DNA from: Myxococcales bacterium
GTDB lineage: Bacteria > Myxococcota_A > Polyangia > Polyangiales > Polyangiaceae
Length of the DNA: 64,000 nt
Assembly: GCA_004193285.1 (NCBI GenBank)
Contig: SECP01000009.1
Location: 62,001 to 126,000, forward strand
Direction: 5' to 3'
The position numbers were made by a program, and so were the translations under genes. Below are positions 1 to 64,000 of the stretch, in pieces. The notes beneath the pieces were generated by a model. That model was not told the DNA's origin, did not search any database, and worked only from the letters and a program-made list of their open reading frames with translations. Numbering within the stretch: position 1 is the stretch's first letter; the number at the start of each line of letters is the position of its first letter.

Positions 1-2
1 CC

Positions 3-1676
3 TTGCGAGACGTCCGGGTCGGACATGAGACGCTCAAGCCCGGAGATCTGCTCTCTTACGTCGGCAACTGGAAGAGCCAAGGCGTGCGCGCGGACGCGGC
101 TTTCGACGCCGCCGCGAAGGACAAAGAGCAGCTCGCGGCGATGGCGTACGGGAAGTACCAGCAGGCGCTCAAAGCGGCCGGGGCGATGGACTTCGACGAC
201 CTCCTGCTGTGCACGGAGGAGCTCTTCAGCAAGCACCCGGACGCGCGCTACGCGGAGGCCTCCCGCTTCGACCATCTGCTGATCGACGAGTACCAAGACA
301 CGAACGGGCTTCAGTACCGCATCGTGAAGGCGCTCGCGGACCGGCACCGCAACTTGTGCGTCGTCGGCGACGACGACCAATCCATCTACGGCTGGCGCGG
401 CGCCGAGGTGACCCACATCCTCAGCTTTCAAAACGATTGGCCAGACGCCAAGGTGGTGCGGCTGGAGGACAACTACCGCTCGAAAGCGCCCATCATCGAG
501 CTTGCCAACACCCTCATCGCGCACAACAGCACCCGCCACAAGAAGGTGCTGCGCGCCTACCGGGACGGCGGCATTCCGCCCAAAATCGTGCGATTCGACA
601 ACGAAACCGCGGAGGCAGAGGAGGTCGTGCGCGACATCCGCCTGCGGCTCGACGTAACGGACGGCCCGCGAACGAACCCGAGCGACATCGCGATTCTGTT
701 TCGCACCAACGAGCAGCCGCGCGCCTTCGAGCTCGAGCTGCGGCGCCACAAGGTGCCGTACGTGCTGGTCGGCGGCATGTCGTTTTACGACCGCAAAGAG
801 GTGCGTGACGTCATGTCGTACCTGCGCGTGATCGCGAACCCGAACGACGAGGTGTCGCTCTTGCGGGTGATCAACGTGCCGTCACGAGGCATCGGCGCGG
901 GCACGATCGAAGCGCTCCTGGATCAGGCAGTTTCCGCAGGCAAACCGCTGTGGCAGGTCCTGCCGGACGCGCTACGCACGATCCCGACCCTCACCGCGCA
1001 GCGCATCTTCGAGTTCATCCAGCTCATCGACCACTACCGCGGCCGGCTCACCGAACAGCCGCTCGCGGAGATGATGAAAGAGCTGCTGCAAAAGGTCGAC
1101 TACCGGTCGGAGCTGACGCGCGCTTACAAGACCCCAGCGGACGTGGAAGCGCGCTGGAACACGGTAGAGGAGCTCATCAACTCCGCCGCCCTCTACACCG
1201 AGCGCGCGGAGACCCCGTCGCTCCTCGGCTTTTTGGAAGAGGCAACCCTCGCCGATCGCGACGACAAGGACGACGACAAGAAAGAGCGCCACGCGCTCAC
1301 GCTGATGACCCTGCACAGCGCGAAGGGCTTGGAATTTCCGCACGTGTACTTGATCGGCATGGAGGAGGGTCTCCTCCCCCACCAGCGCTCCATCATCGAC
1401 GGCCGCAGCATCGAGGAAGAGCGGCGGCTCTGCTACGTCGGCGTCACCCGCGCGCAAGACACGCTCGTCCTCTCGTTCTGCCGTGAGCGCATGAAGTGGG
1501 GCAAACCTCGGCCCTCCATTCCCAGCCGCTTCTTGATGGAAATGCGCGGCGAAACCGAGCGCGCCAAGCGCGCCGCGGAGGCGGCCACCGCCATGTTCAT
1601 GGAGGCGGCCAAGATGGCGGAGCTGGCGGAGAAGGCCGCTGCCTCAAAAAAGCCCAAGAAGAAGCGCGCCTCGTAG
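3..1676 (+). CDS. UvrD/Rep/PcrA-type ATP-dependent DNA helicase, C-terminal part
   Basis: This is a superfamily 1A 3'-5' DNA helicase of the UvrD/PcrA/Rep group, which unwinds DNA during repair or restart of replication. The gene enters from outside the window, so the Walker A region is missing. The visible 557 residues hold the Walker B motif DEYQDTN near residue 95, the motif III segment GDDDQSIYGWRGA, the motif IV arginine region (LEDNYRS), motif V (TLHSAKGLEFPHVYLIG) and motif VI (CYVGVTRA). The tail is Lys/Ala-rich and ends KKPKKKRAS, as is common for the flexible C-terminus of PcrA/UvrD. Whether it is PcrA, UvrD or Rep cannot be decided from the fragment. An SDR gene follows on the same strand after 33 bp. 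Confidence 0.95.
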   Translation: MRDVRVGHETLKPGDLLSYVGNWKSQGVRADAAFDAAAKDKEQLAAMAYGKYQQALKAAGAMDFDDLLLCTEELFSKHPDARYAEASRFDHLLIDEYQDTNGLQYRIVKALADRHRNLCVVGDDDQSIYGWRGAEVTHILSFQNDWPDAKVVRLEDNYRSKAPIIELANTLIAHNSTRHKKVLRAYRDGGIPPKIVRFDNETAEAEEVVRDIRLRLDVTDGPRTNPSDIAILFRTNEQPRAFELELRRHKVPYVLVGGMSFYDRKEVRDVMSYLRVIANPNDEVSLLRVINVPSRGIGAGTIEALLDQAVSAGKPLWQVLPDALRTIPTLTAQRIFEFIQLIDHYRGRLTEQPLAEMMKELLQKVDYRSELTRAYKTPADVEARWNTVEELINSAALYTERAETPSLLGFLEEATLADRDDKDDDKKERHALTLMTLHSAKGLEFPHVYLIGMEEGLLPHQRSIIDGRSIEEERRLCYVGVTRAQDTLVLSFCRERMKWGKPRPSIPSRFLMEMRGETERAKRAAEAATAMFMEAAKMAELAEKAAASKKPKKKRAS

Positions 1677-1709
1677 GTCGCCCCTGCGCCTCTGCTATAG
1701 CGTCTGCGG

Positions 1710-2372
1710 ATGGCCAAAGTACTCGTCACGGGCGCCAATCGCGGCATCGGCTTTTCACTGTGCCAGTTGCTCAAGGCGCGCGGTGACGACGTCATCGCGA
1801 CCTGCCGGCGTAGCACCCCGGAGCTCCATCAGCTCGGGGTAGAGGTGCTGGACGGCGTGGACGTGACGAGCGACAAATCGATCAATCTGGTCGCGGAAAA
1901 GCTGCGCGGTCAGATGCTGGACCTGCTCGTGAACAACGCGGGCGTGCTCACCCAAGAGAGCCTGCAAGACCTAGATTTCGCCGCGATCCAGCGGCAGATC
2001 GAGACGAACGCGTACGGCCCGCTGCGAGTCACGCACAAGCTTTTACCGAACCTGAAGAGCGGCGCCAAGGTCGCGCTCATCACGAGCCGCATGGGCTCCA
2101 TCGCGGACAACACCTCGGGCGGAATGTACGGCTACCGCATGAGCAAGGCCGCGCTCAACGCCGCCGGCAAGTCGCTCGCGCACGACCTGGCCCCCCGCGG
2201 CATCGCGGTCGCCATCCTGCACCCGGGCTACGTGAGCACGGAGATGACCGGCGGCCACGGCAGCGTCAGGCCGCAGGAAGCCGCGCGCGATTTGCTCCAG
2301 CGCATCGAGGAGCTCAGCCTGGATACGAGCGGCACCTTCTGGCACGCGAGCGGGCAAATCCTGCCCTGGTAG
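1710..2372 (+). CDS. SDR family oxidoreductase, C-factor (CsgA)-like
   Basis: This is a classical short-chain dehydrogenase of 220 residues. The cofactor motif TGANRGIG is at residues 7-14, NNAG at 75-78, the catalytic Ser near 126, and the YxxxK pair at Tyr142/Lys146. Its short length and the C-terminal HPGYVSTEMTGG segment resemble the C-factor-like SDR branch, to which Myxococcus CsgA belongs. That resemblance is a by-eye judgement, and the substrate cannot be predicted. The ATG at 1710 puts the Rossmann motif right at the N-terminus. It lies 33 bp after the helicase gene and could be co-transcribed. It converges with the C45 gene, the two stop codons being 3 bp apart. Confidence 0.9.
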   Translation: MAKVLVTGANRGIGFSLCQLLKARGDDVIATCRRSTPELHQLGVEVLDGVDVTSDKSINLVAEKLRGQMLDLLVNNAGVLTQESLQDLDFAAIQRQIETNAYGPLRVTHKLLPNLKSGAKVALITSRMGSIADNTSGGMYGYRMSKAALNAAGKSLAHDLAPRGIAVAILHPGYVSTEMTGGHGSVRPQEAARDLLQRIEELSLDTSGTFWHASGQILPW

Positions 2373-2375
2373 CGG

Positions 2376-3452
2376 TCAGGACTCGAACTTCAGCTCGCGC
2401 CACTCGCCGCGGTCGGCCGGGCCGCGGCAGGCCCACAGCTGGCGCGTCGCTGGGATCGCGATCAGGCAGGCGTTGGTCGTCGTGCCCTGCGCGTCCTCCG
2501 TGTAGCGGTTGATGCTGTCCACGCCGTCGGAGCGGTCACGCATCAGCTCCTGCAGGCTCGCGACGTCTTGGGGCGCCGAGGCCAGCGCAGCCTGAGCGCG
2601 GGACAAGCGCTTCTGACTGGAAGGGCTCGGCGCTTCGCCCTCGGCCGCGCGCAGCTCGTCGGCAAGGCAGTGATTGGTGCGCGCCAGCGGCTGCGTATCC
2701 GCGCGGCGCTCCACGACCGTAGCCGGGTCGCACTCCAGCTCGGTCGCGCCCGCGGAGTCCGCGAGCCAATAGGTGTGGGCGGCCGCACGTGGCGCCGACG
2801 TCACCCACTCGCGAGCCTCCGCCGCGGAACCGGCGCGGATCGCCCGATGCAAAAGGCTCAAGTAGCCAACTCCAACCCTGGAGCGACGGGTCTTGATATT
2901 CGTGGTGCCGACCGCGACGCCGAGCGCGCTCATCCCCGTCAGCGAGAGGGCCCCCGCCACCGTGACCGACCACGTCTCCGGGCCATTTTTTGGGCGCCGA
3001 TGCACCGCGACCACGAACTCCAAATCGGTGGGGTTGAGGTCCCAGGTTTGCCCGACCAGCACCTCACCCGAGCGCGATCGCGCCTTCGGCACGAGCAGCG
3101 ACGTGCACCCTTCGTCGGCGGCGGGGGGCGGAAGCAGCAGGACGTCACGCACGTCCGTCATGTTGGTCGAGCCGTACAGTGCCTCGGCACTGACGCCCGC
3201 CGCTTCCGCGATGCCGGCGTTCTCGGCCGCGCCCTCCGGATCCCACTGCTCGTAGACTCGCAAGCAGCGCGCGCCCGCTTCCAAAAACTGGTCCACGCTC
3301 GGGCCGCCGCGCTCGCGCGAATACTCGCCGAACGCAGTGAGGCGCTGCTCGATGAACGCGCCGATGCGCTCGCGGAGCTGCTCTCCTTGTTGATTGCCGA
3401 GCGAGCGCGCGTCTCCCGCGCACTCCACGATTGGAAGCACCAGCTGCGACAT
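2376..3452 (-). CDS. C45-type Ntn-hydrolase (acyl-CoA:6-APA acyltransferase-like)
   Basis: This 358-residue protein looks like peptidase family C45 (isopenicillin N acyltransferase-like), whose members cleave themselves to expose an N-terminal Cys nucleophile and then act on amide bonds. The likely self-cleavage site is in DEGCTSLL (Cys116), followed by the typical run of strands (LVGQTWDLNP, SLTGMSALGVAVGTTNI) and an HTYWLADS/TNHCL segment. The N-terminus (GNQQGEQLRERI) also fits the family. No signal peptide is evident, so it is probably cytoplasmic. The ccmH-like gene lies 12 bp upstream on the same strand, so the two may share a transcript, although no functional link is obvious. The physiological substrate is unknown. 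Confidence 0.75.
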   Translation of the reverse strand: MSQLVLPIVECAGDARSLGNQQGEQLRERIGAFIEQRLTAFGEYSRERGGPSVDQFLEAGARCLRVYEQWDPEGAAENAGIAEAAGVSAEALYGSTNMTDVRDVLLLPPPAADEGCTSLLVPKARSRSGEVLVGQTWDLNPTDLEFVVAVHRRPKNGPETWSVTVAGALSLTGMSALGVAVGTTNIKTRRSRVGVGYLSLLHRAIRAGSAAEAREWVTSAPRAAAHTYWLADSAGATELECDPATVVERRADTQPLARTNHCLADELRAAEGEAPSPSSQKRLSRAQAALASAPQDVASLQELMRDRSDGVDSINRYTEDAQGTTTNACLIAIPATRQLWACRGPADRGEWRELKFES

Positions 3453-3464
3453 GGCGACGACGCT

Positions 3465-4001
3465 TTACGCCTGATCTCGGATTTCGGAAAGCTCGCGATC
3501 CAAGCGCTCGTCGAGCGCGTCGCGAGGAGGAACGCCGCCGCCGTTCTTCGCTTGCTCCCCTGCCGGCTTGCCGGCGCGGGTCCAGCGCTTGAGCATGAAG
3601 TAACCGGCGACGCCCACGCCGCCGAACGCGAGCGCCAGCAACGTGGCCACCCCACCCAGCGGGCTGGAGTCCGGCACCGCGAGGATCTTCGTACCGTAAC
3701 GCTGCACGAAGGACGCCTCGATGGTGTCCGCGGACTCCCCGGCCTTCAACCGGCGGCGGATTTCACGCCGCAGCTCGTAAGAAGGCTCGGACCCATGGAT
3801 GTCGATGGTTTGGTTCCAGCAGCAAGGGGCCATGATGCGCCCTTCCAACCGGCTCGCGCCCGGCACGTAAGATTGCAGGTCTTCCCCCGCCTCGGTGGCC
3901 GGCACGTGCGCCGGGTGCTCGGCGTCGGCCCACGCCAGTGCGGGCGCGAGCGACAAAAGGCCCGCGAAAACCCAGCTGAGGCGGCGAGAGCTTCGTGACA
4001 T
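3465..4001 (-). CDS. CcmH/CycL-like cytochrome c maturation protein with variant Cys motif
   Basis: This 178-residue protein carries a signal peptide (LSWVFAGLLSLAPALAWA), a CcmH-type domain and a C-terminal membrane anchor (about 117-137). CcmH is the periplasmic thiol oxidoreductase of cytochrome c maturation, reducing apocytochrome cysteines before heme attachment. The characteristic features are MAPCCWNQT (Cys60-Cys61), a helical stretch LRREIRRRLKAGESADTI and VQRYG. Standard CcmH has an LRCxxC(Q)NQ motif; here two adjacent Cys replace CxxC. The open frame extends upstream to 4742, but that extension is antisense to the regulator gene, and the ATG at 4001 immediately precedes the signal peptide. 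No other ccm genes lie in the window. Confidence 0.72.
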   Translation of the reverse strand: MSRSSRRLSWVFAGLLSLAPALAWADAEHPAHVPATEAGEDLQSYVPGASRLEGRIMAPCCWNQTIDIHGSEPSYELRREIRRRLKAGESADTIEASFVQRYGTKILAVPDSSPLGGVATLLALAFGGVGVAGYFMLKRWTRAGKPAGEQAKNGGGVPPRDALDERLDRELSEIRDQA

Positions 4002-4056
4002 GCGGGCAAGCCTAATGCTTGCGGCACTGCCTCGCCAGAATCTCCCGAAAGCAAGC

Positions 4057-4102
4057 TTGACCGCCTCGGACCCCGAGCCTAAAGTTTCAAGACTTTTTGA
4101 AA
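4057..4102 (+). promoter_or_regulatory. Candidate sigma-70-type promoter and palindromic operator of the regulator-men operon
   Basis: A -35-like TTGACC (4057-4062) and a -10-like TAAAGT (4080-4085) are separated by exactly 17 bp. Immediately downstream, across the expected transcription start, lies the perfect inverted repeat TTTCAA-N6-TTGAAA (4085-4102). The gene for a GbsR/MarR-type regulator starts at 4137, so this is a plausible autoregulatory operator. No experimental support exists. Confidence 0.5.
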
Positions 4103-4136
4103 TCTCAAACATCTCACCCCACCAGCGACGCCCTCG

Positions 4137-4676
4137 ATGACCGATAGCTCCGATAGCGGCATCTTTCCCGCAGAGCTCGAGGTGGCCGATACCGTCGGTC
4201 GCTTGATGGAGTTTTGGGGCTTCAAGCGCCCGATGGGCCGCATGTGGACGCTCCTCTACCTGTCCCCGCAGCCCCTGGGCGCCGCCGAGATCGGCTCGGA
4301 GCTCAAAATGAGCGCGGGCGCGGTGAGCATGGCCCTTGGCGAGCTCCTCAAGTGGGGCGCGGTGAAGAAGAGCTGGCGGCCGGGTGAGCGCCGCGACTTT
4401 TACGAGGCCGAAACCAGCGTCGGCAAGCTCGTGCAGCGCGTCTTGCGGGAGCGTGAGCTCACCCTGGTGCGCGAGTTCGCGGAGGCGCTCGGCCGCGCGG
4501 AAGCGGAGCTGCCCGCCGCGGCTTCGTCCGAGCCCGAGTCGCTCGGCTTCAAGCGGGAGCGGCTGCAGCACTTGCGCGCGCTCTCTCAGATGGGAGAGGG
4601 CTTGCTTCGCGCTCTCGTCTCGGGGCAATCCATCGACCCGACCCCGTTTCTCAGCATGCGTGACAAGGCTTCCTGA
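4137..4676 (+). CDS. GbsR/MarR family winged-helix transcriptional regulator
   Basis: This 179-residue protein is a winged-helix regulator of the GbsR type. The family segment GRLMEFWGFKRPMGRMWTLL lies near residues 22-41, and a helix-turn-helix follows (LGAAEIGSELKMSAGAVSMALGELLKWG, about 47-74) with a wing at VKKSWRPGERRDFYEAE. The C-terminal half is helical and probably mediates dimerisation. It is the first gene of the menaquinone cluster: menG starts 4 bp after its stop codon, so they are almost certainly co-transcribed. Whether it controls men genes or something else (GbsR relatives often respond to small metabolites) is not shown. The palindrome at 4085-4102 is its likely site. Confidence 0.85.
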   Translation: MTDSSDSGIFPAELEVADTVGRLMEFWGFKRPMGRMWTLLYLSPQPLGAAEIGSELKMSAGAVSMALGELLKWGAVKKSWRPGERRDFYEAETSVGKLVQRVLRERELTLVREFAEALGRAEAELPAAASSEPESLGFKRERLQHLRALSQMGEGLLRALVSGQSIDPTPFLSMRDKAS

Positions 4677-4680
4677 ATCC

Positions 4681-5400
4681 ATGACCACTCCCGACACGAA
4701 CCCTTCCCTGCGTGAAGGCTCGGGCGCGATGTTCGACGGCATCGCGCACCGCTACGATCTCGTCAACCGCGTCATCTCGCTCGGCATCGATCAAAGCTGG
4801 CGAAAAAAGACGGTCCGCGCTCTGGAATTGAAGCCCGGCGCGCGCGTGCTGGACCTCGCGACCGGCACCGCGGACCTCGCGATCATGATCGCTCGCCAGC
4901 ACCCGCACGTGAGCCTCGTCGGGGTGGACCCTTCCGCGAAGATGCTGGAAGTAGGGCAGAAGAAGCTGGACGCCGAGCAGCTCGCCGAGCGCATCGAGCT
5001 CCACGTCGGCGACGCGCAGCGCCTGGATTTTCCGGATCGCAGCTTCGACGGCGTGAGCATCGCGTTCGGCATCCGCAACGTGCCCGATCGCCTGCAGGGC
5101 TTGCGGGAGATGGCGCGGGTCACCAAAGCCGGCGGTCGCATCGCGATCCTGGAGCTGTCGGAGCCGCGCGGCGGGTTGCTCGGCCCTCTCGCGCGCTTTC
5201 ACGTGCACAGCGTGGTCCCCGCGGTGGGAGCGCTGCTCTCCGGCGCGAAGGAGTACCACTACCTCCAAAAATCCATCGCGGCGTTCCCCTCCGCGCGTCG
5301 CTTCGAAAGCTTGATGCGCGAAGCGGGCCTGCACGTCGTGGCGTCCACCGCGCTCACGTTCGGGGTTTGCCATCTCTATGTCGGCGAGCCGATCGTCTGA
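4681..5400 (+). CDS. menG: Demethylmenaquinone methyltransferase MenG (UbiE family)
   Basis: This 239-residue SAM-dependent methyltransferase carries out the last step of menaquinone synthesis, the C-methylation of demethylmenaquinone. UbiE/MenG hallmarks are seen: MFDGIAHRYDLVNRVISLG near the N-terminus, LDLATGTADLA (SAM motif I), VGVDPSAKML, the family signature segment FGIRNVPDR, and the C-terminal EYHYLQKSI. The start ATG at 4681 is 4 bp after the regulator stop codon. The reading frame is open further upstream, but that part only overlaps the regulator gene. The 3' end overlaps the menD start. Because every neighbour is a men gene, menaquinone rather than ubiquinone is the likely substrate class. 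Confidence 0.93.
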   Translation: MTTPDTNPSLREGSGAMFDGIAHRYDLVNRVISLGIDQSWRKKTVRALELKPGARVLDLATGTADLAIMIARQHPHVSLVGVDPSAKMLEVGQKKLDAEQLAERIELHVGDAQRLDFPDRSFDGVSIAFGIRNVPDRLQGLREMARVTKAGGRIAILELSEPRGGLLGPLARFHVHSVVPAVGALLSGAKEYHYLQKSIAAFPSARRFESLMREAGLHVVASTALTFGVCHLYVGEPIV

Positions 5401-7189
5401 AGTGGACGCGGTGAGCGACGCCTACCTGATCGGCGAGTGGTCGCGCCTCGTCTTCGCCACGCTGCTCCAAGCCGGCGTCACGGACGTGTGGGTGAGCCCA
5501 GGCTCACGCTCGACCCCGTTCACGCTCGCGGCCGCGCGCACCGCCGGTATCACGCTGCGCCCGGTGGTGGACGAGCGCTCCGCCGCCTTCATGGCGCTCG
5601 GCTACGCGCGCATCACCGGCCGCCCCGGCGCGGTCCTGTGCACTTCCGGCAGCGCCGCCGCCAACTACTTCCCCGCCGTCGTCGAGGCGTCGCAAGCGAG
5701 CTTGCCGCTCCTGGTGCTCACCGCAGACCGCCCGCTGGACGTGCAGCAGGCGCAGGCCGCGCAAACCATCGACCAGCTCAAGCTGTACGGCGGGTTCGCG
5801 CGCAGCTTCTTCGATCTGGGGCTGCCAGAGAGCTCACCGGCGGCGCTCATCGGAGCTCGCCGCGCCCTCGCCCAGGCCGCGGCCACCGCACGAGGCCCGT
5901 TGCCGGGCCCCGTTCACGTCAACCTGCGCGCCCGCAAACCGCTCGAGCCGCGCGCCGCGCAAACCGAAGCCGAGCGCGGGCTCGGCGCCCGGGTGACGCG
6001 CCTCCTCGAAACCCCGCTCCTGCGGTACGCGCCCGAGCAGGCCTTGGCCAACGAAGCCGTGCTCGCAGCGACACGAACGCTGCAATCAGCCGGTTCGGGC
6101 CTGATCGTCGTCGGCCCCGTCTCGGCCGCGAACGAGAGCCTGGCGCAGCCGCTCGCTCAGCTCGCCGAGCTCACCGGCTTCCCGGTGTATGCGGAGGCTC
6201 CGAGCCAGGTCCGCTTCGCGCTCTCCGAGCACGCGCTGTCGGTGCCGCTGTTGGACTGGCTGCTCTCCACCCCCGCGCTCGCGGAGAGCCTGAAGCCGGA
6301 CGTCCTGGTGTGCATCGGCTCCACGCCCACCTCCTCCGCCTACGAGCGCTGGGCGGAGCGCGTGCCGACGCGAGTCGTCTTCGCGGAGCACGGCTACCCG
6401 GACGCAGTCGGCGGGGCGGAGCTGGTCGCCAGCGGCGACTTGTCGCGAGGGCTGTCCGCGCTTTGCCAAGAGCTCGCACGGCGAGCCTCCGCGCGTGAGC
6501 CGAGCTCATTTGCGGTGCGGCTACGCGAGGCGCACGACGGCTGCGTGCGCCGCATCGACGAGCTGCTCGCCGAGCCCACGCGCGAGCTAGTGGAAGGAGC
6601 AGTCGTCAAGGCGGTGGTGGAGAGCTTGCCGACGGACGCGGTGCTCGCGCTGGGCAACAGCTTGCCCATCCGCGAGGTAGACGCCTACGTGACGCGCGCC
6701 CCGCGCTTCCGGGTGGTGTGCCAGCGCGGCGCCAACGGTATCGACGGCTTGGTCTCCGGCGCGCTCGGCAGTGCGCTCGCCAGCGGCGCCCCAACGCTGC
6801 TGCTCCTCGGCGACGTCAGCTTGCTCCACGACGTGGGCGCGCTCGCGTCCGCGCGGCTGGTGACCTCGCCGCTCGTCATCGCGGTCGTGGACAACGCCGG
6901 AGGGCGCATCTTCGACCAGCTGCCGGTGCAAAAGGTGTACGCGGCCGACGCCGCCCTGACCGAGCTCTGGCTCACGCCTCCCAACCACGAGCTGTCGCAC
7001 GCCGCCGCTCTGTTCGGGCTGACCTACGAAGCACCGACGAGCTTGGAGGCCGTGCGCGCGGTGACGCGCGCCGCGCTGGCCCGCGGCGGGCCCACGTTGC
7101 TGCACCTCCGGGTCGGCCCGAATAGCGCGGCGGAGCAGCGGCGCCGCGTGCTCGGCGCGCTCGCGGCGCAGGTTACGCCCGGAGGCTGA
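5378..7189 (+). CDS. menD: SEPHCHC synthase MenD (thiamine-diphosphate enzyme)
   Basis: MenD condenses isochorismate with 2-oxoglutarate in a ThDP-dependent reaction, giving SEPHCHC, the first committed menaquinone intermediate. The 603 residues begin with the typical VSPGSRSTPFTLAA segment, followed by VVDERSAAFMALGYAR (containing the ThDP-activating Glu), LCTSGSAAANYFPAVVEA and LTADRPLDVQ. The C-terminal ThDP/Mg domain includes RGANGIDGLVSGALG, LLGDVSLLHD and VVDNAGGRIFDQLP. The size matches the family. The chosen ATG at 5378 overlaps the end of menG by 23 bp; a GTG at 5411 is an alternative start closer to the conserved core. Confidence 0.95.
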   Translation: MSASRSSEVDAVSDAYLIGEWSRLVFATLLQAGVTDVWVSPGSRSTPFTLAAARTAGITLRPVVDERSAAFMALGYARITGRPGAVLCTSGSAAANYFPAVVEASQASLPLLVLTADRPLDVQQAQAAQTIDQLKLYGGFARSFFDLGLPESSPAALIGARRALAQAAATARGPLPGPVHVNLRARKPLEPRAAQTEAERGLGARVTRLLETPLLRYAPEQALANEAVLAATRTLQSAGSGLIVVGPVSAANESLAQPLAQLAELTGFPVYAEAPSQVRFALSEHALSVPLLDWLLSTPALAESLKPDVLVCIGSTPTSSAYERWAERVPTRVVFAEHGYPDAVGGAELVASGDLSRGLSALCQELARRASAREPSSFAVRLREAHDGCVRRIDELLAEPTRELVEGAVVKAVVESLPTDAVLALGNSLPIREVDAYVTRAPRFRVVCQRGANGIDGLVSGALGSALASGAPTLLLLGDVSLLHDVGALASARLVTSPLVIAVVDNAGGRIFDQLPVQKVYAADAALTELWLTPPNHELSHAAALFGLTYEAPTSLEAVRAVTRAALARGGPTLLHLRVGPNSAAEQRRRVLGALAAQVTPGG

Positions 7190-7192
7190 GCC

Positions 7193-7909
7193 GTGCGCTA
7201 CCTCTGCCTGCACGGCTTCACCGGCTCGCCCGAGAGCTTCGCGGGCTGCGATCCCCCGAGCGGCTCCCTTCGGCCCGTGCTGGGCGGCCATCGACACACC
7301 GAGGTCAGAGGCGACTTCGATGACGAGGTCGAGCGACTCGCAGCTCTCGGCGCGGAGGCGCAATGCGAAGGGCTGTTCGGCTACTCGCTCGGCGGGCGTT
7401 TGGCGCTCGGCATCCTCGCTCGTTACCCCGAGCGCTTCCGCCACGCGCTCGTCGTGTCGGCGCAAGCCGGACTGGTGAGCGAGGCCGAGCGCCTCGCCCG
7501 AATCGACGGCGACTCACGCTGGGTGGCGCTCCTTCGGGAGCGTGGGCTCACTGCCTTCGTGGACGCGTGGCAAGCGCTGCCGCTGTGGGCGACCCAGGGC
7601 GACTTGTCGGAAGACGTCAAACAGGCCCAACGCGAGCAACGCTTGGGGCACTCCGCGGAGGGCTTGGCGCACAGCTTGACCCAGCATGGGCTCGGAAAAA
7701 TGCCTGATTTGCGCCCGCGGCTCGCGGAGGTTCGAACGCCGGTGGACTTCTTGGTCGGCGAGCGCGACTCCAAATTCGTCACCCTCGCTCAGGAGCTCGC
7801 GCGGCTCCTTCCGCAAGCTCGCTTGAGCATCGCGACGGGCGCTGGTCACAATCTGCTACTGGAGCGGCCCGCGCTGTGTGCCAGCCTGCTCGTTCGAGGA
7901 GACTCATGA
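7193..7909 (+). CDS. menH: MenH-like alpha/beta hydrolase (SHCHC synthase)
   Basis: This 238-residue alpha/beta hydrolase is placed in the men run and probably eliminates pyruvate from SEPHCHC to give SHCHC. The sequence shows [13 protein letters not shown] at the N-terminus (oxyanion region), the nucleophile elbow GYSLGGR with Ser65, a late Asp in VGERDSK and the catalytic His in [16 protein letters not shown] and the short lid are typical of MenH. The start is a GTG three bases after the menD stop, with GGAGG just upstream inside the menD end. The stop overlaps the menA start in ATGA. Position and motif together make the assignment good, although alpha/beta hydrolases are easy to misname from sequence alone. 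Confidence 0.85.
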
Positions 7910-8850
7910 CGAACGCCGCTTCGATTCCTGGTCCGGCTCCCTCCGTCGTCGCTCGCTGGGTTCTCGCCGCGCGCCCAAAAACACTCAGCGCGGCGAGCGT
8001 GCCGGTCCTCGTGGGCAGCGCCTGCGCGTTCGCGCTGGGGGAGTTCCGGCCGGGCCCCGCCCTCGCCGCGCTGGTCGGCGCGCTCCTGCTGCAAGTGGGC
8101 GCGAACTTTGCCAATGACGTCTACGACTACGAGAAGGGGGCGGACACCGCCGAGCGGCTCGGACCGACTCGCGCGGTTCAAGCCGGCCTCATCTCGCCGA
8201 GCGCCATGAAGCGCGGCATGTACCTGGTGTTCGCGGTGTCGCTCCTCATTGGCGCTTACCTGACCACGGTTGCGGGTCCGATCATCCTGGTCATCGGAAT
8301 CGTCTCGATCCTCTCCGCAATCGCTTACACCGGCGGGCCCTACCCGCTCGGCTACAACGGCCTCGGGGACCTGTTCGTGTTCGTGTTTTTCGGCTTGGTC
8401 GCGGTTTGCGGCACCGTCTTCGTCCAGGTCGGCGCGGTGCCGGCGCTCGCCCTGTGGTGCAGCGTGCCGGTCGGCGCGCTCGCCACCGCCATCCTGGTCG
8501 TCAACAACCTCCGCGACGCCGAGCAGGACGCGAAGGTCGGCAAGCGCACACTGGCGGTGCGCTGGGGCCGCCGCGCCGTGATCTTCGAGTATGGGACTTT
8601 ACTGGCGCTCTCGTACGCGGTGCCCTTGTTTTTGGCGACGAGCTCCGCGCACGGGCGCTTCGTGCTCTTGCCGCTGCTCACGCTGCCGCTCGCGCGTCGC
8701 TTGCTGCGCGCCGTCGCCACCGAACAGGGTCGGGACCTGAACCTGCGCTTGGCCGGCACCGCCAAGCTGCTGCTGCTGTTCGGGCTCTTGTTCACGCTCG
8801 GCATCGCGCTCGATCAGCTCGGCCTCTTCCCCGCGGGCCCCGTGTCATGA
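7906..8850 (+). CDS. menA: 1,4-dihydroxy-2-naphthoate polyprenyltransferase MenA
   Basis: This integral-membrane UbiA-superfamily prenyltransferase attaches the polyprenyl tail to dihydroxynaphthoate. Of its 314 residues, the N-terminus shows the MenA-type [20 protein letters not shown]. The first Asp-rich motif [11 protein letters not shown] is at 70-80, and the second is [16 protein letters not shown] from residue 200. About eight or nine hydrophobic segments follow the usual pattern. The ATG at 7906 overlaps the menH stop (ATGA) and is preceded by GAGGAGA at good spacing; an in-frame ATG at 7876 lies inside menH and is less likely. The gene ends in an ATGA overlap with menC, showing translational coupling along the operon. 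Confidence 0.93.
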
Positions 8851-9899
8851 AGCTCGCGCTGCGCGGCGTGGAGGTGAGCGCCGAAGGCGCCCAGCACGCC
8901 CGGCGCAGCTGGCCGGTGCGGCAGAGCCTGCTCGTTCGCCTCACGGACGCGAGCGGTGGCTGGGGGCTCGGCGAAGCCGCGCCCCTGCCGGGGTATTCGC
9001 CGGAAAATCTAGAAGACGCCAAGAATGCGCTCGAGTCGGTGGAGCCGGCCGCCCTCGCCCAGGCGCTGGGGGCGAGCGACGTTTGGAGCGCGCTCAGCGC
9101 GGCCGGTCAGCTGCTGCCGTCGGCGGTCCCCTCCGCGCGCTTCGCTCTCGAGAGCGCCGCCCTGGACCTGCTCGCCCGTCGGCGCCATACCTCCGCGCCC
9201 GCCCTGCTCGGCGCCTCGAAAGACGTCGAGCGCCCGCTGGCAGCTTTGCTCGGCCCCGCCAGCTCGCCCACCCTGCTCGCGGACGCGGAGCGCGCCTTCG
9301 ACGAGGGGTACCGCTGCTTCAAGCTCAAGGTCGGCGCTCCCGGCGCGCTGGAGGCGGAGCTCGCGGGCGCCGCGCAGCTGCGCGAGCGCTTCGGCGACGC
9401 GCTCGCCTTGAGGCTGGACGCCAACGGCGCGCTCACGACCGAGCAGCTCTCCAGCTGGGAGCCCGCGCTCGCCGCGCTTCGCGTGGAGCTGTTCGAAGAA
9501 CCAGGTGGGCTGCTCGGAGCAGCGGCGCCGCTCGCCGTGGACGAGTCCTTGCAGGGCCTGAACGCCGAGCGCGCCGAGGCTCTCTGGAGCGAGCGAGCGG
9601 CGCGCGGAGTCGTGCTCAAGCCGACCACCCTCGGCGGCCTCTCGCATTGCTGGCACGTGGCTCGTCGCGCTGAGCGCGCGGGACTCGTCACGGTCGTGTC
9701 TCACTGCTTCGAGGGCCCCATCGCGTGGCGGGCGGCGGCCGCGCTCGCGCTCGCCCTGCCCGGCCGCGCGGCGCAGGGCCTCGCGCCTCACGGAGCGCTG
9801 AAGAGCTGGCCTGCGCCCGACTTGCCGGTCATGCGCGGCTCGCTGCAGGCTTGGTCGGCCCCAGGTCTCGGCTACCCCGCGGAGCTCGCTTTTCCGTGA
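8847..9899 (+). CDS. menC: o-Succinylbenzoate synthase MenC (enolase superfamily)
   Basis: MenC dehydrates SHCHC to o-succinylbenzoate. The 350-residue protein has the enolase-superfamily active-site set: KxK at Lys159/Lys161 (FKLKVG), metal ligands Asp190 (LDANGA), Glu217 (ELFEEP) and Asp232 (AVDESL), and the acid/base Lys258 (VLKPTTLGG). The N-terminal capping domain contains [12 protein letters not shown]. The start ATG at 8847 lies in an ATGA overlap with the menA stop. The frame is open upstream, but that part is only antiphase to menA. The stop overlaps the GTG of menE. The protein is otherwise unremarkable; in enolase relatives that carry a second racemase activity, sequence alone cannot show it. 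Confidence 0.92.
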
Positions 9900-11281
9900 G
9901 CACCCTCTCCGTATTCGACGCCGCGCGCGAGGCGCCCGACGCGATTGGCGTCGTCGACGGCGCGGTATCGCTCAGCTTTGCGGAGCTGGCCCGCCGCACC
10001 GCGCCGCGGGCGCGCGCCCTCGTGGAGGCGCGGGGAGCCGCGCTGGCGCTGACCCCGCGCGCCGACACCGAGAGCCTGTTGTGGCTCTACGCGGCGCTAG
10101 CCACCGGCACGCCGCTCGCGCTGCTGCACGCGCGCGCCACCGCAGCCGAGCGGGACCACATCGTGCAGCTCACGGGCGCGCAGGCGCCTCCTGCGCCGCA
10201 GGGCGGCGGAAGCACCGAGCTTCACCTGGCGGAGGTCCCGGAGTCCGCCCCGCTAGCGGTGCTGCCCACGTCCGGGTCTACGGGCGCGCCTCGGCTGGTG
10301 AGGCTCAGCCGCCGCGCCTTCGTCGCGTCCGCCCACGCTTCTGCTCGCAATCTAGGCTGGGAGGCGGCAGATCGCTGGCTGCTGTGCTTGCCTCTCGCTC
10401 ACACTGGAGGGTTATCGGTGGTCACGCGCTGCCTGCTAGCCCGCAAGACGGTGCTCGCGTTCGAGCCCGGCCCGCAGGGGACGCTCTCCTGCATCGCGGA
10501 GCTGGGCGAGCTGCTCGGCGTCGCGACGCTCGCTTCCCTCGTGCCCAGCGTGCTCGGGGCGCTGCTCGACCGCGGCTTCGTGGCGCCGCCCCAGCTCCGA
10601 GCCGTGCTGCTGGGCGGAGCCGCTTGCTCTCCGGAGCTCGCGAGGCGCGCACACGCCGCCGGCTTTCCGCTGATCACCAGCTACGGCCTGACCGAGACCG
10701 CGTCCCAGGTCGTCACGCGCCGCTACGCCGAGCGCTATCGACCGCTCCCGGTGCGCCGCGGGGTCGTCAGCTCGGGGCATCCACTCCCGGGAGTGACGCT
10801 GCGGCTCGAAGGGGAGACCATCTCCGTCAACGCGGCGTCGCTGTTTTCGGGCTATGTCGGCGAAGCCGGTAGCGTTCTGGACGAGCGCGGCTTCTTGGTC
10901 ACGAACGATCGCGGGGAGCTGGGCGACGACGGAGAGCTTTACGTTCGCGGCCGCAGCGATGACGTCATCATCAGTGGCGGCGAGAACGTGGATCCACTCG
11001 AGGTAGAGGCCGCCTTGCTAGCGCTGCCGGGGGTGCGCGCTGCGTGCGTGTTCGGCACGCCTTCGGTGCGCTTCGGCGAGGTCGTGAGCGCGGTGCTCGT
11101 TACGGAGGACCCCACGCTCGTCGACGCTCGCCGCGTCGCGGACCTGCTGTCGGGTCGCTTGGCGCGCCACAAGGTCCCTCGCCGCGTGCTGCGGGCGGAC
11201 GCGCTGCCGCTCGGCTCGTCCGGCAAGCTGGATCGGCGAGCCTGCCGCGCCCGCTTCGCCGCCGATTGGCCGCAAGACTGA
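9896..11281 (+). CDS. menE: o-Succinylbenzoate-CoA ligase MenE
   Basis: This ANL-superfamily adenylating enzyme activates o-succinylbenzoate to OSB-CoA. The 461 residues show the P-loop-like PTSGSTGAPRLV, the middle motif ITSYGLTETASQ, the hinge region GRSDDVIISGGENVDPLEVE and the C-terminal catalytic Lys in GSSGKLDR. The start is the GTG at 9896 (reads [15 protein letters not shown]), which overlaps the TGA of menC. The longer open frame to 9725 is antiphase to menC and has no ANL character. It is the last gene of the men run. The genes for the step before MenD (MenF) and for the naphthoate synthase (MenB) are not in the window. Confidence 0.92.
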   Translation: MSTLSVFDAAREAPDAIGVVDGAVSLSFAELARRTAPRARALVEARGAALALTPRADTESLLWLYAALATGTPLALLHARATAAERDHIVQLTGAQAPPAPQGGGSTELHLAEVPESAPLAVLPTSGSTGAPRLVRLSRRAFVASAHASARNLGWEAADRWLLCLPLAHTGGLSVVTRCLLARKTVLAFEPGPQGTLSCIAELGELLGVATLASLVPSVLGALLDRGFVAPPQLRAVLLGGAACSPELARRAHAAGFPLITSYGLTETASQVVTRRYAERYRPLPVRRGVVSSGHPLPGVTLRLEGETISVNAASLFSGYVGEAGSVLDERGFLVTNDRGELGDDGELYVRGRSDDVIISGGENVDPLEVEAALLALPGVRAACVFGTPSVRFGEVVSAVLVTEDPTLVDARRVADLLSGRLARHKVPRRVLRADALPLGSSGKLDRRACRARFAADWPQD

Positions 11282-11319
11282 AGCTCCTTGGAGCCGCGGC
11301 AGAGCACCCACCTGCGCGC

Positions 11320-11778
11320 TCAGGGGCCGGCGTGGATGCGCTGCAGCGCCAGGCGCACCCGCTCCGGGATCGGAATGCGCTTGAAGGCGGCGCGATCCAC
11401 GAAGGTATGCACCACTTGGCCCACCGCGCAGAGCTCGTCACCTTCCACTCGTACGACGCGGTAGCCGAGCGTCGCCTCGGTTTCGGACGCGTGCACGTGG
11501 GCGATCTCCACGTGCACGACGTCGCCCAAGCGCAGCGGCTTGAAATAGTCCGCCTCCGCGTGTCGAACCGGGGCGATCCACGTGTCGGTTCGCATCACGT
11601 CGCGGAGGTGCGCGCCTGCGGCAGCGAGGAAGGCGGCGTACGCGTCGTGGAACATCTCCAATACCCGCGGGTAAAAAATTATGCCCGCAGCGTCTATCTG
11701 CTGAAATGAGATCTCACAGCGAAAAACGAAGGCGTGCGGACCTGAGATTTTTAGATCTTCGCGATCGAAACGGAACAT
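11320..11778 (-). CDS. Hotdog-fold acyl-CoA thioesterase (4HBT family), possible DHNA-CoA hydrolase
   Basis: This 152-residue single hotdog-domain protein is of the 4-hydroxybenzoyl-CoA thioesterase type. The active-site helix and Asp are visible as ISFQQIDAAGIIFYPRVLEM (Asp29), followed by the strands DYFKPLRLGDVVHVEI and EGDELCAVGQVVHTFVD. It converges with menE, with 38 bp between the stop codons. The known hotdog DHNA-CoA hydrolases (MenI/Slr0204-like) belong to this broad family, and the men run otherwise lacks that step. DHNA-CoA hydrolase is therefore a reasonable guess, but a general acyl-CoA thioesterase fits the sequence just as well. The ATG at 11778 leaves a plausible 15-residue leader before the domain. 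Confidence 0.8.
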   Translation of the reverse strand: MFRFDREDLKISGPHAFVFRCEISFQQIDAAGIIFYPRVLEMFHDAYAAFLAAAGAHLRDVMRTDTWIAPVRHAEADYFKPLRLGDVVHVEIAHVHASETEATLGYRVVRVEGDELCAVGQVVHTFVDRAAFKRIPIPERVRLALQRIHAGP

Positions 11779-12085
11779 CGGATCGCGGCAGCATATCCGC
11801 GTCCTCGCGAAATCTGACCCATTTCAGCGCGCTCGAGCCACCCGAGCGCGCGATGGCCCGCGCCCAAAATCCAAGGCGATCGCGCATCGCGATCCGGGGA
11901 AGAAAAGCGAAACTAGCGCGCATTTCATGCTTTACGGGACCCGCCGCTTTGTTGTTACGTGAGGCGCGCTGCCCAATTGATTGCGTTGCCAGCGCGTTTC
12001 CCGAAAAGGCCGGTTGCCCGCGTGCGGTCCCGGTGGCTCGCCGACAGCAAGCTTCAGAGTCACAGTAAGGTCGAGGATTTTTCGA
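11779..12085. other. Divergent intergenic region with repeated CGCGATC/GATCGCG heptamers
   Basis: This 307-bp region separates the thioesterase (minus) from the CXXCH lipoprotein (plus) and looks less GC-rich than its surroundings. I see no gene in it. Heptamers occur as CGCGATC (11760-11766, just inside the thioesterase gene), GATCGCG (11781-11787), GATCGCG (11878-11884) and CGCGATC (11888-11894). The last two form a 7-3-7 perfect palindrome. No convincing -35/-10 pair was recognised. Confidence 0.4.
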
Positions 12086-12706
12086 GTGCAAGAACGACAC
12101 TACTCAACGTCCACGCAGCAGAACCCTCTCGGCGCGCGCTGTCGTTCGTCGTGGCTGGCAGGTCTCGCCGCAGCCTTCGGTACGGCTGCGCTCACGCTGT
12201 TCAGCGTCGGCTGTCCAGAGCCGGCGGACCTGGACAACCCGGAGATCTACCCCAAGCGCGAGGGCACGAGCGGCGGCAGCGCGGCGAGCGGTGGCAGCGC
12301 GGCGGGCGGTAGCGCGAGTGGTGGCAGCGCGGCGGGCGGCAGCGCCACCGGCGGCGGCAACTTGGCCGCGTGTGAAACGCAGTGCATGGCGACGATCCTG
12401 CAGACCTGCAACGCCTGTCACAGCAGCGCGCTCAAGCTCGGCATGCTGGACCTCTCTCCCGGCTACAGCGCGCGGCTCAAAGATGCGCCCGCGACTCACA
12501 GCGAGATCCCGAACGCCAACCCGGACTGCCCGTCGGGCGACAAGCTGATTGATTCGGCCAACAAGGACGCGAGCTGGCTGCTCAAGAAGGTGTCGGGTCA
12601 GCAAGGCACGTGCGGAGGCCCGATGCCCGCGCCTCCCGGGCTCATGGGCGCCGATCTTCAGTGCGTGCAAACCTACGTCGGCTGCGTAGTCGCAGGGGGA
12701 ATGTGA
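12086..12706 (+). CDS. Lipoprotein with Gly/Ser linker and CXXCH heme-binding motif
   Basis: This 206-residue secreted lipoprotein starts at GTG 12086, with GAGG eight bases upstream. A hydrophobic segment ends in FSVGC (Cys43, likely lipidated). It is followed by a low-complexity GGSAASGGSAAGGS-type linker (about 60-84) and a small domain containing CNACHS, a CXXCH cytochrome-c-type motif. The domain (MLDLSPGYSARL, WLLKKVSG, GGPMPAPPG) resembles the planctomycete/myxobacterial secreted cytochrome-like module, and further Cys residues could form disulphides. The next gene begins 2 bp after its stop, so the two envelope proteins are translationally linked. Function is unknown; covalent heme attachment is possible but unproven. 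Confidence 0.75.
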   Translation: MQERHYSTSTQQNPLGARCRSSWLAGLAAAFGTAALTLFSVGCPEPADLDNPEIYPKREGTSGGSAASGGSAAGGSASGGSAAGGSATGGGNLAACETQCMATILQTCNACHSSALKLGMLDLSPGYSARLKDAPATHSEIPNANPDCPSGDKLIDSANKDASWLLKKVSGQQGTCGGPMPAPPGLMGADLQCVQTYVGCVVAGGM

Positions 12707-12708
12707 GA

Positions 12709-14091
12709 ATGAGCGTGAAGCGTTTCTTTCGGGTCAGCCTCTTCCTCAGTCACCTAGTCACCGCAGTCGCCGTCACCCAGGCAGCCTTTCCGGACAACGT
12801 GCTCGCGGCGGCCGAGAAGCAGAAGGTCGCGGTGGGCGGCTTCGACGGGCCGAAGAGCGCGGAGGCGCGGAGCGCGTTCATCGAAGCGCTCAAAGAAGAC
12901 GGCGCCTACGAGGTGACGGACGCGGAGGACGTGAAGGCGTCTTCCAAGTCCAAAGCGGTGGCCCAGGCCGCGAGCGGCTTGGGGGTGAGCGCAGTCATCA
13001 CCGGCAAGGTCAGCAAAGGCGGCCTGAAGGTGAAGGTCATGGGTGCGGACGGTAAGGTCGCGGACGAAGCCGAGATCAAGGGCGGCGGGGCGAAGCTCAA
13101 GGCCGCGATCGCCAAGGGCGGCGCCGCGAGCGTCGCCGAGGCGCTCGCCAGGCTCGCGCCGCCGCCAGAGGAGCCGAAGGAAGAGGAAGCCAAGCCGGCG
13201 GAGGAGGGCGCGGCGGAGGAGACCAAAGAAGCCTCGGCCTCCACGGATGACGTCGGCAGCGCGAGCGGCGGCCTCTCCCCGCTGGACATCACGGCGGGCC
13301 TCCGCCCGCTGCATCGCACCTTCAAGTTCCATGACACGGTCGCGGATGCACGACCCGCCGACGCATGCCCGGAAGGTAGCGCGCAGACCAACTGCTTCCG
13401 GCAGCTCCCCTCGTACGAGCTGCCGCTCGGTCCGGTGCTGTTCATCGACGTGAACTGGTTTCCAGCGTCGCACGCCACGACGGGTGCGGCGGAGTGGTTC
13501 GGCATCACCGCCGGCTTCGAGAAGGGCTTCGCGACCCAGTCCGTCTATCAAGAGGGCAAGCCCGACGAGCGAACGCTGAAGACCAACATTCAGGCGCTCT
13601 ACGCGGGCGCGAAGTTCCGCCTCCCTCTCGGCGCGCATCAGCTGAGCGCGAGCGGGACGTTCGGGCAGCAAACCTTCGCGCTCGAGGGAGACGCGGACTC
13701 CCCCAAGCTGCCGGACGTGAAGTACACGTACGTCAAGGCGGGCTTGGAAGGCACGCTGCGCTTCGGCGACGTGTTCTTCGGGGCTCGCGTCGGCAAGCGC
13801 TTCGTGCTCGGAACGGGCGCGCTGGAGAAGGTCTGGTTTCCCAGCGTGAAGACCCAGTCGCTCGAGGCCGGCGCTACCGTCGGCTACCGCCTGGTGAGCT
13901 CGCTGGACCTCGTGGCTGGCTTCGATTGGCTCCGCTACGCGTTCGACTTCAACCCGGTGCCGGTGCGCCCGGCCAACCCGGACTACGTGGCCGGCGGCGC
14001 CGTCGATGAGTACATGAGCGGCTATATCGCGTTCCGGTTCCACCTGCCGGGCAAGAGCGAGCAGGAGGCCCCGGTCACGTCTGGGCAGTAA
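12709..14091 (+). CDS. Predicted outer-membrane beta-barrel protein with N-terminal TolB/CsgG-like domain
   Basis: This 460-residue exported protein begins with a signal peptide (LFLSHLVTAVAVTQAAF; cleavage probably after VLAA). A domain of about 110 residues follows, of TolB-N/CsgG type (KVAVGGFDGPKSAEARSAFI, GVSAVITGKV). Next is a Glu/Lys/Ala-rich linker (PPEEPKEEEAKPAEEG), then about 250 residues of alternating amphipathic strands with Gly and aromatic residues that look like a beta-barrel (LGPVLFIDVNWF, YAGAKFRLPLG, GYIAFRFHLPG). The protein does not end in a Phe/Trp C-terminal barrel signature. I do not recognise a named family. It starts 2 bp after the CXXCH lipoprotein gene, which suggests a shared envelope role. 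Confidence 0.75.
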   Translation: MSVKRFFRVSLFLSHLVTAVAVTQAAFPDNVLAAAEKQKVAVGGFDGPKSAEARSAFIEALKEDGAYEVTDAEDVKASSKSKAVAQAASGLGVSAVITGKVSKGGLKVKVMGADGKVADEAEIKGGGAKLKAAIAKGGAASVAEALARLAPPPEEPKEEEAKPAEEGAAEETKEASASTDDVGSASGGLSPLDITAGLRPLHRTFKFHDTVADARPADACPEGSAQTNCFRQLPSYELPLGPVLFIDVNWFPASHATTGAAEWFGITAGFEKGFATQSVYQEGKPDERTLKTNIQALYAGAKFRLPLGAHQLSASGTFGQQTFALEGDADSPKLPDVKYTYVKAGLEGTLRFGDVFFGARVGKRFVLGTGALEKVWFPSVKTQSLEAGATVGYRLVSSLDLVAGFDWLRYAFDFNPVPVRPANPDYVAGGAVDEYMSGYIAFRFHLPGKSEQEAPVTSGQ

Positions 14092-14130
14092 GGCGGCACA
14101 GGGCGCGGCTCACGCTATACTCCGAGCCCC

Positions 14131-14640
14131 ATGTCGCTTCAGCGGTTCGCGTTTTGCGCGGTGCTCGGTTTGCTCGGTTGCAACACGAAGGCGGAAGCGC
14201 CGGCCCGACCCGAGCCGGCGCCGCCAGCGGAAGCCGCCGCGGCGCCGCGCAAGACCTACGGAGCCCCCCTCGGCGCGAGCCCCACCGCGACGCTGGCGGA
14301 CGTGCTGAAAGCTCCGGAAAAGTTCGACGGCCAGCGCGTGACGGTGGAGGGCGCAGTGCGGGCCGCCTGCACCCGCAAGGGTTGTTGGATGGAGCTGAGC
14401 GAAGGCGCGGACCCCTCCGCGCCGGGCTGCCGGGTGACCTTCAAGGATTACGGCTTCTTCGTGCCGACGGACTCCGCGGGGTCCAAGGCGCGCGTGGACG
14501 CGCAGGTAGAGACGAAAGTCGTCAAGCCGGAGATGGTCGCGCACCTGGAATCGGAGGGCGCCAAGTTCGCGGAAAAATCCGCGGATGGGTCCGCTCGCGA
14601 GGTGCGCCTGGTCGCGACCGGAGTAGAAATGTGGCGCTGA
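14131..14640 (+). CDS. DUF4920-domain lipoprotein
   Basis: This 169-residue lipoprotein has a short signal ending in LLGC (Cys17) and a Pro/Ala-rich spacer to about residue 45. It continues with a DUF4920-type domain: TLADVLKAPEKFDGQRVTVEG, then CTRKGCWMEL with two Cys, GCRVTFKDYGFFVP and a final strand VRLVATGVEMWR. The family is found as small periplasmic proteins of unknown function. The CxxxGCWM motif could bind a metal or form a disulphide. The gene is 39 bp after the barrel gene on the same strand and may belong to its transcript. Confidence 0.8.
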   Translation: MSLQRFAFCAVLGLLGCNTKAEAPARPEPAPPAEAAAAPRKTYGAPLGASPTATLADVLKAPEKFDGQRVTVEGAVRAACTRKGCWMELSEGADPSAPGCRVTFKDYGFFVPTDSAGSKARVDAQVETKVVKPEMVAHLESEGAKFAEKSADGSAREVRLVATGVEMWR

Positions 14641-14767
14641 CGCTGGCGCTGAGCAGAGGGCCATAGTGGCGCAGCGCGGGGACCCGTATCGCGCTGAGAC
14701 TCACGAGCGAGGCCTGACATCGCCCGGAATTTCACCGCGCGGCTCGGGATATGCTAGGCACGGTCCG

Positions 14768-15787
14768 ATGCGCTTTTTGGCCCGGATCGCGCTTGGGTGC
14801 GCTCTCTTGCTTTCTTCCGGCGTCGCGCTGGGCAAAGACCACGTCGTCGCGGACGGGCAAACGTGGGGGAAGATCGCCAAGCGCTATCAGATCAGCATCG
14901 AGGCGCTGTGCAAGGCGAACAACATGACCCGGCGCGACAAGATCAAGCCGGGCATGCGCCTCACCATCCCCACCGGTAACGACGACGCCGCCACCACGAC
15001 CGCTTCGCTGCGAGACCTCGGCGAGGCGGAGGCCCCGCCCGAGGCTCGTCCGCCCGCTGCTCCCCCCGTCGCCATCAAGGACGAGCCGCGCAAAGACAAA
15101 GATCGCGAAGATCCCGACGACCGCTCGGTGGGCGGTGGCCTGCGGCAGATAGACCTGCCCGGAGCCGCGCCAGCTTATTACTTCGAGCCGGTCGGCAAGG
15201 GCCGCCTCGGCCTCAAGCCGGTGCTGGTCTACTTACACGGCCGGGGCGGCCACCCCGAGGCGGATTGCCGTCGGTGGGCGGGCTTGGCTCGGCGCTACGG
15301 CTGGCTGGTGTGCCCCAGCGGCCCCGTTCCGTATGGGGACGGCCGCGCGTGGGACAACAACTGGCCGAGCGCGCACCACGCCACGATGGCCGCCATCAAC
15401 GCGCTACGAGAAAAGTACGGCCGGCGCGTGCAGCTTTGGGGCAACACGTTGATCGGCTTCTCGGAGGGCGCCTACGCGGCGATGAACGTCGGGGTCCGTG
15501 AGCCGCGCACCTTCAACCGCTGGCTCATCCTCGCCGCCAACTCCAAGTACTGGGGCGGGCCAGGGCTGGAAGCGCTCGGCTCCGCCAAAGACCGAGTGCG
15601 GCGCGTCTTTCTCATCACGGGCGAGCACGATGGCGTGATCGAAGGCACCCACCAGGTAGAAGCCTGGTTGCAGAAAGCCGGCGTCCCCACCCGCGTCATC
15701 ACGCCCAGCAACATGGGCCACGAAACGCCGCTCGAGAAGAAGACCGAAATGTACCGCGCTGCGTTGACCTGGCTGGACGGCGGCTGA
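14768..15787 (+). CDS. Secreted LysM-domain esterase (alpha/beta hydrolase)
   Basis: This 339-residue exported protein combines a signal peptide (ending near GVALG, residue 22), one LysM domain (about 25-69, HVVADGQTWGKIAKRYQI ... KIKPGMRLTIP), a Pro- and charge-rich linker (about 78-122), and an esterase-type alpha/beta hydrolase. The hydrolase shows LVYLHGRGGH (oxyanion region), nucleophile elbow GFSEG with Ser232, Asp288 in GEHDGV and His318 in GHET. LysM domains bind peptidoglycan or chitin, so the enzyme is probably held at the cell wall or on an outside glycan. The hydrolase is closest in look to the feruloyl-esterase/depolymerase-like group, but the substrate is not readable. The ATG at 14768 directly precedes the signal peptide. 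Confidence 0.82.
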   Translation: MRFLARIALGCALLLSSGVALGKDHVVADGQTWGKIAKRYQISIEALCKANNMTRRDKIKPGMRLTIPTGNDDAATTTASLRDLGEAEAPPEARPPAAPPVAIKDEPRKDKDREDPDDRSVGGGLRQIDLPGAAPAYYFEPVGKGRLGLKPVLVYLHGRGGHPEADCRRWAGLARRYGWLVCPSGPVPYGDGRAWDNNWPSAHHATMAAINALREKYGRRVQLWGNTLIGFSEGAYAAMNVGVREPRTFNRWLILAANSKYWGGPGLEALGSAKDRVRRVFLITGEHDGVIEGTHQVEAWLQKAGVPTRVITPSNMGHETPLEKKTEMYRAALTWLDGG

Positions 15788-15885
15788 CCGGCGCCGTCGC
15801 TCCGTAGCGGGCAGGCGAGCGCTCGAGGGGCCCTGCCCTCTCGTGCCCGTGAACGGCTGCGCGCTCGGCCGGCGCCGCTTCGACG

Positions 15886-15972
15886 CTCCCTGAGCACCTA
15901 GCCGCTCAGGGAGACCGAAAGACGCCACGGCAGTTTCTGCGAGGAGGGCTGCGAGTCGGCAGCCCCCTCCTC
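15886..15972. terminator. Two hairpins between convergent genes (possible bidirectional terminator)
   Basis: A perfect 10-bp stem CTCCCTGAGC/GCTCAGGGAG (15886-15895 and 15904-15913) is followed by a second GC-rich hairpin with arms GAGGAGGGCTGC and GCAGCCCCCTCCTC (15941-15972, imperfect). They sit between the convergent LysM-esterase and Cys-rich protein genes. Neither has a T-tract, so termination is only inferred from structure and position. Confidence 0.4.
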
Positions 15973-15984
15973 CAGGAGACGCCC

Positions 15985-16257
15985 TCAGTGGTAGGCGGCA
16001 GCGGTGTTGACCGGCTTGCCGCTGCGGTCGTGCTCGGCGACGAGATAGCGAGCGGTGACCTCGCACGTCGCGCACGCCGGGAACTGCGACTTGTGCTCGC
16101 AGGTGATGACGATGGCGCTCGGCGGTGCGGCCGCGAACTCATTCGGGTCGATGTGGCGACCGCAGGCGATGCAGTGGATGTGCCCTTGATCGTGCTTCTG
16201 GCCTCCGCCGCTCTGCTCTTTGCGCTCGCGCTTCGTGAGACGTTTCTCTCGCTTCAT
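15985..16257 (-). CDS. Small Cys-rich protein, possible zinc ribbon
   Basis: This 90-residue hypothetical protein has a very basic N-terminus (MKREKRLTKRERKEQ). Two Cys pairs follow, CIACGRHI (about 29-36) and ACATCEV (about 61-67), with an additional Cys-His (TCEHKSQF) between them, an arrangement that could bind zinc. I do not recognise the family. It begins 15 bp after the stop codon of the giant TPR gene on the same strand, so it is probably co-transcribed with it and may act with it. It has no signal peptide and is likely cytoplasmic. Coding status is supported by its position and consistent frame rather than by homology. Confidence 0.65.
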   Translation of the reverse strand: MKREKRLTKRERKEQSGGGQKHDQGHIHCIACGRHIDPNEFAAAPPSAIVITCEHKSQFPACATCEVTARYLVAEHDRSGKPVNTAAAYH

Positions 16258-16272
16258 GACGGCAGGCCTCTA

Positions 16273-19200
16273 TCACAGCTCCGCGAGGAGCGCTCGGGCG
16301 GCTTGGTGGTCGGGGTTTTCGGAGAGGGCCTTGGTGGCGAGCACCTTCGCTTTGCGCGCATCGCCGGCTTTTCTGGCCAGATGCGCGAGGTAATAGTTGG
16401 CGTCGGCCTTCATCTCGGTGGTGGCGCCGTCGGTCGAGCCGGGCTCGGGCGCTTTCATGATCGCGATGCCGCGGAACGCGCGCTGCGCGGTTTCGTCCTC
16501 GTCGATTTCCAGCGCTTGAGTGCCGAGCTGCATGGCGAGCCGGCCGTTTTTGGGGTCGAGCTCGAAGGCGCGGGTGAGCGCGACGAGCGCGTCGGACAGA
16601 AACCCGTCTTTCAGGTGGAGGCCCGCGATCTCTTGGAAGACTTGGCCTAGCGCCTTCACGCGGCGGCCCTTGTTGGCTTCCGAAACCGCGGTGAGCAGCG
16701 CGAGCGCGTCCTCGCTGCGCTGCGCTGCCCCGTAAGCGCGAGACAGCAGCACGACCGCGTCCACGTTCTCCGGATCTTGCTCGCGAGCCATCTCCAGGAC
16801 CCGCACCGCGGCCTCGGCCTGGCCTTCCGCCGAAAGCAGCAGCTCGCCCGCGCGCAGCAGGAGGCGCTTTTGCTCCCCCGCGTCCTTGGCGTTTTGTGCG
16901 TCCTCGAGCAGTAGCTCCGACAGCTCGCGCACGGCGCTGATGGCCTGATACACGGCCTGCAAGCGGAGGCGAACGTCCGGCCGGCGGCGGTCCACCGCGA
17001 GCGCCCGCTCGAGGCCGACCCGCGCGTCCTCGGGGCGACCGAGTTGCTCACACGCGTCTGCGAGGCGCAGCGCGTCGCGCACCAGCTCGTCTCCGCCCTC
17101 TACCTCGACCAAGCGCGTGAGCGTCTTCACCGCTTGCTCGGCGTTGCCGGTACGCGAGGACAGCTCGGCCAAACGGCGCAGCGCTTCCACGTCTTCCGGC
17201 ACCTCGCGCACGAGCTCCGAGAGCCGCGCGAGAGCGCCGTGCGCGTCACCGACCGCCTCCAGCAGCTCGACCAGGCGCAGCGTGAGCCGGCGGTCCTCGG
17301 GCGGCTCCGCGCGGGCGATCGCGCGCTCCAGCGCGTCGATCAGATCGGAGGCCAAAGCCGGATCGACGACGTACGCAGCCTCCAGAGCCTGCACCGCCTC
17401 CTCCTCGCGCGACAGCTCGGTGAGGAGCTGGGCCCGCTTACGCAGTAGCTGCGCGTCCGCGGTCTCCGCGCCCATGAACGTCTCGAGCGATTTCAGCGCG
17501 GCCTCCGGCTGATCAGCGGCGCGGTAGGCCTCGACGAGGCGGTCCAGCAGGCGGGCGTCGCCGGCGCGCTCGCGCAAGGACGTGTCCAGCAAGTTGGCGA
17601 CCTTGGCGTAGTTCTCGCGCTCCGTGTAACGCACGATGAGCAGGTCGCGCAGCGAGGAGTCGCGCGGGTTGGCGGCGAAGCTGGACTCCAGCGCGCGCTC
17701 GGCGCCTTCGCGGTCCCCCAGCTCTTCGCGCAGCGTCGCCAAGCGCCGGCCCAGAACGGCCGCCTCGGGGCCCGCCTGCACCTGGAGCAAGCCCTCGATG
17801 CTGTCGGCGATCAGCTGCGGATCGCCCAGCTTCTCTGCGAGCTCCATCGAGGTGCGGAGCAAGTCCTCGTCGCGCGGAGCCCACTGCAGAGCCGAGCGGC
17901 ACACGTCCAGACCCGCGTCGAGCTGGCGCTTGTCGGCCAGCAGCGCGGTCAGCTCCAGCGACAGCCCCACGACGCGCGAGACGTCGTTTTGGTCCTTGGC
18001 GCGGTCCAGCTCGGACCGGAGCAGCGTGACGAGCTCCGCGGCGCGCCCCGTTGCGACGAGCAGCTCCCGCAAACGCGCCACCGCGGGCATGCAGCTCGGA
18101 TCGTCGGCGATCACCTCGAACAGGGCCTCGATGGCGGGCTGCTCGTTGCCGGGGGTCTGGAGCAAGAGCTCGGCGCGCTCCAAACGCAGCTGGCTGCGCT
18201 CGGAGGGGTCGTCGACCTCGCCGCCGATCTCGCCGAGGAGCGCGGCAAGCTCCTCCAGCTGCCCCGTCGTCCGCAGCAGATAGAGCAGCGGTTGCCACAG
18301 ATCGCGCGAGCGCGGCGACGCCCGGTGCAGCGAGCGGTACAGGCGCGCGGCGCGCCCTTGCTCACCCTGCAGGGTTGCTGATTCCTGCGCGAGCTCGAGG
18401 GTGGCCGCGTGCTGCTCCTCCGCCGGCAACGTGCCGAGGGCCTGCTCTCGGAGATCGAGGCTTCGCCCGAGCTCGCCCTGCTCCGCGTAGATCTTCGCGA
18501 GGGTGAGCTTGGCGGCCCCGAGCTCGGGCTCGGTGAGCGCCGCCTTCGAGTTCGCCAGCACCGCCTCCAGGCCGCGCTGCGCGAGCGCAGGGTCGAACAG
18601 CTCGCCCGTCGCGCTGAGCAGCTCCCCCAGCTCCGCCCCGCTCGCCCCGGGCTCGGTCAGCTTGGCGACGAGCACCTCGGCCAGGCCCCGCGCGTCACCG
18701 CGCGCTCGCGCCACGCGCTCCTTCACGGCCGCGAGGGCCGTGCGATGCGCATCCGCGGTCTCGCTCTCCACGCCGGCGAGCGCGCGCTGCGCGTCGTCCG
18801 GATCGAGCTTCAAGTCGAGCGCCTTCGTGAGCAGCGCGAGCCCCTCCCCCACCGTCGCCGCGCTCGAAAGCTTGCTGCGCGCGAGCCGGAAGTACAAATC
18901 CGGGTCGGCTGGCGGCGCCGACGTGCCTGCCCGCGAGAGCCGCAGCTCGAGGACGCGCTCTTCCGCGGCCCCCTCGCCCAAGTGATCGTAGATGCGCCCC
19001 AGCGCCGCGAAGGCGACGTCGTCACCGACCTCCGGCCCATCCTCGAGCAGACGCTCGATCACCTGCGCTCGCTCTTTGAACGACGCCTTGCGCTGCTCGA
19101 GACCGCCCAAATGCTCGGCGTGGAGCACGACCAGATCCGAGAGCGCGGTGGCCGCTTCCGCCGGAGTCAGGACCTGCTCCAGGCGCGTGTGCAGCGCCCG

Positions 19201-22200
19201 CGCCAAAAGGTCGAACCGGCCCCGCTGCCGCAGCGCCGCGGAGAGCGCCAGCGCTTCGCGGCCGTTCTCGGACGAAGCCTCGAACGCAGACTCGATGAGC
19301 TCCTGCGCGCGCGCTTCGTCGCCGCGGCGCGCGGAGAGCTCGGACAGTGACAGAAGAGCCTCGGTCTTGCTCGGCGCGCCCTCGTCGTCGCGACCGACGA
19401 TCAGCATCAGCGAGCGGAACATGCGCTCGGCGCGCTCGAAGTCCCCTTGCTCCATCGCGACCCTACCCAGCACCTGCATGATGCCGGGGTGCGCCGGGTC
19501 GATCTTGGAGGCCGCATCCAGCTCGCCCAGCGCGTCCGTTTCGCGGTGGCTGGCGAGCAGCACCCGCGCGAGCTGAAAGTGCGCTTGCGCGCGGTCTTTC
19601 GGCTTGCGAGCGCCGTAGCGCTGAATTTGCTCGCGCAGCACGCCCTCGGCTTGCTCGTAGCTGGATGCGAAGAAGAGAGCCTGGGCCAGGCGCAGGCGCA
19701 GCTTTTGATCGTCTGGATCCAGCTCGATGGCCTGCTGCAGCAGCGGCGCGGCCTCCGCCGGCGCGTCCCGGTGAGTGAGGTGAATCTCGGCCGCGTCTCG
19801 CAGCAGCTGAATGCGCTGGCGACGGTCGGGCGCGCGCTGCGCCTCCTCCGCCAACAGACCGGCGAGCGCCGCATGGTCCGCGAGCTCTCGGTACAGCGCG
19901 GCCAGCGCCGTGCGCACCGCCTGCGCGTCGATGGCCTGACGAGCGGCGCGCTCCAGCGCGGGCCGGGCCCTCTCGGCCACGCCCAGCTCGCGGTAGACGG
20001 ACAAGAGCGACAGCGCGCGCTCGGCCACGAGCTCCGAGCTGTCCAACTGTAGCAAGCGCTCCAGCGCGTCCGCTGCGCGCGGCAGCTCGCCCTGGGCGCG
20101 GAAGATCCGCGCCAGCGCGGTGAGCGAGGCTTCGCCGTTGAGCTTCGCACCCGCCTCGTGGTCCACGACCGCGCGCTTCAGATCGGCGAGCCGCTGCTCC
20201 GCGTTTTCACCGGCCCTTGCATAGAGCAGGGCCGCGCCGGCGAGATCGCCTCGCTGCTCGCGGGCCTCGGCTTGGGCCTCCCAGAGCGCGACGATCTCCG
20301 CATGCAGCCCCTGCTCTTCCAGCAGCAGCGAGAGGCGCGTTACGGACGCGCGCGCGACGTCATCGCCCGGTTCTTCCGCGAGCAGCTCGTTGAAGATTTG
20401 GATCGCGCTCTGGTTGTCGTGGAGCCGGTCCGAGCAAAGGCAAGCCGCGTCGCGCCGGAGCTCGCGCTGGCGCGAGACCGAGAAGGGCAATTTGGCCGCG
20501 TCGAGCAGCTCCGAGACGACCGTCTCGTACTCGCCGCGCTCCAGCCGGCGATCGCTCAGCTCACGCACGGCCCAGTCCGCGGCTCGCAGCGCCTCCGGCG
20601 CGCTGTCCGCACGGAAGGCGGCGATCGCGAGCTCGCGAAGCCGCTCCACGACCGCAAGACCGAGGGCCGGGTCGGCTGGGTGCAGGCCGGCGACCTCGAT
20701 GGCTCGCTCCCAGTCCCGCGCCACCACGAAGGCGTCCAGCGCCCGCAGCAGCTCCCCGGTGTGGTGCCGATGCACGGCGCCGAGCTCCAGGTACAGGGTA
20801 CGCGCTCGCCCGAGATCCACCTCGCTGCCGACCTCGTCGTCGTAGAGATCGGCGAGGGCGCGGAAGTTCTGTTCGTCCGTGAGCAGCTCACGCAAAGCGT
20901 CGAACAGCTCCGGCGAGCGCCCGTGCAGCAGGCGCACGCGACGGAACGCGGCGATGGCGCGGCGACGATCCCCGAGGGCCCGCCACAGGAGCTGGGCGGC
21001 TCGGGTGCGGTCGAGCCGCGAGCCTTCGTCTTCCCCGCTCAGCTCCGCTCGTCGGCCCAGCGCGACTACGAGCTCTTCGAAACGCTCGGCGCGCTCCAGG
21101 GCGCGGCACAAGGCGTCTACCGCCTCGAAGTCGTCGGCGCCGAGCCGCAGGCGGGCTTCGAGGTTAACGATCGCGCGCGTGGGGTCGTCGAGTCGCGTGA
21201 GCGCGACGTCCGCGGCTTCCCCGAGCGCCATGCGCCGCTCCGGCGCGGCTGGAGCGAGCTCCGCGAGCCGCTCGAGCACCGAGGCGAGCTCGTCCGCCGA
21301 GCCTTGCTCGCGTAAAATGCCCGCCAGGGCTCGGGCCGCCGCCAGCGCGTCTCCGCGCTCCGCGTCCTCCAGGGCGAGTACGCCGCGGTAAAGCTCTGCC
21401 GCCGCCACTCGGTCCCCCAAGCCTTGTTGGTAGGTCTCGCCGGCTTCCAGCAGCAGGCTACCGCGCGTCGCCTCGCTCACGTCACCCTCGGCGATCTGCC
21501 GCAGCACCTCGGCACGCCGGGGCAGCGCGGAGAGCTGCGTGGCGAGCTTGGCCAGCCGGCTGCGCCGCTCCGCGTCGTCCGGGATCAGGGCGACGATGGT
21601 CGACAGCGTCTCGAACGCGCCGCTGGGATCCGCGAGCTGCTCCAACCGCAGCTCGACCGCTTCATCCAGGAGGGGCACTCGCTCGAGCGGCGCCGAGCCG
21701 CCCGCTTCCAGCTCCAGCATGCGCACGACGTCCAGCGTGCTCTCTTGCTCACGATAGTAGCGGCACAGCAGGCGCGCGGCCGCCACGCGCACGCTCGGCG
21801 CGCCCTCCACCTCCGCGCTGCCCGACCCCGGCAGCGCGACGATGCGCTCGAGGAGCGACACGCCGTCCTTCTCGCCGCTGGGCGCCGCGAGCAGCTTTGC
21901 GGCCAAAACGAGGGCTTCGCGCGGCTCGTTGAGATCCAACCACAGCGCGGCAACTCGGCCGAGCAGCTCGTTTTGCTCGGCCGGTTTGGCGCCCGGACCG
22001 CGCAGGCGCAAGCTGAGCAGCTCGATGAGGGGGCGCTTCTTGCCGTTGCGCTCGTACAGGCGCTCGAGCGAAGCCTCCACCCGCTGATCACCTGGATTGT
22101 CGCGGTTGAGCCGCTCGAAGTACTCGATCGCTCGGTCGGCGTTGCCCGCAAAGTCACGCGCAGCCATGGCCGCTTCACGCAGCAGCTCCACCCGCTCCAT

Positions 22201-25200
22201 CGGCGACAAATCGCGGGATAGCCGGGCGTCGTACAGCTCGAACAGCTCGGCGTAGCGGCCTTGCGCGTTGAAGGCCAGCTTCAGCCGATCGAAGGCCCAA
22301 TCCGCGGTCGGGCAGAGCGCGAGCACTCGAGAAAGCAGCGCGATGACGCGTTCACCGTCGTCGAACCACTCTTCTTGAAACTCCACGACGCGGCGCCCGA
22401 CCACCTCGGCGACCTCGGGCAAGAGGTCGCGTTCGATGGTGCGCGCGTATGCCTCCGCCACCGGCTCGGGGCGGTTCAGCTTGCGCGCCATCTCCTCCGC
22501 GACGCCCCACAGCTCCTGCTCGCCGGGCGCGGCCTCGGCGCCGCGCAGCGCGAGCTTCAGCGCTTCTTCCGGTTGATCGAGCTTGGTATCCAGGAGCTGC
22601 CGCATCCAACGCGAGCGCGCCTCCGCAAGCTCGGGATCGGCCGCCGCCACCGCCAGCAACGCCTCGATCACATCGGCCCGGGCGTCGGGGTCGTCCGAGC
22701 CTTCCGCCATCCGCTCCAGCAGCATCGCCGCGCGAGCGCGCGTCGCGGCCGCGCCCAGCGCTTGGTGCACGATGCGCAGCGCGTCCGCGTCGCTCGGCTG
22801 CTTGGCGAGCACGCCCTCGGCCAAGTCCAGCGCCTCTGCCGGCTGCTCGAGGGATGCGATGAGCAGTGACGCCAGCTTCAGCTGAATGCCGGGGCGACTG
22901 TCCGCGTCCGCTCGCGGCAATAGCTCACGCAGCGCCGCCGCCGCGCCCTTGGCATCGCCCGCGGCGGCGCGAAGCCGCGACAGCTCGAAGAGAGCATCGG
23001 TGCGCTCCGGGTCCGCGGCCACCACTTGCTCGAGCAGCGCCACCGCGCGCTCCGGCTCTTGGAAGCGTTGTTCCTCGACCTCGGCCCACTTGAGCCACAG
23101 CTCGACCGGGCTCGCGGTGCGCTTCACGCTCTCGCCCATCAGCCATCGGTAGTCCTCGGCGCGCGCGGGCGCGAGCGGCGCGCGCTGCAAGAACTCCGCG
23201 AAGGAGTCGAGCTCGTGAGCGGCCTCGTCCCCCGCCGACTCGACGAGGGCTCGGAACAGCTTCGCGGCCGCGTCCGCTCCGCCCTCCACCGTGGAGAGCG
23301 CTCGCGCCTTGGCGAGGCCGAGGTGCCGCGCCCGGCTCGGGTGCAGGCCGCGAGCGAGCGCCAGATCTACGAGCTCGACGTAGCGCACAGCGGCGCCGTT
23401 CGCCTCTGCTTGGACCTCCAAGCTCATGAGCAGGGTGACGAGGTGACGCTCCTCCAGCGTCGGCAAGACGACCTCGAAGGCCTCTTTGACTTGCGCCCAG
23501 TCTCCCGCTTGCGCGGAGAGCTCCACGAGTCGCCCGGCGGCCCGAGCCGAGCCGGGGTCCACGCTGAGCACGCGCTCGTAGAGCCTGCGCGCCCGGTCCA
23601 GCTCCGCCGGCAGCCGCTCGGACAGCTCCGCGCCCTCCAGCCACGCGCGCGCGGCCGCAGCCGAATCCGTGAGCTGCCAGGCAAACGCGCTCCCCAGCCG
23701 CTCCAGCAAGGCCGCGCGGCTCGCCGGGTCCGCGGTGCGGCTCAGTCTTCGCTCGAGCGTCAGCCGCACCGTCGCGCCGTCATGCTGTTCACGAGCGAGA
23801 CGTTCCACCGTCTCCAAGACCTCGTCCGAAAGGTCTGCCACTTGGCACAGCTCGCGGTAGCGGGCGAGCGCCTCGGCCGGGTTGCCGCGCTGCTCGGAGA
23901 GCGCGGCCAGGCGCAGGAGCGTGAGCGTCTTCCGCTCGCCCTGCTCGAGCTCGACCGCTCGCGTCAGCTCCGCCGCGAGCGCCTCCAGGTCCCCCATGCG
24001 CCCGAGCCACTCGACGAGCGCGTCGTGGGCGGCGCGGTCCCGAGGATCTTCCGCGAGCGCGCGCTCGAGGGTCTTCACCGCGGCCGCGGGTACGCCCAGC
24101 TCTCGGCCCTGCAGCGAGGCGAGGGCATGAAACAGCTCGCGCCGACGCGTCACCTCCGCTTCTTGCTCGAGCGCGCTCACGTACAGCGCCAGGCGCTCTT
24201 CGGGCGCCCCTTGCTCGGCGAGCAGGCGATCCACGCGGCTCATCAGCTCGCGCGAGCCCGGATCGAACACCAGGGCGCGCCGGAGTAGCTCCACCGCGCG
24301 CTCCAGGTCACCGGCGGCGGCGTAGGCCTCGCCGGTTGCTTTGGCGAGCTCGAACACGGCCGCGGAGTCCACCGCCGCGTCACCGAGCGCGGCGTTCAGC
24401 ACCGCCGCCCGGTGCGGCGCGCTGCCCTGATCACCGACGCCGAGAGCGAGCGAGAGCCACTCGCTCAAGTCGTCCCGCCGCTCACGCAGCGCAAGGCCGA
24501 GCCCGGCGCCGGCCAGCTCTAGCGCGCGCTCCGGATCCTCGAGCGCGCTGGCCGAAAGGAGGCTCGCTTCCCGCAAAAATCCGAGCTTTTGCTCGGTATG
24601 GGGCGAAAGCTCCGCGCGCACCTCCAGCACGCGCAGGAGCGCCTCCGAGGGCGGCTCCGCGCGCAGCACCGGCTCCAAGATCTCCGCCGACAGCTCGCGC
24701 GTGTCCGGCAGCGTGAGCAGCTTCTCGACCGCGCTCCTCGCGCCGCGGTGCCCCGGCTCCAGCGCGAGCACTTCTTGGTAGGCGCGCAGCGCCCCCTCGG
24801 GATCGCCGAGGCGAGCCATCTTCAGCTCCGCCAGCTCCATCCACAATGACAGCTTCTGCTCCGGCTCCGCCCACTGGATTTGTTGCTCGACGAGGTCGCA
24901 AACTTCGAAGAAGCGCTTGGCCTCGATCAAGAGCGGCATCAAGCGGCGATGAATCTGCGGGCTCGCCCCGTAGTGCTCGATGAGCTTCTCCCAGAGCTCG
25001 ATCGCGCCCTCGCGGTTGCGCCCCTTTTCGGTCGCCAGCTCCGCCGCCGCGAAGCCCAGGGCGCGCGCTTCCTCGGGATCTTTGGTGCGCTCGGCCCGGT
25101 GATAGAGCACCTCCGCGAGGCCGTCCTCGTCGGCGGCGGCTTGGTACAGCGCCTCGAGCCGGCGAAGCGCCTCGTCCGTCCACGGCGAGCCGATCAGCGC

Positions 25201-26715
25201 GCGCCACGCAACGATGGAGCGTTCCGGATCTTTGCCGTCCCCATCGCTCAAGCGAGCCAAGCGGCGCGCGGCCGCCTGCCGCGTCTCGCGCTCGGGCTCG
25301 AGCTCCACCACGAGCGTGAGCGCGGCCAGCAGCTGCTTCAGCTCGGAGGACTCCGTGCACAGCTCGCACAGCTCACGAGCGGCCACGAGCGTCGCCGGCC
25401 CCCGCTCAGTCGAATCCACGACTTGTTGGAAGGCTGCCTTGGCGCGCTTCACGTCGCCACTCTTCAGGTACACGACTCCCACGTCCGCACCCACGCGCGC
25501 GCGCACGGAGCTGTCTTTGCTGGCCAGCAGCGCCCGCGACAGCAGCCGCGCGGCTTGCTCAGGCTGACTCAAGCCGAGGCTCAGGGTGACGAATCGTTGC
25601 CTTAGGTCGTCATCGCCAGGGTTACCCGCCACGACGGGGGCTAAAAGCTCCAGCGCTCCGGTGTGATCGGAGAGCACGTCTTGACGCAAGATCCCCAGTC
25701 GGCGCTGCACCTCCACCCGACGGGGCCCGCGCACCGTCTTGAGCTCGAAGCTCAGCATGGCGATGGCGCGGTCCGTGCGGCCTGCGCGCTCGTAGGCGTC
25801 CGAAAGGGCGGCCGCGACGCGCGCGGCGTGGGCGCGACTTTCCAGTAGCCCTTCCGCCGCCGCCAGCGCGGTCGGGTGGCTCGGAACGAGCTGCAGCACC
25901 CCTTCGATATGGCCCAGCCCGCGCGTTACGTCCTTGAGCGAGCCCAGGCACAGGTCGACGAGCTGCTCGCGTAAGAGCAGCTCGTCGGGCGGCGGGGCGG
26001 GCTCACGGCGCAGCGCCTGCTCGAACACGTCCGCCACCTCTTTGTGCCGCCCGCGGGAGAGGAGCCGTCGCACGAGGCCCTCGCGCGCGCTCTCGTCGCC
26101 CGGGGCGACCTTGAGGATGCGCTGCCCCACGTCGATGGCTTGCTCATCGCTTTGAGGGAGCTCGCGCAGGAGCTCCGCGGCGCGCCGCAAAAGCTGCAAC
26201 TTGACATCGGCTTCCTGAGCGCGCGAGCTCGCGTCCGCGTAAAGCTCCGCGAGCCGCGCCGGCTTGCTCGCGATCGCATAGAGCCGTTCCAGGAAGGCAA
26301 AAGCCTCTGCGTGGCCTGGCACCGCTGCCGCCGCGCGCTCCGCGTAGCCGATGGCGCCGTCCGTGTCCCCGAGCTCACCTTGAAAGAACTGCGCAGCGCT
26401 CAAGTAGATGAACACTTGCTGGTCGCCCGTGAGCAGCTTGATGCGCTTGTCGGAAGCAGCTTGCTCGTACGCCATCGCCAGGTCCGAGACCTTGGCGTGA
26501 CGCACTGCCGCGCGGTGCAGCTTCTCCCAGGCTTCGTAGGGCGCTTCGCCTTTGGCCAAGGCGCTTACCAAAAGCTCTAGGACAGCGCTGGGATCATCGA
26601 GCCGTTCGTCGAGGCCCTCCGCGATCTCCGACAGCTTGAGCGCCAGCATGCTGGCACGGCGCTTGGCTTCGGTCTTCGGCGCGGGGACTTCGGACTTCGG
26701 AGGTACTGTGGTCAT
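16273..26715 (-). CDS. Giant TPR-repeat protein (3480 residues)
   Basis: This very long cytoplasmic-looking protein consists almost wholly of TPR-like helical pairs, with no signal peptide, membrane segment or catalytic domain that I can see. Repeats with the TPR pattern (W/L-x2-L-G/A-x2-Y-x8-A-x3-Y/F-x2-A/V-x4-P) recur throughout: DTDGAIGYAERAAAAVPGHA near the N-terminus, GDPEGALRAYQEVLALEPGH, GDLERAVELLRRALVFDPGS, and ATKALSENPDHQAARALLAEL at the C-terminus. The ATG at 26715 (reads MTTVPPKSEVPAPK) is preferred over an in-frame start at 26781, which adds only a non-conserved leader. Such proteins usually serve as scaffolds. The small Cys-rich gene follows after 15 bp. A role cannot be assigned. 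Confidence 0.88.
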   Translation of the reverse strand: MTTVPPKSEVPAPKTEAKRRASMLALKLSEIAEGLDERLDDPSAVLELLVSALAKGEAPYEAWEKLHRAAVRHAKVSDLAMAYEQAASDKRIKLLTGDQQVFIYLSAAQFFQGELGDTDGAIGYAERAAAAVPGHAEAFAFLERLYAIASKPARLAELYADASSRAQEADVKLQLLRRAAELLRELPQSDEQAIDVGQRILKVAPGDESAREGLVRRLLSRGRHKEVADVFEQALRREPAPPPDELLLREQLVDLCLGSLKDVTRGLGHIEGVLQLVPSHPTALAAAEGLLESRAHAARVAAALSDAYERAGRTDRAIAMLSFELKTVRGPRRVEVQRRLGILRQDVLSDHTGALELLAPVVAGNPGDDDLRQRFVTLSLGLSQPEQAARLLSRALLASKDSSVRARVGADVGVVYLKSGDVKRAKAAFQQVVDSTERGPATLVAARELCELCTESSELKQLLAALTLVVELEPERETRQAAARRLARLSDGDGKDPERSIVAWRALIGSPWTDEALRRLEALYQAAADEDGLAEVLYHRAERTKDPEEARALGFAAAELATEKGRNREGAIELWEKLIEHYGASPQIHRRLMPLLIEAKRFFEVCDLVEQQIQWAEPEQKLSLWMELAELKMARLGDPEGALRAYQEVLALEPGHRGARSAVEKLLTLPDTRELSAEILEPVLRAEPPSEALLRVLEVRAELSPHTEQKLGFLREASLLSASALEDPERALELAGAGLGLALRERRDDLSEWLSLALGVGDQGSAPHRAAVLNAALGDAAVDSAAVFELAKATGEAYAAAGDLERAVELLRRALVFDPGSRELMSRVDRLLAEQGAPEERLALYVSALEQEAEVTRRRELFHALASLQGRELGVPAAAVKTLERALAEDPRDRAAHDALVEWLGRMGDLEALAAELTRAVELEQGERKTLTLLRLAALSEQRGNPAEALARYRELCQVADLSDEVLETVERLAREQHDGATVRLTLERRLSRTADPASRAALLERLGSAFAWQLTDSAAAARAWLEGAELSERLPAELDRARRLYERVLSVDPGSARAAGRLVELSAQAGDWAQVKEAFEVVLPTLEERHLVTLLMSLEVQAEANGAAVRYVELVDLALARGLHPSRARHLGLAKARALSTVEGGADAAAKLFRALVESAGDEAAHELDSFAEFLQRAPLAPARAEDYRWLMGESVKRTASPVELWLKWAEVEEQRFQEPERAVALLEQVVAADPERTDALFELSRLRAAAGDAKGAAAALRELLPRADADSRPGIQLKLASLLIASLEQPAEALDLAEGVLAKQPSDADALRIVHQALGAAATRARAAMLLERMAEGSDDPDARADVIEALLAVAAADPELAEARSRWMRQLLDTKLDQPEEALKLALRGAEAAPGEQELWGVAEEMARKLNRPEPVAEAYARTIERDLLPEVAEVVGRRVVEFQEEWFDDGERVIALLSRVLALCPTADWAFDRLKLAFNAQGRYAELFELYDARLSRDLSPMERVELLREAAMAARDFAGNADRAIEYFERLNRDNPGDQRVEASLERLYERNGKKRPLIELLSLRLRGPGAKPAEQNELLGRVAALWLDLNEPREALVLAAKLLAAPSGEKDGVSLLERIVALPGSGSAEVEGAPSVRVAAARLLCRYYREQESTLDVVRMLELEAGGSAPLERVPLLDEAVELRLEQLADPSGAFETLSTIVALIPDDAERRSRLAKLATQLSALPRRAEVLRQIAEGDVSEATRGSLLLEAGETYQQGLGDRVAAAELYRGVLALEDAERGDALAAARALAGILREQGSADELASVLERLAELAPAAPERRMALGEAADVALTRLDDPTRAIVNLEARLRLGADDFEAVDALCRALERAERFEELVVALGRRAELSGEDEGSRLDRTRAAQLLWRALGDRRRAIAAFRRVRLLHGRSPELFDALRELLTDEQNFRALADLYDDEVGSEVDLGRARTLYLELGAVHRHHTGELLRALDAFVVARDWERAIEVAGLHPADPALGLAVVERLRELAIAAFRADSAPEALRAADWAVRELSDRRLERGEYETVVSELLDAAKLPFSVSRQRELRRDAACLCSDRLHDNQSAIQIFNELLAEEPGDDVARASVTRLSLLLEEQGLHAEIVALWEAQAEAREQRGDLAGAALLYARAGENAEQRLADLKRAVVDHEAGAKLNGEASLTALARIFRAQGELPRAADALERLLQLDSSELVAERALSLLSVYRELGVAERARPALERAARQAIDAQAVRTALAALYRELADHAALAGLLAEEAQRAPDRRQRIQLLRDAAEIHLTHRDAPAEAAPLLQQAIELDPDDQKLRLRLAQALFFASSYEQAEGVLREQIQRYGARKPKDRAQAHFQLARVLLASHRETDALGELDAASKIDPAHPGIMQVLGRVAMEQGDFERAERMFRSLMLIVGRDDEGAPSKTEALLSLSELSARRGDEARAQELIESAFEASSENGREALALSAALRQRGRFDLLARALHTRLEQVLTPAEAATALSDLVVLHAEHLGGLEQRKASFKERAQVIERLLEDGPEVGDDVAFAALGRIYDHLGEGAAEERVLELRLSRAGTSAPPADPDLYFRLARSKLSSAATVGEGLALLTKALDLKLDPDDAQRALAGVESETADAHRTALAAVKERVARARGDARGLAEVLVAKLTEPGASGAELGELLSATGELFDPALAQRGLEAVLANSKAALTEPELGAAKLTLAKIYAEQGELGRSLDLREQALGTLPAEEQHAATLELAQESATLQGEQGRAARLYRSLHRASPRSRDLWQPLLYLLRTTGQLEELAALLGEIGGEVDDPSERSQLRLERAELLLQTPGNEQPAIEALFEVIADDPSCMPAVARLRELLVATGRAAELVTLLRSELDRAKDQNDVSRVVGLSLELTALLADKRQLDAGLDVCRSALQWAPRDEDLLRTSMELAEKLGDPQLIADSIEGLLQVQAGPEAAVLGRRLATLREELGDREGAERALESSFAANPRDSSLRDLLIVRYTERENYAKVANLLDTSLRERAGDARLLDRLVEAYRAADQPEAALKSLETFMGAETADAQLLRKRAQLLTELSREEEAVQALEAAYVVDPALASDLIDALERAIARAEPPEDRRLTLRLVELLEAVGDAHGALARLSELVREVPEDVEALRRLAELSSRTGNAEQAVKTLTRLVEVEGGDELVRDALRLADACEQLGRPEDARVGLERALAVDRRRPDVRLRLQAVYQAISAVRELSELLLEDAQNAKDAGEQKRLLLRAGELLLSAEGQAEAAVRVLEMAREQDPENVDAVVLLSRAYGAAQRSEDALALLTAVSEANKGRRVKALGQVFQEIAGLHLKDGFLSDALVALTRAFELDPKNGRLAMQLGTQALEIDEDETAQRAFRGIAIMKAPEPGSTDGATTEMKADANYYLAHLARKAGDARKAKVLATKALSENPDHQAARALLAEL

Positions 26716-26874
26716 GCGAAGGCCGGTCGGGAAGCGTAACAGACCTAACCCGCGGCTTGGGAAGCCTCGAAAACACTCCAAAAAATTACAGCCCGGTAGC
26801 TATCGCATCGCACTCGGTCGCCGTCGGTCGCGCTCGAGCTCGCGCTCGCGAGTCGCTGACGCGCCTACATCCGA

Positions 26875-27726
26875 CTACGCTGGCTCGCCGGGCACGGCTC
26901 GAAGAAAGGCCGTCACTTCGGCGGCGACGCGCTCGGGCTCGTCCCACTGAACGAAATGACCAGCTCCCTCGATGTGCTGCACGCGCAAGCGACTGACGTG
27001 CTGCTCGAGGCCGACGAGCAGCCGGGAGTCCAGCGCCGGATCCGCGTCACCCCACAAAACGAGGGTCGGCGACAGGATTGGCTTCGGGCAGCGGGTGGGC
27101 CAGCGAAACGCCGCGCGGTAATAGCTGAGCGCGGCCGTGACCGCCCCCGGCCTCAGGAGCTCACGCCGAGCCGCCTCCACACGCGCCTCGGTCATGACCT
27201 CTTTATGCGAGACCAGGCGCCGGAGCAGCCATCCAAACACCAGCCGCCGGGTGACGACCCACTCTGCGATCTTACGCAGCTGGAAAAATAGGATGTACCA
27301 GCTCCGCACCAGTTGCAGGCTCGTCCGAAGTGCGCGCGCGTAGCTCTCCGGGTGCGCGGCGTTGATGATGACGAGCTGGGTCACCAGCTCCGGGTGCTCC
27401 GCGGCAAAGCAGTAGGCGTGGGTGCCGCCCCAGTCGTGGCCCAGGACCGCCACCTTGCCGCCGGCCCAGCGCGCCAGCGCCGCCAGATCCGCGACCACCG
27501 CCTCCGAGCGGTACGGCGCGAGCCCCGGCGGCTTGTCGGACATGCCGTAGCCGAGCAAGTCGGGCGCGATTGCTCGGAAGCCGCGAGCGGCGAGCGCCTC
27601 GCAGAGCTCCCGAAAACCCAGCGAGGAGTCGGGGAAGCCGTGCAAGAGCAGCACCGGCGGCCCCGCGCCGATGACCCGCACGTGGAGCATGCCTCCTGGC
27701 GTGCTGACCTTCTCCGAGTCGATCAT
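26875..27726 (-). CDS. Epoxide-hydrolase-like alpha/beta hydrolase
   Basis: This 283-residue enzyme has the hallmarks of the epoxide hydrolase/haloalkane dehalogenase branch. HGFPDSS is at 29-35 (oxyanion HGFP), the nucleophile elbow is GHDWGG with Asp98 instead of Ser, the late acid is near Asp227 (WGDADPAL), and His257 is in GAGHFVQWDEPE. The cap region (about 120-200) is rich in Trp, Arg and Leu. Known members open epoxides to diols through an Asp-ester intermediate. The ATG at 27726 overlaps the stop of the upstream SDR gene (ATGA), so it is the last gene of a translationally coupled five-gene run. Epoxide hydrolysis is likely from the Asp nucleophile, but dehalogenation cannot be excluded. 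Confidence 0.85.
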   Translation of the reverse strand: MIDSEKVSTPGGMLHVRVIGAGPPVLLLHGFPDSSLGFRELCEALAARGFRAIAPDLLGYGMSDKPPGLAPYRSEAVVADLAALARWAGGKVAVLGHDWGGTHAYCFAAEHPELVTQLVIINAAHPESYARALRTSLQLVRSWYILFFQLRKIAEWVVTRRLVFGWLLRRLVSHKEVMTEARVEAARRELLRPGAVTAALSYYRAAFRWPTRCPKPILSPTLVLWGDADPALDSRLLVGLEQHVSRLRVQHIEGAGHFVQWDEPERVAAEVTAFLRAVPGEPA

Positions 27727-28553
27727 GGCGTTCGGTACGTGCGCTGCGCGGCGCGGAGCAGCCAAGGCAGTGCCGAAGGAGCTAGGCGTTTCATCGCGTA
27801 GAGGAGCCACGCCTCGGTGGAGACTGGCACCAAGGCTCTACCACTTTCGGCGGCGTTGACGATGGCCTTCGCGACCGATTCGGGGGCGAGCCCGCGCCGG
27901 TCGTAGAGCGCCTGCAAGGCCCGGCGCCTCGCGGCCTCGTCCTCAGCGCCGCGAATCCGAGCGGCTTGCAGAATGGAGGTGCGCACCAGGCTAGGGCACA
28001 CCACGCTCACCATCACCCCGGACGGCAGCAGCTCGGCCCTGAGCGCCTCCGAAAGACCTACCAGCGCGTACTTGGTAGTTCCGTAGGCGGTGAGGCTCGG
28101 CAGGTTGCAGAAACCAGATGCGGAAGCGACGTTCACGATGCGTCCTTCGCCGCGGGCCTGAAGCAGCGGCCCGAACGCGCGCGCTGCATGGATGGCGCCC
28201 CACAGGTTGACTCGGAGCAGCCACTCCCAGTCTTCGTCCGTGGTATCGAAGAACCCTCCCGCGACCCCCACGCCGGCGTTGCTGACCAAGCAGTAACAAG
28301 GCCCAAGGTCTCGCTCCACCTGCTGCGCGAAGCCGCGCACCGCGGCCGCGTCGCCCACGTCCACTCCCGCGCCGAGGGTGCGTGCGCCGAGCGCCCGGCA
28401 GTCAGCCAGAGTCTGCTCCAACGCGACCAGGTCGGTGTCGCAACCGGCCACATGCGCGCCGCGAGTCGCCAGCTCCCGCGCGGTGGCCCGCCCAATGCCC
28501 TTCCCTGCCCCCGTCACCACCGCAACCCTCCCGCGAAGGTCCGCTCGGGGCAC
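27723..28553 (-). CDS. SDR family NAD(P)-dependent oxidoreductase
   Basis: This 276-residue classical short-chain dehydrogenase has the cofactor motif TGAGKGIG at 14-21, SNAG at 91-94 (in place of NNAG), Ser near 144 (NVASASG), Tyr157 and Lys161 (YGTTK). The C-terminal tail is extended and hydrophobic (LLYAMKRLAPSALPWLLRAA), as in SDRs that act on lipids. The GTG at 28553 lies 1 bp after the DyP stop codon and places the Rossmann fold at the start; the upstream open frame is antiphase to the peroxidase gene. Its stop overlaps the start of the epoxide-hydrolase-like gene. It probably oxidises or reduces a hydroxy/keto group in the same pathway. Confidence 0.88.
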   Translation of the reverse strand: MPRADLRGRVAVVTGAGKGIGRATARELATRGAHVAGCDTDLVALEQTLADCRALGARTLGAGVDVGDAAAVRGFAQQVERDLGPCYCLVSNAGVGVAGGFFDTTDEDWEWLLRVNLWGAIHAARAFGPLLQARGEGRIVNVASASGFCNLPSLTAYGTTKYALVGLSEALRAELLPSGVMVSVVCPSLVRTSILQAARIRGAEDEAARRRALQALYDRRGLAPESVAKAIVNAAESGRALVPVSTEAWLLYAMKRLAPSALPWLLRAAQRTYRTP

Positions 28554-28554
28554 G

Positions 28555-29961
28555 TCAGTCGGTCCCTTCGCAGAGGTAGTTGAGCGCGCGCATCCCCGGA
28601 AGAAAGAAGTACTCTCCCCCGCGAACGTGCACCACCTTGGGCACGTTCGGGTAACGCTGTCGCACCGGCCGCGCCTGCACCGTGAACGGGCGCGGGACGA
28701 GCTGGTCATCCTCGTCTACCGCGTCTTTACCGACGATCGGGTCGCGCTCGTCCGAGAGCCCCGCGAATTTGCAGCTATTGAGCCAAGTTTGCTGCACGAA
28801 CTCGAATTGGCGGCGCAGGTCCGCGTTCAGAGCGAGGAAGTACAGCCCTCGCTTCGCTCCGTCGTCTCGCTGCGGCATGTCTCCCAGCAGCCGGGGGCCG
28901 TAGGCGCGGCCTCTTCGAACCAAACGGTGCAGGTTGGCGTCGCGCAGACCTTCCTTCGCCGTCTCCCCGAACATGTCACGAGGGTTGGCGCGCCGAATGT
29001 GCGCGCCGAAGGGACAGCGCAAGCCGTCCGGGTCGCGCTCGCGAAACCCGAACTCGTCTAGACCTGCGCGCGGGGGGCGCTCTGCGTCGGGCGATTCCAC
29101 GAGCGGCACCCCGTTCGGCCAGCGCCCGAACATGCGCGAGGCGATGAGCTTGGCGCGCGCGGCGAGGTCCAGCGCCCCTTCGGCTCGCGCCGCTTCCCAG
29201 CAGTAGTGCCAAAACCCTGCCACGTCTTGCTGGAGCTTGCGCAGCACCAAGTACGTGCCGTTGTGACCGAGGCGCACGCGCTCCATGCTGCTCGAGGTGA
29301 AATCCGGGTGCTCCCGCGTCCCGCGGCGGCGCTTGGCGCTGGGGACCTCGTTCACTTTGCCATAGGCGTTCTCGTAGCCGAGCACGAGCTCACCGGTGGC
29401 GATTTTGGCTTCTCCGGGCCGGCGCTTTCGCCCGCTGCCCCGGATGAAAGGTTGGGCAAGGCCGTCCGTGAAGCCGAAGTGCTCTCGGCCTCCTTCCGCC
29501 AGCGCCACGTCCTCCGCTCGAGCCGCGATACCGAATTTTTCGAAGGACCGTTCGAGCTCCACGGAGCGGGCATCCAGCTCTCCATCGCTCCCGGCGTAGA
29601 GCATCGCCACCGCGTCCACCGGCGCCGCTTCGTTGCCCCACTCCCAGCTCTCCGGCGAGTCCGAATAACGATCACCCAGCACGTGGGACCGCTCGGGGTG
29701 GGTCATACCTTGCACGAATTCGCGCTGAAAGGTGCGCAGATCCTCGTTGTCCAAACCGAGGCCAGCGAGGCCTCGCGCAGAGAAAGCGACGTTGAAGCGG
29801 TACTGCCCGCCTTGGTCTTCGTCCCCGGAGGTGACGTCCGTGAGGACTCGACGCAGCCACTCGCGCGGCTGGGCGCCGTCGAAGCGCAGCAAGAAGAAGC
29901 GCGACCGCGGATGCTGCCGGTACGCGAAGAGCATCAAACCCTGGACGTCAGCTCGTTCCAC
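28555..29961 (-). CDS. DyP-type heme peroxidase
   Basis: This 468-residue dye-decolorising-type peroxidase has the GxxDG distal motif (GFTDG, 163-167, catalytic Asp166) and the proximal heme ligand His321 in HIRRANPR, preceded by CPFGA. No Tat signal is present, so it should be cytoplasmic, unlike EfeB-type DyPs. The start is a GTG at 29961 with GAGGAAG just upstream, overlapping the stop of the preceding gene. DyP enzymes use hydrogen peroxide or organic peroxides to oxidise bulky substrates. Here it is tightly coupled with an SDR and an epoxide-hydrolase-like enzyme, which suggests a lipid or aromatic peroxide pathway; the substrate is not readable. Confidence 0.93.
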   Translation of the reverse strand: MERADVQGLMLFAYRQHPRSRFFLLRFDGAQPREWLRRVLTDVTSGDEDQGGQYRFNVAFSARGLAGLGLDNEDLRTFQREFVQGMTHPERSHVLGDRYSDSPESWEWGNEAAPVDAVAMLYAGSDGELDARSVELERSFEKFGIAARAEDVALAEGGREHFGFTDGLAQPFIRGSGRKRRPGEAKIATGELVLGYENAYGKVNEVPSAKRRRGTREHPDFTSSSMERVRLGHNGTYLVLRKLQQDVAGFWHYCWEAARAEGALDLAARAKLIASRMFGRWPNGVPLVESPDAERPPRAGLDEFGFRERDPDGLRCPFGAHIRRANPRDMFGETAKEGLRDANLHRLVRRGRAYGPRLLGDMPQRDDGAKRGLYFLALNADLRRQFEFVQQTWLNSCKFAGLSDERDPIVGKDAVDEDDQLVPRPFTVQARPVRQRYPNVPKVVHVRGGEYFFLPGMRALNYLCEGTD

Positions 29962-29970
29962 GGTGCTTCC

Positions 29971-31236
29971 TCATAGCAGCTGCAGCAACCTTTCCGCCGT
30001 CGGCGCCGAGAGCTCGGCCCCCAAGAGCTCGCGGATCTCGGCGTTCTTCAGCACCTCTCCCACGGAGAGGCCGGGGTAGGCGCTGTACCAAACCTGCGTC
30101 GGCACCTGGTGCGCGCGAGTCCAAGCTTTGAAGGCGGCTTCGTCCTTCGCGCCTTGCAGCAGCAACCAGCGCGTCTTTGGGTACCAAACGGTGTGAGTCC
30201 AGATCATCGTGAGCCCGACCGCGGCCTTGTCGATGAACTCGCCCAGGTACGCCTCCCAGCTGCCGTCGTAGTTGCTGAAGAAGAGCAGGCGCCCGTCCGG
30301 CATCGCCACCCAGCGCGCAAAGTGGATGGTTTGAATGCCGCCCAAGCGCCCGGTGAGCGCGCCGGCGTCCGCGAGCGCGGTCACGAGGTAAACCATGACT
30401 CGCAGCGCGAAGGCTCGATACCATCCGGGTTTGATCGCGACCAGATGAGTGAGCCCGTTCTGATCGACGCGGTCTTCCTCGCGCCCGATGAGATCGCGCT
30501 GGGCCCGCAGCGCGGGAGTGTCCCAGCGCGGTTGACGCTTGCGGATCCACTCGTCGCGCAGCTCGAACAGCGGCGCTAGCAGGAACGCCGCGAGCACGCT
30601 GAGCGGTCGCGACAGCGCGCGCGCCCAGACGCTGGGCGGACGGAGATCCAGCCCACGCTCCACGTGACCCAGCGTGAGCCCGTCCTGCGCGGCGCGGGAC
30701 CTCGCCACGCGCTGAAGGTCACGCGCGAGCTCCAGCGAACCGGTCGATTGCACCCGGGAGCCGCGTGAGAGCTCGCCAAGGCGCGCTTCCACCGCGCGCC
30801 GCAGCGCGGCGTCGCCACGAATCACCGGCACCGACAAGCCGCCATGAGCCACGTAGTAGGCCGCGGTGCGTAGCGACGACGCGCGAAAGAAGCCGACCAG
30901 AACCTGCAGATCGTCGCTGCCCGGGTAGCCCCGCACGTGCCGAAATGCGTCGTCCAGCATCGGGCCCAGGCAGGTGCGAAGCTCGGCGACGTGGTCGCTC
31001 AGCTCTCCGTCGAAGTTGCTCTCGAAGGCGAGCTGATGCCCGTCGCCGAGCAACTGACCGTCTTCGCCCAGCGAAGGCGGAAGCACGACCCACCGCGCGA
31101 AGTGCGTCGTCGCGGACGTCTTGAGGGCGCGCTGCAGCTCGCGCTTGGCGTCGCGGAGCCACGCGTCCACCGCGAGCTCCTTGCCCGGGGCAATGGGAGC
31201 GACCACGGTCAGGGCCCGGTGGCGAACCGGGCTCAA
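29971..31236 (-). CDS. Unrecognised protein with an internal duplication, between kinase and DyP genes
   Basis: I do not recognise this 421-residue protein. It contains two related modules: the first has THFARWVVLPP then FESNFDGELSDHVAEL; the second has IHFARWVAMPDG then FFSNYDGSWEAYLGEF. Each seems to be an alpha+beta unit (strand, helix, HFARWV strand, SN-F/Y-DG turn, helix). Between them are amphipathic and hydrophobic helices (LSVLAAFLLAPLFEL, AFALRVMVYLVTAL). The start is TTG at 31236, inside a TTGA overlap with the kinase stop, and is supported by GAGGAG seven bases upstream. A longer open frame to 31446 is antiphase to the kinase gene. The DyP gene starts 9 bp downstream, so a linked role is likely. 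Confidence 0.75.
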   Translation of the reverse strand: MSPVRHRALTVVAPIAPGKELAVDAWLRDAKRELQRALKTSATTHFARWVVLPPSLGEDGQLLGDGHQLAFESNFDGELSDHVAELRTCLGPMLDDAFRHVRGYPGSDDLQVLVGFFRASSLRTAAYYVAHGGLSVPVIRGDAALRRAVEARLGELSRGSRVQSTGSLELARDLQRVARSRAAQDGLTLGHVERGLDLRPPSVWARALSRPLSVLAAFLLAPLFELRDEWIRKRQPRWDTPALRAQRDLIGREEDRVDQNGLTHLVAIKPGWYRAFALRVMVYLVTALADAGALTGRLGGIQTIHFARWVAMPDGRLLFFSNYDGSWEAYLGEFIDKAAVGLTMIWTHTVWYPKTRWLLLQGAKDEAAFKAWTRAHQVPTQVWYSAYPGLSVGEVLKNAEIRELLGAELSAPTAERLLQLL

Positions 31237-34200
31237 GCGAGCGCTCCTCGAAAGCCGGGGGCGCTCATGTCCAAGCAATGCTCGACATTGACGATGCCCT
31301 GCTTGTGCAGCTGCTCGGTGCTCGCGTAAAGCTGCTCGCGTCCGGTTTCGCCCCCCGCGAGCGCGCCTCGACGCGCCTTGGCGCAGCTCGCCAGGTACCC
31401 CATGTCCACGCGAGTAAGGCCCAAAACGGCCTGCTCCAGGTGCCAAAGGGCGCGCTCGTCCTCACCCTTGCAGGCCAGCAGGCACCCCATGACGTGGTGG
31501 CCCATCGGGGCCGCGTAGTCCGGGCGGTCGGCAAGGAGGTCTTTGGCGCAGCGCTCGGCCAAGCGCAGCAAGAGTCGCTCGTCGCCGCCGTCCTCCACCG
31601 CGGCGATGGCGCACAGCCCTCGCTCGAAAATCGTGCATACCCGCATCATGTGCACGCGTAAGAAGTGACCGGCTTTGATGCGCGCGAAGTCCACCTCCAT
31701 CTCGGTGTGGGCGGCGCGGCCACGGCCGCGATAGCGGTGAGCCGAGACCCGAGACACCAGGCTCCCCCAATGCCCGCCCGTGAAGCGCTCCGAGAGCTCG
31801 CCGCCCCACTTCGGCACCTCGCGAGCGATGTGCTCGGCCGCGTCCGGGTCGTCCGCGACGATGGCGGTAATGGCAGCCGGATAGATCATGTGCATGAGGG
31901 CGAAATGGTCGGCGCGCTCTTCCGCTTCGCGCATTACCTCCGGCACCCGGCGCGCCGCTTCCTTCAGCTCGCCGCACAGGATGAGCGCGTTCGTCGACCA
32001 AGCGACGGCGTTTGCCAGCTCCCAGTGCACGCCGTGGCAGCGCTCGCGGATGATCTGCTCGGCCGCGTCCAGCGTTGCTTGCGCGGCGCGCCATTCGCCC
32101 GAAAACACGCGCACGAGGCCGGCCGCGAGCCGCGCCAGCGCGATCGCGTGCGGGTCGTTGCTGCGCGTAGCCAGGCTCTCCGCCGTTCGTACCAGGCTCT
32201 CGATGCTGGCGCGTCCGCGCACCTCCGCGGCTGCCCGCCCCGAAGCCTCCATCGCGAGGGCGCGGCAAATGCGAATCGGCTCGCCGCAATCCAGCGCGAG
32301 CAGTAAGTGACGAGCCCCGAAGTCGGCCGCTCGTACGACGTCGAACAGCGCGAGGCCGGAGCTGGCCGCGAACGCGACGTCGATGCGCTCCAGCTCGCCG
32401 CGCGCCGCTTCCGCACGCTGATCGAAGCGCATCCCGCGCACCATCAGCCGGGCGCGGTTGCCGAGCAGCGAGACGACCGCGGAGGCCGTCGTCTCCGGGT
32501 AGCCGAGCTTCACGTCCGCGAGCGCCTCACGCAGGATACGCACCCCCTCTGCTTCTCCACCGCTCTTGAGGTAGTGCTCCGCGGCGAGCCGCCGCAGGCC
32601 GGTGCGCTCGACGGCCGGCGCGTGCGGAACCGCGCTGGCGAAGGCGGCGGCCGCGTCCTTCGCGTGGCCGGCGGCGAGGAGCATCTGCCCCACGCTGCGC
32701 GTCAGCTCCCAACGAGCGCGATCCGCGCCCAGCTCTGCGGCGCGACGGTACAGGCCCGCGGCGCGAACGAACGCGAGCCCGCGCTCGGCCGCTTCCGCCG
32801 CACGGAGCACGTGAGCGCGCGCGCGCGCCGTGTCACCGGCGGCCAAGAAATGCTCGACGAGCACCCCCGCGTCGGCCCCCGGCTCGCGCTCCAGCACGTG
32901 CGCGAGCTGGCCATGGAGTGCGCGCCTCTGCGCGTCGTCCAGACCACCGAGGAGGCTGTCGCGAATTCGCCCGTGGTAAATGTCCAAGAGCTCGCGCTCG
33001 CCGCTCTCGACCGTTCGCGTCAGCTTCTCGACTCGCAAGCGCGCCCGCAGCGCGTCCGCCTCGCTCACCCCCGCCGCGCCCTCCGCGACCCGCACCGGCA
33101 AGGGGCCGCCAGCCACGCACAAGACCTCGAGCAGGGCGCGCCCTTCCGGCGGCAGCTCGCTCACGCGGCCGCGAATCACCGCATCGAGCGAGATGAGCCC
33201 GCTCGCCTCATCGCTGGAGGCGGTGCGGTGCCACGCCGAGAGCTCCGACACGAAGAGCGGCAGGCCCTGCGACTCCTCCGCGATACGACGAACGACCTCG
33301 CCGGAGGCCTCCTCGCGATCGCCGAGGGACAGCGCAGCAAGCTTGGCGCAGTCTTCGTAACCCAAGCGTGACAGCTCGAGCTGCTCCACGCGCGTTCGGC
33401 CGGCGATGCGCGTCGTGAGCTCGAGCAGCTCGTCGAGGGCCGGGCTCTTACCCACCGCCTCGGACCGAAAGCTGCCGACGAGGAGGAGAGCGGGCGAGCC
33501 CGGCGCGTGCAGCAGCTGCTCCAGCAGCGCCACGCTGTCCACGTCGGTCCACTGCAGGTCGTCGATGTGGACGATCAGCGGCCGATCGTCGGCGATGGCC
33601 CCGAGCAGCGAGCGCAGCGCCATGAACGCACGGCGCCGCAGCTCCTGTGGGTCTCCGGCCTCGGGCCGCCCTTCCGCGCGGCGCTCCAGCGCGGGCACGG
33701 AGCGCAGCACGGGGAAGACACGCAAGAGCTCCGCGGCGTGCATCGGCAACAGGCCGCCCAGCTCCTGCTGCGGCATGAGGGAGAGCCAGCGGCTGAGCTC
33801 GTCCACCACGCTGTCCAGCCCCTTGAATGGCACCGCCTCACGTTCGTAGCAGCGCCCGGAGAGGACGAGTGTGCGCGGGGTTTGCCCCACCTCCTTGAGG
33901 AAGCGCTGAATCAACGTCGTCTTGCCGATACCGGACGCGCCGGAGACCAACGTCACCACCGCTTCGCCGCGCATCGCGCGACGGAGCCCTTGGCGGAGCG
34001 ACGAGAGCTCCGCGTCGCGGCCCACGAAGGCGCGCAGCGAGCCCGTCGTCGTCGAGGGCCGGAGCGAGCTGTGCGACCTGCGCGTGCCGGGCCGCGCCGC
34101 GCGCAGCCGGTCCAGAACCTCCGCTCCTTCCGGCCTGGCGTCGGGCGCGGGCGATAGCAGGTCGAGGCAGAGCGCGGCCAGATCCGCGGGCACACCTTGC

Positions 34201-35060
34201 ACGATCTCCTGCGGCGGCCGCGGCTTGCCGTGCTGCTTGGCGTACAGCACGTCCTCGGGTGGGCCGTCGAACGGCAGTTGGCCCGTGAGCGCCTCGTAGA
34301 GCATCACGCCCATGGCGTAGAAGTCGGCGGAGGGGCCCACCTGGGAGGCGCGCGCTTGCTCGGGCGCCATGTAGGCGGGGGTCCCGAGCACCAAGTCGTC
34401 CAGGCGCTCGCTGCCCTTGCCGAGCTCGCCCACGACGCCGAAATCCAGCAGCACCACGCGCCCCTCCGGCGTCACCATCACGTTGGACGGCTTGATGTCG
34501 CGATGCAGCCGCCCCGAAGCGTGGATCGCGAGCACGCCGTCCAGCAGCCCTAGCAGCGCCGCGCGCAGGCGCGCTTCGTCCCCCACCGGCTCGCCCGTGC
34601 TCGGAATCGCGAGCAGGCCGCTCGCGTCCAGCTCCGAAAGCGCGAAGGCTTCGATCGTCGGCGCGCTCGAGGCCAGCGGTCGAAGCGCCGAGTTCGTCTC
34701 CGTCATGGTGACCTGCGGCCCGGAGGCGCGCGCCGCTCCCCGCACGTGACTCACGAAATCAGAGCCCTCGAGGAGCTCCATCGTGAAGAACCACTGGTCA
34801 CCCTCCGCGAACAGCTCGTAAAGCTGGACGACGCCGGGGTGAGCGATGTCCGCCAGCGCCCGGAACTCTTTTTTGAAGCGCAAAAGCGCGGCGGGGTCCA
34901 GCCGCGTCATCGTTTTGAGAGCAACCGAGGACGAGCGACGCAGGTCGCGCGCGCGATACACCACCCCCATGCCGCCTTCGCCCAGGACGTTCTCGATGAC
35001 GAAGCGGTCGTTGCCTTTGAACTCGCGCAACGCAACTTTCGTAGCCAAAATCGCCCCCAA
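31233..35060 (-). CDS. Ser/Thr protein kinase fused to an AAA-type ATPase and helical TPR-like region
   Basis: This 1275-residue signalling protein has an N-terminal Hanks-type kinase: Gly-rich GEGGMGVV (28-35), VALK with Lys49, HRDIKPSN (about 186-193), DFG near 206, GTPAYMAPEQ. A roughly 60-residue insertion lies between the hinge (MELLEG) and the following helix. After a Ser/Thr-rich linker comes an NTPase with Walker A GASGIGKT (about 374-381), Walker B LIVHIDDLQWTD and a winged-helix part. The last 500 residues are helical repeats. The architecture matches PknK-like or AAA-ATPase sensor kinases. It is the first gene of a coupled run (kinase, duplicated-domain protein, DyP, SDR, epoxide hydrolase) and probably controls a regulator or enzyme there. 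Confidence 0.93.
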   Translation of the reverse strand: MGAILATKVALREFKGNDRFVIENVLGEGGMGVVYRARDLRRSSSVALKTMTRLDPAALLRFKKEFRALADIAHPGVVQLYELFAEGDQWFFTMELLEGSDFVSHVRGAARASGPQVTMTETNSALRPLASSAPTIEAFALSELDASGLLAIPSTGEPVGDEARLRAALLGLLDGVLAIHASGRLHRDIKPSNVMVTPEGRVVLLDFGVVGELGKGSERLDDLVLGTPAYMAPEQARASQVGPSADFYAMGVMLYEALTGQLPFDGPPEDVLYAKQHGKPRPPQEIVQGVPADLAALCLDLLSPAPDARPEGAEVLDRLRAARPGTRRSHSSLRPSTTTGSLRAFVGRDAELSSLRQGLRRAMRGEAVVTLVSGASGIGKTTLIQRFLKEVGQTPRTLVLSGRCYEREAVPFKGLDSVVDELSRWLSLMPQQELGGLLPMHAAELLRVFPVLRSVPALERRAEGRPEAGDPQELRRRAFMALRSLLGAIADDRPLIVHIDDLQWTDVDSVALLEQLLHAPGSPALLLVGSFRSEAVGKSPALDELLELTTRIAGRTRVEQLELSRLGYEDCAKLAALSLGDREEASGEVVRRIAEESQGLPLFVSELSAWHRTASSDEASGLISLDAVIRGRVSELPPEGRALLEVLCVAGGPLPVRVAEGAAGVSEADALRARLRVEKLTRTVESGERELLDIYHGRIRDSLLGGLDDAQRRALHGQLAHVLEREPGADAGVLVEHFLAAGDTARARAHVLRAAEAAERGLAFVRAAGLYRRAAELGADRARWELTRSVGQMLLAAGHAKDAAAAFASAVPHAPAVERTGLRRLAAEHYLKSGGEAEGVRILREALADVKLGYPETTASAVVSLLGNRARLMVRGMRFDQRAEAARGELERIDVAFAASSGLALFDVVRAADFGARHLLLALDCGEPIRICRALAMEASGRAAAEVRGRASIESLVRTAESLATRSNDPHAIALARLAAGLVRVFSGEWRAAQATLDAAEQIIRERCHGVHWELANAVAWSTNALILCGELKEAARRVPEVMREAEERADHFALMHMIYPAAITAIVADDPDAAEHIAREVPKWGGELSERFTGGHWGSLVSRVSAHRYRGRGRAAHTEMEVDFARIKAGHFLRVHMMRVCTIFERGLCAIAAVEDGGDERLLLRLAERCAKDLLADRPDYAAPMGHHVMGCLLACKGEDERALWHLEQAVLGLTRVDMGYLASCAKARRGALAGGETGREQLYASTEQLHKQGIVNVEHCLDMSAPGFRGALA

Positions 35061-35133
35061 CCTAGCCGCCTTGGCCTCGGTCTTTCAACAGTCGCAAGCC
35101 GCGCTGTCGCAAAATCATCTAAAGTCGAGCCCT
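35061..35133. promoter_or_regulatory. Divergent promoter region with direct repeats between kinase and caleosin genes
   Basis: Only 73 bp separate the two divergent start codons. The region holds two near-identical 9-mers on the plus strand, CAGTCGCAA (35089-35097) and CTGTCGCAA (35104-35112), spaced 15 bp from start to start. They are candidates for a shared binding site. I could not identify a convincing -35/-10 pair for either direction. Confidence 0.35.
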
Positions 35134-35748
35134 GTGGCAGAACACCAGGCAGGTCGGGGGGGCCGCGCGCGCACGGCTCTCGAGCTACACGCCCGCTATT
35201 TCGACCCGGATCAGGACGAGGCGATCACCCCGAAACAATCACTAGTCGGGATGACGAATTTGGGGGTGCCCTGGCTGCTCGCGGCTCCGCTTGCGCTGAT
35301 CATCCACGCCTTTCTCGGCTACCTCACGCGCCGCCGGGCCACCCTGAGCATTTCCGTGCCGGAGATCGCGCGGGGTAAGCACCCGTTCGAGTCAGGCATC
35401 TTCGGTCCGGGGGGCGCCCTGGACGAAGCCGCCTTCGAGGCGCTCTTCGCCGGGCCGCAGACGCGAGCTCCGCGCGACCGCGTGACCTACGGCGAGTTTC
35501 GCCGGCTGCTCCTCAAAAACGGAGACCCGAACAAGCCTTTCGGCCCTCTGGGCTCGCTGGCCGCGCGGGCGCTCTCGGCGGCCGAGGTTTACACGCTGTT
35601 CTGTCTGGCCTCGGACTGCAAAAAGGAGCTCGAGGGCGTCTCTCAGCGCGCCATGAGCCGCAAGAATTTGCGGCGTTTTTACGAAGGGCGCCTCTTCCGC
35701 GTGCTCGCGCGCAGGCGACGAGTCTTGAGGTCGCGCGGCGCGCGCTGA
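35134..35748 (+). CDS. Bacterial caleosin-family protein (putative heme peroxygenase)
   Basis: This 204-residue protein matches the layout of plant caleosins/peroxygenases. A His directly before the EF-hand lies at His19 (ELHARYFD). An EF-hand-like loop DPDQDEAITPKQ spans 24-35 (Asp at positions 1, 3, 5, Ile at 8, but Glu for Gly at 6 and Gln for Glu at 12). A hydrophobic segment runs from about 46 to 64, then a second His at His83 (IARGKHPFES), aligned with the family's KHGSDS. The C-terminal NLRRFYEGRLF corresponds to the family's C-terminal helix. Both histidines are the proposed heme ligands of caleosin peroxygenases. The plant proline knot is missing. The GTG at 35134 is the most sensible start; the frame is also open upstream over the antisense kinase gene. 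Confidence 0.75.
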   Translation: MAEHQAGRGGRARTALELHARYFDPDQDEAITPKQSLVGMTNLGVPWLLAAPLALIIHAFLGYLTRRRATLSISVPEIARGKHPFESGIFGPGGALDEAAFEALFAGPQTRAPRDRVTYGEFRRLLLKNGDPNKPFGPLGSLAARALSAAEVYTLFCLASDCKKELEGVSQRAMSRKNLRRFYEGRLFRVLARRRRVLRSRGAR

Positions 35749-37655
35749 GGCGGCCCCGCACCATAGGCCGGGAACGACGAGCCGCCCTCGGGCGGTACGA
35801 GGCAATGCGCGCCGCGGCCGATGAGATCGCCGCGACCAGCGCGCTTCAGCGCCTCGCGCGCGAGCGGCTGCTGCTTCGGATCCCAGTAGAACAAGAGCGC
35901 CTTCATCATGCGTTTTTCACGCAGCTCGTGCGCGGTGTGCACGGGCTCTTGGGTGAACGGATCCAGCCCCGTGTAGTACATCGACGTTGCCATCGACATC
36001 GGGGTCGGAATGAAGTCCTGCACCTGGCGCGGACGCATCCCTTTACGCTTCAGGTAGAGCGCGAGCTCGACCGTGTCCGCGAGGGTGGAGCCAGGGTGAC
36101 CGGTGATGAAGTAAGGGACGAGGTACTGCTCTTTGCCGGCCTTTTCGCTAGCCTTGCAGAAGGACTCCGCGAAGCGCTCGTAGCTCTCGATGCCGGGCTT
36201 CTTCATCTTCTCGAGCACGCGCGGGTTGGTGTGCTCGGGCGCGACGGAGAGCTGCCCCCCGGTGTGGTGAGCGGCCAGCTCCCGTACGAACTCCGGGCTG
36301 CGCTCGGCGAGGTCGTAACGCACTCCCGAGGCGACGAACACGCGGTTGACCCCCGGCACCTCGCGCACCTTCCGCAACAGGTCGATGACCGGCTGGTGAT
36401 CCGTCACGAGGTTACTGCAGATGCCCGGGTGCACGCACGAGAGGCGCCGGCATGCGCTCTCGATGCGCTCGTCCTTGCACGTCATCTTGTACATGTTGGC
36501 GGTGGGGCCGCCCACGTCGCTGATCATCCCCGAGAAGCCTGCCATCCGGGTGAGCGCCCTCACCTCCCGAACCACGCTGTCCGAGGAGCGGCTCTGGATG
36601 ACTCGGCCTTCGTGCTCGGTGATGCTGCAAAACGTGCAGCCGCCAAAGCAGCCGCGCATCGTGACGATCGACTCCTTGACCGTCTCGAACGCCGGCACCT
36701 CTTCCTTGCGATAGCTCGGGTGCGCCGCGCGCTCGAAGGGCAGATCGTACAGAGCGTCCATCTCCTGCTCGGAGAGCGGCAGCGCAGGGCCATTGAAGTA
36801 CACCGCTTGCTTGCCGTGCGCCTGGAGGATTGGTCGCGCGTTTTGCGCGTTCGTCTCCACCTGAAAGGCCTGCGACATTCGCGAAAACGCGCGCTTGCTC
36901 GCCACCACTTCCTCGTAGCTCGGCAGGATCACGGGCAAGCCGTCCGTCACGTACTTGCTGGGGGCGGCCGCGATGCGTTGCCACTCCTCCACGTCGTCGA
37001 TCACGTGAGCGGTACCTCGCACGTCCTTGAGGCGCTGGACCGGCTCGCCCGCGTCGAGGCGCCGCGCAATCTCCCACGCGGCTCGCTCGCCCATGCCGAA
37101 CACGAGCAGGTCCGCTTTGGAGTCCAGGAGGATGGAGCGCCGCACCGAGTCCGACCAGTAATCGTAGTGGGCGATGCGTCGCAAAGACGCCTCGATGCCG
37201 CCCAGCACGATCGGGGTACCGGGGAACGCCTGCCGACAAAGGTTCGAATAGACGATGGTGGCGCGGTTCGGGCGCATCTCGGTGCGGCCACCCGGCGAGT
37301 ATTGGTCCTCCGAGCGCACCTTCTTTTGCGCCGTGAGCTTGTTGAGCATCGAGTCCAGATTGCCCGCGCTCACCCCGACGAAGAGGCGCGGCTTTCCCAT
37401 CCGCGCGATGTCGTCCGGCGTGCGCCAATCCGGCTGCGCGACGACGCCCACCTTGTAGCCGCGCGCTTCCAGGAACCGCGCGATGAGGATGGGCCCGAAA
37501 GCGGCGTGATCCACGTACGCGTCGCCGGTGACGATCAAGATGTCGAGCTCGTCGTACCCGCGCTGCTTCATCTCGGCCCGCGTGGTGGGCAAGAAGCCTC
37601 GACGGGGCGTCGGGGGGACGGCCTTGCCCGGGATGCGCAGCTGAACGAGATTCAC
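35679..37655 (-). CDS. YgiQ family radical SAM protein
   Basis: This 658-residue protein is of the YgiQ/UPF0313 family. It has an N-terminal cobalamin-binding-like region (DILIVTGDAYVDHAAFGP) and the segment LGGIEASLRR. The radical-SAM cluster motif is in RGCFGGCTFCSITEHEGR (CxxxCxxC near residue 330), followed by the characteristic ISDVGGPTANMY. The C-terminal part has PTPMSMATSMYYTGLDPFT. Members are found across bacteria, but the reaction is not established. The start ATG at 37655 gives the usual N-terminus. The last 23 codons overlap the caleosin gene in the antiparallel direction (70 bp) and look unlike the family tail, so the true conserved protein probably ends before the overlap. Confidence 0.92.
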   Translation of the reverse strand: MNLVQLRIPGKAVPPTPRRGFLPTTRAEMKQRGYDELDILIVTGDAYVDHAAFGPILIARFLEARGYKVGVVAQPDWRTPDDIARMGKPRLFVGVSAGNLDSMLNKLTAQKKVRSEDQYSPGGRTEMRPNRATIVYSNLCRQAFPGTPIVLGGIEASLRRIAHYDYWSDSVRRSILLDSKADLLVFGMGERAAWEIARRLDAGEPVQRLKDVRGTAHVIDDVEEWQRIAAAPSKYVTDGLPVILPSYEEVVASKRAFSRMSQAFQVETNAQNARPILQAHGKQAVYFNGPALPLSEQEMDALYDLPFERAAHPSYRKEEVPAFETVKESIVTMRGCFGGCTFCSITEHEGRVIQSRSSDSVVREVRALTRMAGFSGMISDVGGPTANMYKMTCKDERIESACRRLSCVHPGICSNLVTDHQPVIDLLRKVREVPGVNRVFVASGVRYDLAERSPEFVRELAAHHTGGQLSVAPEHTNPRVLEKMKKPGIESYERFAESFCKASEKAGKEQYLVPYFITGHPGSTLADTVELALYLKRKGMRPRQVQDFIPTPMSMATSMYYTGLDPFTQEPVHTAHELREKRMMKALLFYWDPKQQPLAREALKRAGRGDLIGRGAHCLVPPEGGSSFPAYGAGPPQRAPRDLKTRRLRASTRKRRPS

Positions 37656-37735
37656 GAGGTGCGGTTTAGCAGGATCTGCGGAGCAGTCGGGCCCCCAGGA
37701 CCCTTTTTCTGCGACGCTTTCCGCCCTCGCGTTCG

Positions 37736-38155
37736 TCAGTCCAGCGCGCCGAAGGCTTCACGGAGCCGAAGCAGGTCCGGCTCCAGCACGTAGCCGCCGA
37801 TCCCGACGCGGAACGAGATGGTCGTCTCGTCACCCCAGGGCCACCAAAGCCCGAACACCACGAGCCGGCCGCTGGTGTCCCCGGTGTACAGGCGCTGATC
37901 CGTGCGGACGCCGCCGGTGTTCTCGGCGATCTCACGCACCTGGGGCGGCGCGTTGACGACCGTCTTCATCGTCCACTCGCTGGGAAAGTACTGGGTCACC
38001 ACCGCGCGCGCTTCCGCATCCAGCTCGACGCTGAATGACGACGCGACGCACGAGAAGCGGCTGTCCCAGCTGAACCCCCCCTTGATCCAAGCCTTCTTGA
38101 ATCGCCCACACATCTCGAACAGGGCTGCCGAGGAGGAGCCTCCGCGTACTTCCAT
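37736..38155 (-). CDS. Hypothetical protein
   Basis: I do not recognise this 139-residue protein. It seems to be a small single-domain protein without a signal peptide, with many aromatic residues (GLWWPWGDETTISFRVG, SEWTMKTVVNAPP) and an alternating beta-like pattern in the second half. The ATG at 38155 is one option; an internal ATG at residue 15 (reads MCGRFKKAW) is another. It is oriented like the YgiQ gene, which starts about 80 bp downstream of its stop, and is divergent from the CFA-synthase-like gene 197 bp away. Coding is supported by the absence of a better frame and by its residue composition. Confidence 0.55.
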   Translation of the reverse strand: MEVRGGSSSAALFEMCGRFKKAWIKGGFSWDSRFSCVASSFSVELDAEARAVVTQYFPSEWTMKTVVNAPPQVREIAENTGGVRTDQRLYTGDTSGRLVVFGLWWPWGDETTISFRVGIGGYVLEPDLLRLREAFGALD

Positions 38156-38351
38156 GGGCGAACCATAGCCGGTTTCCAGGAGGATGGCAGGTTTGTGCCA
38201 AGATATCCGGCGTGTAGCCCCGCTGGCCGGTCCTTTTCGGGCGCCGTTGAACGCTGGGGGGAAGACCGGGAACCACTGGTCGGCTTACCTCTACTGACCT
38301 CTGCGCTTGTTGCGAGGCCCAAACTCCTCTAGTAAGCCGCCCGGCCAGTCT

Positions 38352-39515
38352 ATGAGCAGAAATACCGTTGGTGATTTTGTGGTCTTCGAGGACGCGACCC
38401 TCGGTCGTAAATGGTCGGGCAAAAAGGTCCCGATCTCGGACGTTTACGAGGCGTACATCGAGGGCAAGCTCGATATCCCCGCAGATAAGTGGGAAGACTT
38501 CTTCAAGACCCGCCACGAAACGATGTCGTTTCGGCTGACCGACTCGCACATCAAGTGGGCTTTCACGAACTTCTTGCCGGAGGTGGCGATCCACTCCAAG
38601 GCGCAAGACAGCCGCATCGTTAGTGAGCACTACAACCGCGGCAACGACTTCTTCGAGTGGTGCCTGGGCGAGGCCATGGTCTACACGGCCGCCTCGTTCG
38701 AGACGCCGGACATGCCGCTCGAGCAGGCGCAGTACCGCAAGATCGACCGCGCTTGCCAAAAGCTCCAGCTCAAGCCGGGCGAGACCCTGCTGGACATCGG
38801 CTGCGGCTGGGGCACCTTCGTAGCGCGCTCCGCCAGGGAGTTCGGGTCGAAGAGCCACGGCGTCACCCTCGCCCAGGAGCAGGTCAACTTCGGTACGGAC
38901 CGCATCGCCAAGTACGGCGTGAGCGACCGCGCGAAGGTCGAGGTCTGCGACTACCGCAACGTCACCGGCAAGTTCGACAAGATCGTCAGCTTGGAGATGG
39001 TCGAGCACGTCGGGATCAAGAACCTCGTCGCCTACTACCAGAAGGTGCACGAGCTGCTCGCGGACGACGGCCTGTTCGTCTTGCAGTGGACGGGCATCCG
39101 CAACCTCTACAACCCGCAGAACCCGCTCTCGGCCCTGACGATGCGCCCGGAGGACCTGATCTGGGGTCTGTTCATGAGCCGCTACATCTTCCCGGGTGCG
39201 GACGCGAGCCTCACCCTTTCCGGCATGATCCGCGCGGCAGAGGACGGCGGCTTCGAGGTGACGGACGTGGAGAACATGAGCCCGCACTACGTGCTCACCC
39301 TGCGCGCCTGGCGCGACATTTGGCTCAGCAACCGCGAGCACGTCATCAAGGCCTACGGCGAGAAGTGGTTCCGCCTCTGGTACTTCTTCCTCCACTGGTC
39401 CGCGCTCATCGGCGAGCAGGGCTCCGCGTTCACGTATCAAATCTTGATGCACAAGAACTCGGACAGCTTCGACCGTCGCAAGCTGCAGTTCGGTAGCGGC
39501 AAATACTTCCGCTGA
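38352..39515 (+). CDS. Cyclopropane-fatty-acyl-phospholipid synthase family methyltransferase
   Basis: This 387-residue SAM-dependent enzyme has HYNRGNDFF at 93-101 and the motif I variant LDIGCGWGTF at 147-156. LEMVEHVG and the C-terminal region (YIFPGADASLTLSG) are all typical of the CFA synthase group, which transfers a methylene or methyl group to the double bond of membrane-lipid acyl chains. Family members include CfaB, methyltransferases making branched or methoxy mycolates, and others, so the product is not fixed. A strong terminator follows the gene. The ATG at 38352 starts the conserved part; an upstream in-frame start adds no conserved sequence. No clear Shine-Dalgarno is seen upstream. 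Confidence 0.9.
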   Translation: MSRNTVGDFVVFEDATLGRKWSGKKVPISDVYEAYIEGKLDIPADKWEDFFKTRHETMSFRLTDSHIKWAFTNFLPEVAIHSKAQDSRIVSEHYNRGNDFFEWCLGEAMVYTAASFETPDMPLEQAQYRKIDRACQKLQLKPGETLLDIGCGWGTFVARSAREFGSKSHGVTLAQEQVNFGTDRIAKYGVSDRAKVEVCDYRNVTGKFDKIVSLEMVEHVGIKNLVAYYQKVHELLADDGLFVLQWTGIRNLYNPQNPLSALTMRPEDLIWGLFMSRYIFPGADASLTLSGMIRAAEDGGFEVTDVENMSPHYVLTLRAWRDIWLSNREHVIKAYGEKWFRLWYFFLHWSALIGEQGSAFTYQILMHKNSDSFDRRKLQFGSGKYFR

Positions 39516-39541
39516 GCTCGCGGGGGTGATGGCACCCGCAT

Positions 39542-39576
39542 AAAAAGGCGGTGAGTCTGGACTCACCGCCTTTTTT
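39542..39576 (+). terminator. Rho-independent terminator after the CFA-synthase-like gene
   Basis: A 10- to 16-bp stem is formed by AAAAAGGCGGTGAGTC and ACTCACCGCCTTTTTT (39542-39576) with a three-base TGG loop, ending in a run of six T. This is the cleanest terminator in the window. It ends the CFA gene transcript 26 bp after its stop codon. Confidence 0.93.
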
Positions 39577-39590
39577 CATTTTCGGGATCC

Positions 39591-39604
39591 TGGAACCGTT
39601 TCCA
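39591..39604. promoter_or_regulatory. LacI-family-type operator upstream of the beta-glucosidase gene
   Basis: The 14-mer TGGAACCGTTTCCA has perfect TGGAA/TTCCA arms around a central CG, matching the LacI/GalR-family operator consensus (TGxAAxCGxTTxCA). It lies just after the CFA terminator and 37 bp upstream of the beta-glucosidase start. No LacI-type gene is in the window, so the cognate regulator would be encoded elsewhere. Confidence 0.6.
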
Positions 39605-39641
39605 GCTCAAGTCTTGTTTGCTAAGGTTCGAGGCCTCAAAC

Positions 39642-41006
39642 ATGGCCAAGTTCCCGGATAATTTCGTGTGGGGTGCCGCCGCGGCATCGTACCAAATCGA
39701 AGGCGCCGCCTACCAAGACGGCCGAGGCCAGAGCGTCTGGGACATGTACTGCCGCAAGCCCGGCATGGTGTGGAACGGCCACACCGGGGACGTCGCGTGC
39801 GACCACTACAACCGCTACGCGGAGGACGTGGGCCTCATGAAGCAGCTCGGCCTCCAGGCATATCGCCTGAGCGTCGCTTGGCCGCGCATTCAACCGAGCG
39901 GCGTCGGCGCGCCCGACGAACGGGGCTTGGACTTCTACGACCGCTTGGTGGACGCGCTCCTCGCCGCCGGCATCACGCCCTGGGTGACGCTATTTCACTG
40001 GGATTTCCCGCTAGATTTGTACCACCGCGGCGGCTGGCTCAATCGAGACAGCGCGGACTGGTTCGCGGACTACGCGACTCACGTCGTCACCCGCCTGTCG
40101 GATCGGGTCAAGCATTGGATGACGTTGAACGAGCCGCAGGTTTACATCGGCGCCGGCCATCACGAGGGCCGCCACGCCCCCGGCGACCAGCTCGCCTTCA
40201 AGGAGGTGCTGCTCGCCGGTCACCACACCCTGCTCGCGCACGGTAAGAGCGTGCAGGCGATCCGCGCGTCCACGAAGCAGCCTTGCCGCATCGGCTACGC
40301 GCCGGTGGCCCTCTCGAAGATGCCGCTGGACCCGAGCTCCCCCGCGGACGTGGCCGCCGCTCGCGCCAAGATGTTCTCCATCTCCTCCCAAACCGCGTGG
40401 ACCAACACGTGGTGGATGGACCCGGTGTTCCTCGGTCAATACCCGGAGGACGGCCTGAAGTTCTTTGGCAAAGACGCGCCCGCGGTCAAGCCCGGCGACC
40501 TGGAGACCATGAGCCAGCCGCTGGACTTCTGCGGCGTCAATATTTACCAGGGCCAGTACGTGCGCGCCGGGAAGGACGGCGCTCCCGAAGAAGTGCCCAT
40601 GCCGGTCGGCGCTCGCCTCACCGCGTTCGACTGGTACGTCACGCCAGACGCGATGTACTGGGGCCCCAAGTACCTGCACGAGCGCTACGGTAAGCCGATC
40701 GTGATCACGGAGAACGGCATCTCCTCGCGGGATTGGGTCGCTCTGGATGGCAAGGTGCACGACGAGCAGCGCATCGACTTCACCCAGCGCCACCTGCAAG
40801 AAGCCGCGCGCGCCATCGCGGACGGCGTCCCCCTGGAGACCTACTTCCACTGGTCGTTCATCGACAACTTCGAGTGGGCCCACGGCTACAAGCACCGCTT
40901 CGGGATGATCTTCTGCGACTACGAGAAGGGCGGCGCCCGCACCATCAAGGAGTCGGGTCATTGGTACGCCAAGGTCATCGCCAGCAACGGCGAGTCGGTG
41001 GGCTGA
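39642..41006 (+). CDS. GH1 beta-glucosidase
   Basis: This 454-residue family 1 glycoside hydrolase acts on beta-linked glucosides with retention of configuration. The acid/base Glu164 is in TLNEPQ, and the nucleophile Glu357 is in ITENG. The conserved N-terminal FVWGAAAASYQIEGAA, the LSVAWPRI segment and the C-terminal HWSFIDNFEWAHGY are all present. No signal peptide is seen, so it is cytoplasmic and would process imported oligosaccharides. It is monocistronic by position, with its own LacI-type operator upstream. The substrate may also be a galactoside, as is common in this family. It lies near genes for a rhamnogalacturonan lyase and a CBM35 protein. Confidence 0.93.
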   Translation: MAKFPDNFVWGAAAASYQIEGAAYQDGRGQSVWDMYCRKPGMVWNGHTGDVACDHYNRYAEDVGLMKQLGLQAYRLSVAWPRIQPSGVGAPDERGLDFYDRLVDALLAAGITPWVTLFHWDFPLDLYHRGGWLNRDSADWFADYATHVVTRLSDRVKHWMTLNEPQVYIGAGHHEGRHAPGDQLAFKEVLLAGHHTLLAHGKSVQAIRASTKQPCRIGYAPVALSKMPLDPSSPADVAAARAKMFSISSQTAWTNTWWMDPVFLGQYPEDGLKFFGKDAPAVKPGDLETMSQPLDFCGVNIYQGQYVRAGKDGAPEEVPMPVGARLTAFDWYVTPDAMYWGPKYLHERYGKPIVITENGISSRDWVALDGKVHDEQRIDFTQRHLQEAARAIADGVPLETYFHWSFIDNFEWAHGYKHRFGMIFCDYEKGGARTIKESGHWYAKVIASNGESVG

Positions 41007-41052
41007 GGCGCGGCTTGGGGCGGCCTAGCGGCGGCCTGGGGGCGCCGTACGC

Positions 41053-41631
41053 TTAGCGACGCCCCGCCTTGGCCAGCTCGCGCAGGAGCACCTTGCGCGC
41101 CTTGTGGACGCGCGCCCACACCGTGTTGACGTTCACCTGCTGCAGCTTGGCGATCTCCTCACCGCTCTGGCCCTCGATCTCGAAGAGCACGAACGCGGCG
41201 CGCTGATCCGCGTTCATCGACGCGAGCAAGCGGGTCAGGAGCCGCTGGCCCTCTGCCCGCTCCAGCTCCTCGAGCGGTCCGGCCGTAGTCTTGAGCGTCT
41301 CCTCCGAGGGAGGCGTGGAGTGCACGCCGAAGAAGGACCTCACCCAGACCAGCTGCCGGTAGTCCCGAACCCGCCTCCTCGCGATGCGGTAGAGCCAGCC
41401 GCCGAGGTTCTGACCGTCGAAGCTCGACAAGCGGCGATGAACGATGACGAAGACGTCTTGCACCAAGTCTTCGACGTCCGCGTTGCGCACTCCCAGGGCA
41501 CGCACCCAACGGGCGACGTTCTCGAACCAGTCGTCGTAGATTCGTTCGAATGTGTCTTCGGATGACACCGCGCCTTTCGCAGGTCGCTCCTCATCGTCGG
41601 TCGCACAGTCTCGAAGCTCAAGGGGTCGCAC
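41053..41631 (-). CDS. ECF-type RNA polymerase sigma factor
   Basis: This 192-residue sigma factor has region 2 (VEDLVQDVFVIVHRRLSSF and the following GWLYRIARRRVRDYRQ) and region 4 (EEIAKLQQVNVNTVWARVHKARKVLLREL). The linker is about 40 residues, and no C-terminal extension is present. No anti-sigma factor lies beside it. It follows the rhamnogalacturonan lyase gene on the same strand, with 60 bp between them, and might be co-transcribed with it. Which promoters it recognises cannot be told. The ATG at 41631 gives a somewhat long leader; a start a few residues inside cannot be excluded. Confidence 0.9.
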   Translation of the reverse strand: MRPLELRDCATDDEERPAKGAVSSEDTFERIYDDWFENVARWVRALGVRNADVEDLVQDVFVIVHRRLSSFDGQNLGGWLYRIARRRVRDYRQLVWVRSFFGVHSTPPSEETLKTTAGPLEELERAEGQRLLTRLLASMNADQRAAFVLFEIEGQSGEEIAKLQQVNVNTVWARVHKARKVLLRELAKAGRR

Positions 41632-41691
41632 TACTCTGTCGGATCATGGGCAGCGCGAACGCCGGCTTGTACGAAATGCGCACCCGCCTCC

Positions 41692-43812
41692 TCAACGCAC
41701 CGAGATGTCGGCTTTGGGAGGTGCCTTCATCCCGGCGCCGATGTGAAAGCTCGTATGCGGCGGCTGGTTGTAAGACGCGTTTTGCGAAGTCACGTTCATT
41801 CGGTATTGCGGATCGTGCATCAGCGTAGGGATCCGGCGCTTGGTTGGGGCGGTCGTCGTGTAGATGCGCAAGTTGCCGCCGCACGAAAAGACGATCTCCT
41901 CTCGCCAGTCCCCGAATAGGTCCGCGCTCAGGTTCGGCACCGACTTGGAGCCGTTGATCGAGGTGCAGCCGGTGGCGGTCAGGCCTTCACCCTCGTCATC
42001 GTACTGGGTCACGGTGTTGCCGCTCAGGAGCTCGCGGCTCTCGTCGCCGTCCCACCACACGAGGAAGTTCGCTTGCCCCGGCGCCGCCCCGACTCGAGCT
42101 CCCGTCGCTGCGCTGCTCAGTCCGAAGCCGTTGCCCCAGATCTCCCCCCCTGGGCTCTCGGGGGATATGTCATCGGCGGCGCCGCGCGCAGGGCCTTCTT
42201 TGTTGCCAGTGCTGGGGCCTTCCACGATGAGCTCGCACGTCATCAAATCTCTCACGGTGTAAGCGGGCACGTTCTCGGCCTCGTAGATCTGGAAGACCTC
42301 CAGGCCTGGCCGCTCGAGCACCAGATCCCCCACGTGAATCGCGTCGCCGTGAGCGTAGAAGTCGACCGCGCAAACGCCCTTGCCGTCCGGACCAATCGTG
42401 GCGCCTCCGGGGATGATCTCTTGTCGGCCGTCGCCATCGCCGTCTGCCACCATCAAGCTGTGGACTCCCTTGCCCGCGTACGCGCGGTGCGCGGCGTCCT
42501 GGGTGTCGAACTTCCAGACCAGCTCGAGCTTTCCGTCGCGGTAGTTGTAGGCGCCGAAAGTGGTGCGCGCGTAGTAACCGCGCTGCATCACCGCGCTCGG
42601 CCGACCCGTCGCATCTAGAAACGCAACCGACGCGTTGTAGCGGTCGGAGCGGTTGCCGCTGTTGTCGCCGAAGCTGCCGCTGGAATAGGGCGCGTGGTAC
42701 GGAATGGTCGCGAGCTCCACCCCGTCTTTGCCGCGGAAGACGGTCAAGTACTCGGGACCGCTCACGATCTTGCCGTCCCCATTTCGGTAGTCGGCGTCGT
42801 CGTCGTCCATCGCGGCGGGGCCGGTGTGCAGAAAGTCGCCTTTGCCGTCCTTCGTGCCGGGCGCCGTCTTCACCACGAGCTCCGCGCTCCCGTCCCCATC
42901 CAAGTCGTAGACCAAGAAGGAGGTGGTGTGCTCGCTTTCGCGAATGTTGATGCCCAAGTCCACTCGCCAGAGGAACGTGCCATCCAGATCGTAGGCCGCG
43001 AACTTGGGCTGCCCGGTGACTCCCGGGTTGGACGAGTCTTGCGGCGAACGCTCCTCCTTCACGACGAGCTCGTAGTCCCCGTCCCCATTCAAGTCTCCCG
43101 GCGCGGTGTCGCCGGCGCGGTAGCTCGCGGTCGTCTTCAAGGGCACTTGCAAGTAGGGCTGAGGCCAGGTGCTCGTCCCCGCGCTCGCGGTCCGGTTGTC
43201 CGCCGAGTCGCCCTGCTCCACTCCGGAGGCGATGGCGCGAACCGTGTACTTGGCGGTCGCGGAAGCCCCCGCATCCACGTAATTCGTGGAATCCACGATG
43301 GGAGCAGGATTTACCTTCAGGCCGTCGCGGTAAACGTTGAAGCCGGTATCCGCTGCCTCGTAACCGAGCAGCCGCCAGCTCACGAAGTTGCCGTCGCCCG
43401 CGCGAACCGCCACGACGCCGCGGCAAAGGTTCTCCATCTGCAGCTTGCCGGTGCCCAGGGCCGGGTTCACACCGCACGCGGAGCTCGGTGCAGGGCCGCC
43501 GCCCGTGCCTGCGCCGCTCGCGTCGCCCCCGCTGCCAGATGCTCCGGCGGCGCCGGCAGTTCCGCCCGCGGTGCTCGCGCCGGCGGCGGTGCTGCCGCTG
43601 CCGCCACTCTGCGACGCGCCAGCGCTACCGCCGGAAGCGGCCCCTCCCGCGTTCGTACCGCCCGCGGCCGCGCCCGCCACACTGGCGCCCGACGCACCAT
43701 CCGGTGGCCCCGGCTCATTGCTCGAAGAGCCACACGCGGCGAGCGCAGCAACTAGCCACGCGCTCATCGATGCTGCACCCAATCCAACGGAACCAACGCT
43801 GTGTTTCGACAT
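41692..43812 (-). CDS. PL11-type rhamnogalacturonan lyase lipoprotein
   Basis: This 706-residue secreted lipoprotein has a signal peptide ending in LAAC (Cys27) and a Gly/Ser/Ala-rich linker to about residue 110 (like the other linkers in this genome). It then carries a beta-propeller enzyme of polysaccharide lyase family 11 (rhamnogalacturonan lyase, YesW/YesX-like). PL11-like segments include NLCRGVVAVRAGDGNFVSWR, GDLNGDGDYELVVK, VYDLDGDGSAELVVK (calcium-binding turns) and LSADLFGDWREEIVF. It cleaves the rhamnogalacturonan-I backbone outside the cell or at its surface. The ATG at 43812 is preferred to the one at 43833, as it directly precedes the signal. A lipoprotein with two CBM35-like domains is divergently transcribed. 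Confidence 0.88.
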   Translation of the reverse strand: MSKHSVGSVGLGAASMSAWLVAALAACGSSSNEPGPPDGASGASVAGAAAGGTNAGGAASGGSAGASQSGGSGSTAAGASTAGGTAGAAGASGSGGDASGAGTGGGPAPSSACGVNPALGTGKLQMENLCRGVVAVRAGDGNFVSWRLLGYEAADTGFNVYRDGLKVNPAPIVDSTNYVDAGASATAKYTVRAIASGVEQGDSADNRTASAGTSTWPQPYLQVPLKTTASYRAGDTAPGDLNGDGDYELVVKEERSPQDSSNPGVTGQPKFAAYDLDGTFLWRVDLGINIRESEHTTSFLVYDLDGDGSAELVVKTAPGTKDGKGDFLHTGPAAMDDDDADYRNGDGKIVSGPEYLTVFRGKDGVELATIPYHAPYSSGSFGDNSGNRSDRYNASVAFLDATGRPSAVMQRGYYARTTFGAYNYRDGKLELVWKFDTQDAAHRAYAGKGVHSLMVADGDGDGRQEIIPGGATIGPDGKGVCAVDFYAHGDAIHVGDLVLERPGLEVFQIYEAENVPAYTVRDLMTCELIVEGPSTGNKEGPARGAADDISPESPGGEIWGNGFGLSSAATGARVGAAPGQANFLVWWDGDESRELLSGNTVTQYDDEGEGLTATGCTSINGSKSVPNLSADLFGDWREEIVFSCGGNLRIYTTTAPTKRRIPTLMHDPQYRMNVTSQNASYNQPPHTSFHIGAGMKAPPKADISVR

Positions 43813-44292
43813 GGGAATCGCTACGGAGGCCACACCTTCGCGCGTACGCAGCGCGCGTAGCCGAGGTGCACGATTCGCTCGGCTTCATGAAGAGAAGGGG
43901 CGAGGACGCCGCCAGATCACCGCAAATGTGCGTCTGACTGCACTTTTACCCGCCTCACCTCCCGACCCCGTCCCACGCCGCTTCGGTCCCGTGAGTTGGT
44001 GAAGATCCTTCACTCGAGGCGGCGGGTCGGAGCGGAGCGACCTTCGTCGCGCTCGCCTCGGCGCGCAGGTTTCGATCCGCCAGCAACGCCGACCCTCGCT
44101 CGTCCGCGCGCACACCAGCAGAGCACTCTCACCCTTGGGTATTATTAGCGGCGCGCTTTCCGCAACTCGCCACCATCGTCACATCAAATCTGATGTTGAC
44201 CATCGGAGTTGCGAACACTACGTACTGCGCGGGCCGAGCACGAGCATCAGACTCGTGGGTTATCGGCATTTCAAAACAGAAGAGGGATTCAC
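43813..44292. other. Divergent intergenic region between PL11 and CBM35 genes
   Basis: This 480-bp region has no convincing gene. It carries the palindrome ACATCAAATCTGATGT (44181-44196; 6-4-6) directly next to a -35-like TTGACC (44196-44201); the -10 position 17 bp on (TACGTA) is weak. A good Shine-Dalgarno (GAGGG) precedes the CBM35 gene start. The rest is ordinary high-GC sequence. Confidence 0.45.
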
Positions 44293-45183
44293 ATGAATTG
44301 GCACGCGTTTGCGGTGGGTATGGGGCTTGCGTTGTCTTCCGTCGGCTGCTCGGGCGGCTTCGAAGAGAGCGTCGGAGGCGATGAGGACGTGGGCTCATCA
44401 CAGGCCGCCCTGACCACCACCTATCAGGCAGAAAATGCTTTCGACATCGACGAAGGCGTCATCGAAACCATCAACGCCGGTTACCGGGGCACCGGCTATC
44501 TGAACATCAACAACTTCAACAACACGTTCGCCTGGTACATCGTCAACCGCCCCGTGGCGGGCACGGCGGCGGTGACGGTGCGCTACGCGAACGGCGGCAC
44601 CACGAACCGACCGATCCGCGTTCAGGCCGGCACTGCCGCGACGATCGCGGGCGCGCCGACCGGCTCGTGGACGACGTGGGCTACTGCGACCGTCAACGTG
44701 AGCTTCTCCGCCGGCAACAACGACCTCATCCTCGGCAGCGTCTCCAACGACGGCATGCCCAACGTGGACGAGTTCTCGATCGCGAAGACGTTCACCACCA
44801 CGTATCAGGCGGAGAACGCGTTCGACACGGAAGAGGGCGTGGACGAAGCCATCCACGCCGGCTACACCGGCGCCGGCTACCTCAACATCGACAACGACGC
44901 GAACACGTTCGCCTGGTACATCGTGACCTCGCCGGCGACGGTGCCGGTCACGGTACCGGTCACGGTTCGCTACGCCAACGGCACGACCGGCAACCGCCCC
45001 ATCTCGGTTCACACCGGCGGCACTGCGGGCGCGCAGATCACCGCGCCGCCGACCGGCTCGTGGTCGACTTGGACGACGGCGACCGTGAACATCACCTTCG
45101 CTCCGGGAGACAACGACTTCTTCCTGGGCAGCGTGGTGAGCGGCGGGATGCCGAACATCGATAAGTTCGACATCACCTGGTAA
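44293..45183 (+). CDS. Lipoprotein with two tandem CBM35-like carbohydrate-binding domains
   Basis: This 296-residue secreted lipoprotein has a signal ending in SSVGC (Cys19), then a short acidic linker and two tandem repeats of about 125 residues. Each starts with TTYQAENAFD and has AGYxGxGYLNI, NTFAWYIV, VRYANG, GSWxTWxTATVN and DxxLGSVxxxGMPN-D-F. This pattern fits family 35 carbohydrate-binding modules, which bind uronic acid or pectin/mannan-type glycans with calcium. No catalytic domain is attached, so it probably acts as a surface glycan binder for the divergently encoded rhamnogalacturonan lyase. The ATG at 44293 is supported by GAGGG nine bases upstream. A strong terminator follows the gene. 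Confidence 0.85.
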   Translation: MNWHAFAVGMGLALSSVGCSGGFEESVGGDEDVGSSQAALTTTYQAENAFDIDEGVIETINAGYRGTGYLNINNFNNTFAWYIVNRPVAGTAAVTVRYANGGTTNRPIRVQAGTAATIAGAPTGSWTTWATATVNVSFSAGNNDLILGSVSNDGMPNVDEFSIAKTFTTTYQAENAFDTEEGVDEAIHAGYTGAGYLNIDNDANTFAWYIVTSPATVPVTVPVTVRYANGTTGNRPISVHTGGTAGAQITAPPTGSWSTWTTATVNITFAPGDNDFFLGSVVSGGMPNIDKFDITW

Positions 45184-45202
45184 TCCCCCGCGGCTGACGA
45201 CA

Positions 45203-45240
45203 GAGCTGCACGTCTTGCACGTGCAGCTCGTCGTTTTTTT
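45203..45240 (+). terminator. Rho-independent terminator after the CBM35 lipoprotein gene
   Basis: A perfect 11-bp stem GAGCTGCACGT/ACGTGCAGCTC (45203-45213 and 45219-45229) with a five-base loop is followed by a run of seven T (45234-45240), 20 bp after the stop codon. It also separates this gene from the convergent GlsB/YeaQ-type gene. Confidence 0.92.
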
Positions 45241-45246
45241 GGCGCG

Positions 45247-45486
45247 CTACTTCCGGCCCAAGATCAGCAGCAGCACGATCGCGCCGATGATGCTGCCGAT
45301 CCAGCCCGCGCTGTGCACTCGCAAGGCGTTGCCGGCGATGATGTTGCCGATCAGCCCGCCGATGAACGAGCCCGCGATGCCGATGAGCGTCGTGCGCAGG
45401 ATGCCCATCTTCTGCGATCCGGGCATCAGCGCGCGCGCGATGAGCCCAACGATGAAGCCGAATACCAGAAAGACGAGGAGGCTCAT
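45247..45486 (-). CDS. GlsB/YeaQ/YmgE family small membrane protein
   Basis: This 79-residue protein of the transglycosylase-associated/GlsB family (PF04226 type) has the family features LVFLVFGFIVGLIARALMPG at the N-terminus, LIGIAGSFIGGLIGNIIAG in the middle and a C-terminal hydrophobic segment GWIGSIIGAIVLLLIL. It has three membrane segments and is an inner-membrane protein whose exact role is unknown, though it is linked to stress in several bacteria. The stop lies 6 bp after the T-run of the convergent terminator. Confidence 0.92.
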   Translation of the reverse strand: MSLLVFLVFGFIVGLIARALMPGSQKMGILRTTLIGIAGSFIGGLIGNIIAGNALRVHSAGWIGSIIGAIVLLLILGRK

Positions 45487-45669
45487 GGGCGGTGGTGGAG
45501 CGGCGCTCCGAGGTAGACCGTAGCAGACCGGTCACATCGAGCCTAACCGCGAGGTCTCGCGACGCTCCGTGGTCACGCGCTCGGCTCCCTGGCGCTCGGG
45601 CCGCCTGTGTCACGCGCTCCTTCAGCCGCGCCCACGCGCGCAGCTGCTAGCGCGAGGACCTGGAAAGCG

Positions 45670-45703
45670 AAAACCCCCGAAACCTTGCGGTTTCGAGGGT
45701 TTT
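45670..45703 (-). terminator. Rho-independent terminator of the tRNA-Asp gene
   Basis: On the minus strand, AAAACCCTCGAAACC and GGTTTCGGGGGTTTT form a 15-bp stem (one mismatch/wobble) around a GCAA loop, ending in a run of four T. It starts 6 bp beyond the 3' end of the tRNA, as expected for its terminator. Confidence 0.85.
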
Positions 45704-45707
45704 CCTC

Positions 45708-45783
<76 letters not shown>

Positions 45784-45994
45784 GTGAGCGGCGGGGCGGT
45801 TCATACCACAGCGATCAGTCTTCACAACGAAAAAGTGCGTTCGGTTTCGCATTCGTGCCGGCGCTGCGACGAGCCCCTCTTTTCGCCCGTGATTTTGCGT
45901 CGTGAAAGGTGCGCGTGAACACTGTGCTGGCTGCGCCCGAGGCGGCGTGCTCTGGCGGACGACGAGCCGAGGGCTCACAAAGGAATGGAGGCCA

Positions 45995-46942
45995 TTGAGC
46001 CAAACCGTTTCCGCACCGCCGAGGCCGGTTGCCGCACCGACTGAGCGACCGTCCGTTCGGGCACGACAGGACGCGCTGTGGGGAGCGCTGTGCGTGGTGG
46101 GCTCCGCGGTCGCCTTCTCGGCCAAAGCGGTGATTGCCAAGGTGGGCTACGGGCTCGGCGCGGACCCACCGACCTTGCTCGCGCTGCGCATGGGGTTTGC
46201 GCTGCCGTTCTTCGCGGTGGCGGCGCTCCTCACCTCACGCGGGCGCGCTCCCCTTCCGCGCTCCGAGCTCGGCAAGATCGTCGGGCTGGGCGTGCTGGGC
46301 TATTACCTCGCGAGCGTCTTCGACTTTTACGGACTCGTCTACATCTCCGCCGGTTTAGAGCGACTCATCCTGTTCGTGTACCCCACGCTCGTGGTGCTGA
46401 TGTCGGCGTGGCTCTTCAAAACGCCGATCACGCGCCGCACGGTTTGGGCGCTCGGGCTCACTTACGGCGGCGTGCTGCTCGCGGTGAAAACGGAGACCGC
46501 GAGCTCTTCCGGCCCGGGACTATGGGCCGGCGTTTCACTCATCTTCGCTTGCGCGCTCAGCTACGCCGCCTACCTGGTCGGCAGCGGCCGGCTCATTCCG
46601 CGGGTCGGCTCCTTGCGGTTCACCGCCCTCGCCATGATCGTCTCGACCGCGGCCATGCTGCTCCACTTCGCGGTCGTCGGCGGTCACTTCGGCGGTCACC
46701 CGGCGCCGGTCTACGTCGTCGGCGCCCTCCTGGCCTTCGTCTGCACGGTGCTCCCCGTCTTCCTGCTCGCGGAAGGCATTCGCCGCATCGGCGCCGGTCC
46801 CGCCGCAATCATCGGCGCGGTCGGTCCCGTCTCCACCATTGCGCTCGCCCACTGGGTGCTCGGCGAGCCTGTCCACCTGGTCCAGGGTCTGGGCACGCTC
46901 CTCGTGCTGGTCGGGGCCACGGTCACCGCCCGCAGTCGCTAA
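45995..46942 (+). CDS. EamA/DMT family permease
   Basis: This integral-membrane transporter of the drug/metabolite superfamily has about ten hydrophobic segments arranged as two EamA repeats. Both show the usual pattern (ALWGALCVVGSAVAFSAKAVIAK with the following VGY, and later GAVGPVSTIALAHWVLGEP). The second half ends with LVLVGATVTARSR. The substrate is unknown. The frame is open upstream to 45902 (GTG), but residues there look unlike coding sequence; the TTG at 45995 has a strong GGAATGGAGG-like Shine-Dalgarno directly upstream and leads into a short hydrophilic N-terminus. Start certainty is moderate. A tRNA-Val gene follows. Confidence 0.88.
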   Translation: MSQTVSAPPRPVAAPTERPSVRARQDALWGALCVVGSAVAFSAKAVIAKVGYGLGADPPTLLALRMGFALPFFAVAALLTSRGRAPLPRSELGKIVGLGVLGYYLASVFDFYGLVYISAGLERLILFVYPTLVVLMSAWLFKTPITRRTVWALGLTYGGVLLAVKTETASSSGPGLWAGVSLIFACALSYAAYLVGSGRLIPRVGSLRFTALAMIVSTAAMLLHFAVVGGHFGGHPAPVYVVGALLAFVCTVLPVFLLAEGIRRIGAGPAAIIGAVGPVSTIALAHWVLGEPVHLVQGLGTLLVLVGATVTARSR

Positions 46943-47035
46943 CTCACGGGCCGACGCGCCTGGCCTGCGATTTCCCGCGGGCCAAGCGACAGGCTTCACG
47001 CGCGCGCCGGGGGCGTGCTACGTACTCGCCACCGC

Positions 47036-47107
47036 AGGCGGGTAGCTCAGCGGTAGAGCTCTGGTTTTACACACCGGCTGTCGCAGGTTCAATCCCTGTC
47101 CCGCCTA
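47036..47107 (+). tRNA. tRNA-Val (anticodon TAC)
   Basis: The 72-nt sequence folds as a cloverleaf. The acceptor is AGGCGGG/CCCGCCT with discriminator A. The D-arm is AGCTCAGCGGTAGAGCT. The anticodon stem is CTGGT/ACCGG with loop TTTACAC, giving anticodon TAC. The T-arm is GCAGG-TTCAATC-CCTGT. CCA is not encoded (CCG follows). The anticodon reads GUA-type Val codons. Confidence 0.93.
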
Positions 47108-47208
47108 CCGAACTCTCGTTGCTTCTTCTTGCTGGGGGGCTGCCTCAAACGCAGCCCGCCTGGCAGAAGCTCTCGTGTCGACCTCGGGCAGCGAGGCCGC
47201 GCTCTGAA

Positions 47209-48350
47209 TCACGTTGCTGCGGCTTCGCGCGGCGACGGCGGCTCGGAGCGCAGCCAACCGAAGCGGAAGCCTTCCCCTTCGAGCGCGCGCTGCAGGCTCC
47301 GCAGTAGCGCGAGCGGCACGAAGAAGACGACGCACGGGACGAATAGCGCGGCCAGCAAGCCGATGAGAGCGAGCGGGCGCGGCCAAACCTCCCTGCCCGC
47401 GAGCGCGATCAAAGGATACGCCGAGATGATCGCGGGCATCACCCAGACCACGAACACGATCGCGACCGGCACCTCGAACGCGACGAGCACGAACAACGGA
47501 ATGGCAGCGACGTACGAGCCCATCGCCAGCAACAGCGCTTGATGGAGGCGTGCGAGCCGGAAGCCGCGCCGCGGATCCGTCGCGGCCTCTGGGTAGGTCC
47601 CGTGGAACACGGAGCCCGTTGCGAGCTCGAACAGCACCACGCCGACCAGCATTGGCCATAAGTAGGCGCACAGGCTGGCTAGGTAGCTGAGGAAGCCGCT
47701 GGGCCCGCCCCTCCCGATTTCCTGAACGATGCGGACCGGACCTGCCACCTCCGTTTTGTCGCTGGCGTGAGTCGCGCGAGCCGCGAACGCCTCCCACGTG
47801 CTCCTGACGACGAAGCCGGGGGTCACGAGCGCACGACGTAGGACCTCCGCCGCGCCGAGCGACTGATTGACGGTTTGAGCCGTGACACCGATTTTTCCCT
47901 TTCGCGGCGTGATGTTCAGCTCGCGCCGCTCGCCGCCTCGCTCCACCTCGACCTCGACCGGCCCCGTCTGTTTCCCGACCTCGCCCGCAGCTCGTCCCAC
48001 GTGCCGACCGCGCGCTCGCCGACGCGAACGACGCGATCGCCGTCGACCATGCCCGCGTCTTGCGCCGGCCCAGGCGCCACCGCCACGTATGCGCCCGCGC
48101 GCGTGACCGCGTCGCCGTGCACGGCGTAGTGCGCGCCGAACAGAGCCGCGCTCAGGCACCAGGGCGCCGCCGCCGCGGCAACGCGAATGGCCGCCAGCCG
48201 CCACCACTCCGCCACCGGCCTCTGAGCGCTGAACCAGCGAAAGCCCGTCACGCCCACGAGCCGCCCGACTCCACGCGCCGCGAGCGTCATCGACCCCGCG
48301 AGCAACAGAAAAAGACTCAAGTACCCGAACACGCCAACCACCACCGCCAT
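47209..48350 (-). pseudogene. Frameshifted, degenerate S2P/RseP-like membrane protein with PDZ domain
   Basis: The sequence reads as one protein split by a frameshift near 47985. The first part (48350 down) has membrane segments and a PDZ start (GDRVVRVGERAVGTWDEL). The second part is in another frame and continues the PDZ (VGKQTGPVEVEVERGGERRE). It then has a RseP-like VAGPVRIVQEIG segment and several membrane segments (LWPMLVGVVLFELATGS, VFVVWVMPAIISAYPLIAL). One missing base in the region GCGAGGTC would restore the reading. The S2P zinc motif HExxH is not seen; at the matching place stands LAGSMTLAAR. So even without the shift it would be a protease-dead homologue. A sequencing error is an alternative to a real mutation. 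Confidence 0.7.
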
Positions 48351-48448
48351 CAGCGAAACGTAGCCGACCTTGCGCTTCCAGAGCGCGAGAAGTCACGCCC
48401 GCTCGTCTGAAGGGCGCAAGTGGCCGGCGCAAGTAGCCTAGTGGATTC

Positions 48449-49669
48449 ATGACCTCGCGCTTTCGTGCGAACCTCCACACGGCAATCGTGCGCGCCTCCG
48501 TCTCCTCTCCTCGCCTCCCAACGGTAGCCTGCTCGGTGTTCGCGACGCTTGGTTGGCTCGCAGGCTGCGACTCGAAGCCCATCATCACCGGTGCGCCGAG
48601 CGACGGCGCCTCCGGCGCGGGTGCGACCAGCGACGCAGGCGCGAGCGGGCAAGCCGGAGCGCAGCCAGAGCCGCTCTTCGAAGGCGGCATCACGGTGCTG
48701 CAGCGCGCGGTGCTGTCGAGCGACGCGGGCGCGGAGTTTCAGCAGCAGGCCTCGGTGAGCGTGGATTTCGGCCATGAGCCGGTCGCGCGCGGCACGCTCC
48801 GCATTCAGCTCGAGTCTCCGTGCTACCCGTTCGAAGGTTGGAAGACGCAGCGCACGACGCCGGGTCATTTCTGGCCGGACGCGTGCGACGCCTTCGACCG
48901 CTTGTTCTTGATCTCGCTGGACGGCGAGGACGGCGGCGTTGAACGCGGCGGGACGCCGGGCATCGAGCTCGCCCGCGCCATCACTCCGTTCGGCGGCCCG
49001 CTCGCTTTCGAGGTGGACGTCACGGATGTGGTGAACGGCCTCCCCGGCGAGCACACCCTGCGCATCGAGATTCCGACCTATAGCGATCCGGAGGGCAAAG
49101 TGAGCGGTTCGGCCGGGTCTTGGCTCGTCTCGGCGAACGTGCAGCTGGTACCCGGGCCGCCGCCACGGGACGTGCTCGCAGTGGTGCCGCTGGCTTTCTC
49201 GGCGCAAACGGTCGCGACGCCGGAGCCGTTCGAGCTCCGGGTGCCGGAAGGCGCAACCTCCGCGCGGCTCGAATACCGAGCCACCGGTCACGGCCAAGGC
49301 GTCGGCGCGCGGCCGGACTGCATCGGTCCCGCGGAGGAGTTTTGCCATCGGACCCACGTGCTCTCACTAGACGGCACGGAGCTCGGCACCCTCGATCCGT
49401 GGCGCGTGGACTGTGACCAGCTGTGCACGCTCACCGTCAATGACTCCGGCAACGGCATCGAGCAATACTGCCTGGAGAACCCGTGCGGAGCGATCCAGAG
49501 TGTGCGCGCGCCGCGCGCCAACTGGTGCCCTGGCAGCGTCACCCCGCCGTTCGTTCTCGAGAATCAGGAGCTGGCAGAGCCGGGGACCCACCAGCTCTCG
49601 CTCGCCATGAATCGCGTGGCCGAGGGCGGCAGCTGGCTCGTGTCCGCGACCTTCTTCGCCTTTCGGTAA
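48449..49669 (+). CDS. PNGase F-like (peptide-N-glycosidase F-related) lipoprotein
   Basis: This 406-residue exported protein has a long leader ending in LAGC (Cys40), then a short Ala/Ser/Gly linker. It continues with two beta-rich domains resembling the N- and C-terminal halves of peptide-N-glycosidase F. The C-terminal half has the characteristic VPEGATSARLEYRATGHG, EEFCHRTHVLSLDG, VDCDQLCTL and RANWCPGSVTPPFVL segments, with several Cys that are probably disulphide-bonded. PNGase F removes N-glycans from glycoproteins. Whether the catalytic Asp/Glu set is complete cannot be told by eye, so a glycan-binding or other role remains open. It is divergent from the degenerate S2P-like gene, and its transcript seems to be separate. 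Confidence 0.72.
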   Translation: MTSRFRANLHTAIVRASVSSPRLPTVACSVFATLGWLAGCDSKPIITGAPSDGASGAGATSDAGASGQAGAQPEPLFEGGITVLQRAVLSSDAGAEFQQQASVSVDFGHEPVARGTLRIQLESPCYPFEGWKTQRTTPGHFWPDACDAFDRLFLISLDGEDGGVERGGTPGIELARAITPFGGPLAFEVDVTDVVNGLPGEHTLRIEIPTYSDPEGKVSGSAGSWLVSANVQLVPGPPPRDVLAVVPLAFSAQTVATPEPFELRVPEGATSARLEYRATGHGQGVGARPDCIGPAEEFCHRTHVLSLDGTELGTLDPWRVDCDQLCTLTVNDSGNGIEQYCLENPCGAIQSVRAPRANWCPGSVTPPFVLENQELAEPGTHQLSLAMNRVAEGGSWLVSATFFAFR

Positions 49670-49704
49670 AAGCACCGTAAAAACCACGTTCTTCAACGAC
49701 CCGC

Positions 49705-49733
49705 TTGACGAATAGAACGACCGTTCGTATTAC
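49705..49733 (+). promoter_or_regulatory. Sigma-70-type promoter with palindromic operator for the TetR-hydrolase operon
   Basis: A TTGACG -35 (49705-49710) and a TATTAC -10 (49728-49733) are spaced by exactly 17 bp. The spacer holds the perfect 5-2-5 palindrome GAACGACCGTTC (49715-49726), a typical TetR-family operator position that would block RNA polymerase. The start codon GTG at 49743 lies just 10 bp after the -10, so the transcript is probably leaderless or nearly so. Confidence 0.8.
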
Positions 49734-49742
49734 TTACGGGCC

Positions 49743-50336
49743 GTGAGCAAAGGCGAGGAGACGCGCGACCGCATTGTGGACCGAGCCTTTCGCTTGGCCA
49801 GCCGCGACGGTTTGTCCGGCCTGAGCATCGGCAAGCTGGCGACCGAGCTGGGCCTCTCCAAGAGCGGGCTGTTCGCGCACTTCGGCTCCAAAGAAGGCCT
49901 GGAGCTGGAGGTGCTGAAGGCGGGCGCGGAGCGCTTCACCGAACAGGTGCTGCGCTCTTCTTTCTCCGCGCCACGCGGCGTGCCGCGCCTGCGCAAGCTC
50001 TTCAGGAACTGGCTGGCCTGGGTGACCGATCCAGCCCAGCCCGGCGGATGTGTGCTCTTTGCAGCCGCTGCCGAGCTGGACGACAGTGAGGGCCCACAGC
50101 GGGACTTCTTGGCGACATCGCAGGCCGCGCTCATGGCTGCGCTCGCGAAGGCTGCGCGAATGGGCGTAGAGTCCGGAGAGCTCCGTCAGGACCTGGACTG
50201 CGAGCAGTTCGCGTTCGAGCTCCAAGGTATCTTGATGGCTTATCATCACTCGCGGCGGCTGCTGCGCGATCCCAAGGCCGAAGCGCGCGCCAAGAGCGCG
50301 TTCGAACGTCTGCTCCAAACGAGCGCCATGAGCTGA
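49743..50336 (+). CDS. TetR/AcrR family transcriptional regulator
   Basis: This 197-residue TetR-type repressor has an N-terminal helix-turn-helix (LSIGKLATELGLSKSGLFAHFGSKEGLELEVL, about 26-57) and a helical ligand-binding C-terminal domain typical of the group with a CVLFAAAAELDD segment. The GTG at 49743 begins MSKGEETRDRIVDRAF, a classic TetR opening, so the start is well supported. The palindrome inside its own promoter indicates autorepression, and a second copy lies in the start region of the following alpha/beta hydrolase gene. The hydrolase gene starts 12 bp after its stop and is probably the target. The ligand is unknown. Confidence 0.93.
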   Translation: MSKGEETRDRIVDRAFRLASRDGLSGLSIGKLATELGLSKSGLFAHFGSKEGLELEVLKAGAERFTEQVLRSSFSAPRGVPRLRKLFRNWLAWVTDPAQPGGCVLFAAAAELDDSEGPQRDFLATSQAALMAALAKAARMGVESGELRQDLDCEQFAFELQGILMAYHHSRRLLRDPKAEARAKSAFERLLQTSAMS

Positions 50337-50348
50337 GAGGCACCTGTC

Positions 50349-51245
50349 ATGTCCCGCATCGATTTATCCAGAAATAGCACGACCGTTCGCTCCATATTCG
50401 CCGGCCTGCAGGCTTTCTCCCCCAATTTGGCGGCGGAGCTGGCGGCGCTTGCGATGTTCCGCACGACGCGGCGTCGCCCCTCGGATTTCGAGACCGAGCT
50501 GCGAGCCTGCGCGGAGCAGCTGCGTATCGACAGCCCGCACGGCTCGCTCGCCGCATGGCGTTGGGGTCAGGGTCCGCTCGTGGTGCTGGTGCACGGCTGG
50601 GACGGACGAGGCACCCAGCTTGGCGCCTTCGTAGAGCCGCTGGTGAGCGCGGGCTACCAGGTCGTCGCCTTCGACGCGCCCGGTCACGGCGACTCTGCCG
50701 GCAGCACGTCCTCGTTGGTTCGCTTCGCGGACGCGTTCGACGCGGTGGTGGACGCCAACAAGCCGTTCTTCCAACCGCTGAGCGCAGTGATCGCTCACTC
50801 GATGGGCGGCGCCGCCGTCACCTACGCGCTGAGCCGCGCTCGCGGCCGCGACGCGCATGGAGTGGAGCCGGGGGTCGGCTCGCCTCGCCTCGCTTTCATC
50901 GCACCGCCGATCGACGTGCGCGATTTCGTGACGACCGTCTCGGGCGAGCTCGGCCTCTCCGCGCGGACCCGCGGGGCCCTGGAGCAGGCGCTGGAAAGGC
51001 GCGTAGGCCAGCGCATCGAGGAGCTGCACGCCACGCGTCTGGCCAAGACGATGACATCACCTCTCCTCGTGGTCCACGACGAGCAAGATCGCGCGGTACC
51101 GATCGAGTGCGGCGTGCAGCTGGCGGAGGCTTGGCCCGGCGCCGTGCTCAAAAAGACGAAAGGGCTGGGCCACAGCAGGATTCTGCGTGACCCAGCCACT
51201 GTCGCGGCCGTCGTGGATTACGTGCGCGGTGTTACTTCAGGTTGA
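50349..51245 (+). CDS. Alpha/beta hydrolase, likely TetR-controlled
   Basis: This 298-residue serine alpha/beta hydrolase has the oxyanion region LVHGWDGRG (about 79-87), a FDAPGHGDS segment, the nucleophile elbow AHSMGG and a late His in GLGHSRIL; the Asp is probably in VHDEQDRAVP. It lies 12 bp after the TetR gene in what looks like a two-gene operon. A near-copy of the TetR operator lies inside its first codons. The substrate is unknown; such pairs often handle esters or lactones that also act as inducers. Its 3' end overlaps the convergent beta-propeller gene by 14 bp. Confidence 0.88.
   Translation: MSRIDLSRNSTTVRSIFAGLQAFSPNLAAELAALAMFRTTRRRPSDFETELRACAEQLRIDSPHGSLAAWRWGQGPLVVLVHGWDGRGTQLGAFVEPLVSAGYQVVAFDAPGHGDSAGSTSSLVRFADAFDAVVDANKPFFQPLSAVIAHSMGGAAVTYALSRARGRDAHGVEPGVGSPRLAFIAPPIDVRDFVTTVSGELGLSARTRGALEQALERRVGQRIEELHATRLAKTMTSPLLVVHDEQDRAVPIECGVQLAEAWPGAVLKKTKGLGHSRILRDPATVAAVVDYVRGVTSG
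50373..50389. promoter_or_regulatory. Second TetR-operator-like copy in the hydrolase gene start
   Basis: The 17-mer AATAGCACGACCGTTCG at 50373-50389 matches the promoter spacer of the TetR gene (49711-49727) in 16 of 17 positions, differing by one base. It lies about 25 bp after the hydrolase start codon, where a bound repressor could block transcription of the second gene. Confidence 0.6.
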
Positions 51246-54200
51246 CGACCTGGGTGCCCCAGTAGCCGCTGGCCAACAGCACCTGGTTGCCTTGTCGGGC
51301 GAGCGAGGAGGTCCACCAACCGCGCGTCCGCACGAACTGCTCGTACGCGGGCGCCTTGCCCGGCGCGAGCTTGAAGATGTCCACACCTTGGTTGGCCCAG
51401 CCCGAGGTCACGAAGGCCCGGTCGCCTTCCACGCCCAGTAGCCAGCCCCAGCCCGCGGCCTGCTCCGAGGGCAATACGGTGGGCGCGTGCGGGTCGCTCA
51501 AGTCCACTTGGTAGAGCTGCACTCGGGGAGTACGACCGACCTCGTCCCAAGTCTGGGCGCTGAAGAAGGCGGTGCTGCCCTGTACGAACACGTTGCCGGT
51601 GTTGCCTGGGATCGCGACGTGGCCTTGCAGGTACGCGCGGTCGCCGTTCAGCTTGAGCACGGCCAGATCGTTGGTCGTGGTCGTGCCGTCCCAGTGATAG
51701 TCCATCGTGTAGATGATGCTCGGGTCTTGCTCCGAGCCGCCTACCAAGAAGCCGGGCACATTGATCTTGCGGGCGATGCGCGGCTGAGTCGCGTCGCTCA
51801 GATCCACCTGGTCGATGTAATAGCGCACGCGGCCCGGGTGATACTCGCCGTCGTAGCGGGGCTCCTGCTCCCACTCGTAGTGCGAGGCGTACAGCTGCTC
51901 GCCGACTGCCCGCAGGTTACCCCACCAGCCGTTCCGCTCGGGCGTCACCACTACCGAGGCGATGCTCGGCGAATCCGGGTTCGCGGCGTCCACCACGAAG
52001 AGGGACTGGAGCGCCTCCACGTATTCACCGGCTCCGTTGTACTGCGGCTCCCAGCGCCGGAACGCCAGCTTGCTGCCGCCGACCTGCACGACGTCCGACC
52101 CGTAATACCAGTCGTACATACCGCAGCCGTACCAGCCCCAGTACGAGTAGTAGTTACCGCGATCGGGCAGGGCAATCTTGCCGCGCAGCTCCGCGCCGCC
52201 GCCGGAGGTATCCACCACCTGCACCTCCTGCGTCCAGGAGTAGCACTTGCTCGTGCCTCCTTTTTCGTAATCCTCATAGGGGGAGCCCTCGGCGCAAGCC
52301 CTTTCGTGCCGCACGTTGCTGACGACGTAGCTCAGGTCGCCATCGTGAAACACGGTCGGGTTGGTGCCGTCGATGGTCGCGGTCGCGAGCGTCGCGTCGG
52401 CCACGTTCTCCTCCGCTTCTGCCAGCGGCAGCACGCGCAGCTCCGAGTGATTCGTGTCGTTGTCCCAGAAATCGCTGGAGACCTCGGCCACGTTCTTGCC
52501 GCCGATGGGCTTCACGTTGACGACGTTGCGCGAGAGCGTGAGCTCCGCCACGACGGTGGGCTCGGCGTGCGAGCTGTAGTCCACGACCGAAAGGGCCAGA
52601 TTGCTCAGGGAAACCAGCCGGTTCTTCACGAAGATGCCGCGCTCCACCCAGCCCGAGGTCTTGGCGGTGCCGCTCGTCTTGATCAGCTCGTCCGTGAACT
52701 CGATGAGCTGGAGCCCGTTGTTGTACGCGTAGCCGCCCGAATCCCATCCGCTGAACGGCAGCACCACGAGGCCCTCTTCCTCGCTCTTGGTGAAGGCCTT
52801 GAAGGTGCCGGCGGCCGGCGTCCACGCCCAGCCTTTGCCGAACTCGGCGCTGCCGAGCGACCGAGGCGCGGTGGGGTCGGTCATGTCGAAGTAAGACAGC
52901 GCAATCGGGCTCTGGTAGCCGTTGCTGCAGTCGTACACGTTGCCCAGCGCGAACAGCCGATCTCCGTTGGGAATCATCAGCGAGATTTGGCCGTCGATGG
53001 CGCCGGTGCCGAGCTTCTTCGGCATCGCCATGTCCGACAGGTCGTACACGTCTAGCGGGGTGCGGAGGCTGTCGGTCGCGTTGCCGTTGTTGTCATAGCT
53101 GCATCCCCAGCTGTTCGGCGACAAGTACAGGCGCGCGCCGTCGAAGCGCGCGGTTGCGTCCCAACCCGGCATCGGCTGCTGCAGGCTGCCGGTGACCACG
53201 GGGGCGTCCGGATCCGAGAAATCCGCGGTACTGATGCTCAGCCCGTTGTTGGGCACACTCGCGCTGTAGTCGTAGCTGCGGCCCACCACGTGGGCGGTCT
53301 TGCCGTCCGCAAAGTCCAGGTTCCAGCGACCGCCGTCCGCACCCCAGCTCTGTACCGAGCCATCCACCTGCACCGAGCCGCGCTCGACGATCTCGCCGCC
53401 GGGATCGCTGATGTCCAGGTAGCGGAGCATGCTCTGGCCGGTCGGGGGCGCGTAGCCGTACTGATCGAGCTGCCCGACCACGTCCGAAGCGAGTAAGATC
53501 GAGCTCGCGGTCACGTTGAAGATGCCGCCCCAGCCCGGCACGTCGTAGCTGTCCACCGCTTCGACCTGCCCCCCCGCGAAGCTCACGCTGGCGACGCTGA
53601 CCTTGGGCCCGCTGTTCACGTTGGAGACGCCCGCGCTCCCATCGGCCGCGCCGTAACCCCACCAGCCGTAGTCCCACGCATATTTCTCGGTCACCGCGTA
53701 GAGGACGTCTCCCACGACGCGTGTGTCGCGAACCCAACCGCCCAGAAGCGCCTCGCCGGTCACCTTCATGCTCGCTGGATCACGAGCGTCGATCCCCCGC
53801 ACGATCGAGCCGTGGAACGGAGAGCCGTCGTCCATCGTTCCGTACCAATCGGCCACGACCACGCTGGCGATGCCGTCGCGGACGACCATCTCGACGGGCG
53901 AGCCGTAGATCGGCGAGCGGCCTAGCAGCTGCGGGTGGTCGACGTCGCTCACGTCGAACACCATCAGGCCGCGGTACTGATTGAGGTAGTAGAGGCGGTC
54001 GCCGTCGAGTCGATACAAGTCCGTCTCTTCGACCTCCCGCTTCACGCCGCCGCCGGCGTCCGCCCGTGGTGGTTGCGCGCCAGGGGTCGCGGCGGTGCCG
54101 CCGCCACCCGAGGCAGCGCCATCGTTCTCTCCGACCCCCAGTCCCGGGCTCTGGCTTCCGGGAGGTGCGGAGCTGAACTCACTCTGGTCCTTCGTGAGCT

Positions 54201-54309
54201 CCGGGGTTTTGCCCTTGTCGTCGCTACTACAAGCGACCGAGCACGAGCCCCAAGCGACCAGAATCCCCAATGCGCTGAGCGCGCGCCCACCATGCAGAAC
54301 GGAAGTCAT
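51232..54309 (-). CDS. Secreted beta-propeller domain lipoprotein
   Basis: This 1025-residue exported lipoprotein has a signal ending in SVAC (Cys27), an Asp/Ser/Gly-rich linker (to about 90), and a long beta-propeller of the PF09826-like type. Recurring blade segments are seen, such as LYRLDGDRLYYLNQYRGLMVFDVSDVDHPQLLG, NPTVFHDGDLSYVVSNV, VDLSDPHAPTVLPS and a closing RQGNQVLLASGYWGTQVVNL. Many Asp/Asn-Gly turns could bind calcium. No catalytic residues were recognised; the family is generally of unknown function. It ends in a 14-bp overlap with the convergent hydrolase gene. The promoter region is between its start and the proS stop, where a long hairpin lies. Confidence 0.87.
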   Translation of the reverse strand: MTSVLHGGRALSALGILVAWGSCSVACSSDDKGKTPELTKDQSEFSSAPPGSQSPGLGVGENDGAASGGGGTAATPGAQPPRADAGGGVKREVEETDLYRLDGDRLYYLNQYRGLMVFDVSDVDHPQLLGRSPIYGSPVEMVVRDGIASVVVADWYGTMDDGSPFHGSIVRGIDARDPASMKVTGEALLGGWVRDTRVVGDVLYAVTEKYAWDYGWWGYGAADGSAGVSNVNSGPKVSVASVSFAGGQVEAVDSYDVPGWGGIFNVTASSILLASDVVGQLDQYGYAPPTGQSMLRYLDISDPGGEIVERGSVQVDGSVQSWGADGGRWNLDFADGKTAHVVGRSYDYSASVPNNGLSISTADFSDPDAPVVTGSLQQPMPGWDATARFDGARLYLSPNSWGCSYDNNGNATDSLRTPLDVYDLSDMAMPKKLGTGAIDGQISLMIPNGDRLFALGNVYDCSNGYQSPIALSYFDMTDPTAPRSLGSAEFGKGWAWTPAAGTFKAFTKSEEEGLVVLPFSGWDSGGYAYNNGLQLIEFTDELIKTSGTAKTSGWVERGIFVKNRLVSLSNLALSVVDYSSHAEPTVVAELTLSRNVVNVKPIGGKNVAEVSSDFWDNDTNHSELRVLPLAEAEENVADATLATATIDGTNPTVFHDGDLSYVVSNVRHERACAEGSPYEDYEKGGTSKCYSWTQEVQVVDTSGGGAELRGKIALPDRGNYYSYWGWYGCGMYDWYYGSDVVQVGGSKLAFRRWEPQYNGAGEYVEALQSLFVVDAANPDSPSIASVVVTPERNGWWGNLRAVGEQLYASHYEWEQEPRYDGEYHPGRVRYYIDQVDLSDATQPRIARKINVPGFLVGGSEQDPSIIYTMDYHWDGTTTTNDLAVLKLNGDRAYLQGHVAIPGNTGNVFVQGSTAFFSAQTWDEVGRTPRVQLYQVDLSDPHAPTVLPSEQAAGWGWLLGVEGDRAFVTSGWANQGVDIFKLAPGKAPAYEQFVRTRGWWTSSLARQGNQVLLASGYWGTQVVNLK

Positions 54310-54411
54310 GCGATTCTCCTCGCGCTCCGTACTGCAGTCGCCGTGCCACCAGCGGGCGCACCCGCGCCCCAGAACTCGTTAATGATTGCAGGTGTTTAGC
54401 TGAGGCCGCCT

Positions 54412-54444
54412 CTGACTGTGCCAGCGGCTGAGTGGCACAGTCAG
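54412..54444. terminator. Hairpin after the proS gene
   Basis: A perfect 12-bp stem CTGACTGTGCCA/TGGCACAGTCAG (54412-54423 and 54433-54444) with a nine-base loop lies 15 bp after the proS stop. It is placed as a transcription terminator for proS, but neither side has a T-run, so termination is inferred only from structure. Confidence 0.55.
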
Positions 54445-54458
54445 GACCCGGGTGCCGC

Positions 54459-55985
54459 TCAGTAGGCTTTGGCGAAGATCGCCCGCTGCTTGCTCGGCTG
54501 CCCGGTGAAGATGCAGGTGCCGGCCTCTGCCTCCAGGCCGCGCGGGATGCAGCGCACGGTCACCTTGAGGTCGTTCTTGAGCTTTTCCTCCACCTCCGGT
54601 GAGCCGTTGAAGTGAGCGAGCGCGAAGCCGCCGTGCGCTTCCGGCTTGTTTGCGTTCTTGGGCGTGAAGAACGCGTAGAACTCTTGCTCGGAGTCGATCT
54701 TCACGGTGTGCTGATCGCGAAGGGCCAGAGCCTTGTTGTACAGGCTGTCCTGGATCTCTTGTAGGAGCGCGGGCAGGTTCTTCACCACGTCAGCCGCAGC
54801 GGGGAACGTCTTTTCTTTCACTCCCTGATCCCGGCGGTAAAGAGCCACGGTGCCCTTCTCCAGATCGCGGGGGCCCAGCTCGATGCGCACTGGGACGCCC
54901 TTTTTCACCCACTCCCAGCTCTTCTGACCGCCCGGCAAGTCGCGCTCGTCGACCTCGACCTCCACGTCACCGCGCCCGAAGCGCTGCTCGCGGATTTGGT
55001 TTGCCAGCTGCCGCGCCGCCTCGAGCACGGCTTCGCGCGTCTCCGGCTTCGGCGTGATGGGCAGGATCACCACGTGAGTCGGGGCGAGCTTGGGAGGGAC
55101 GACCATGCCGTCGTCGTCAGCGTGGACCATGATGAGCGCGCCGATGAGCCGCGTGCTCACGCCCCAGCTGGTCGTCCAAGCTAGCTCTTCTTTGTTGTCC
55201 CGCGAAAGGAAGCGAATGCCGCTGCTTTTTGCGAAATTTTGACCCAAAAAGTGGGAGGTACCGGCCTGCAGCGCCTTGCGGTCCTGCATCATGGCTTCGA
55301 TGCACAGCGTTTGGACGGCGCCCGGGAAGCGCTCACCTTCCGTCTTTTCCCCCATGAAGACCGGCACCGCCATGAACTCTTTGGCAAACTCGGCGTAGAC
55401 CTCCAGCATCTTGTCGGTCTCTGCGCGCGCGTCGGCCTCGGTTTCATGGGCGGTGTGACCCTCCTGCCAGAGGAACTCGGCCGTCCGCAAAAACAAGCGA
55501 GTGCGCATCTCCCAGCGCACCACGTTGGCCCACTGGTTGATGAGGATGGGCAGGTCTCGATAGGACTTCACCCATTTGGCGAAGGAGGCCCCGATGATGG
55601 TTTCCGAGGTCGGGCGCACGACGAGCGGCTCGGCGAGCTGGGCCCCGGGCGCGGGACGCAAGCCGCCGCCGGGCGCCGCCTCCAAGCGGTGGTGCGTCAC
55701 GACCGCACACTCTTTGGCGAAGCCTTCGACGTGCTCCGCCTCTTTCGCCAGGTAGGACAGCGGGATGAAGAGCGGGAAATAGGCGTTCTTGTGGCCGGTG
55801 GCCTTGAACATCCGGTCCAGCGAGCGCTGGATGTTCTCCCAGATTCCATAGCCCCACGGCTTGATCACCATGCAGCCGCGGACGTCCGAGTTCTCGGCTA
55901 GGTCCGCCTCACGAACCACCTCTTGGTACCAGTTGGGGTAATCCTGATCGCGCCGGGGTGAGATCGCCGTTTTTACGTCACTCAT
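54459..55985 (-). CDS. proS: Prolyl-tRNA synthetase, archaeal/eukaryotic (type 3) form
   Basis: This 508-residue class II aminoacyl-tRNA synthetase charges tRNA-Pro. It has the motif 2 segment NQWANVVRWEMRTRLFLRTAEFLWQEGHTAH, the GASFAKWVKS stretch, and PTSETIIG upstream. The motif 3 is GLIGAL-like (TSWGVSTRLIGALIMVHADDDG). The C-terminal part, with the anticodon-binding domain and a tail ending in QRAIFAKAY, marks the archaeal/eukaryotic type, without the bacterial editing insert. Ancient transfer of this form is known in several bacterial groups. The start ATG at 55985 and the length are typical. No other proS gene is in the window. Confidence 0.95.
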   Translation of the reverse strand: MSDVKTAISPRRDQDYPNWYQEVVREADLAENSDVRGCMVIKPWGYGIWENIQRSLDRMFKATGHKNAYFPLFIPLSYLAKEAEHVEGFAKECAVVTHHRLEAAPGGGLRPAPGAQLAEPLVVRPTSETIIGASFAKWVKSYRDLPILINQWANVVRWEMRTRLFLRTAEFLWQEGHTAHETEADARAETDKMLEVYAEFAKEFMAVPVFMGEKTEGERFPGAVQTLCIEAMMQDRKALQAGTSHFLGQNFAKSSGIRFLSRDNKEELAWTTSWGVSTRLIGALIMVHADDDGMVVPPKLAPTHVVILPITPKPETREAVLEAARQLANQIREQRFGRGDVEVEVDERDLPGGQKSWEWVKKGVPVRIELGPRDLEKGTVALYRRDQGVKEKTFPAAADVVKNLPALLQEIQDSLYNKALALRDQHTVKIDSEQEFYAFFTPKNANKPEAHGGFALAHFNGSPEVEEKLKNDLKVTVRCIPRGLEAEAGTCIFTGQPSKQRAIFAKAY

Positions 55986-56052
55986 CGAGAGCGCCAGATT
56001 GCCGAGCCGCCCGGCGCCGTCAACCCGTAACCGTCAGCGGCGCCCCCGCCGG

Positions 56053-57396
56053 CTAAACGAGGCCTGGCAGCGGGCCCGTGCAGAACGCGGCGTTGCCGAT
56101 CGTGGCGTCAGCCACGCCCATGGCGTTCAGCAGGGATACCAGCAAGTCCGCGTGCGAGTTGCCCTGGTACTGCAGGTAGCGTCCGGTTCGGAACGCCCAG
56201 CCGCCGCCGGCTAGCAAAAACGGCATGTTGTCGTGGCTGTGAGTCGTGCCCATGGACACCTCGTTGCCCCAAAACAGGAGCGTGCTGTCCAGCACGGTGC
56301 CTTCGCCTTCGGTGATGGCGCCCAGTCGGTCCAGCAAGCGCGCGATCAAGCCCGCGTGCCACGCTTGCCGTTTGATGAGCTGAGCCGTCGCGCTCACATC
56401 GCTCGACCCGCTGTGCGAGAGCGTGTGCCCCTCCCCCATGCTCTCCAGCCACGGGTAGCGGATGCGGTTCAGCGCGGTGGAGACCTCGAAGCTCGCGACG
56501 CGGGTGCGATCGCAGGCGAAGGCGAGCGAGAGCAGGTCCAGCTCGAGCTCCGCGATCGCCGGCATGTCCGTTTCGCTCACCGGGTCCAGCTCGGGGGGAA
56601 CGTCCGGCTTTTGGCAATCACCAGCGCTGAGCGAGAGCCGTCGCTCCACGTCACGCACCAGGGTGAGGTGCGCGTCCAACGTTTGCCGGTCCTGCGCGCC
56701 GAGCTGCGAATTCAGCGCCGTGAACTCCTTGGCCACCGCGTCCAGCACGCTCTTTCGCTGGGCCAGCAGCGCCTTCGCCGCGTCCGCATCCGGAGTCGCG
56801 GGCGGGGGCAGGAACTTCTCGAACACGCGCGTGTACACGTCCAGCGGGGTGCTGAGCGGCGGCAGGGGCGTGCCGGAGCCGGCGTACGAGATGCGACCTT
56901 GCACGTCGTTTTCCGTCGCGCGCACGCCGAGCTGCAAGCTCGCAACCGGGCTGTCCACGCCGATGGCGTTGGCGATGCGCTGGTCCACGCTGATGCCGGT
57001 CGCCCAGCCCGCGGTTCGACCGCAGCCGTCCATGAACACGCCTTCGCCGAGCTGAGTGTTGGTGAACAGCGCTCCGATGCCGCGCTGGTGCGGGCCGCCC
57101 GGACCCTCCGCCGCGACCTTCATCTCGAGGCCGCCCAAGATGAGCAGCCGGTCCTTGTGAGCCTGGAGCGGGGCGTGACTCGCGCTCAGCTCGAAGCTGG
57201 ACTCGCTCGCGACCGCGGTCGGCCACCAGCCTTCGTGAATGACGCCGTTGGGCGTGTACATGGTCACGAAGCGCTTGGGGACGGCCGCCGCTTGGGCGCG
57301 CGCGCTGCGGCTCAACAGGGATGGCAAGAACGGCAGCGCCATGGCCGCGCCGCTGGCCGCGCGCAGCACGTTGCGCCGAGAGATGCGCGCGCTCAT
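56053..57396 (-). CDS. DUF1552-family secreted protein with Tat signal
   Basis: This 447-residue protein has a Tat-type signal (MSARISRRNVLRAASGAAMALPFLPSL) and a DUF1552 domain: RFVTMYTPNGVIHEGWWP, the central LALQLG-like VASLQLGVRATEN segment, and GTTHSHDNMPFLLAGG at the end. The family is found next to DUF1592-family proteins in Planctomycetes and Myxococcota, and resembles the alkaline-phosphatase-like group; its substrate is unknown. The ATG at 57396 lies in an ATGA overlap with the DUF1592 stop, and gives a complete Tat motif. The frame runs on to 57513 but without meaning. Confidence 0.9.
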   Translation of the reverse strand: MSARISRRNVLRAASGAAMALPFLPSLLSRSARAQAAAVPKRFVTMYTPNGVIHEGWWPTAVASESSFELSASHAPLQAHKDRLLILGGLEMKVAAEGPGGPHQRGIGALFTNTQLGEGVFMDGCGRTAGWATGISVDQRIANAIGVDSPVASLQLGVRATENDVQGRISYAGSGTPLPPLSTPLDVYTRVFEKFLPPPATPDADAAKALLAQRKSVLDAVAKEFTALNSQLGAQDRQTLDAHLTLVRDVERRLSLSAGDCQKPDVPPELDPVSETDMPAIAELELDLLSLAFACDRTRVASFEVSTALNRIRYPWLESMGEGHTLSHSGSSDVSATAQLIKRQAWHAGLIARLLDRLGAITEGEGTVLDSTLLFWGNEVSMGTTHSHDNMPFLLAGGGWAFRTGRYLQYQGNSHADLLVSLLNAMGVADATIGNAAFCTGPLPGLV

Positions 57397-59054
57397 GGCG
57401 CCTCCAGTGCAGGTCGGTACAGAAACGAGTCCGTTTGAGTGAGCGCCACGAGCAGCTCCTTCAGGTCGCCGCCCGACTCGGCGAAGCGCGCTTGCACCTG
57501 CTTCATGCTGCACGCGTCCGCCTCCTGTTCGGGGCGACCGTAGGTGTAGCGGTACCAGTTGGTAGCCAAGCAGTCGCGCGCTCGCGAGCTCTGCGCGATG
57601 CGCCCCGCGAGCTCCTGCAGGCCGTTGTAGTTGCCCTCCAGCGAAGGGTCGCTGGTGCCGAGGACCTGACCCGAGTCGTCCACCGGGAAGCCGTTCTCGG
57701 CGGCGCGGTAGCGGCCGAGCTGGTCATAGCGCTCGAACCCGAACCCGACGCCGTCAATCAGCTTGTGGCAGGCGGCGCACGCCTCCTGCTCCGTGTGCTG
57801 CCGGAAGCGCTCCCGCGTGGTCGCGTTCGGATCCGGATCCGGCGGCACCGCGTTGAGATCTGCGGGCGGGGGCGGCACCGCCAGGCACAAGAAGCGCTCC
57901 CTCACGAACACGCCTCGAATGACCGGCGCGGTTTGATTCGAGTGCGACAGCAGCGTGAGGAGCGCAGGCTGAGTCAGCAGCCCCGACCGCGGATCCGGCA
58001 GCGCCTGCGCAGCGAACCCCGTAGCGGGCGCCTGCCCGCCGTAGAGCGGCGCGAGCGCGGCATCCAGCCAGACGTCCTGGCTCGTGAAGAGCTGCTCGAA
58101 GCTGCCCTTCTCCGAGAAATAAGTCTCCTCCAGGTAGCGATTCAGCGACTCCCGCAGCGAGTCGTTCAGCACGTTCACGTCCAGCTCCGTGCCGTCCCTC
58201 GCCAAGCCGTCTAGCCGGGAGAGGTTGAGCCACTGGTCGCCGAAGTCCCGAACGATTTGGCGCGCTCGCGGATCCTGCAGCAGGCGGCGGGCTTCACGCT
58301 CCACGTCCGCCGCCGTCGCCAACCTGCCCTCGGCCGCAGCCGCGAGGAGCGCCTCGTCCGGAACCGAGCCCCACAGGGTGAACGACAACCGCCCTGCGAG
58401 CTCGTAACCGCCGAGCGCGACCGCTCCCGTCTCCTCCGTCGGCGCGCGCAGCGCGTCCACGCGGTACAAAAACTGCGGCGATTGCAGGATCGCTTGGATG
58501 ATGAGCTCGACGCCGCGGCCGTAGCTGACTTGGCTCCCGAGCGTGAACAGCCCGAGCAGCGGCTGCTTCTCTCCTTCCGTCAGGGGACGCCGGAAAGCGC
58601 GCGCGCCAAAGGTATCCAGAAACTGCTGCGCGCAGCTCGCCGGGTCGGTGCCCTCCGCGCAGGGCGCGAGCTCTGCGAGCCTCGCGGTCACCGCGCGCGC
58701 AGCGACCGACTCGGCGACCGTCAGGTAGCTCTCCACCAACAACGGGTTCACGCGGTTCGCGGCCGCGTAGGTGCGGTAGCCGTCCACCTCGTTTTCGGGG
58801 GGGAAGGCGCGCGCGGGAGCGGTGGCGTCGCCCAGCAGGTCCCGCACGATGTTGTCGTACTGAAAGCGCGTCAGCGGGCGGAGTGGGGCGGCGCCCGGGA
58901 CCGGACCAGCGTCGCAGCTTTGCGGCTCGCTCATCGACCCGCCGCTCCCTGCCGCCGCCATCGGCGGCGCCGAGCTTTCGGCCTTGCTGGGCTCGCAGCC
59001 GAGCAGCCCAAGAGCGAGCAGCGCGACCGATATACCCCAAGTCCTGAGCAGCAT
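57393..59054 (-). CDS. DUF1592-family secreted lipoprotein with c-type heme motif
   Basis: This 553-residue lipoprotein (signal ending in LLGC, Cys20) has the module chain DUF1587-DUF1595-DUF1592-DUF1588-DUF1585. PLTRFQYDNIVRDLLGD is near the N-terminus, FGARAFRRPLTEGE and ILQSPQFLYRVD lie in the middle, and CAACHKLIDGVGFGFERYDQLGRYR carries a CxxCH motif for possible heme attachment. It ends with LVALTQTDSFLYRP. It is translationally coupled (ATGA) to the DUF1552 gene. The pair is secreted and is thought to act on polymers or in extracytoplasmic redox, but this is not proved. The ATG at 59054 is chosen because the signal peptide starts there. Confidence 0.9.
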   Translation of the reverse strand: MLLRTWGISVALLALGLLGCEPSKAESSAPPMAAAGSGGSMSEPQSCDAGPVPGAAPLRPLTRFQYDNIVRDLLGDATAPARAFPPENEVDGYRTYAAANRVNPLLVESYLTVAESVAARAVTARLAELAPCAEGTDPASCAQQFLDTFGARAFRRPLTEGEKQPLLGLFTLGSQVSYGRGVELIIQAILQSPQFLYRVDALRAPTEETGAVALGGYELAGRLSFTLWGSVPDEALLAAAAEGRLATAADVEREARRLLQDPRARQIVRDFGDQWLNLSRLDGLARDGTELDVNVLNDSLRESLNRYLEETYFSEKGSFEQLFTSQDVWLDAALAPLYGGQAPATGFAAQALPDPRSGLLTQPALLTLLSHSNQTAPVIRGVFVRERFLCLAVPPPPADLNAVPPDPDPNATTRERFRQHTEQEACAACHKLIDGVGFGFERYDQLGRYRAAENGFPVDDSGQVLGTSDPSLEGNYNGLQELAGRIAQSSRARDCLATNWYRYTYGRPEQEADACSMKQVQARFAESGGDLKELLVALTQTDSFLYRPALEAP

Positions 59055-59271
59055 GAGCGGACGGCTAAGCGTGCCCGCCGGAAGCCTTCCGGTCAATGGA
59101 CCGCCCCCATTTGTCCGGCAATTCAACGAGATCAACCGCTGCCACCCAGAGCGCGGCGGCGTTCTAGCGACAGAGCAACCTTTCAACATCCTCGTCCGCC
59201 ACCGCTCCCCTTGGCTGGCTCAAGGCTCTCTCGAGCGAGCTCTCCCGGGAGCTCGCCAAGCCCGAGGCGTA

Positions 59272-59295
59272 CGGGGCTACCTTCGCGTAGCCCCG
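59272..59295. terminator. Hairpin downstream of lon
   Basis: A perfect 9-bp stem CGGGGCTAC/GTAGCCCCG (59272-59280 and 59287-59295) with a six-base CTTCGC loop lies 8 bp beyond the lon stop codon. No T-run follows it on the minus strand, so it is a candidate terminator only. Confidence 0.55.
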
Positions 59296-59303
59296 CCCCG
59301 CGC

Positions 59304-61796
59304 TCAGGAGAGGCCGGGCTGCTCGGAAGGCACGGAGGTGCCCGGCGGAACGTTGACGGCCGTGTCGTCGCCCTCGATCTTTTCCTCGAAGTACTCACCT
59401 GCGCGGTACTCCATGCGCGTGCGGCGGCGCCCGAAGAGCGAGTCCGCGTCCGCGAAGTTCATCGCCTCGCGCAGCACGTCGTCCATGTGATCCACGAGGA
59501 CGATGCGCAGCCCGCGGAGCACGCGGCGCGGCACCTCTTTGAGGTCCTTGCGGTTCTCTTTGGGAACGATGACGACCTTGATGCCGTTGCGGTGCGCAGC
59601 GAGCAGCTTCTCTTTCAAGCCGCCGATTGGCATCACGCGGCCGCGTAAGGTGATCTCACCGGTCATGGCCACGTCCGTCTTCACGGAGACGCGCGTGAGG
59701 GCGCTGGCGATGCTGGTCGCCATCGTCACGCCCGCGCTCGGCCCGTCTTTGCGGACGAACTCCGGGAAGTGCACGTGCAGATCGATCTTCTGATAAAAAT
59801 CCGGCTCCAGCTTGAGGATGTTGGAGCGCGAGCGGATGTAGGTCATCGCCGCTTGGGCGCTCTCCTCCATCCCCTTTTCCAGGCGGCCGGTGATCACCAG
59901 CTTGCCCTTGCCGGACACCACGCTGACCTCGCAATCGAGGATGTCGCCGCCGTGGTCCGAAACCGAGAGGCCGTGGGTGAGCCCGATCGAGTCCGTCTCT
60001 TCCTTCTTACCGAGCCGGAACTGCGGCACTCCCAGGAAGCCCGGGACGTCCGTCCCCTTGATCTCGATCTTTTGGTCTTTGCCTTCGCGCACTACCTTCA
60101 GCGCCGCCTTGCGGCACACGCTGGCGATTTCCCGCTCCAGATTGCGGACGCCCGCTTCGCGCGTGTAGTGGTGGATGATCGTGCGGATCGCGTTCTCGCT
60201 GAACGTGAGGTCCACGTTCTCGAGCCCGCATTCCTTCTTTTGGCGCGGAATCAGGTACTTTTCGCAGATGTTCAGCTTCTCGAACTCGGTGTAGCTCGTG
60301 AGCTGGATGATCTCCATGCGGTCCTGGAGCGGCACCGGAATGCCGGACAGCGTGTTGGCGGTCGTGATGAACATCACGTCGCTCAGGTCGTAATCCAGGT
60401 CCAGGTAGTGATCGTTGAACGTGCTGTTCTGCTCGGGGTCCAGCACCTCTAGCAGCGCCGCGGCCGGGTCCCCCCGAAAGTCCGTGCTCATCTTGTCGAT
60501 CTCGTCCAAGAGGAACAGCGGGTTGTTGGAGCCGACCTTCTTCAGGCTCTGAACGATCTTGCCAGGCAGCGCGCCGATGTACGTGCGCCGGTGCCCGCGG
60601 ATCTCGGCTTCGTCCCGAACGCCGCCGAGGGAGAGGCGCGTGAACTTGCGGCCGGTGGCGCGCGCGATGCTGCGGGCGATGCTCGTCTTGCCGACGCCGG
60701 GCGGGCCGACGAAGCAGAGGATCGGCCCCTTCAGCTTCTTCGTGAGCGCCTGGACCGCCAGGTACTCGATGATGCGCTCTTTGGGCTTCTTCAAGCCGTA
60801 GTGATCCTCGTCCAGGATCTTCTCGGCTTCTTTGATGTCGAAGCGCTCCTCGGTCTTGTCCTGCCAAGGCAGGCTCAAGATCCAATCCACGTAGTTGCGG
60901 ACGACGGTCGCTTCCGCGCTCGTCGGGTGCATCATCTTGAGCTTCTTCAGCTCCTTCTTGACCTTACCGAGCGCTTCCTCGGAGAGCTTCTTCGTCTTGA
61001 GCTTCTCCTCGATTTCCGCGATTTCGTTTTTGAACTCGTCGCGCTCGCCGCCGCCCAGTTCCTTCTGGATGGCCTGCATCTGCTCGTTGAGGTAGTACTC
61101 CTTCTGCGTCTTCTCCATCTGCTTCTTGACGCGAGACCGGATCTTCTTCTCCACTTGGAGAATCTCGATCTCGGCCTGCATCAACTCGTACAGGCGCTCG
61201 AGACGCTTCTTCGCGTCTTCCATTTCGAGCAGCGCCTGACGGTCACTGAGCTTGATGGTGGGCAGATTGGCGGCGATGGTGTCGCTGAGCTTCCCGGCAT
61301 CGTCGATGCTCTGGACGCTCATCAGCACCTCGGGCTGAACCTTCTTGTTGAGCTTGACGTAGACCTCGAAGGTGCTCTGCACGCTCCGGATCAGCGCCTC
61401 CACCTCGACGTCCGTCGGGATGGCTTCCACGATTTCCTCCAGCTCAACCTGGAAGAAGTCCGCCGAATCCAAGTAGCGACGGACGCGGGCGCGCTGCCGC
61501 CCCTCCACCAGCACCTTGACGGTGCCGTCCGCCAGCCGGAGCAGCTGGACGATGGTGCCGAGGGTCCCGACCGCGTAGATGTCGTCGGGCGTGGGGTCAT
61601 TGGTCTTCGCGCTGCGCTGGGCGGCGAGGAAGATCTCCTTGCTCTGCGCCATCGCTTCGTCCAGCGCGGCGATGCTGCGCTCGCGCCCGACGAAGAGCTG
61701 CGACACCATGTGGGGGAACACGATGATGTCGCGCAGCGGTAGCGCCGGAACGACCTTCTTAGCCCCCTGACCGTTACCGTCGTTTTTGAAGAACAT
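59304..61796 (-). CDS. lon: ATP-dependent protease Lon
   Basis: This 830-residue Lon protease degrades misfolded and regulatory proteins. It has an N-terminal substrate-binding domain ([24 protein letters not shown]), a coiled-coil segment rich in Lys/Glu, an AAA+ module with Walker A GPPGVGKT (near residue 357) and sensor region [17 protein letters not shown]-terminal serine protease domain follows with the Ser in KDGPSAGVT and the Lys in [16 protein letters not shown]. The tail is short and acidic. It follows clpX after 71 bp, in the usual clpP-clpX-lon order. Some myxobacteria carry two lon genes; which one this is cannot be told. Confidence 0.96.
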
Positions 61797-61867
61797 GGGT
61801 CAGCTTCTGTGGCGCGTTGGCCTTCAGCCGGCGACTTCGTGCTGAGCGGCGGGGCCCCAGCCCCGCC

Positions 61868-63121
61868 TCAGCCGACTCCGGCTTCCTTGTGGTAGACGAT
61901 GAGAGGCGCGTCGCCCTTGTTGACGGCGTCCTCGTTGACGACGACTTCTTTGATGCCCTGCTTGGAGGGGACGTCGTACATGACGTCCAGCATGGACTCT
62001 TCCATGATGGCGCGGAGGCCGCGGGCGCCGCTCTCGCGGGTGATCGCCTCGCGCGCGATGGCTTGCAGCGCACCCTTCGTGAACTTCAGCTTCACGCCGT
62101 CCATCTCGAAGAGCTTCTGGAACTGCTTCACCAAGCTGTTCCTCGGCTTCGTGAGGATGTCGATGAGGGCGTCCTCGCTCAGCTCGTGCAAGGTGGCGAT
62201 GAGCGGCAAGCGACCGATGAACTCCGGGATGAGCCCGAACTTCAGCAAGTCCTCCGGCTGCACCTCGTTGAGGAGCTCGCCGAGCTTCATGTCGTTCTTG
62301 CTCTTCACGTCTGCGCCGAAGCCCATCCGCGATTGACCGAGGCGGCGCTGGATGATCTGGTCCAGACCGACGAACGCGCCGCCGCAGATGAACAGGATGT
62401 TGCTCGTGTCCACCTGCAAGAAGTCCTGCTGGGGATGCTTGCGACCACCCTTCGGCGGAACGTTGGCGACCGTGCCCTCGATGATCTTGAGCAGCGCTTG
62501 CTGCACGCCTTCACCGGACACGTCCCTCGTGATGGAGGGGTTGTCGCTCTTGCGGCTGATCTTGTCGATTTCGTCGATGTAGACGATGCCGCGCTGCGCG
62601 CGCTCCACGTCATGATCCGCGTTTTGCAGCAGCTGAACGATGATGTTCTCGACGTCCTCACCGACGTAGCCCGCCTCCGTAAGCGTGGTTGCGTCCGCGA
62701 TCGCGAACGGCACCTTGAGGATCTTGGCGAGCGTTTGCGCCAGGAGGGTCTTGCCGGAACCGGTGGGGCCAAGGAGCAAGATGTTGCTCTTGCCGAGCTC
62801 GACGTCTTCCGTCGCTACCTTGGTGTCGATGCGCTTGTAGTGATTGTAGACAGCGACCGAGAGCACTTTCTTGGCGCGGTCCTGGCCAACCACGTAGTCG
62901 TCCAAGATCGCTTTGATCTCGGACGGCTTGGGCATCGGATCCGAGCCGCCTGTCGGCTCGTCCTTCTCCACCTCTTCTGCGATGATGTCGTTGCAAAGCG
63001 CGATGCACTCGTCGCAGATGTAGACGGTGGGGCCCGCGATTAGCTTTTTGACTTCCTTCTGCGACTTTCCGCAGAAGGAGCAGCACAGGTTCCCGTTGGA
63101 TTCGTCTCGCCTTCTCTCCAC
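61868..63121 (-). CDS. clpX: ClpX, ATP-dependent unfoldase of the ClpXP protease
   Basis: ClpX unfolds tagged proteins and feeds them to ClpP. The 417 residues carry the N-terminal zinc-binding domain (CCSFCGKS ... CDEC), a Walker A GPTGSGKT, Walker B with VYIDEIDKI, and the R-finger region. The loop that contacts ClpP reads RMGFGA (MGF instead of the IGF of E. coli). The GTG at 63121 has a GAGAGAG Shine-Dalgarno at good spacing. The open frame continues to 63199, but the extra residues are not conserved. It lies between clpP (237 bp away) and lon (71 bp). Confidence 0.95.
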
Positions 63122-63358
63122 GTTTGCTCTCTCGCAGGTACCCGATGTGGGGATTATCGTTTCAGAATTCGTGAAATTGTAAGGCGCCCCGCCGCGCATC
63201 GCAAGGCAATGCGGCCTTCACGACTACTAGCGGCAGTTCGCGTGCGTAGCCTAAGTGCGGCGAAAGATCCGGTGGCCCGCGCCGCAGCGGCTCCTCCTGC
63301 TTTGACAGAAAGAGCCCTGCGATTTCGAGACGATAAGACCGAAACCCTCGACGAGGGG

Positions 63359-63997
63359 TCAGGGTTTCTCGACCTTCTTCTTGTGCTCGAAGATCTCGTC
63401 GATGATGCCGTATTCTTTGGCTTGTTGAGCGCCCATGTAGAAATCGCGCTCGATGTCCTTGGCCAGCTCGTCCCGGTTGCGACCGGTGCTGCGCGCCAGG
63501 ATGTCCGTCAGGACGTCTTTCATGTGGCGGATTTCGCGAGCCTGGATCTCGATGTCCGTTGCCTGGCCACGCGCGCCGCCCAGCGGCTGGTGAATCATGA
63601 TGCGCGAATGGGGCAGCACGTACCGGCGGCCCTTGAGACCGGCGCCGAGGAGCACCGCGCCCATGCTGGCGGCTTGGCCGACGCAGATGGTGCTCACGTT
63701 GCAGCGCACGTACTGCATGGTGTCGTAGATCGCGAGGCCGGCGGTCACGACGCCGCCCGGAGAGTTGATGTAGAGCTGGATGTCCTTGTCCGGATCCTCG
63801 CTCTCCAAAAAGAGGAACTGCGCGATGATGATGTTCGCGACGTCATCATCCACCTGGCTGCCGAGGAACACGATGCGGTCCTTCAGCAGTCGGGAGAAGA
63901 TGTCCCAGGTGCGCTCGCCGCGGTGAGTGGTCTCCACCACGTGCGGGTAAATGATGTTCGCTTCGGGGCGAGTGTTCACTCGCTCCAGAATGTCCAT
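63359..63997 (-). CDS. clpP: ClpP, catalytic subunit of the ClpXP protease
   Basis: ClpP is the tetradecameric serine protease that works with ClpX. The 212 residues hold the catalytic Ser in [11 protein letters not shown], the His in IMIHQPLGG and the Asp in [15 protein letters not shown]; the rest matches the family throughout (LINSPGG-like [12 protein letters not shown]). The N-terminus is a little longer than usual ([14 protein letters not shown]), and the start is 3 bp from the window edge, so an upstream start outside cannot be excluded. The tail is basic (EHKKKVEKP). clpX follows on the same strand after 237 bp. Confidence 0.95.
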
Positions 63998-64000
63998 GGC

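Follow-up and report, generated by a model that had tools for sequence, protein, structure and literature searches.

In plants and fungi, caleosins are described as peroxygenases (PF05042, EC 1.11.2.3) that hold heme with two invariant histidines (PMC6309107, PMC6123484), numbered His70 and His138 in AtCLO1 (PMC4057654). According to the available text of PMC6123484, the activity of the plant enzymes requires calcium, the plant pathway runs from the peroxygenase to an epoxide hydrolase, and the proline knot has the motif PXXXPSPXXP. A Soret band at 407 nm has been reported for PdPXG2. Caleosin peroxygenases and unspecific peroxygenases (UPOs) are given as separate classes, EC 1.11.2.3 and EC 1.11.2.1 respectively, in the accessible part of PMC12524458. 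Bacterial caleosins as such are not new: caleosin-like proteins with an EF-hand and both histidines were published in 2018 for Sorangium cellulosum, and the accessible part of that paper (PMC5957377) gives seven sequences from this species and none in close relatives. An earlier, sequence-only reading of this DNA, which called bacterial members little described, thus did not come upon a new kind; what stands is the full-length homologue described here. As far as searches of the open-licence PMC literature went, the new elements are a separate clade, its linkage to a gene cassette and a fold match to UPOs; these searches found no paper with both a caleosin and a dye-decolorizing peroxidase (DyP).

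The caleosin homologue and its divergent clade

The window, by which we mean the whole 64,000-nucleotide stretch of DNA analysed, encodes a homologue of these proteins (Table 1). Pfam Caleosin (PF05042.19) matches it with an E-value of 6.9e-21 and 75.4 bits (cut-off 27), aligning residues 13-191 with positions 3-169 of the 170-position profile. The caleosin homology over nearly the full length that the sequence-only reading claimed, and proposed to check with HMMER, is thereby borne out. The protein is like plant and fungal caleosins in this full-length match, in its EF-loop region and central hydrophobic segment, and in its C-terminal box, FYEGRLF, which resembles their DGSLFE; it is unlike them in its degenerate EF-hand, in the absence of the proline knot PXXXPSPXXP (by eye) and in its setting in a bacterial gene cassette. 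Both histidines named by the earlier reading are present, 64 residues apart compared with 68 in AtCLO1 by the numbering of PMC4057654, and the partial decay of the EF-hand, the missing proline knot, the membrane-like segment and the C-terminal box are all as that reading described them. Residues 43-61 are possibly membrane- or lipid-associating, judging by their hydrophobicity. No match was found in NCBIfam up to E 1, to the Pfam EF-hand models, or at significance in the PDB by phmmer (best E 0.44); PDB sequence searching gave no solved caleosin, the best 60 of 273 matches being EF-hand proteins. Given the glutamine at loop position 12 and the lack of a Pfam EF-hand match, we file the window protein as a superfamily homologue and not as a canonical caleosin.

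Table 1. Features of the caleosin locus, with positions in the window
Feature	Position	Strand	Remarks
Caleosin homologue	35134..35748	+	GTG start, 204 aa; PF05042 match, tree, dN/dS
His19 codon	35188..35190	+	First histidine; AtCLO1 His70 counterpart by motif; invariant in 18/18 rows
Degenerate EF-hand loop DPDQDEAITPKQ	35203..35238	+	Glu at 6, Gln at 12
Hydrophobic segment, residues 43-61	35260..35316	+	Kyte-Doolittle mean 2.02; model helix 47-66
His83 codon	35380..35382	+	Second histidine; AtCLO1 His138 counterpart by motif; invariant in 18/18 rows
Glu151 codon	35584..35586	+	Invariant in 18/18 rows; paired by hhalign with MroUPO Glu157
KIN (Ser/Thr kinase, AAA ATPase, long C-terminal region; 1275 aa)	31233..35060	-	Pkinase 2e-38, AAA_16 9.3e-24
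FARW protein	29971..31230	-	Inside ORF 29971-31446, start uncertain; two duplicated alpha+beta halves
DyP-type heme peroxidase	28555..29961	-	TIGR01413, 8re3 profile match, motifs
Short-chain dehydrogenase (SDR)	27723..28709	-	adh_short 5.2e-48
Epoxide-hydrolase-like alpha/beta hydrolase	26875..27810	-	Best PDB match 5ng7; about 7 kb from caleosin

Purifying selection acts on the open reading frame, which is a genuine gene. It is not a chance frame, because the orthologue in G006, a genome of the same genus, is 82% identical from residue 1 and has the same neighbours in the same order, dN/dS between the two is 0.149 (DyP 0.102, FARW 0.113), and GC by codon position (0.698/0.522/0.810) looks like that of coding sequence and resembles that of the neighbouring genes. 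The caleosin gene and a YgiQ gene converge, their 3' ends sharing 70 bases (window 35679-35748), and the arrangement in G006 is similar.

PF05042 matches 17/108 Polyangiaceae genomes, and a class-wide search with a bacterial-caleosin profile found 18/317, namely the same 17 and G507. Among 39 relatives three matched, the host being one of them; an even sample of 377 genomes from the phylum yielded two, the host and G329, and 14 control genomes yielded none. Its presence is patchy within genera: genus g1 has it in 2/8 genomes, and four genomes of the Sorangium-like genus g262, which we take to be Sorangium, carry it while G447 has none. Each of these four has a single match, so several strains may have supplied the seven published sequences. 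A tree built from 19 bacterial sequences separates, at 98/99, six rows (the four Sorangium-like genomes, G507 and G329), whose EF loops are canonical by eye, from thirteen rows that include the window; the inner branching order is unsure because several branches are long. The thirteen-member clade comprises 13/108 Polyangiaceae genomes, so that, in contrast to the accessible part of PMC5957377, caleosins occur in seven genera of the family other than Sorangium, the host's among them. The window and S. cellulosum proteins share family membership and both histidines, and come from related bacteria (PMC5957377, accessible part). Differences are marked all the same: the Sorangium-like sequences score 183-190 bits, have a canonical EF loop and show 19-20 of 32 identities to plant motif 2, compared with 9/32 for the window protein (motif as in the available text of PMC5957377).

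Conservation was read from an 18-row alignment that leaves out G507 and in which the L032 row starts one codon ahead of its likely GTG start. All 18 proteins match PF05042, and the Pfam EF-hand models match at most six. Ten columns are invariant (window numbers): L16, H19, F23, D24, G44, L61, H83, G94, E151 and G185. Both histidines are kept throughout the thirteen-member clade, while a canonical EF-hand is missing in 12 of its members. Loop position 12 is Gln in eight, Asp in three, Lys in one and Asn in one, and acidic residues at all of positions 1, 3, 5 and 12 are found only in the fusion protein of G013 described below. Selection thus retained the histidines and one glutamate, and not the calcium loop. 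These loop sequences strengthen the earlier suggestion of a calcium-poor form, which would extend to nearly the whole clade.

Neighbouring genes and the FARW-DyP pair

The larger finding, missed by the sequence-only reading, is the link between the caleosin gene and nearby genes for a DyP, a FARW protein, a kinase and an epoxide hydrolase. KIN is divergent from the caleosin gene, and the order running away from caleosin is KIN, FARW, DyP, SDR and epoxide hydrolase. The true start of the SDR is probably near 28530, since its open reading frame overlaps DyP. The DyP neighbour matches TIGR01413 with an E-value of 2e-25 at 89.8 bits, below the cut-off of 100.5, and PF21105 likewise below cut-off. 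A nine-row profile of the DyPs matches PDB 8re3 with 304.6 bits, its PDB matches being DyPs and like peroxidases. GFxDG and HR..RR motifs are present in 9/9 rows, and the window DyP has the GxxDG motif, the presumed proximal histidine and the profile match expected of the family. It differs from known DyP-type peroxidases, whose family motifs it shares, by its FARW partner and, in one genome, by fusion to a caleosin. The hydrolase is predicted to be an epoxide hydrolase: the query 26875-27738 matches 5ng7, its nearest solved relative, with 170.3 bits over residues 3-279, and the Asp nucleophile motif reads GHDWGG. Haloalkane dehalogenases share the Asp nucleophile. Beyond the hydrolase, a 3502-aa open reading frame on the minus strand (16273-26781) resembles, by eye, a very long TPR-repeat protein.

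Linkage was scored by tblastn of the window neighbour proteins against 17 caleosin neighbourhoods. Caleosin, KIN, DyP and FARW occur together at L025-L028 and L033-L035; caleosin is accompanied by KIN at L031 and L032, which each lie at the end of a contig, and by the hydrolase at L029 and L030, and L036 combines FARW with a DyP-caleosin fusion. No DyP, FARW or hydrolase match was found in the Sorangium-like L021-L024 or in L037, so the Sorangium-like caleosins differ from the window's both in clade and in lacking DyP and FARW alongside. Including the window, the caleosin locus carries KIN in 10/13 clade members (partial kinase-domain matches in L021, L022, L024 and some other loci being left out of the count), DyP plus FARW in 9/13 and the epoxide hydrolase in 4/13, from two genera only. 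The loci without DyP and FARW are L029-L032, of which L030-L032 are cut by contig ends and L029 lies on a 9-kb contig. Gene order and strand vary between genera and the set remains together. An all-against-all comparison of open reading frames in 19 neighbourhoods found four families shared by at least five genera, namely caleosin, DyP, KIN and FARW, with caleosin and DyP in one group because of the fusion protein; no other family spread so widely, save the antisense shadow of KIN.

The DyP-caleosin fusion is found in G013, a single metagenome-assembled genome, and the record JAJDAH010000363.1 (Polyangiaceae bacterium) has the same fused frame. Overlapping codons link the genes in some genomes: the end of KIN and the start of the caleosin gene share an ATGA in three of genus g260, and a GTGA combines the stop of caleosin with the start of the epoxide hydrolase in two of genus g250. 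In G006 the kinase gene is in two pieces in different frames (L028 4890-8551).

FARW, named from its repeated HFARW motif, has no Pfam match up to E 0.01 (up to E 1 for the window row) and none in NCBIfam. Its internal duplication is supported at E 2.2e-19 and its model has a pLDDT of 77.6. A relationship to DyP was considered and rejected: profile comparison was negative (prob 0.2), and Foldseek gave no DyP in the best 50 of 776 matches, all weak, which were led by 9ltx (E 1.2e-3) and included several alpha+beta-barrel or ferredoxin-like proteins. With 280 bits as the lower limit, FARW is present in 13/13 divergent-clade genomes and 5/95 others (Fisher p 4e-13), or 7/7 and 2/41 when collapsed to genera (p 5e-7); the tests ignore phylogeny, the threshold was picked after the list was seen, and 9 of the 13 caleosin loci had supplied the rows of the profile. 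For the four clade genomes outside the profile build the counts are 4/4 and 5/95 (hypergeometric 126/3,764,376, about 3e-5). At E 0.001, FARW is matched in 29/108 family genomes, many matches being partial, and in 25/377 of the phylum sample, with misses possible because candidates per genome were limited to 16 and 4 respectively.

The FARW-DyP pair does not need caleosin. At 20 further FARW loci (L047-L058, L063-L067 and L088-L090; L059-L062 were left out), a DyP match lies within a few kb in 20/20 and a caleosin in none; at three, FARW and DyP share one frame, and three of the DyP matches are weak (61-91 bits). FARW and DyP thus pair independently of caleosin, which is an extra member where present, and make up an unnamed two-gene unit occurring well beyond Polyangiaceae. 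The host itself has a second FARW beside a DyP, away from caleosin, in a 1343-aa open frame (L084, G000:C69:74672-76054).

KIN was sought in 20 hand-chosen genomes, and the results that follow hold among the matches listed. The best match is at the caleosin locus in 9/13 clade genomes; in the host, G000, it scores 2771 bits against 154 for the next best. Off-locus best matches are those of G013 (1069 bits), G403 (871.5) and G404 (887.1), and G432 has a KIN fragment at its caleosin locus, at a contig edge. The best KIN in the five FARW-only genomes scores 435 bits, and the Sorangium-like G445 and G446 have off-locus matches of 724 and 692 bits.

Predicted fold and comparison with unspecific peroxygenases

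AlphaFold2 on the 18-row alignment gave a model with mean pLDDT 85.7 and pTM 0.82. In Foldseek against the PDB, UPOs took the first four places (7o1r, 7o1x, 8iag and 7o2d), Hypoxylon entries ranking first, second and fourth and a Daldinia entry third. The top match has probability 1.00, TM 0.55 and E 0.006, and the four span E 0.0063-0.027, probability 0.99-1.00, TM 0.50-0.56, 203-206 columns and rmsd 4.7-6.1. The rest of the best 50 of 512 matches are mostly calmodulins and calcium indicators, at TM 0.2-0.3. The E-values are marginal, as none of the best 50 falls below E 0.001.

Profile comparison used an eight-row UPO/chloroperoxidase profile (PF01328) that includes a myxobacterial row from G286. 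The divergent clade aligns with it by hhalign at E 0.0018 over 140 columns; none of 150 column-shuffled alignments reaches its score or length (best 22.3 against 28.2), and controls with DyP, FARW or the reversed UPO profile align over 9-28 columns. Before the G286 row was added the comparison reached only E 0.012-0.013, with the clade at 0.013. All 19 caleosins together gave E 0.0013 and 0/150 shuffles, while the six calcium-type caleosins alone gave no signal against the UPO profile (13/150 shuffles reach it). Hhalign pairs His19 with His26 and Glu151 with Glu157 (MroUPO numbers), and His83 falls two columns off His86, near a gap; the G286 row has Gly in place of His26. The PCP-motif cysteine is present in 8/8 UPO rows, and no cysteine precedes His19 in 18/18 caleosin rows (by eye), which leaves no counterpart of Cys17, the axial ligand of UPOs. 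His86 and Glu157 form the acid-base pair of short UPOs. The best fold matches of the model and a collinear profile alignment would link caleosins to the PF01328 enzymes, from which they differ in the axial cysteine. The UPO-fold link suggested by the model is a lead and not proof, the sequence match being too weak to establish homology; if it is true, the EC 1.11.2.1 and 1.11.2.3 classes would share an origin.

The PF01328 protein of G286 (L091, Myxococcota) has the PCP cysteine, EHD and the glutamate and is without the histidine of the NHG motif. It was the only such protein in 306 genomes sampled.

Proposed function and alternatives

On balance we favour, by a modest degree, the reading that the window protein is a membrane- or lipid-surface-associated heme peroxygenase, probably calcium-independent, in a Polyangiaceae cassette with DyP, FARW and a Ser/Thr kinase-ATPase. 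The sequences establish its family, the conserved residues, the linkage, one fusion and the gene overlaps; its heme binding, activity, substrate, location and kinase control we infer. The two histidines would hold and serve heme, and a peroxide (lipid hydroperoxide or H2O2) would be cleaved, its oxygen passing onto an unsaturated lipid. Where an epoxide hydrolase is at the locus, in the host genus and one other, it would hydrolyse the product to a diol; its presence at clade loci in two genera, one with an overlapping frame, fits by analogy the plant pathway of peroxygenase followed by epoxide hydrolase. The SDR may contribute a further oxidation step at the window locus, DyP would use the same class of oxidant with FARW as its possible partner, and KIN may regulate the cassette, as its gene position suggests. 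The host genome has no match to lipoxygenase (PF00305), so H2O2 or lipid peroxides formed in another way could serve as the oxidant; PF00305 matches 17/108 family genomes (16 above cut-off), including 6/17 caleosin genomes, four of them Sorangium-like. Against the peroxygenase reading, the plant activity is reported to need calcium and the clade is without a canonical site, and the fold match has marginal E-values. Against the cassette stand the four clade loci without DyP and FARW, the off-locus best KIN of G013, G403 and G404, the FARW-DyP pairs without caleosin, the patchy presence, a fusion in one genome and a hydrolase at 4/13 loci, about 7 kb off in the window. The partner genes suggest a lipid-oxidising pathway, the divergent clade offers natural variation that separates the role of calcium from that of catalysis, and a small bacterial form without proline knot or canonical calcium site could prove more tractable in the laboratory.

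A bolder version, which we hold tentatively and think rather more apt to fail than to stand, makes caleosins a thiolate-free branch of the UPO/chloroperoxidase fold. Glu151 and His83 would form the distal acid-base pair and His19 would replace the axial cysteine, giving the supposed two heme-ligand histidines two different jobs; the chemistry would outlive the loss of calcium, and the cassette of the Polyangiaceae clade would tie that chemistry to another heme peroxidase, with the kinase in control.

Alternatively, the caleosin could be a non-enzymatic, lipid-anchored adaptor or sensor subunit bringing DyP and the kinase to a membrane or lipid droplet. The DyP-caleosin fusion in G013, the overlap of the caleosin start with the KIN stop in three genomes, the hydrophobic segment and the decayed EF loop all favour such a role. 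We consider it unlikely, as it offers no evident reason for His19, His83 and Glu151 to be invariant in 18/18 rows despite the loss of calcium ligands, 16 of those rows being only 29-42% identical to the window protein. Distinctly less probable is a structural role on myxobacterial storage lipid bodies, like that of caleosins on plant oil bodies: Myxococcus xanthus forms triacylglyceride lipid bodies in development (PMC4048283, accessible part) and segment 43-61 is hydrophobic, but the proline knot is absent and the shared neighbours are oxidative and regulatory genes. The patchy distribution (17/108) and the 7.78% contamination estimate of the host assembly (8.66 Mb, 119 contigs, one caleosin copy) might invite the reading that the gene has nothing to do with its neighbours, being a recent acquisition from a eukaryote or a contaminant of the assembly. 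This is scarcely credible and already largely refuted by shared synteny, given the 195-kb contig, the same gene order in G006, codon-position GC like that of the neighbours and neighbours shared in several genera.

The composition of the gene gives no sign of recent transfer. A scan of IMG/VR with a four-row caleosin alignment confirmed no candidate, and a contig scan with the same alignment returned only two loci, its patterns being narrow. The BFVD matches of the caleosin model include uncharacterised giant-virus proteins from Edafosvirus (E 3.2e-10, TM 0.78), Dasosvirus, Yasminevirus and Harvfovirus, which, on predicted structure, are possible viral caleosins.
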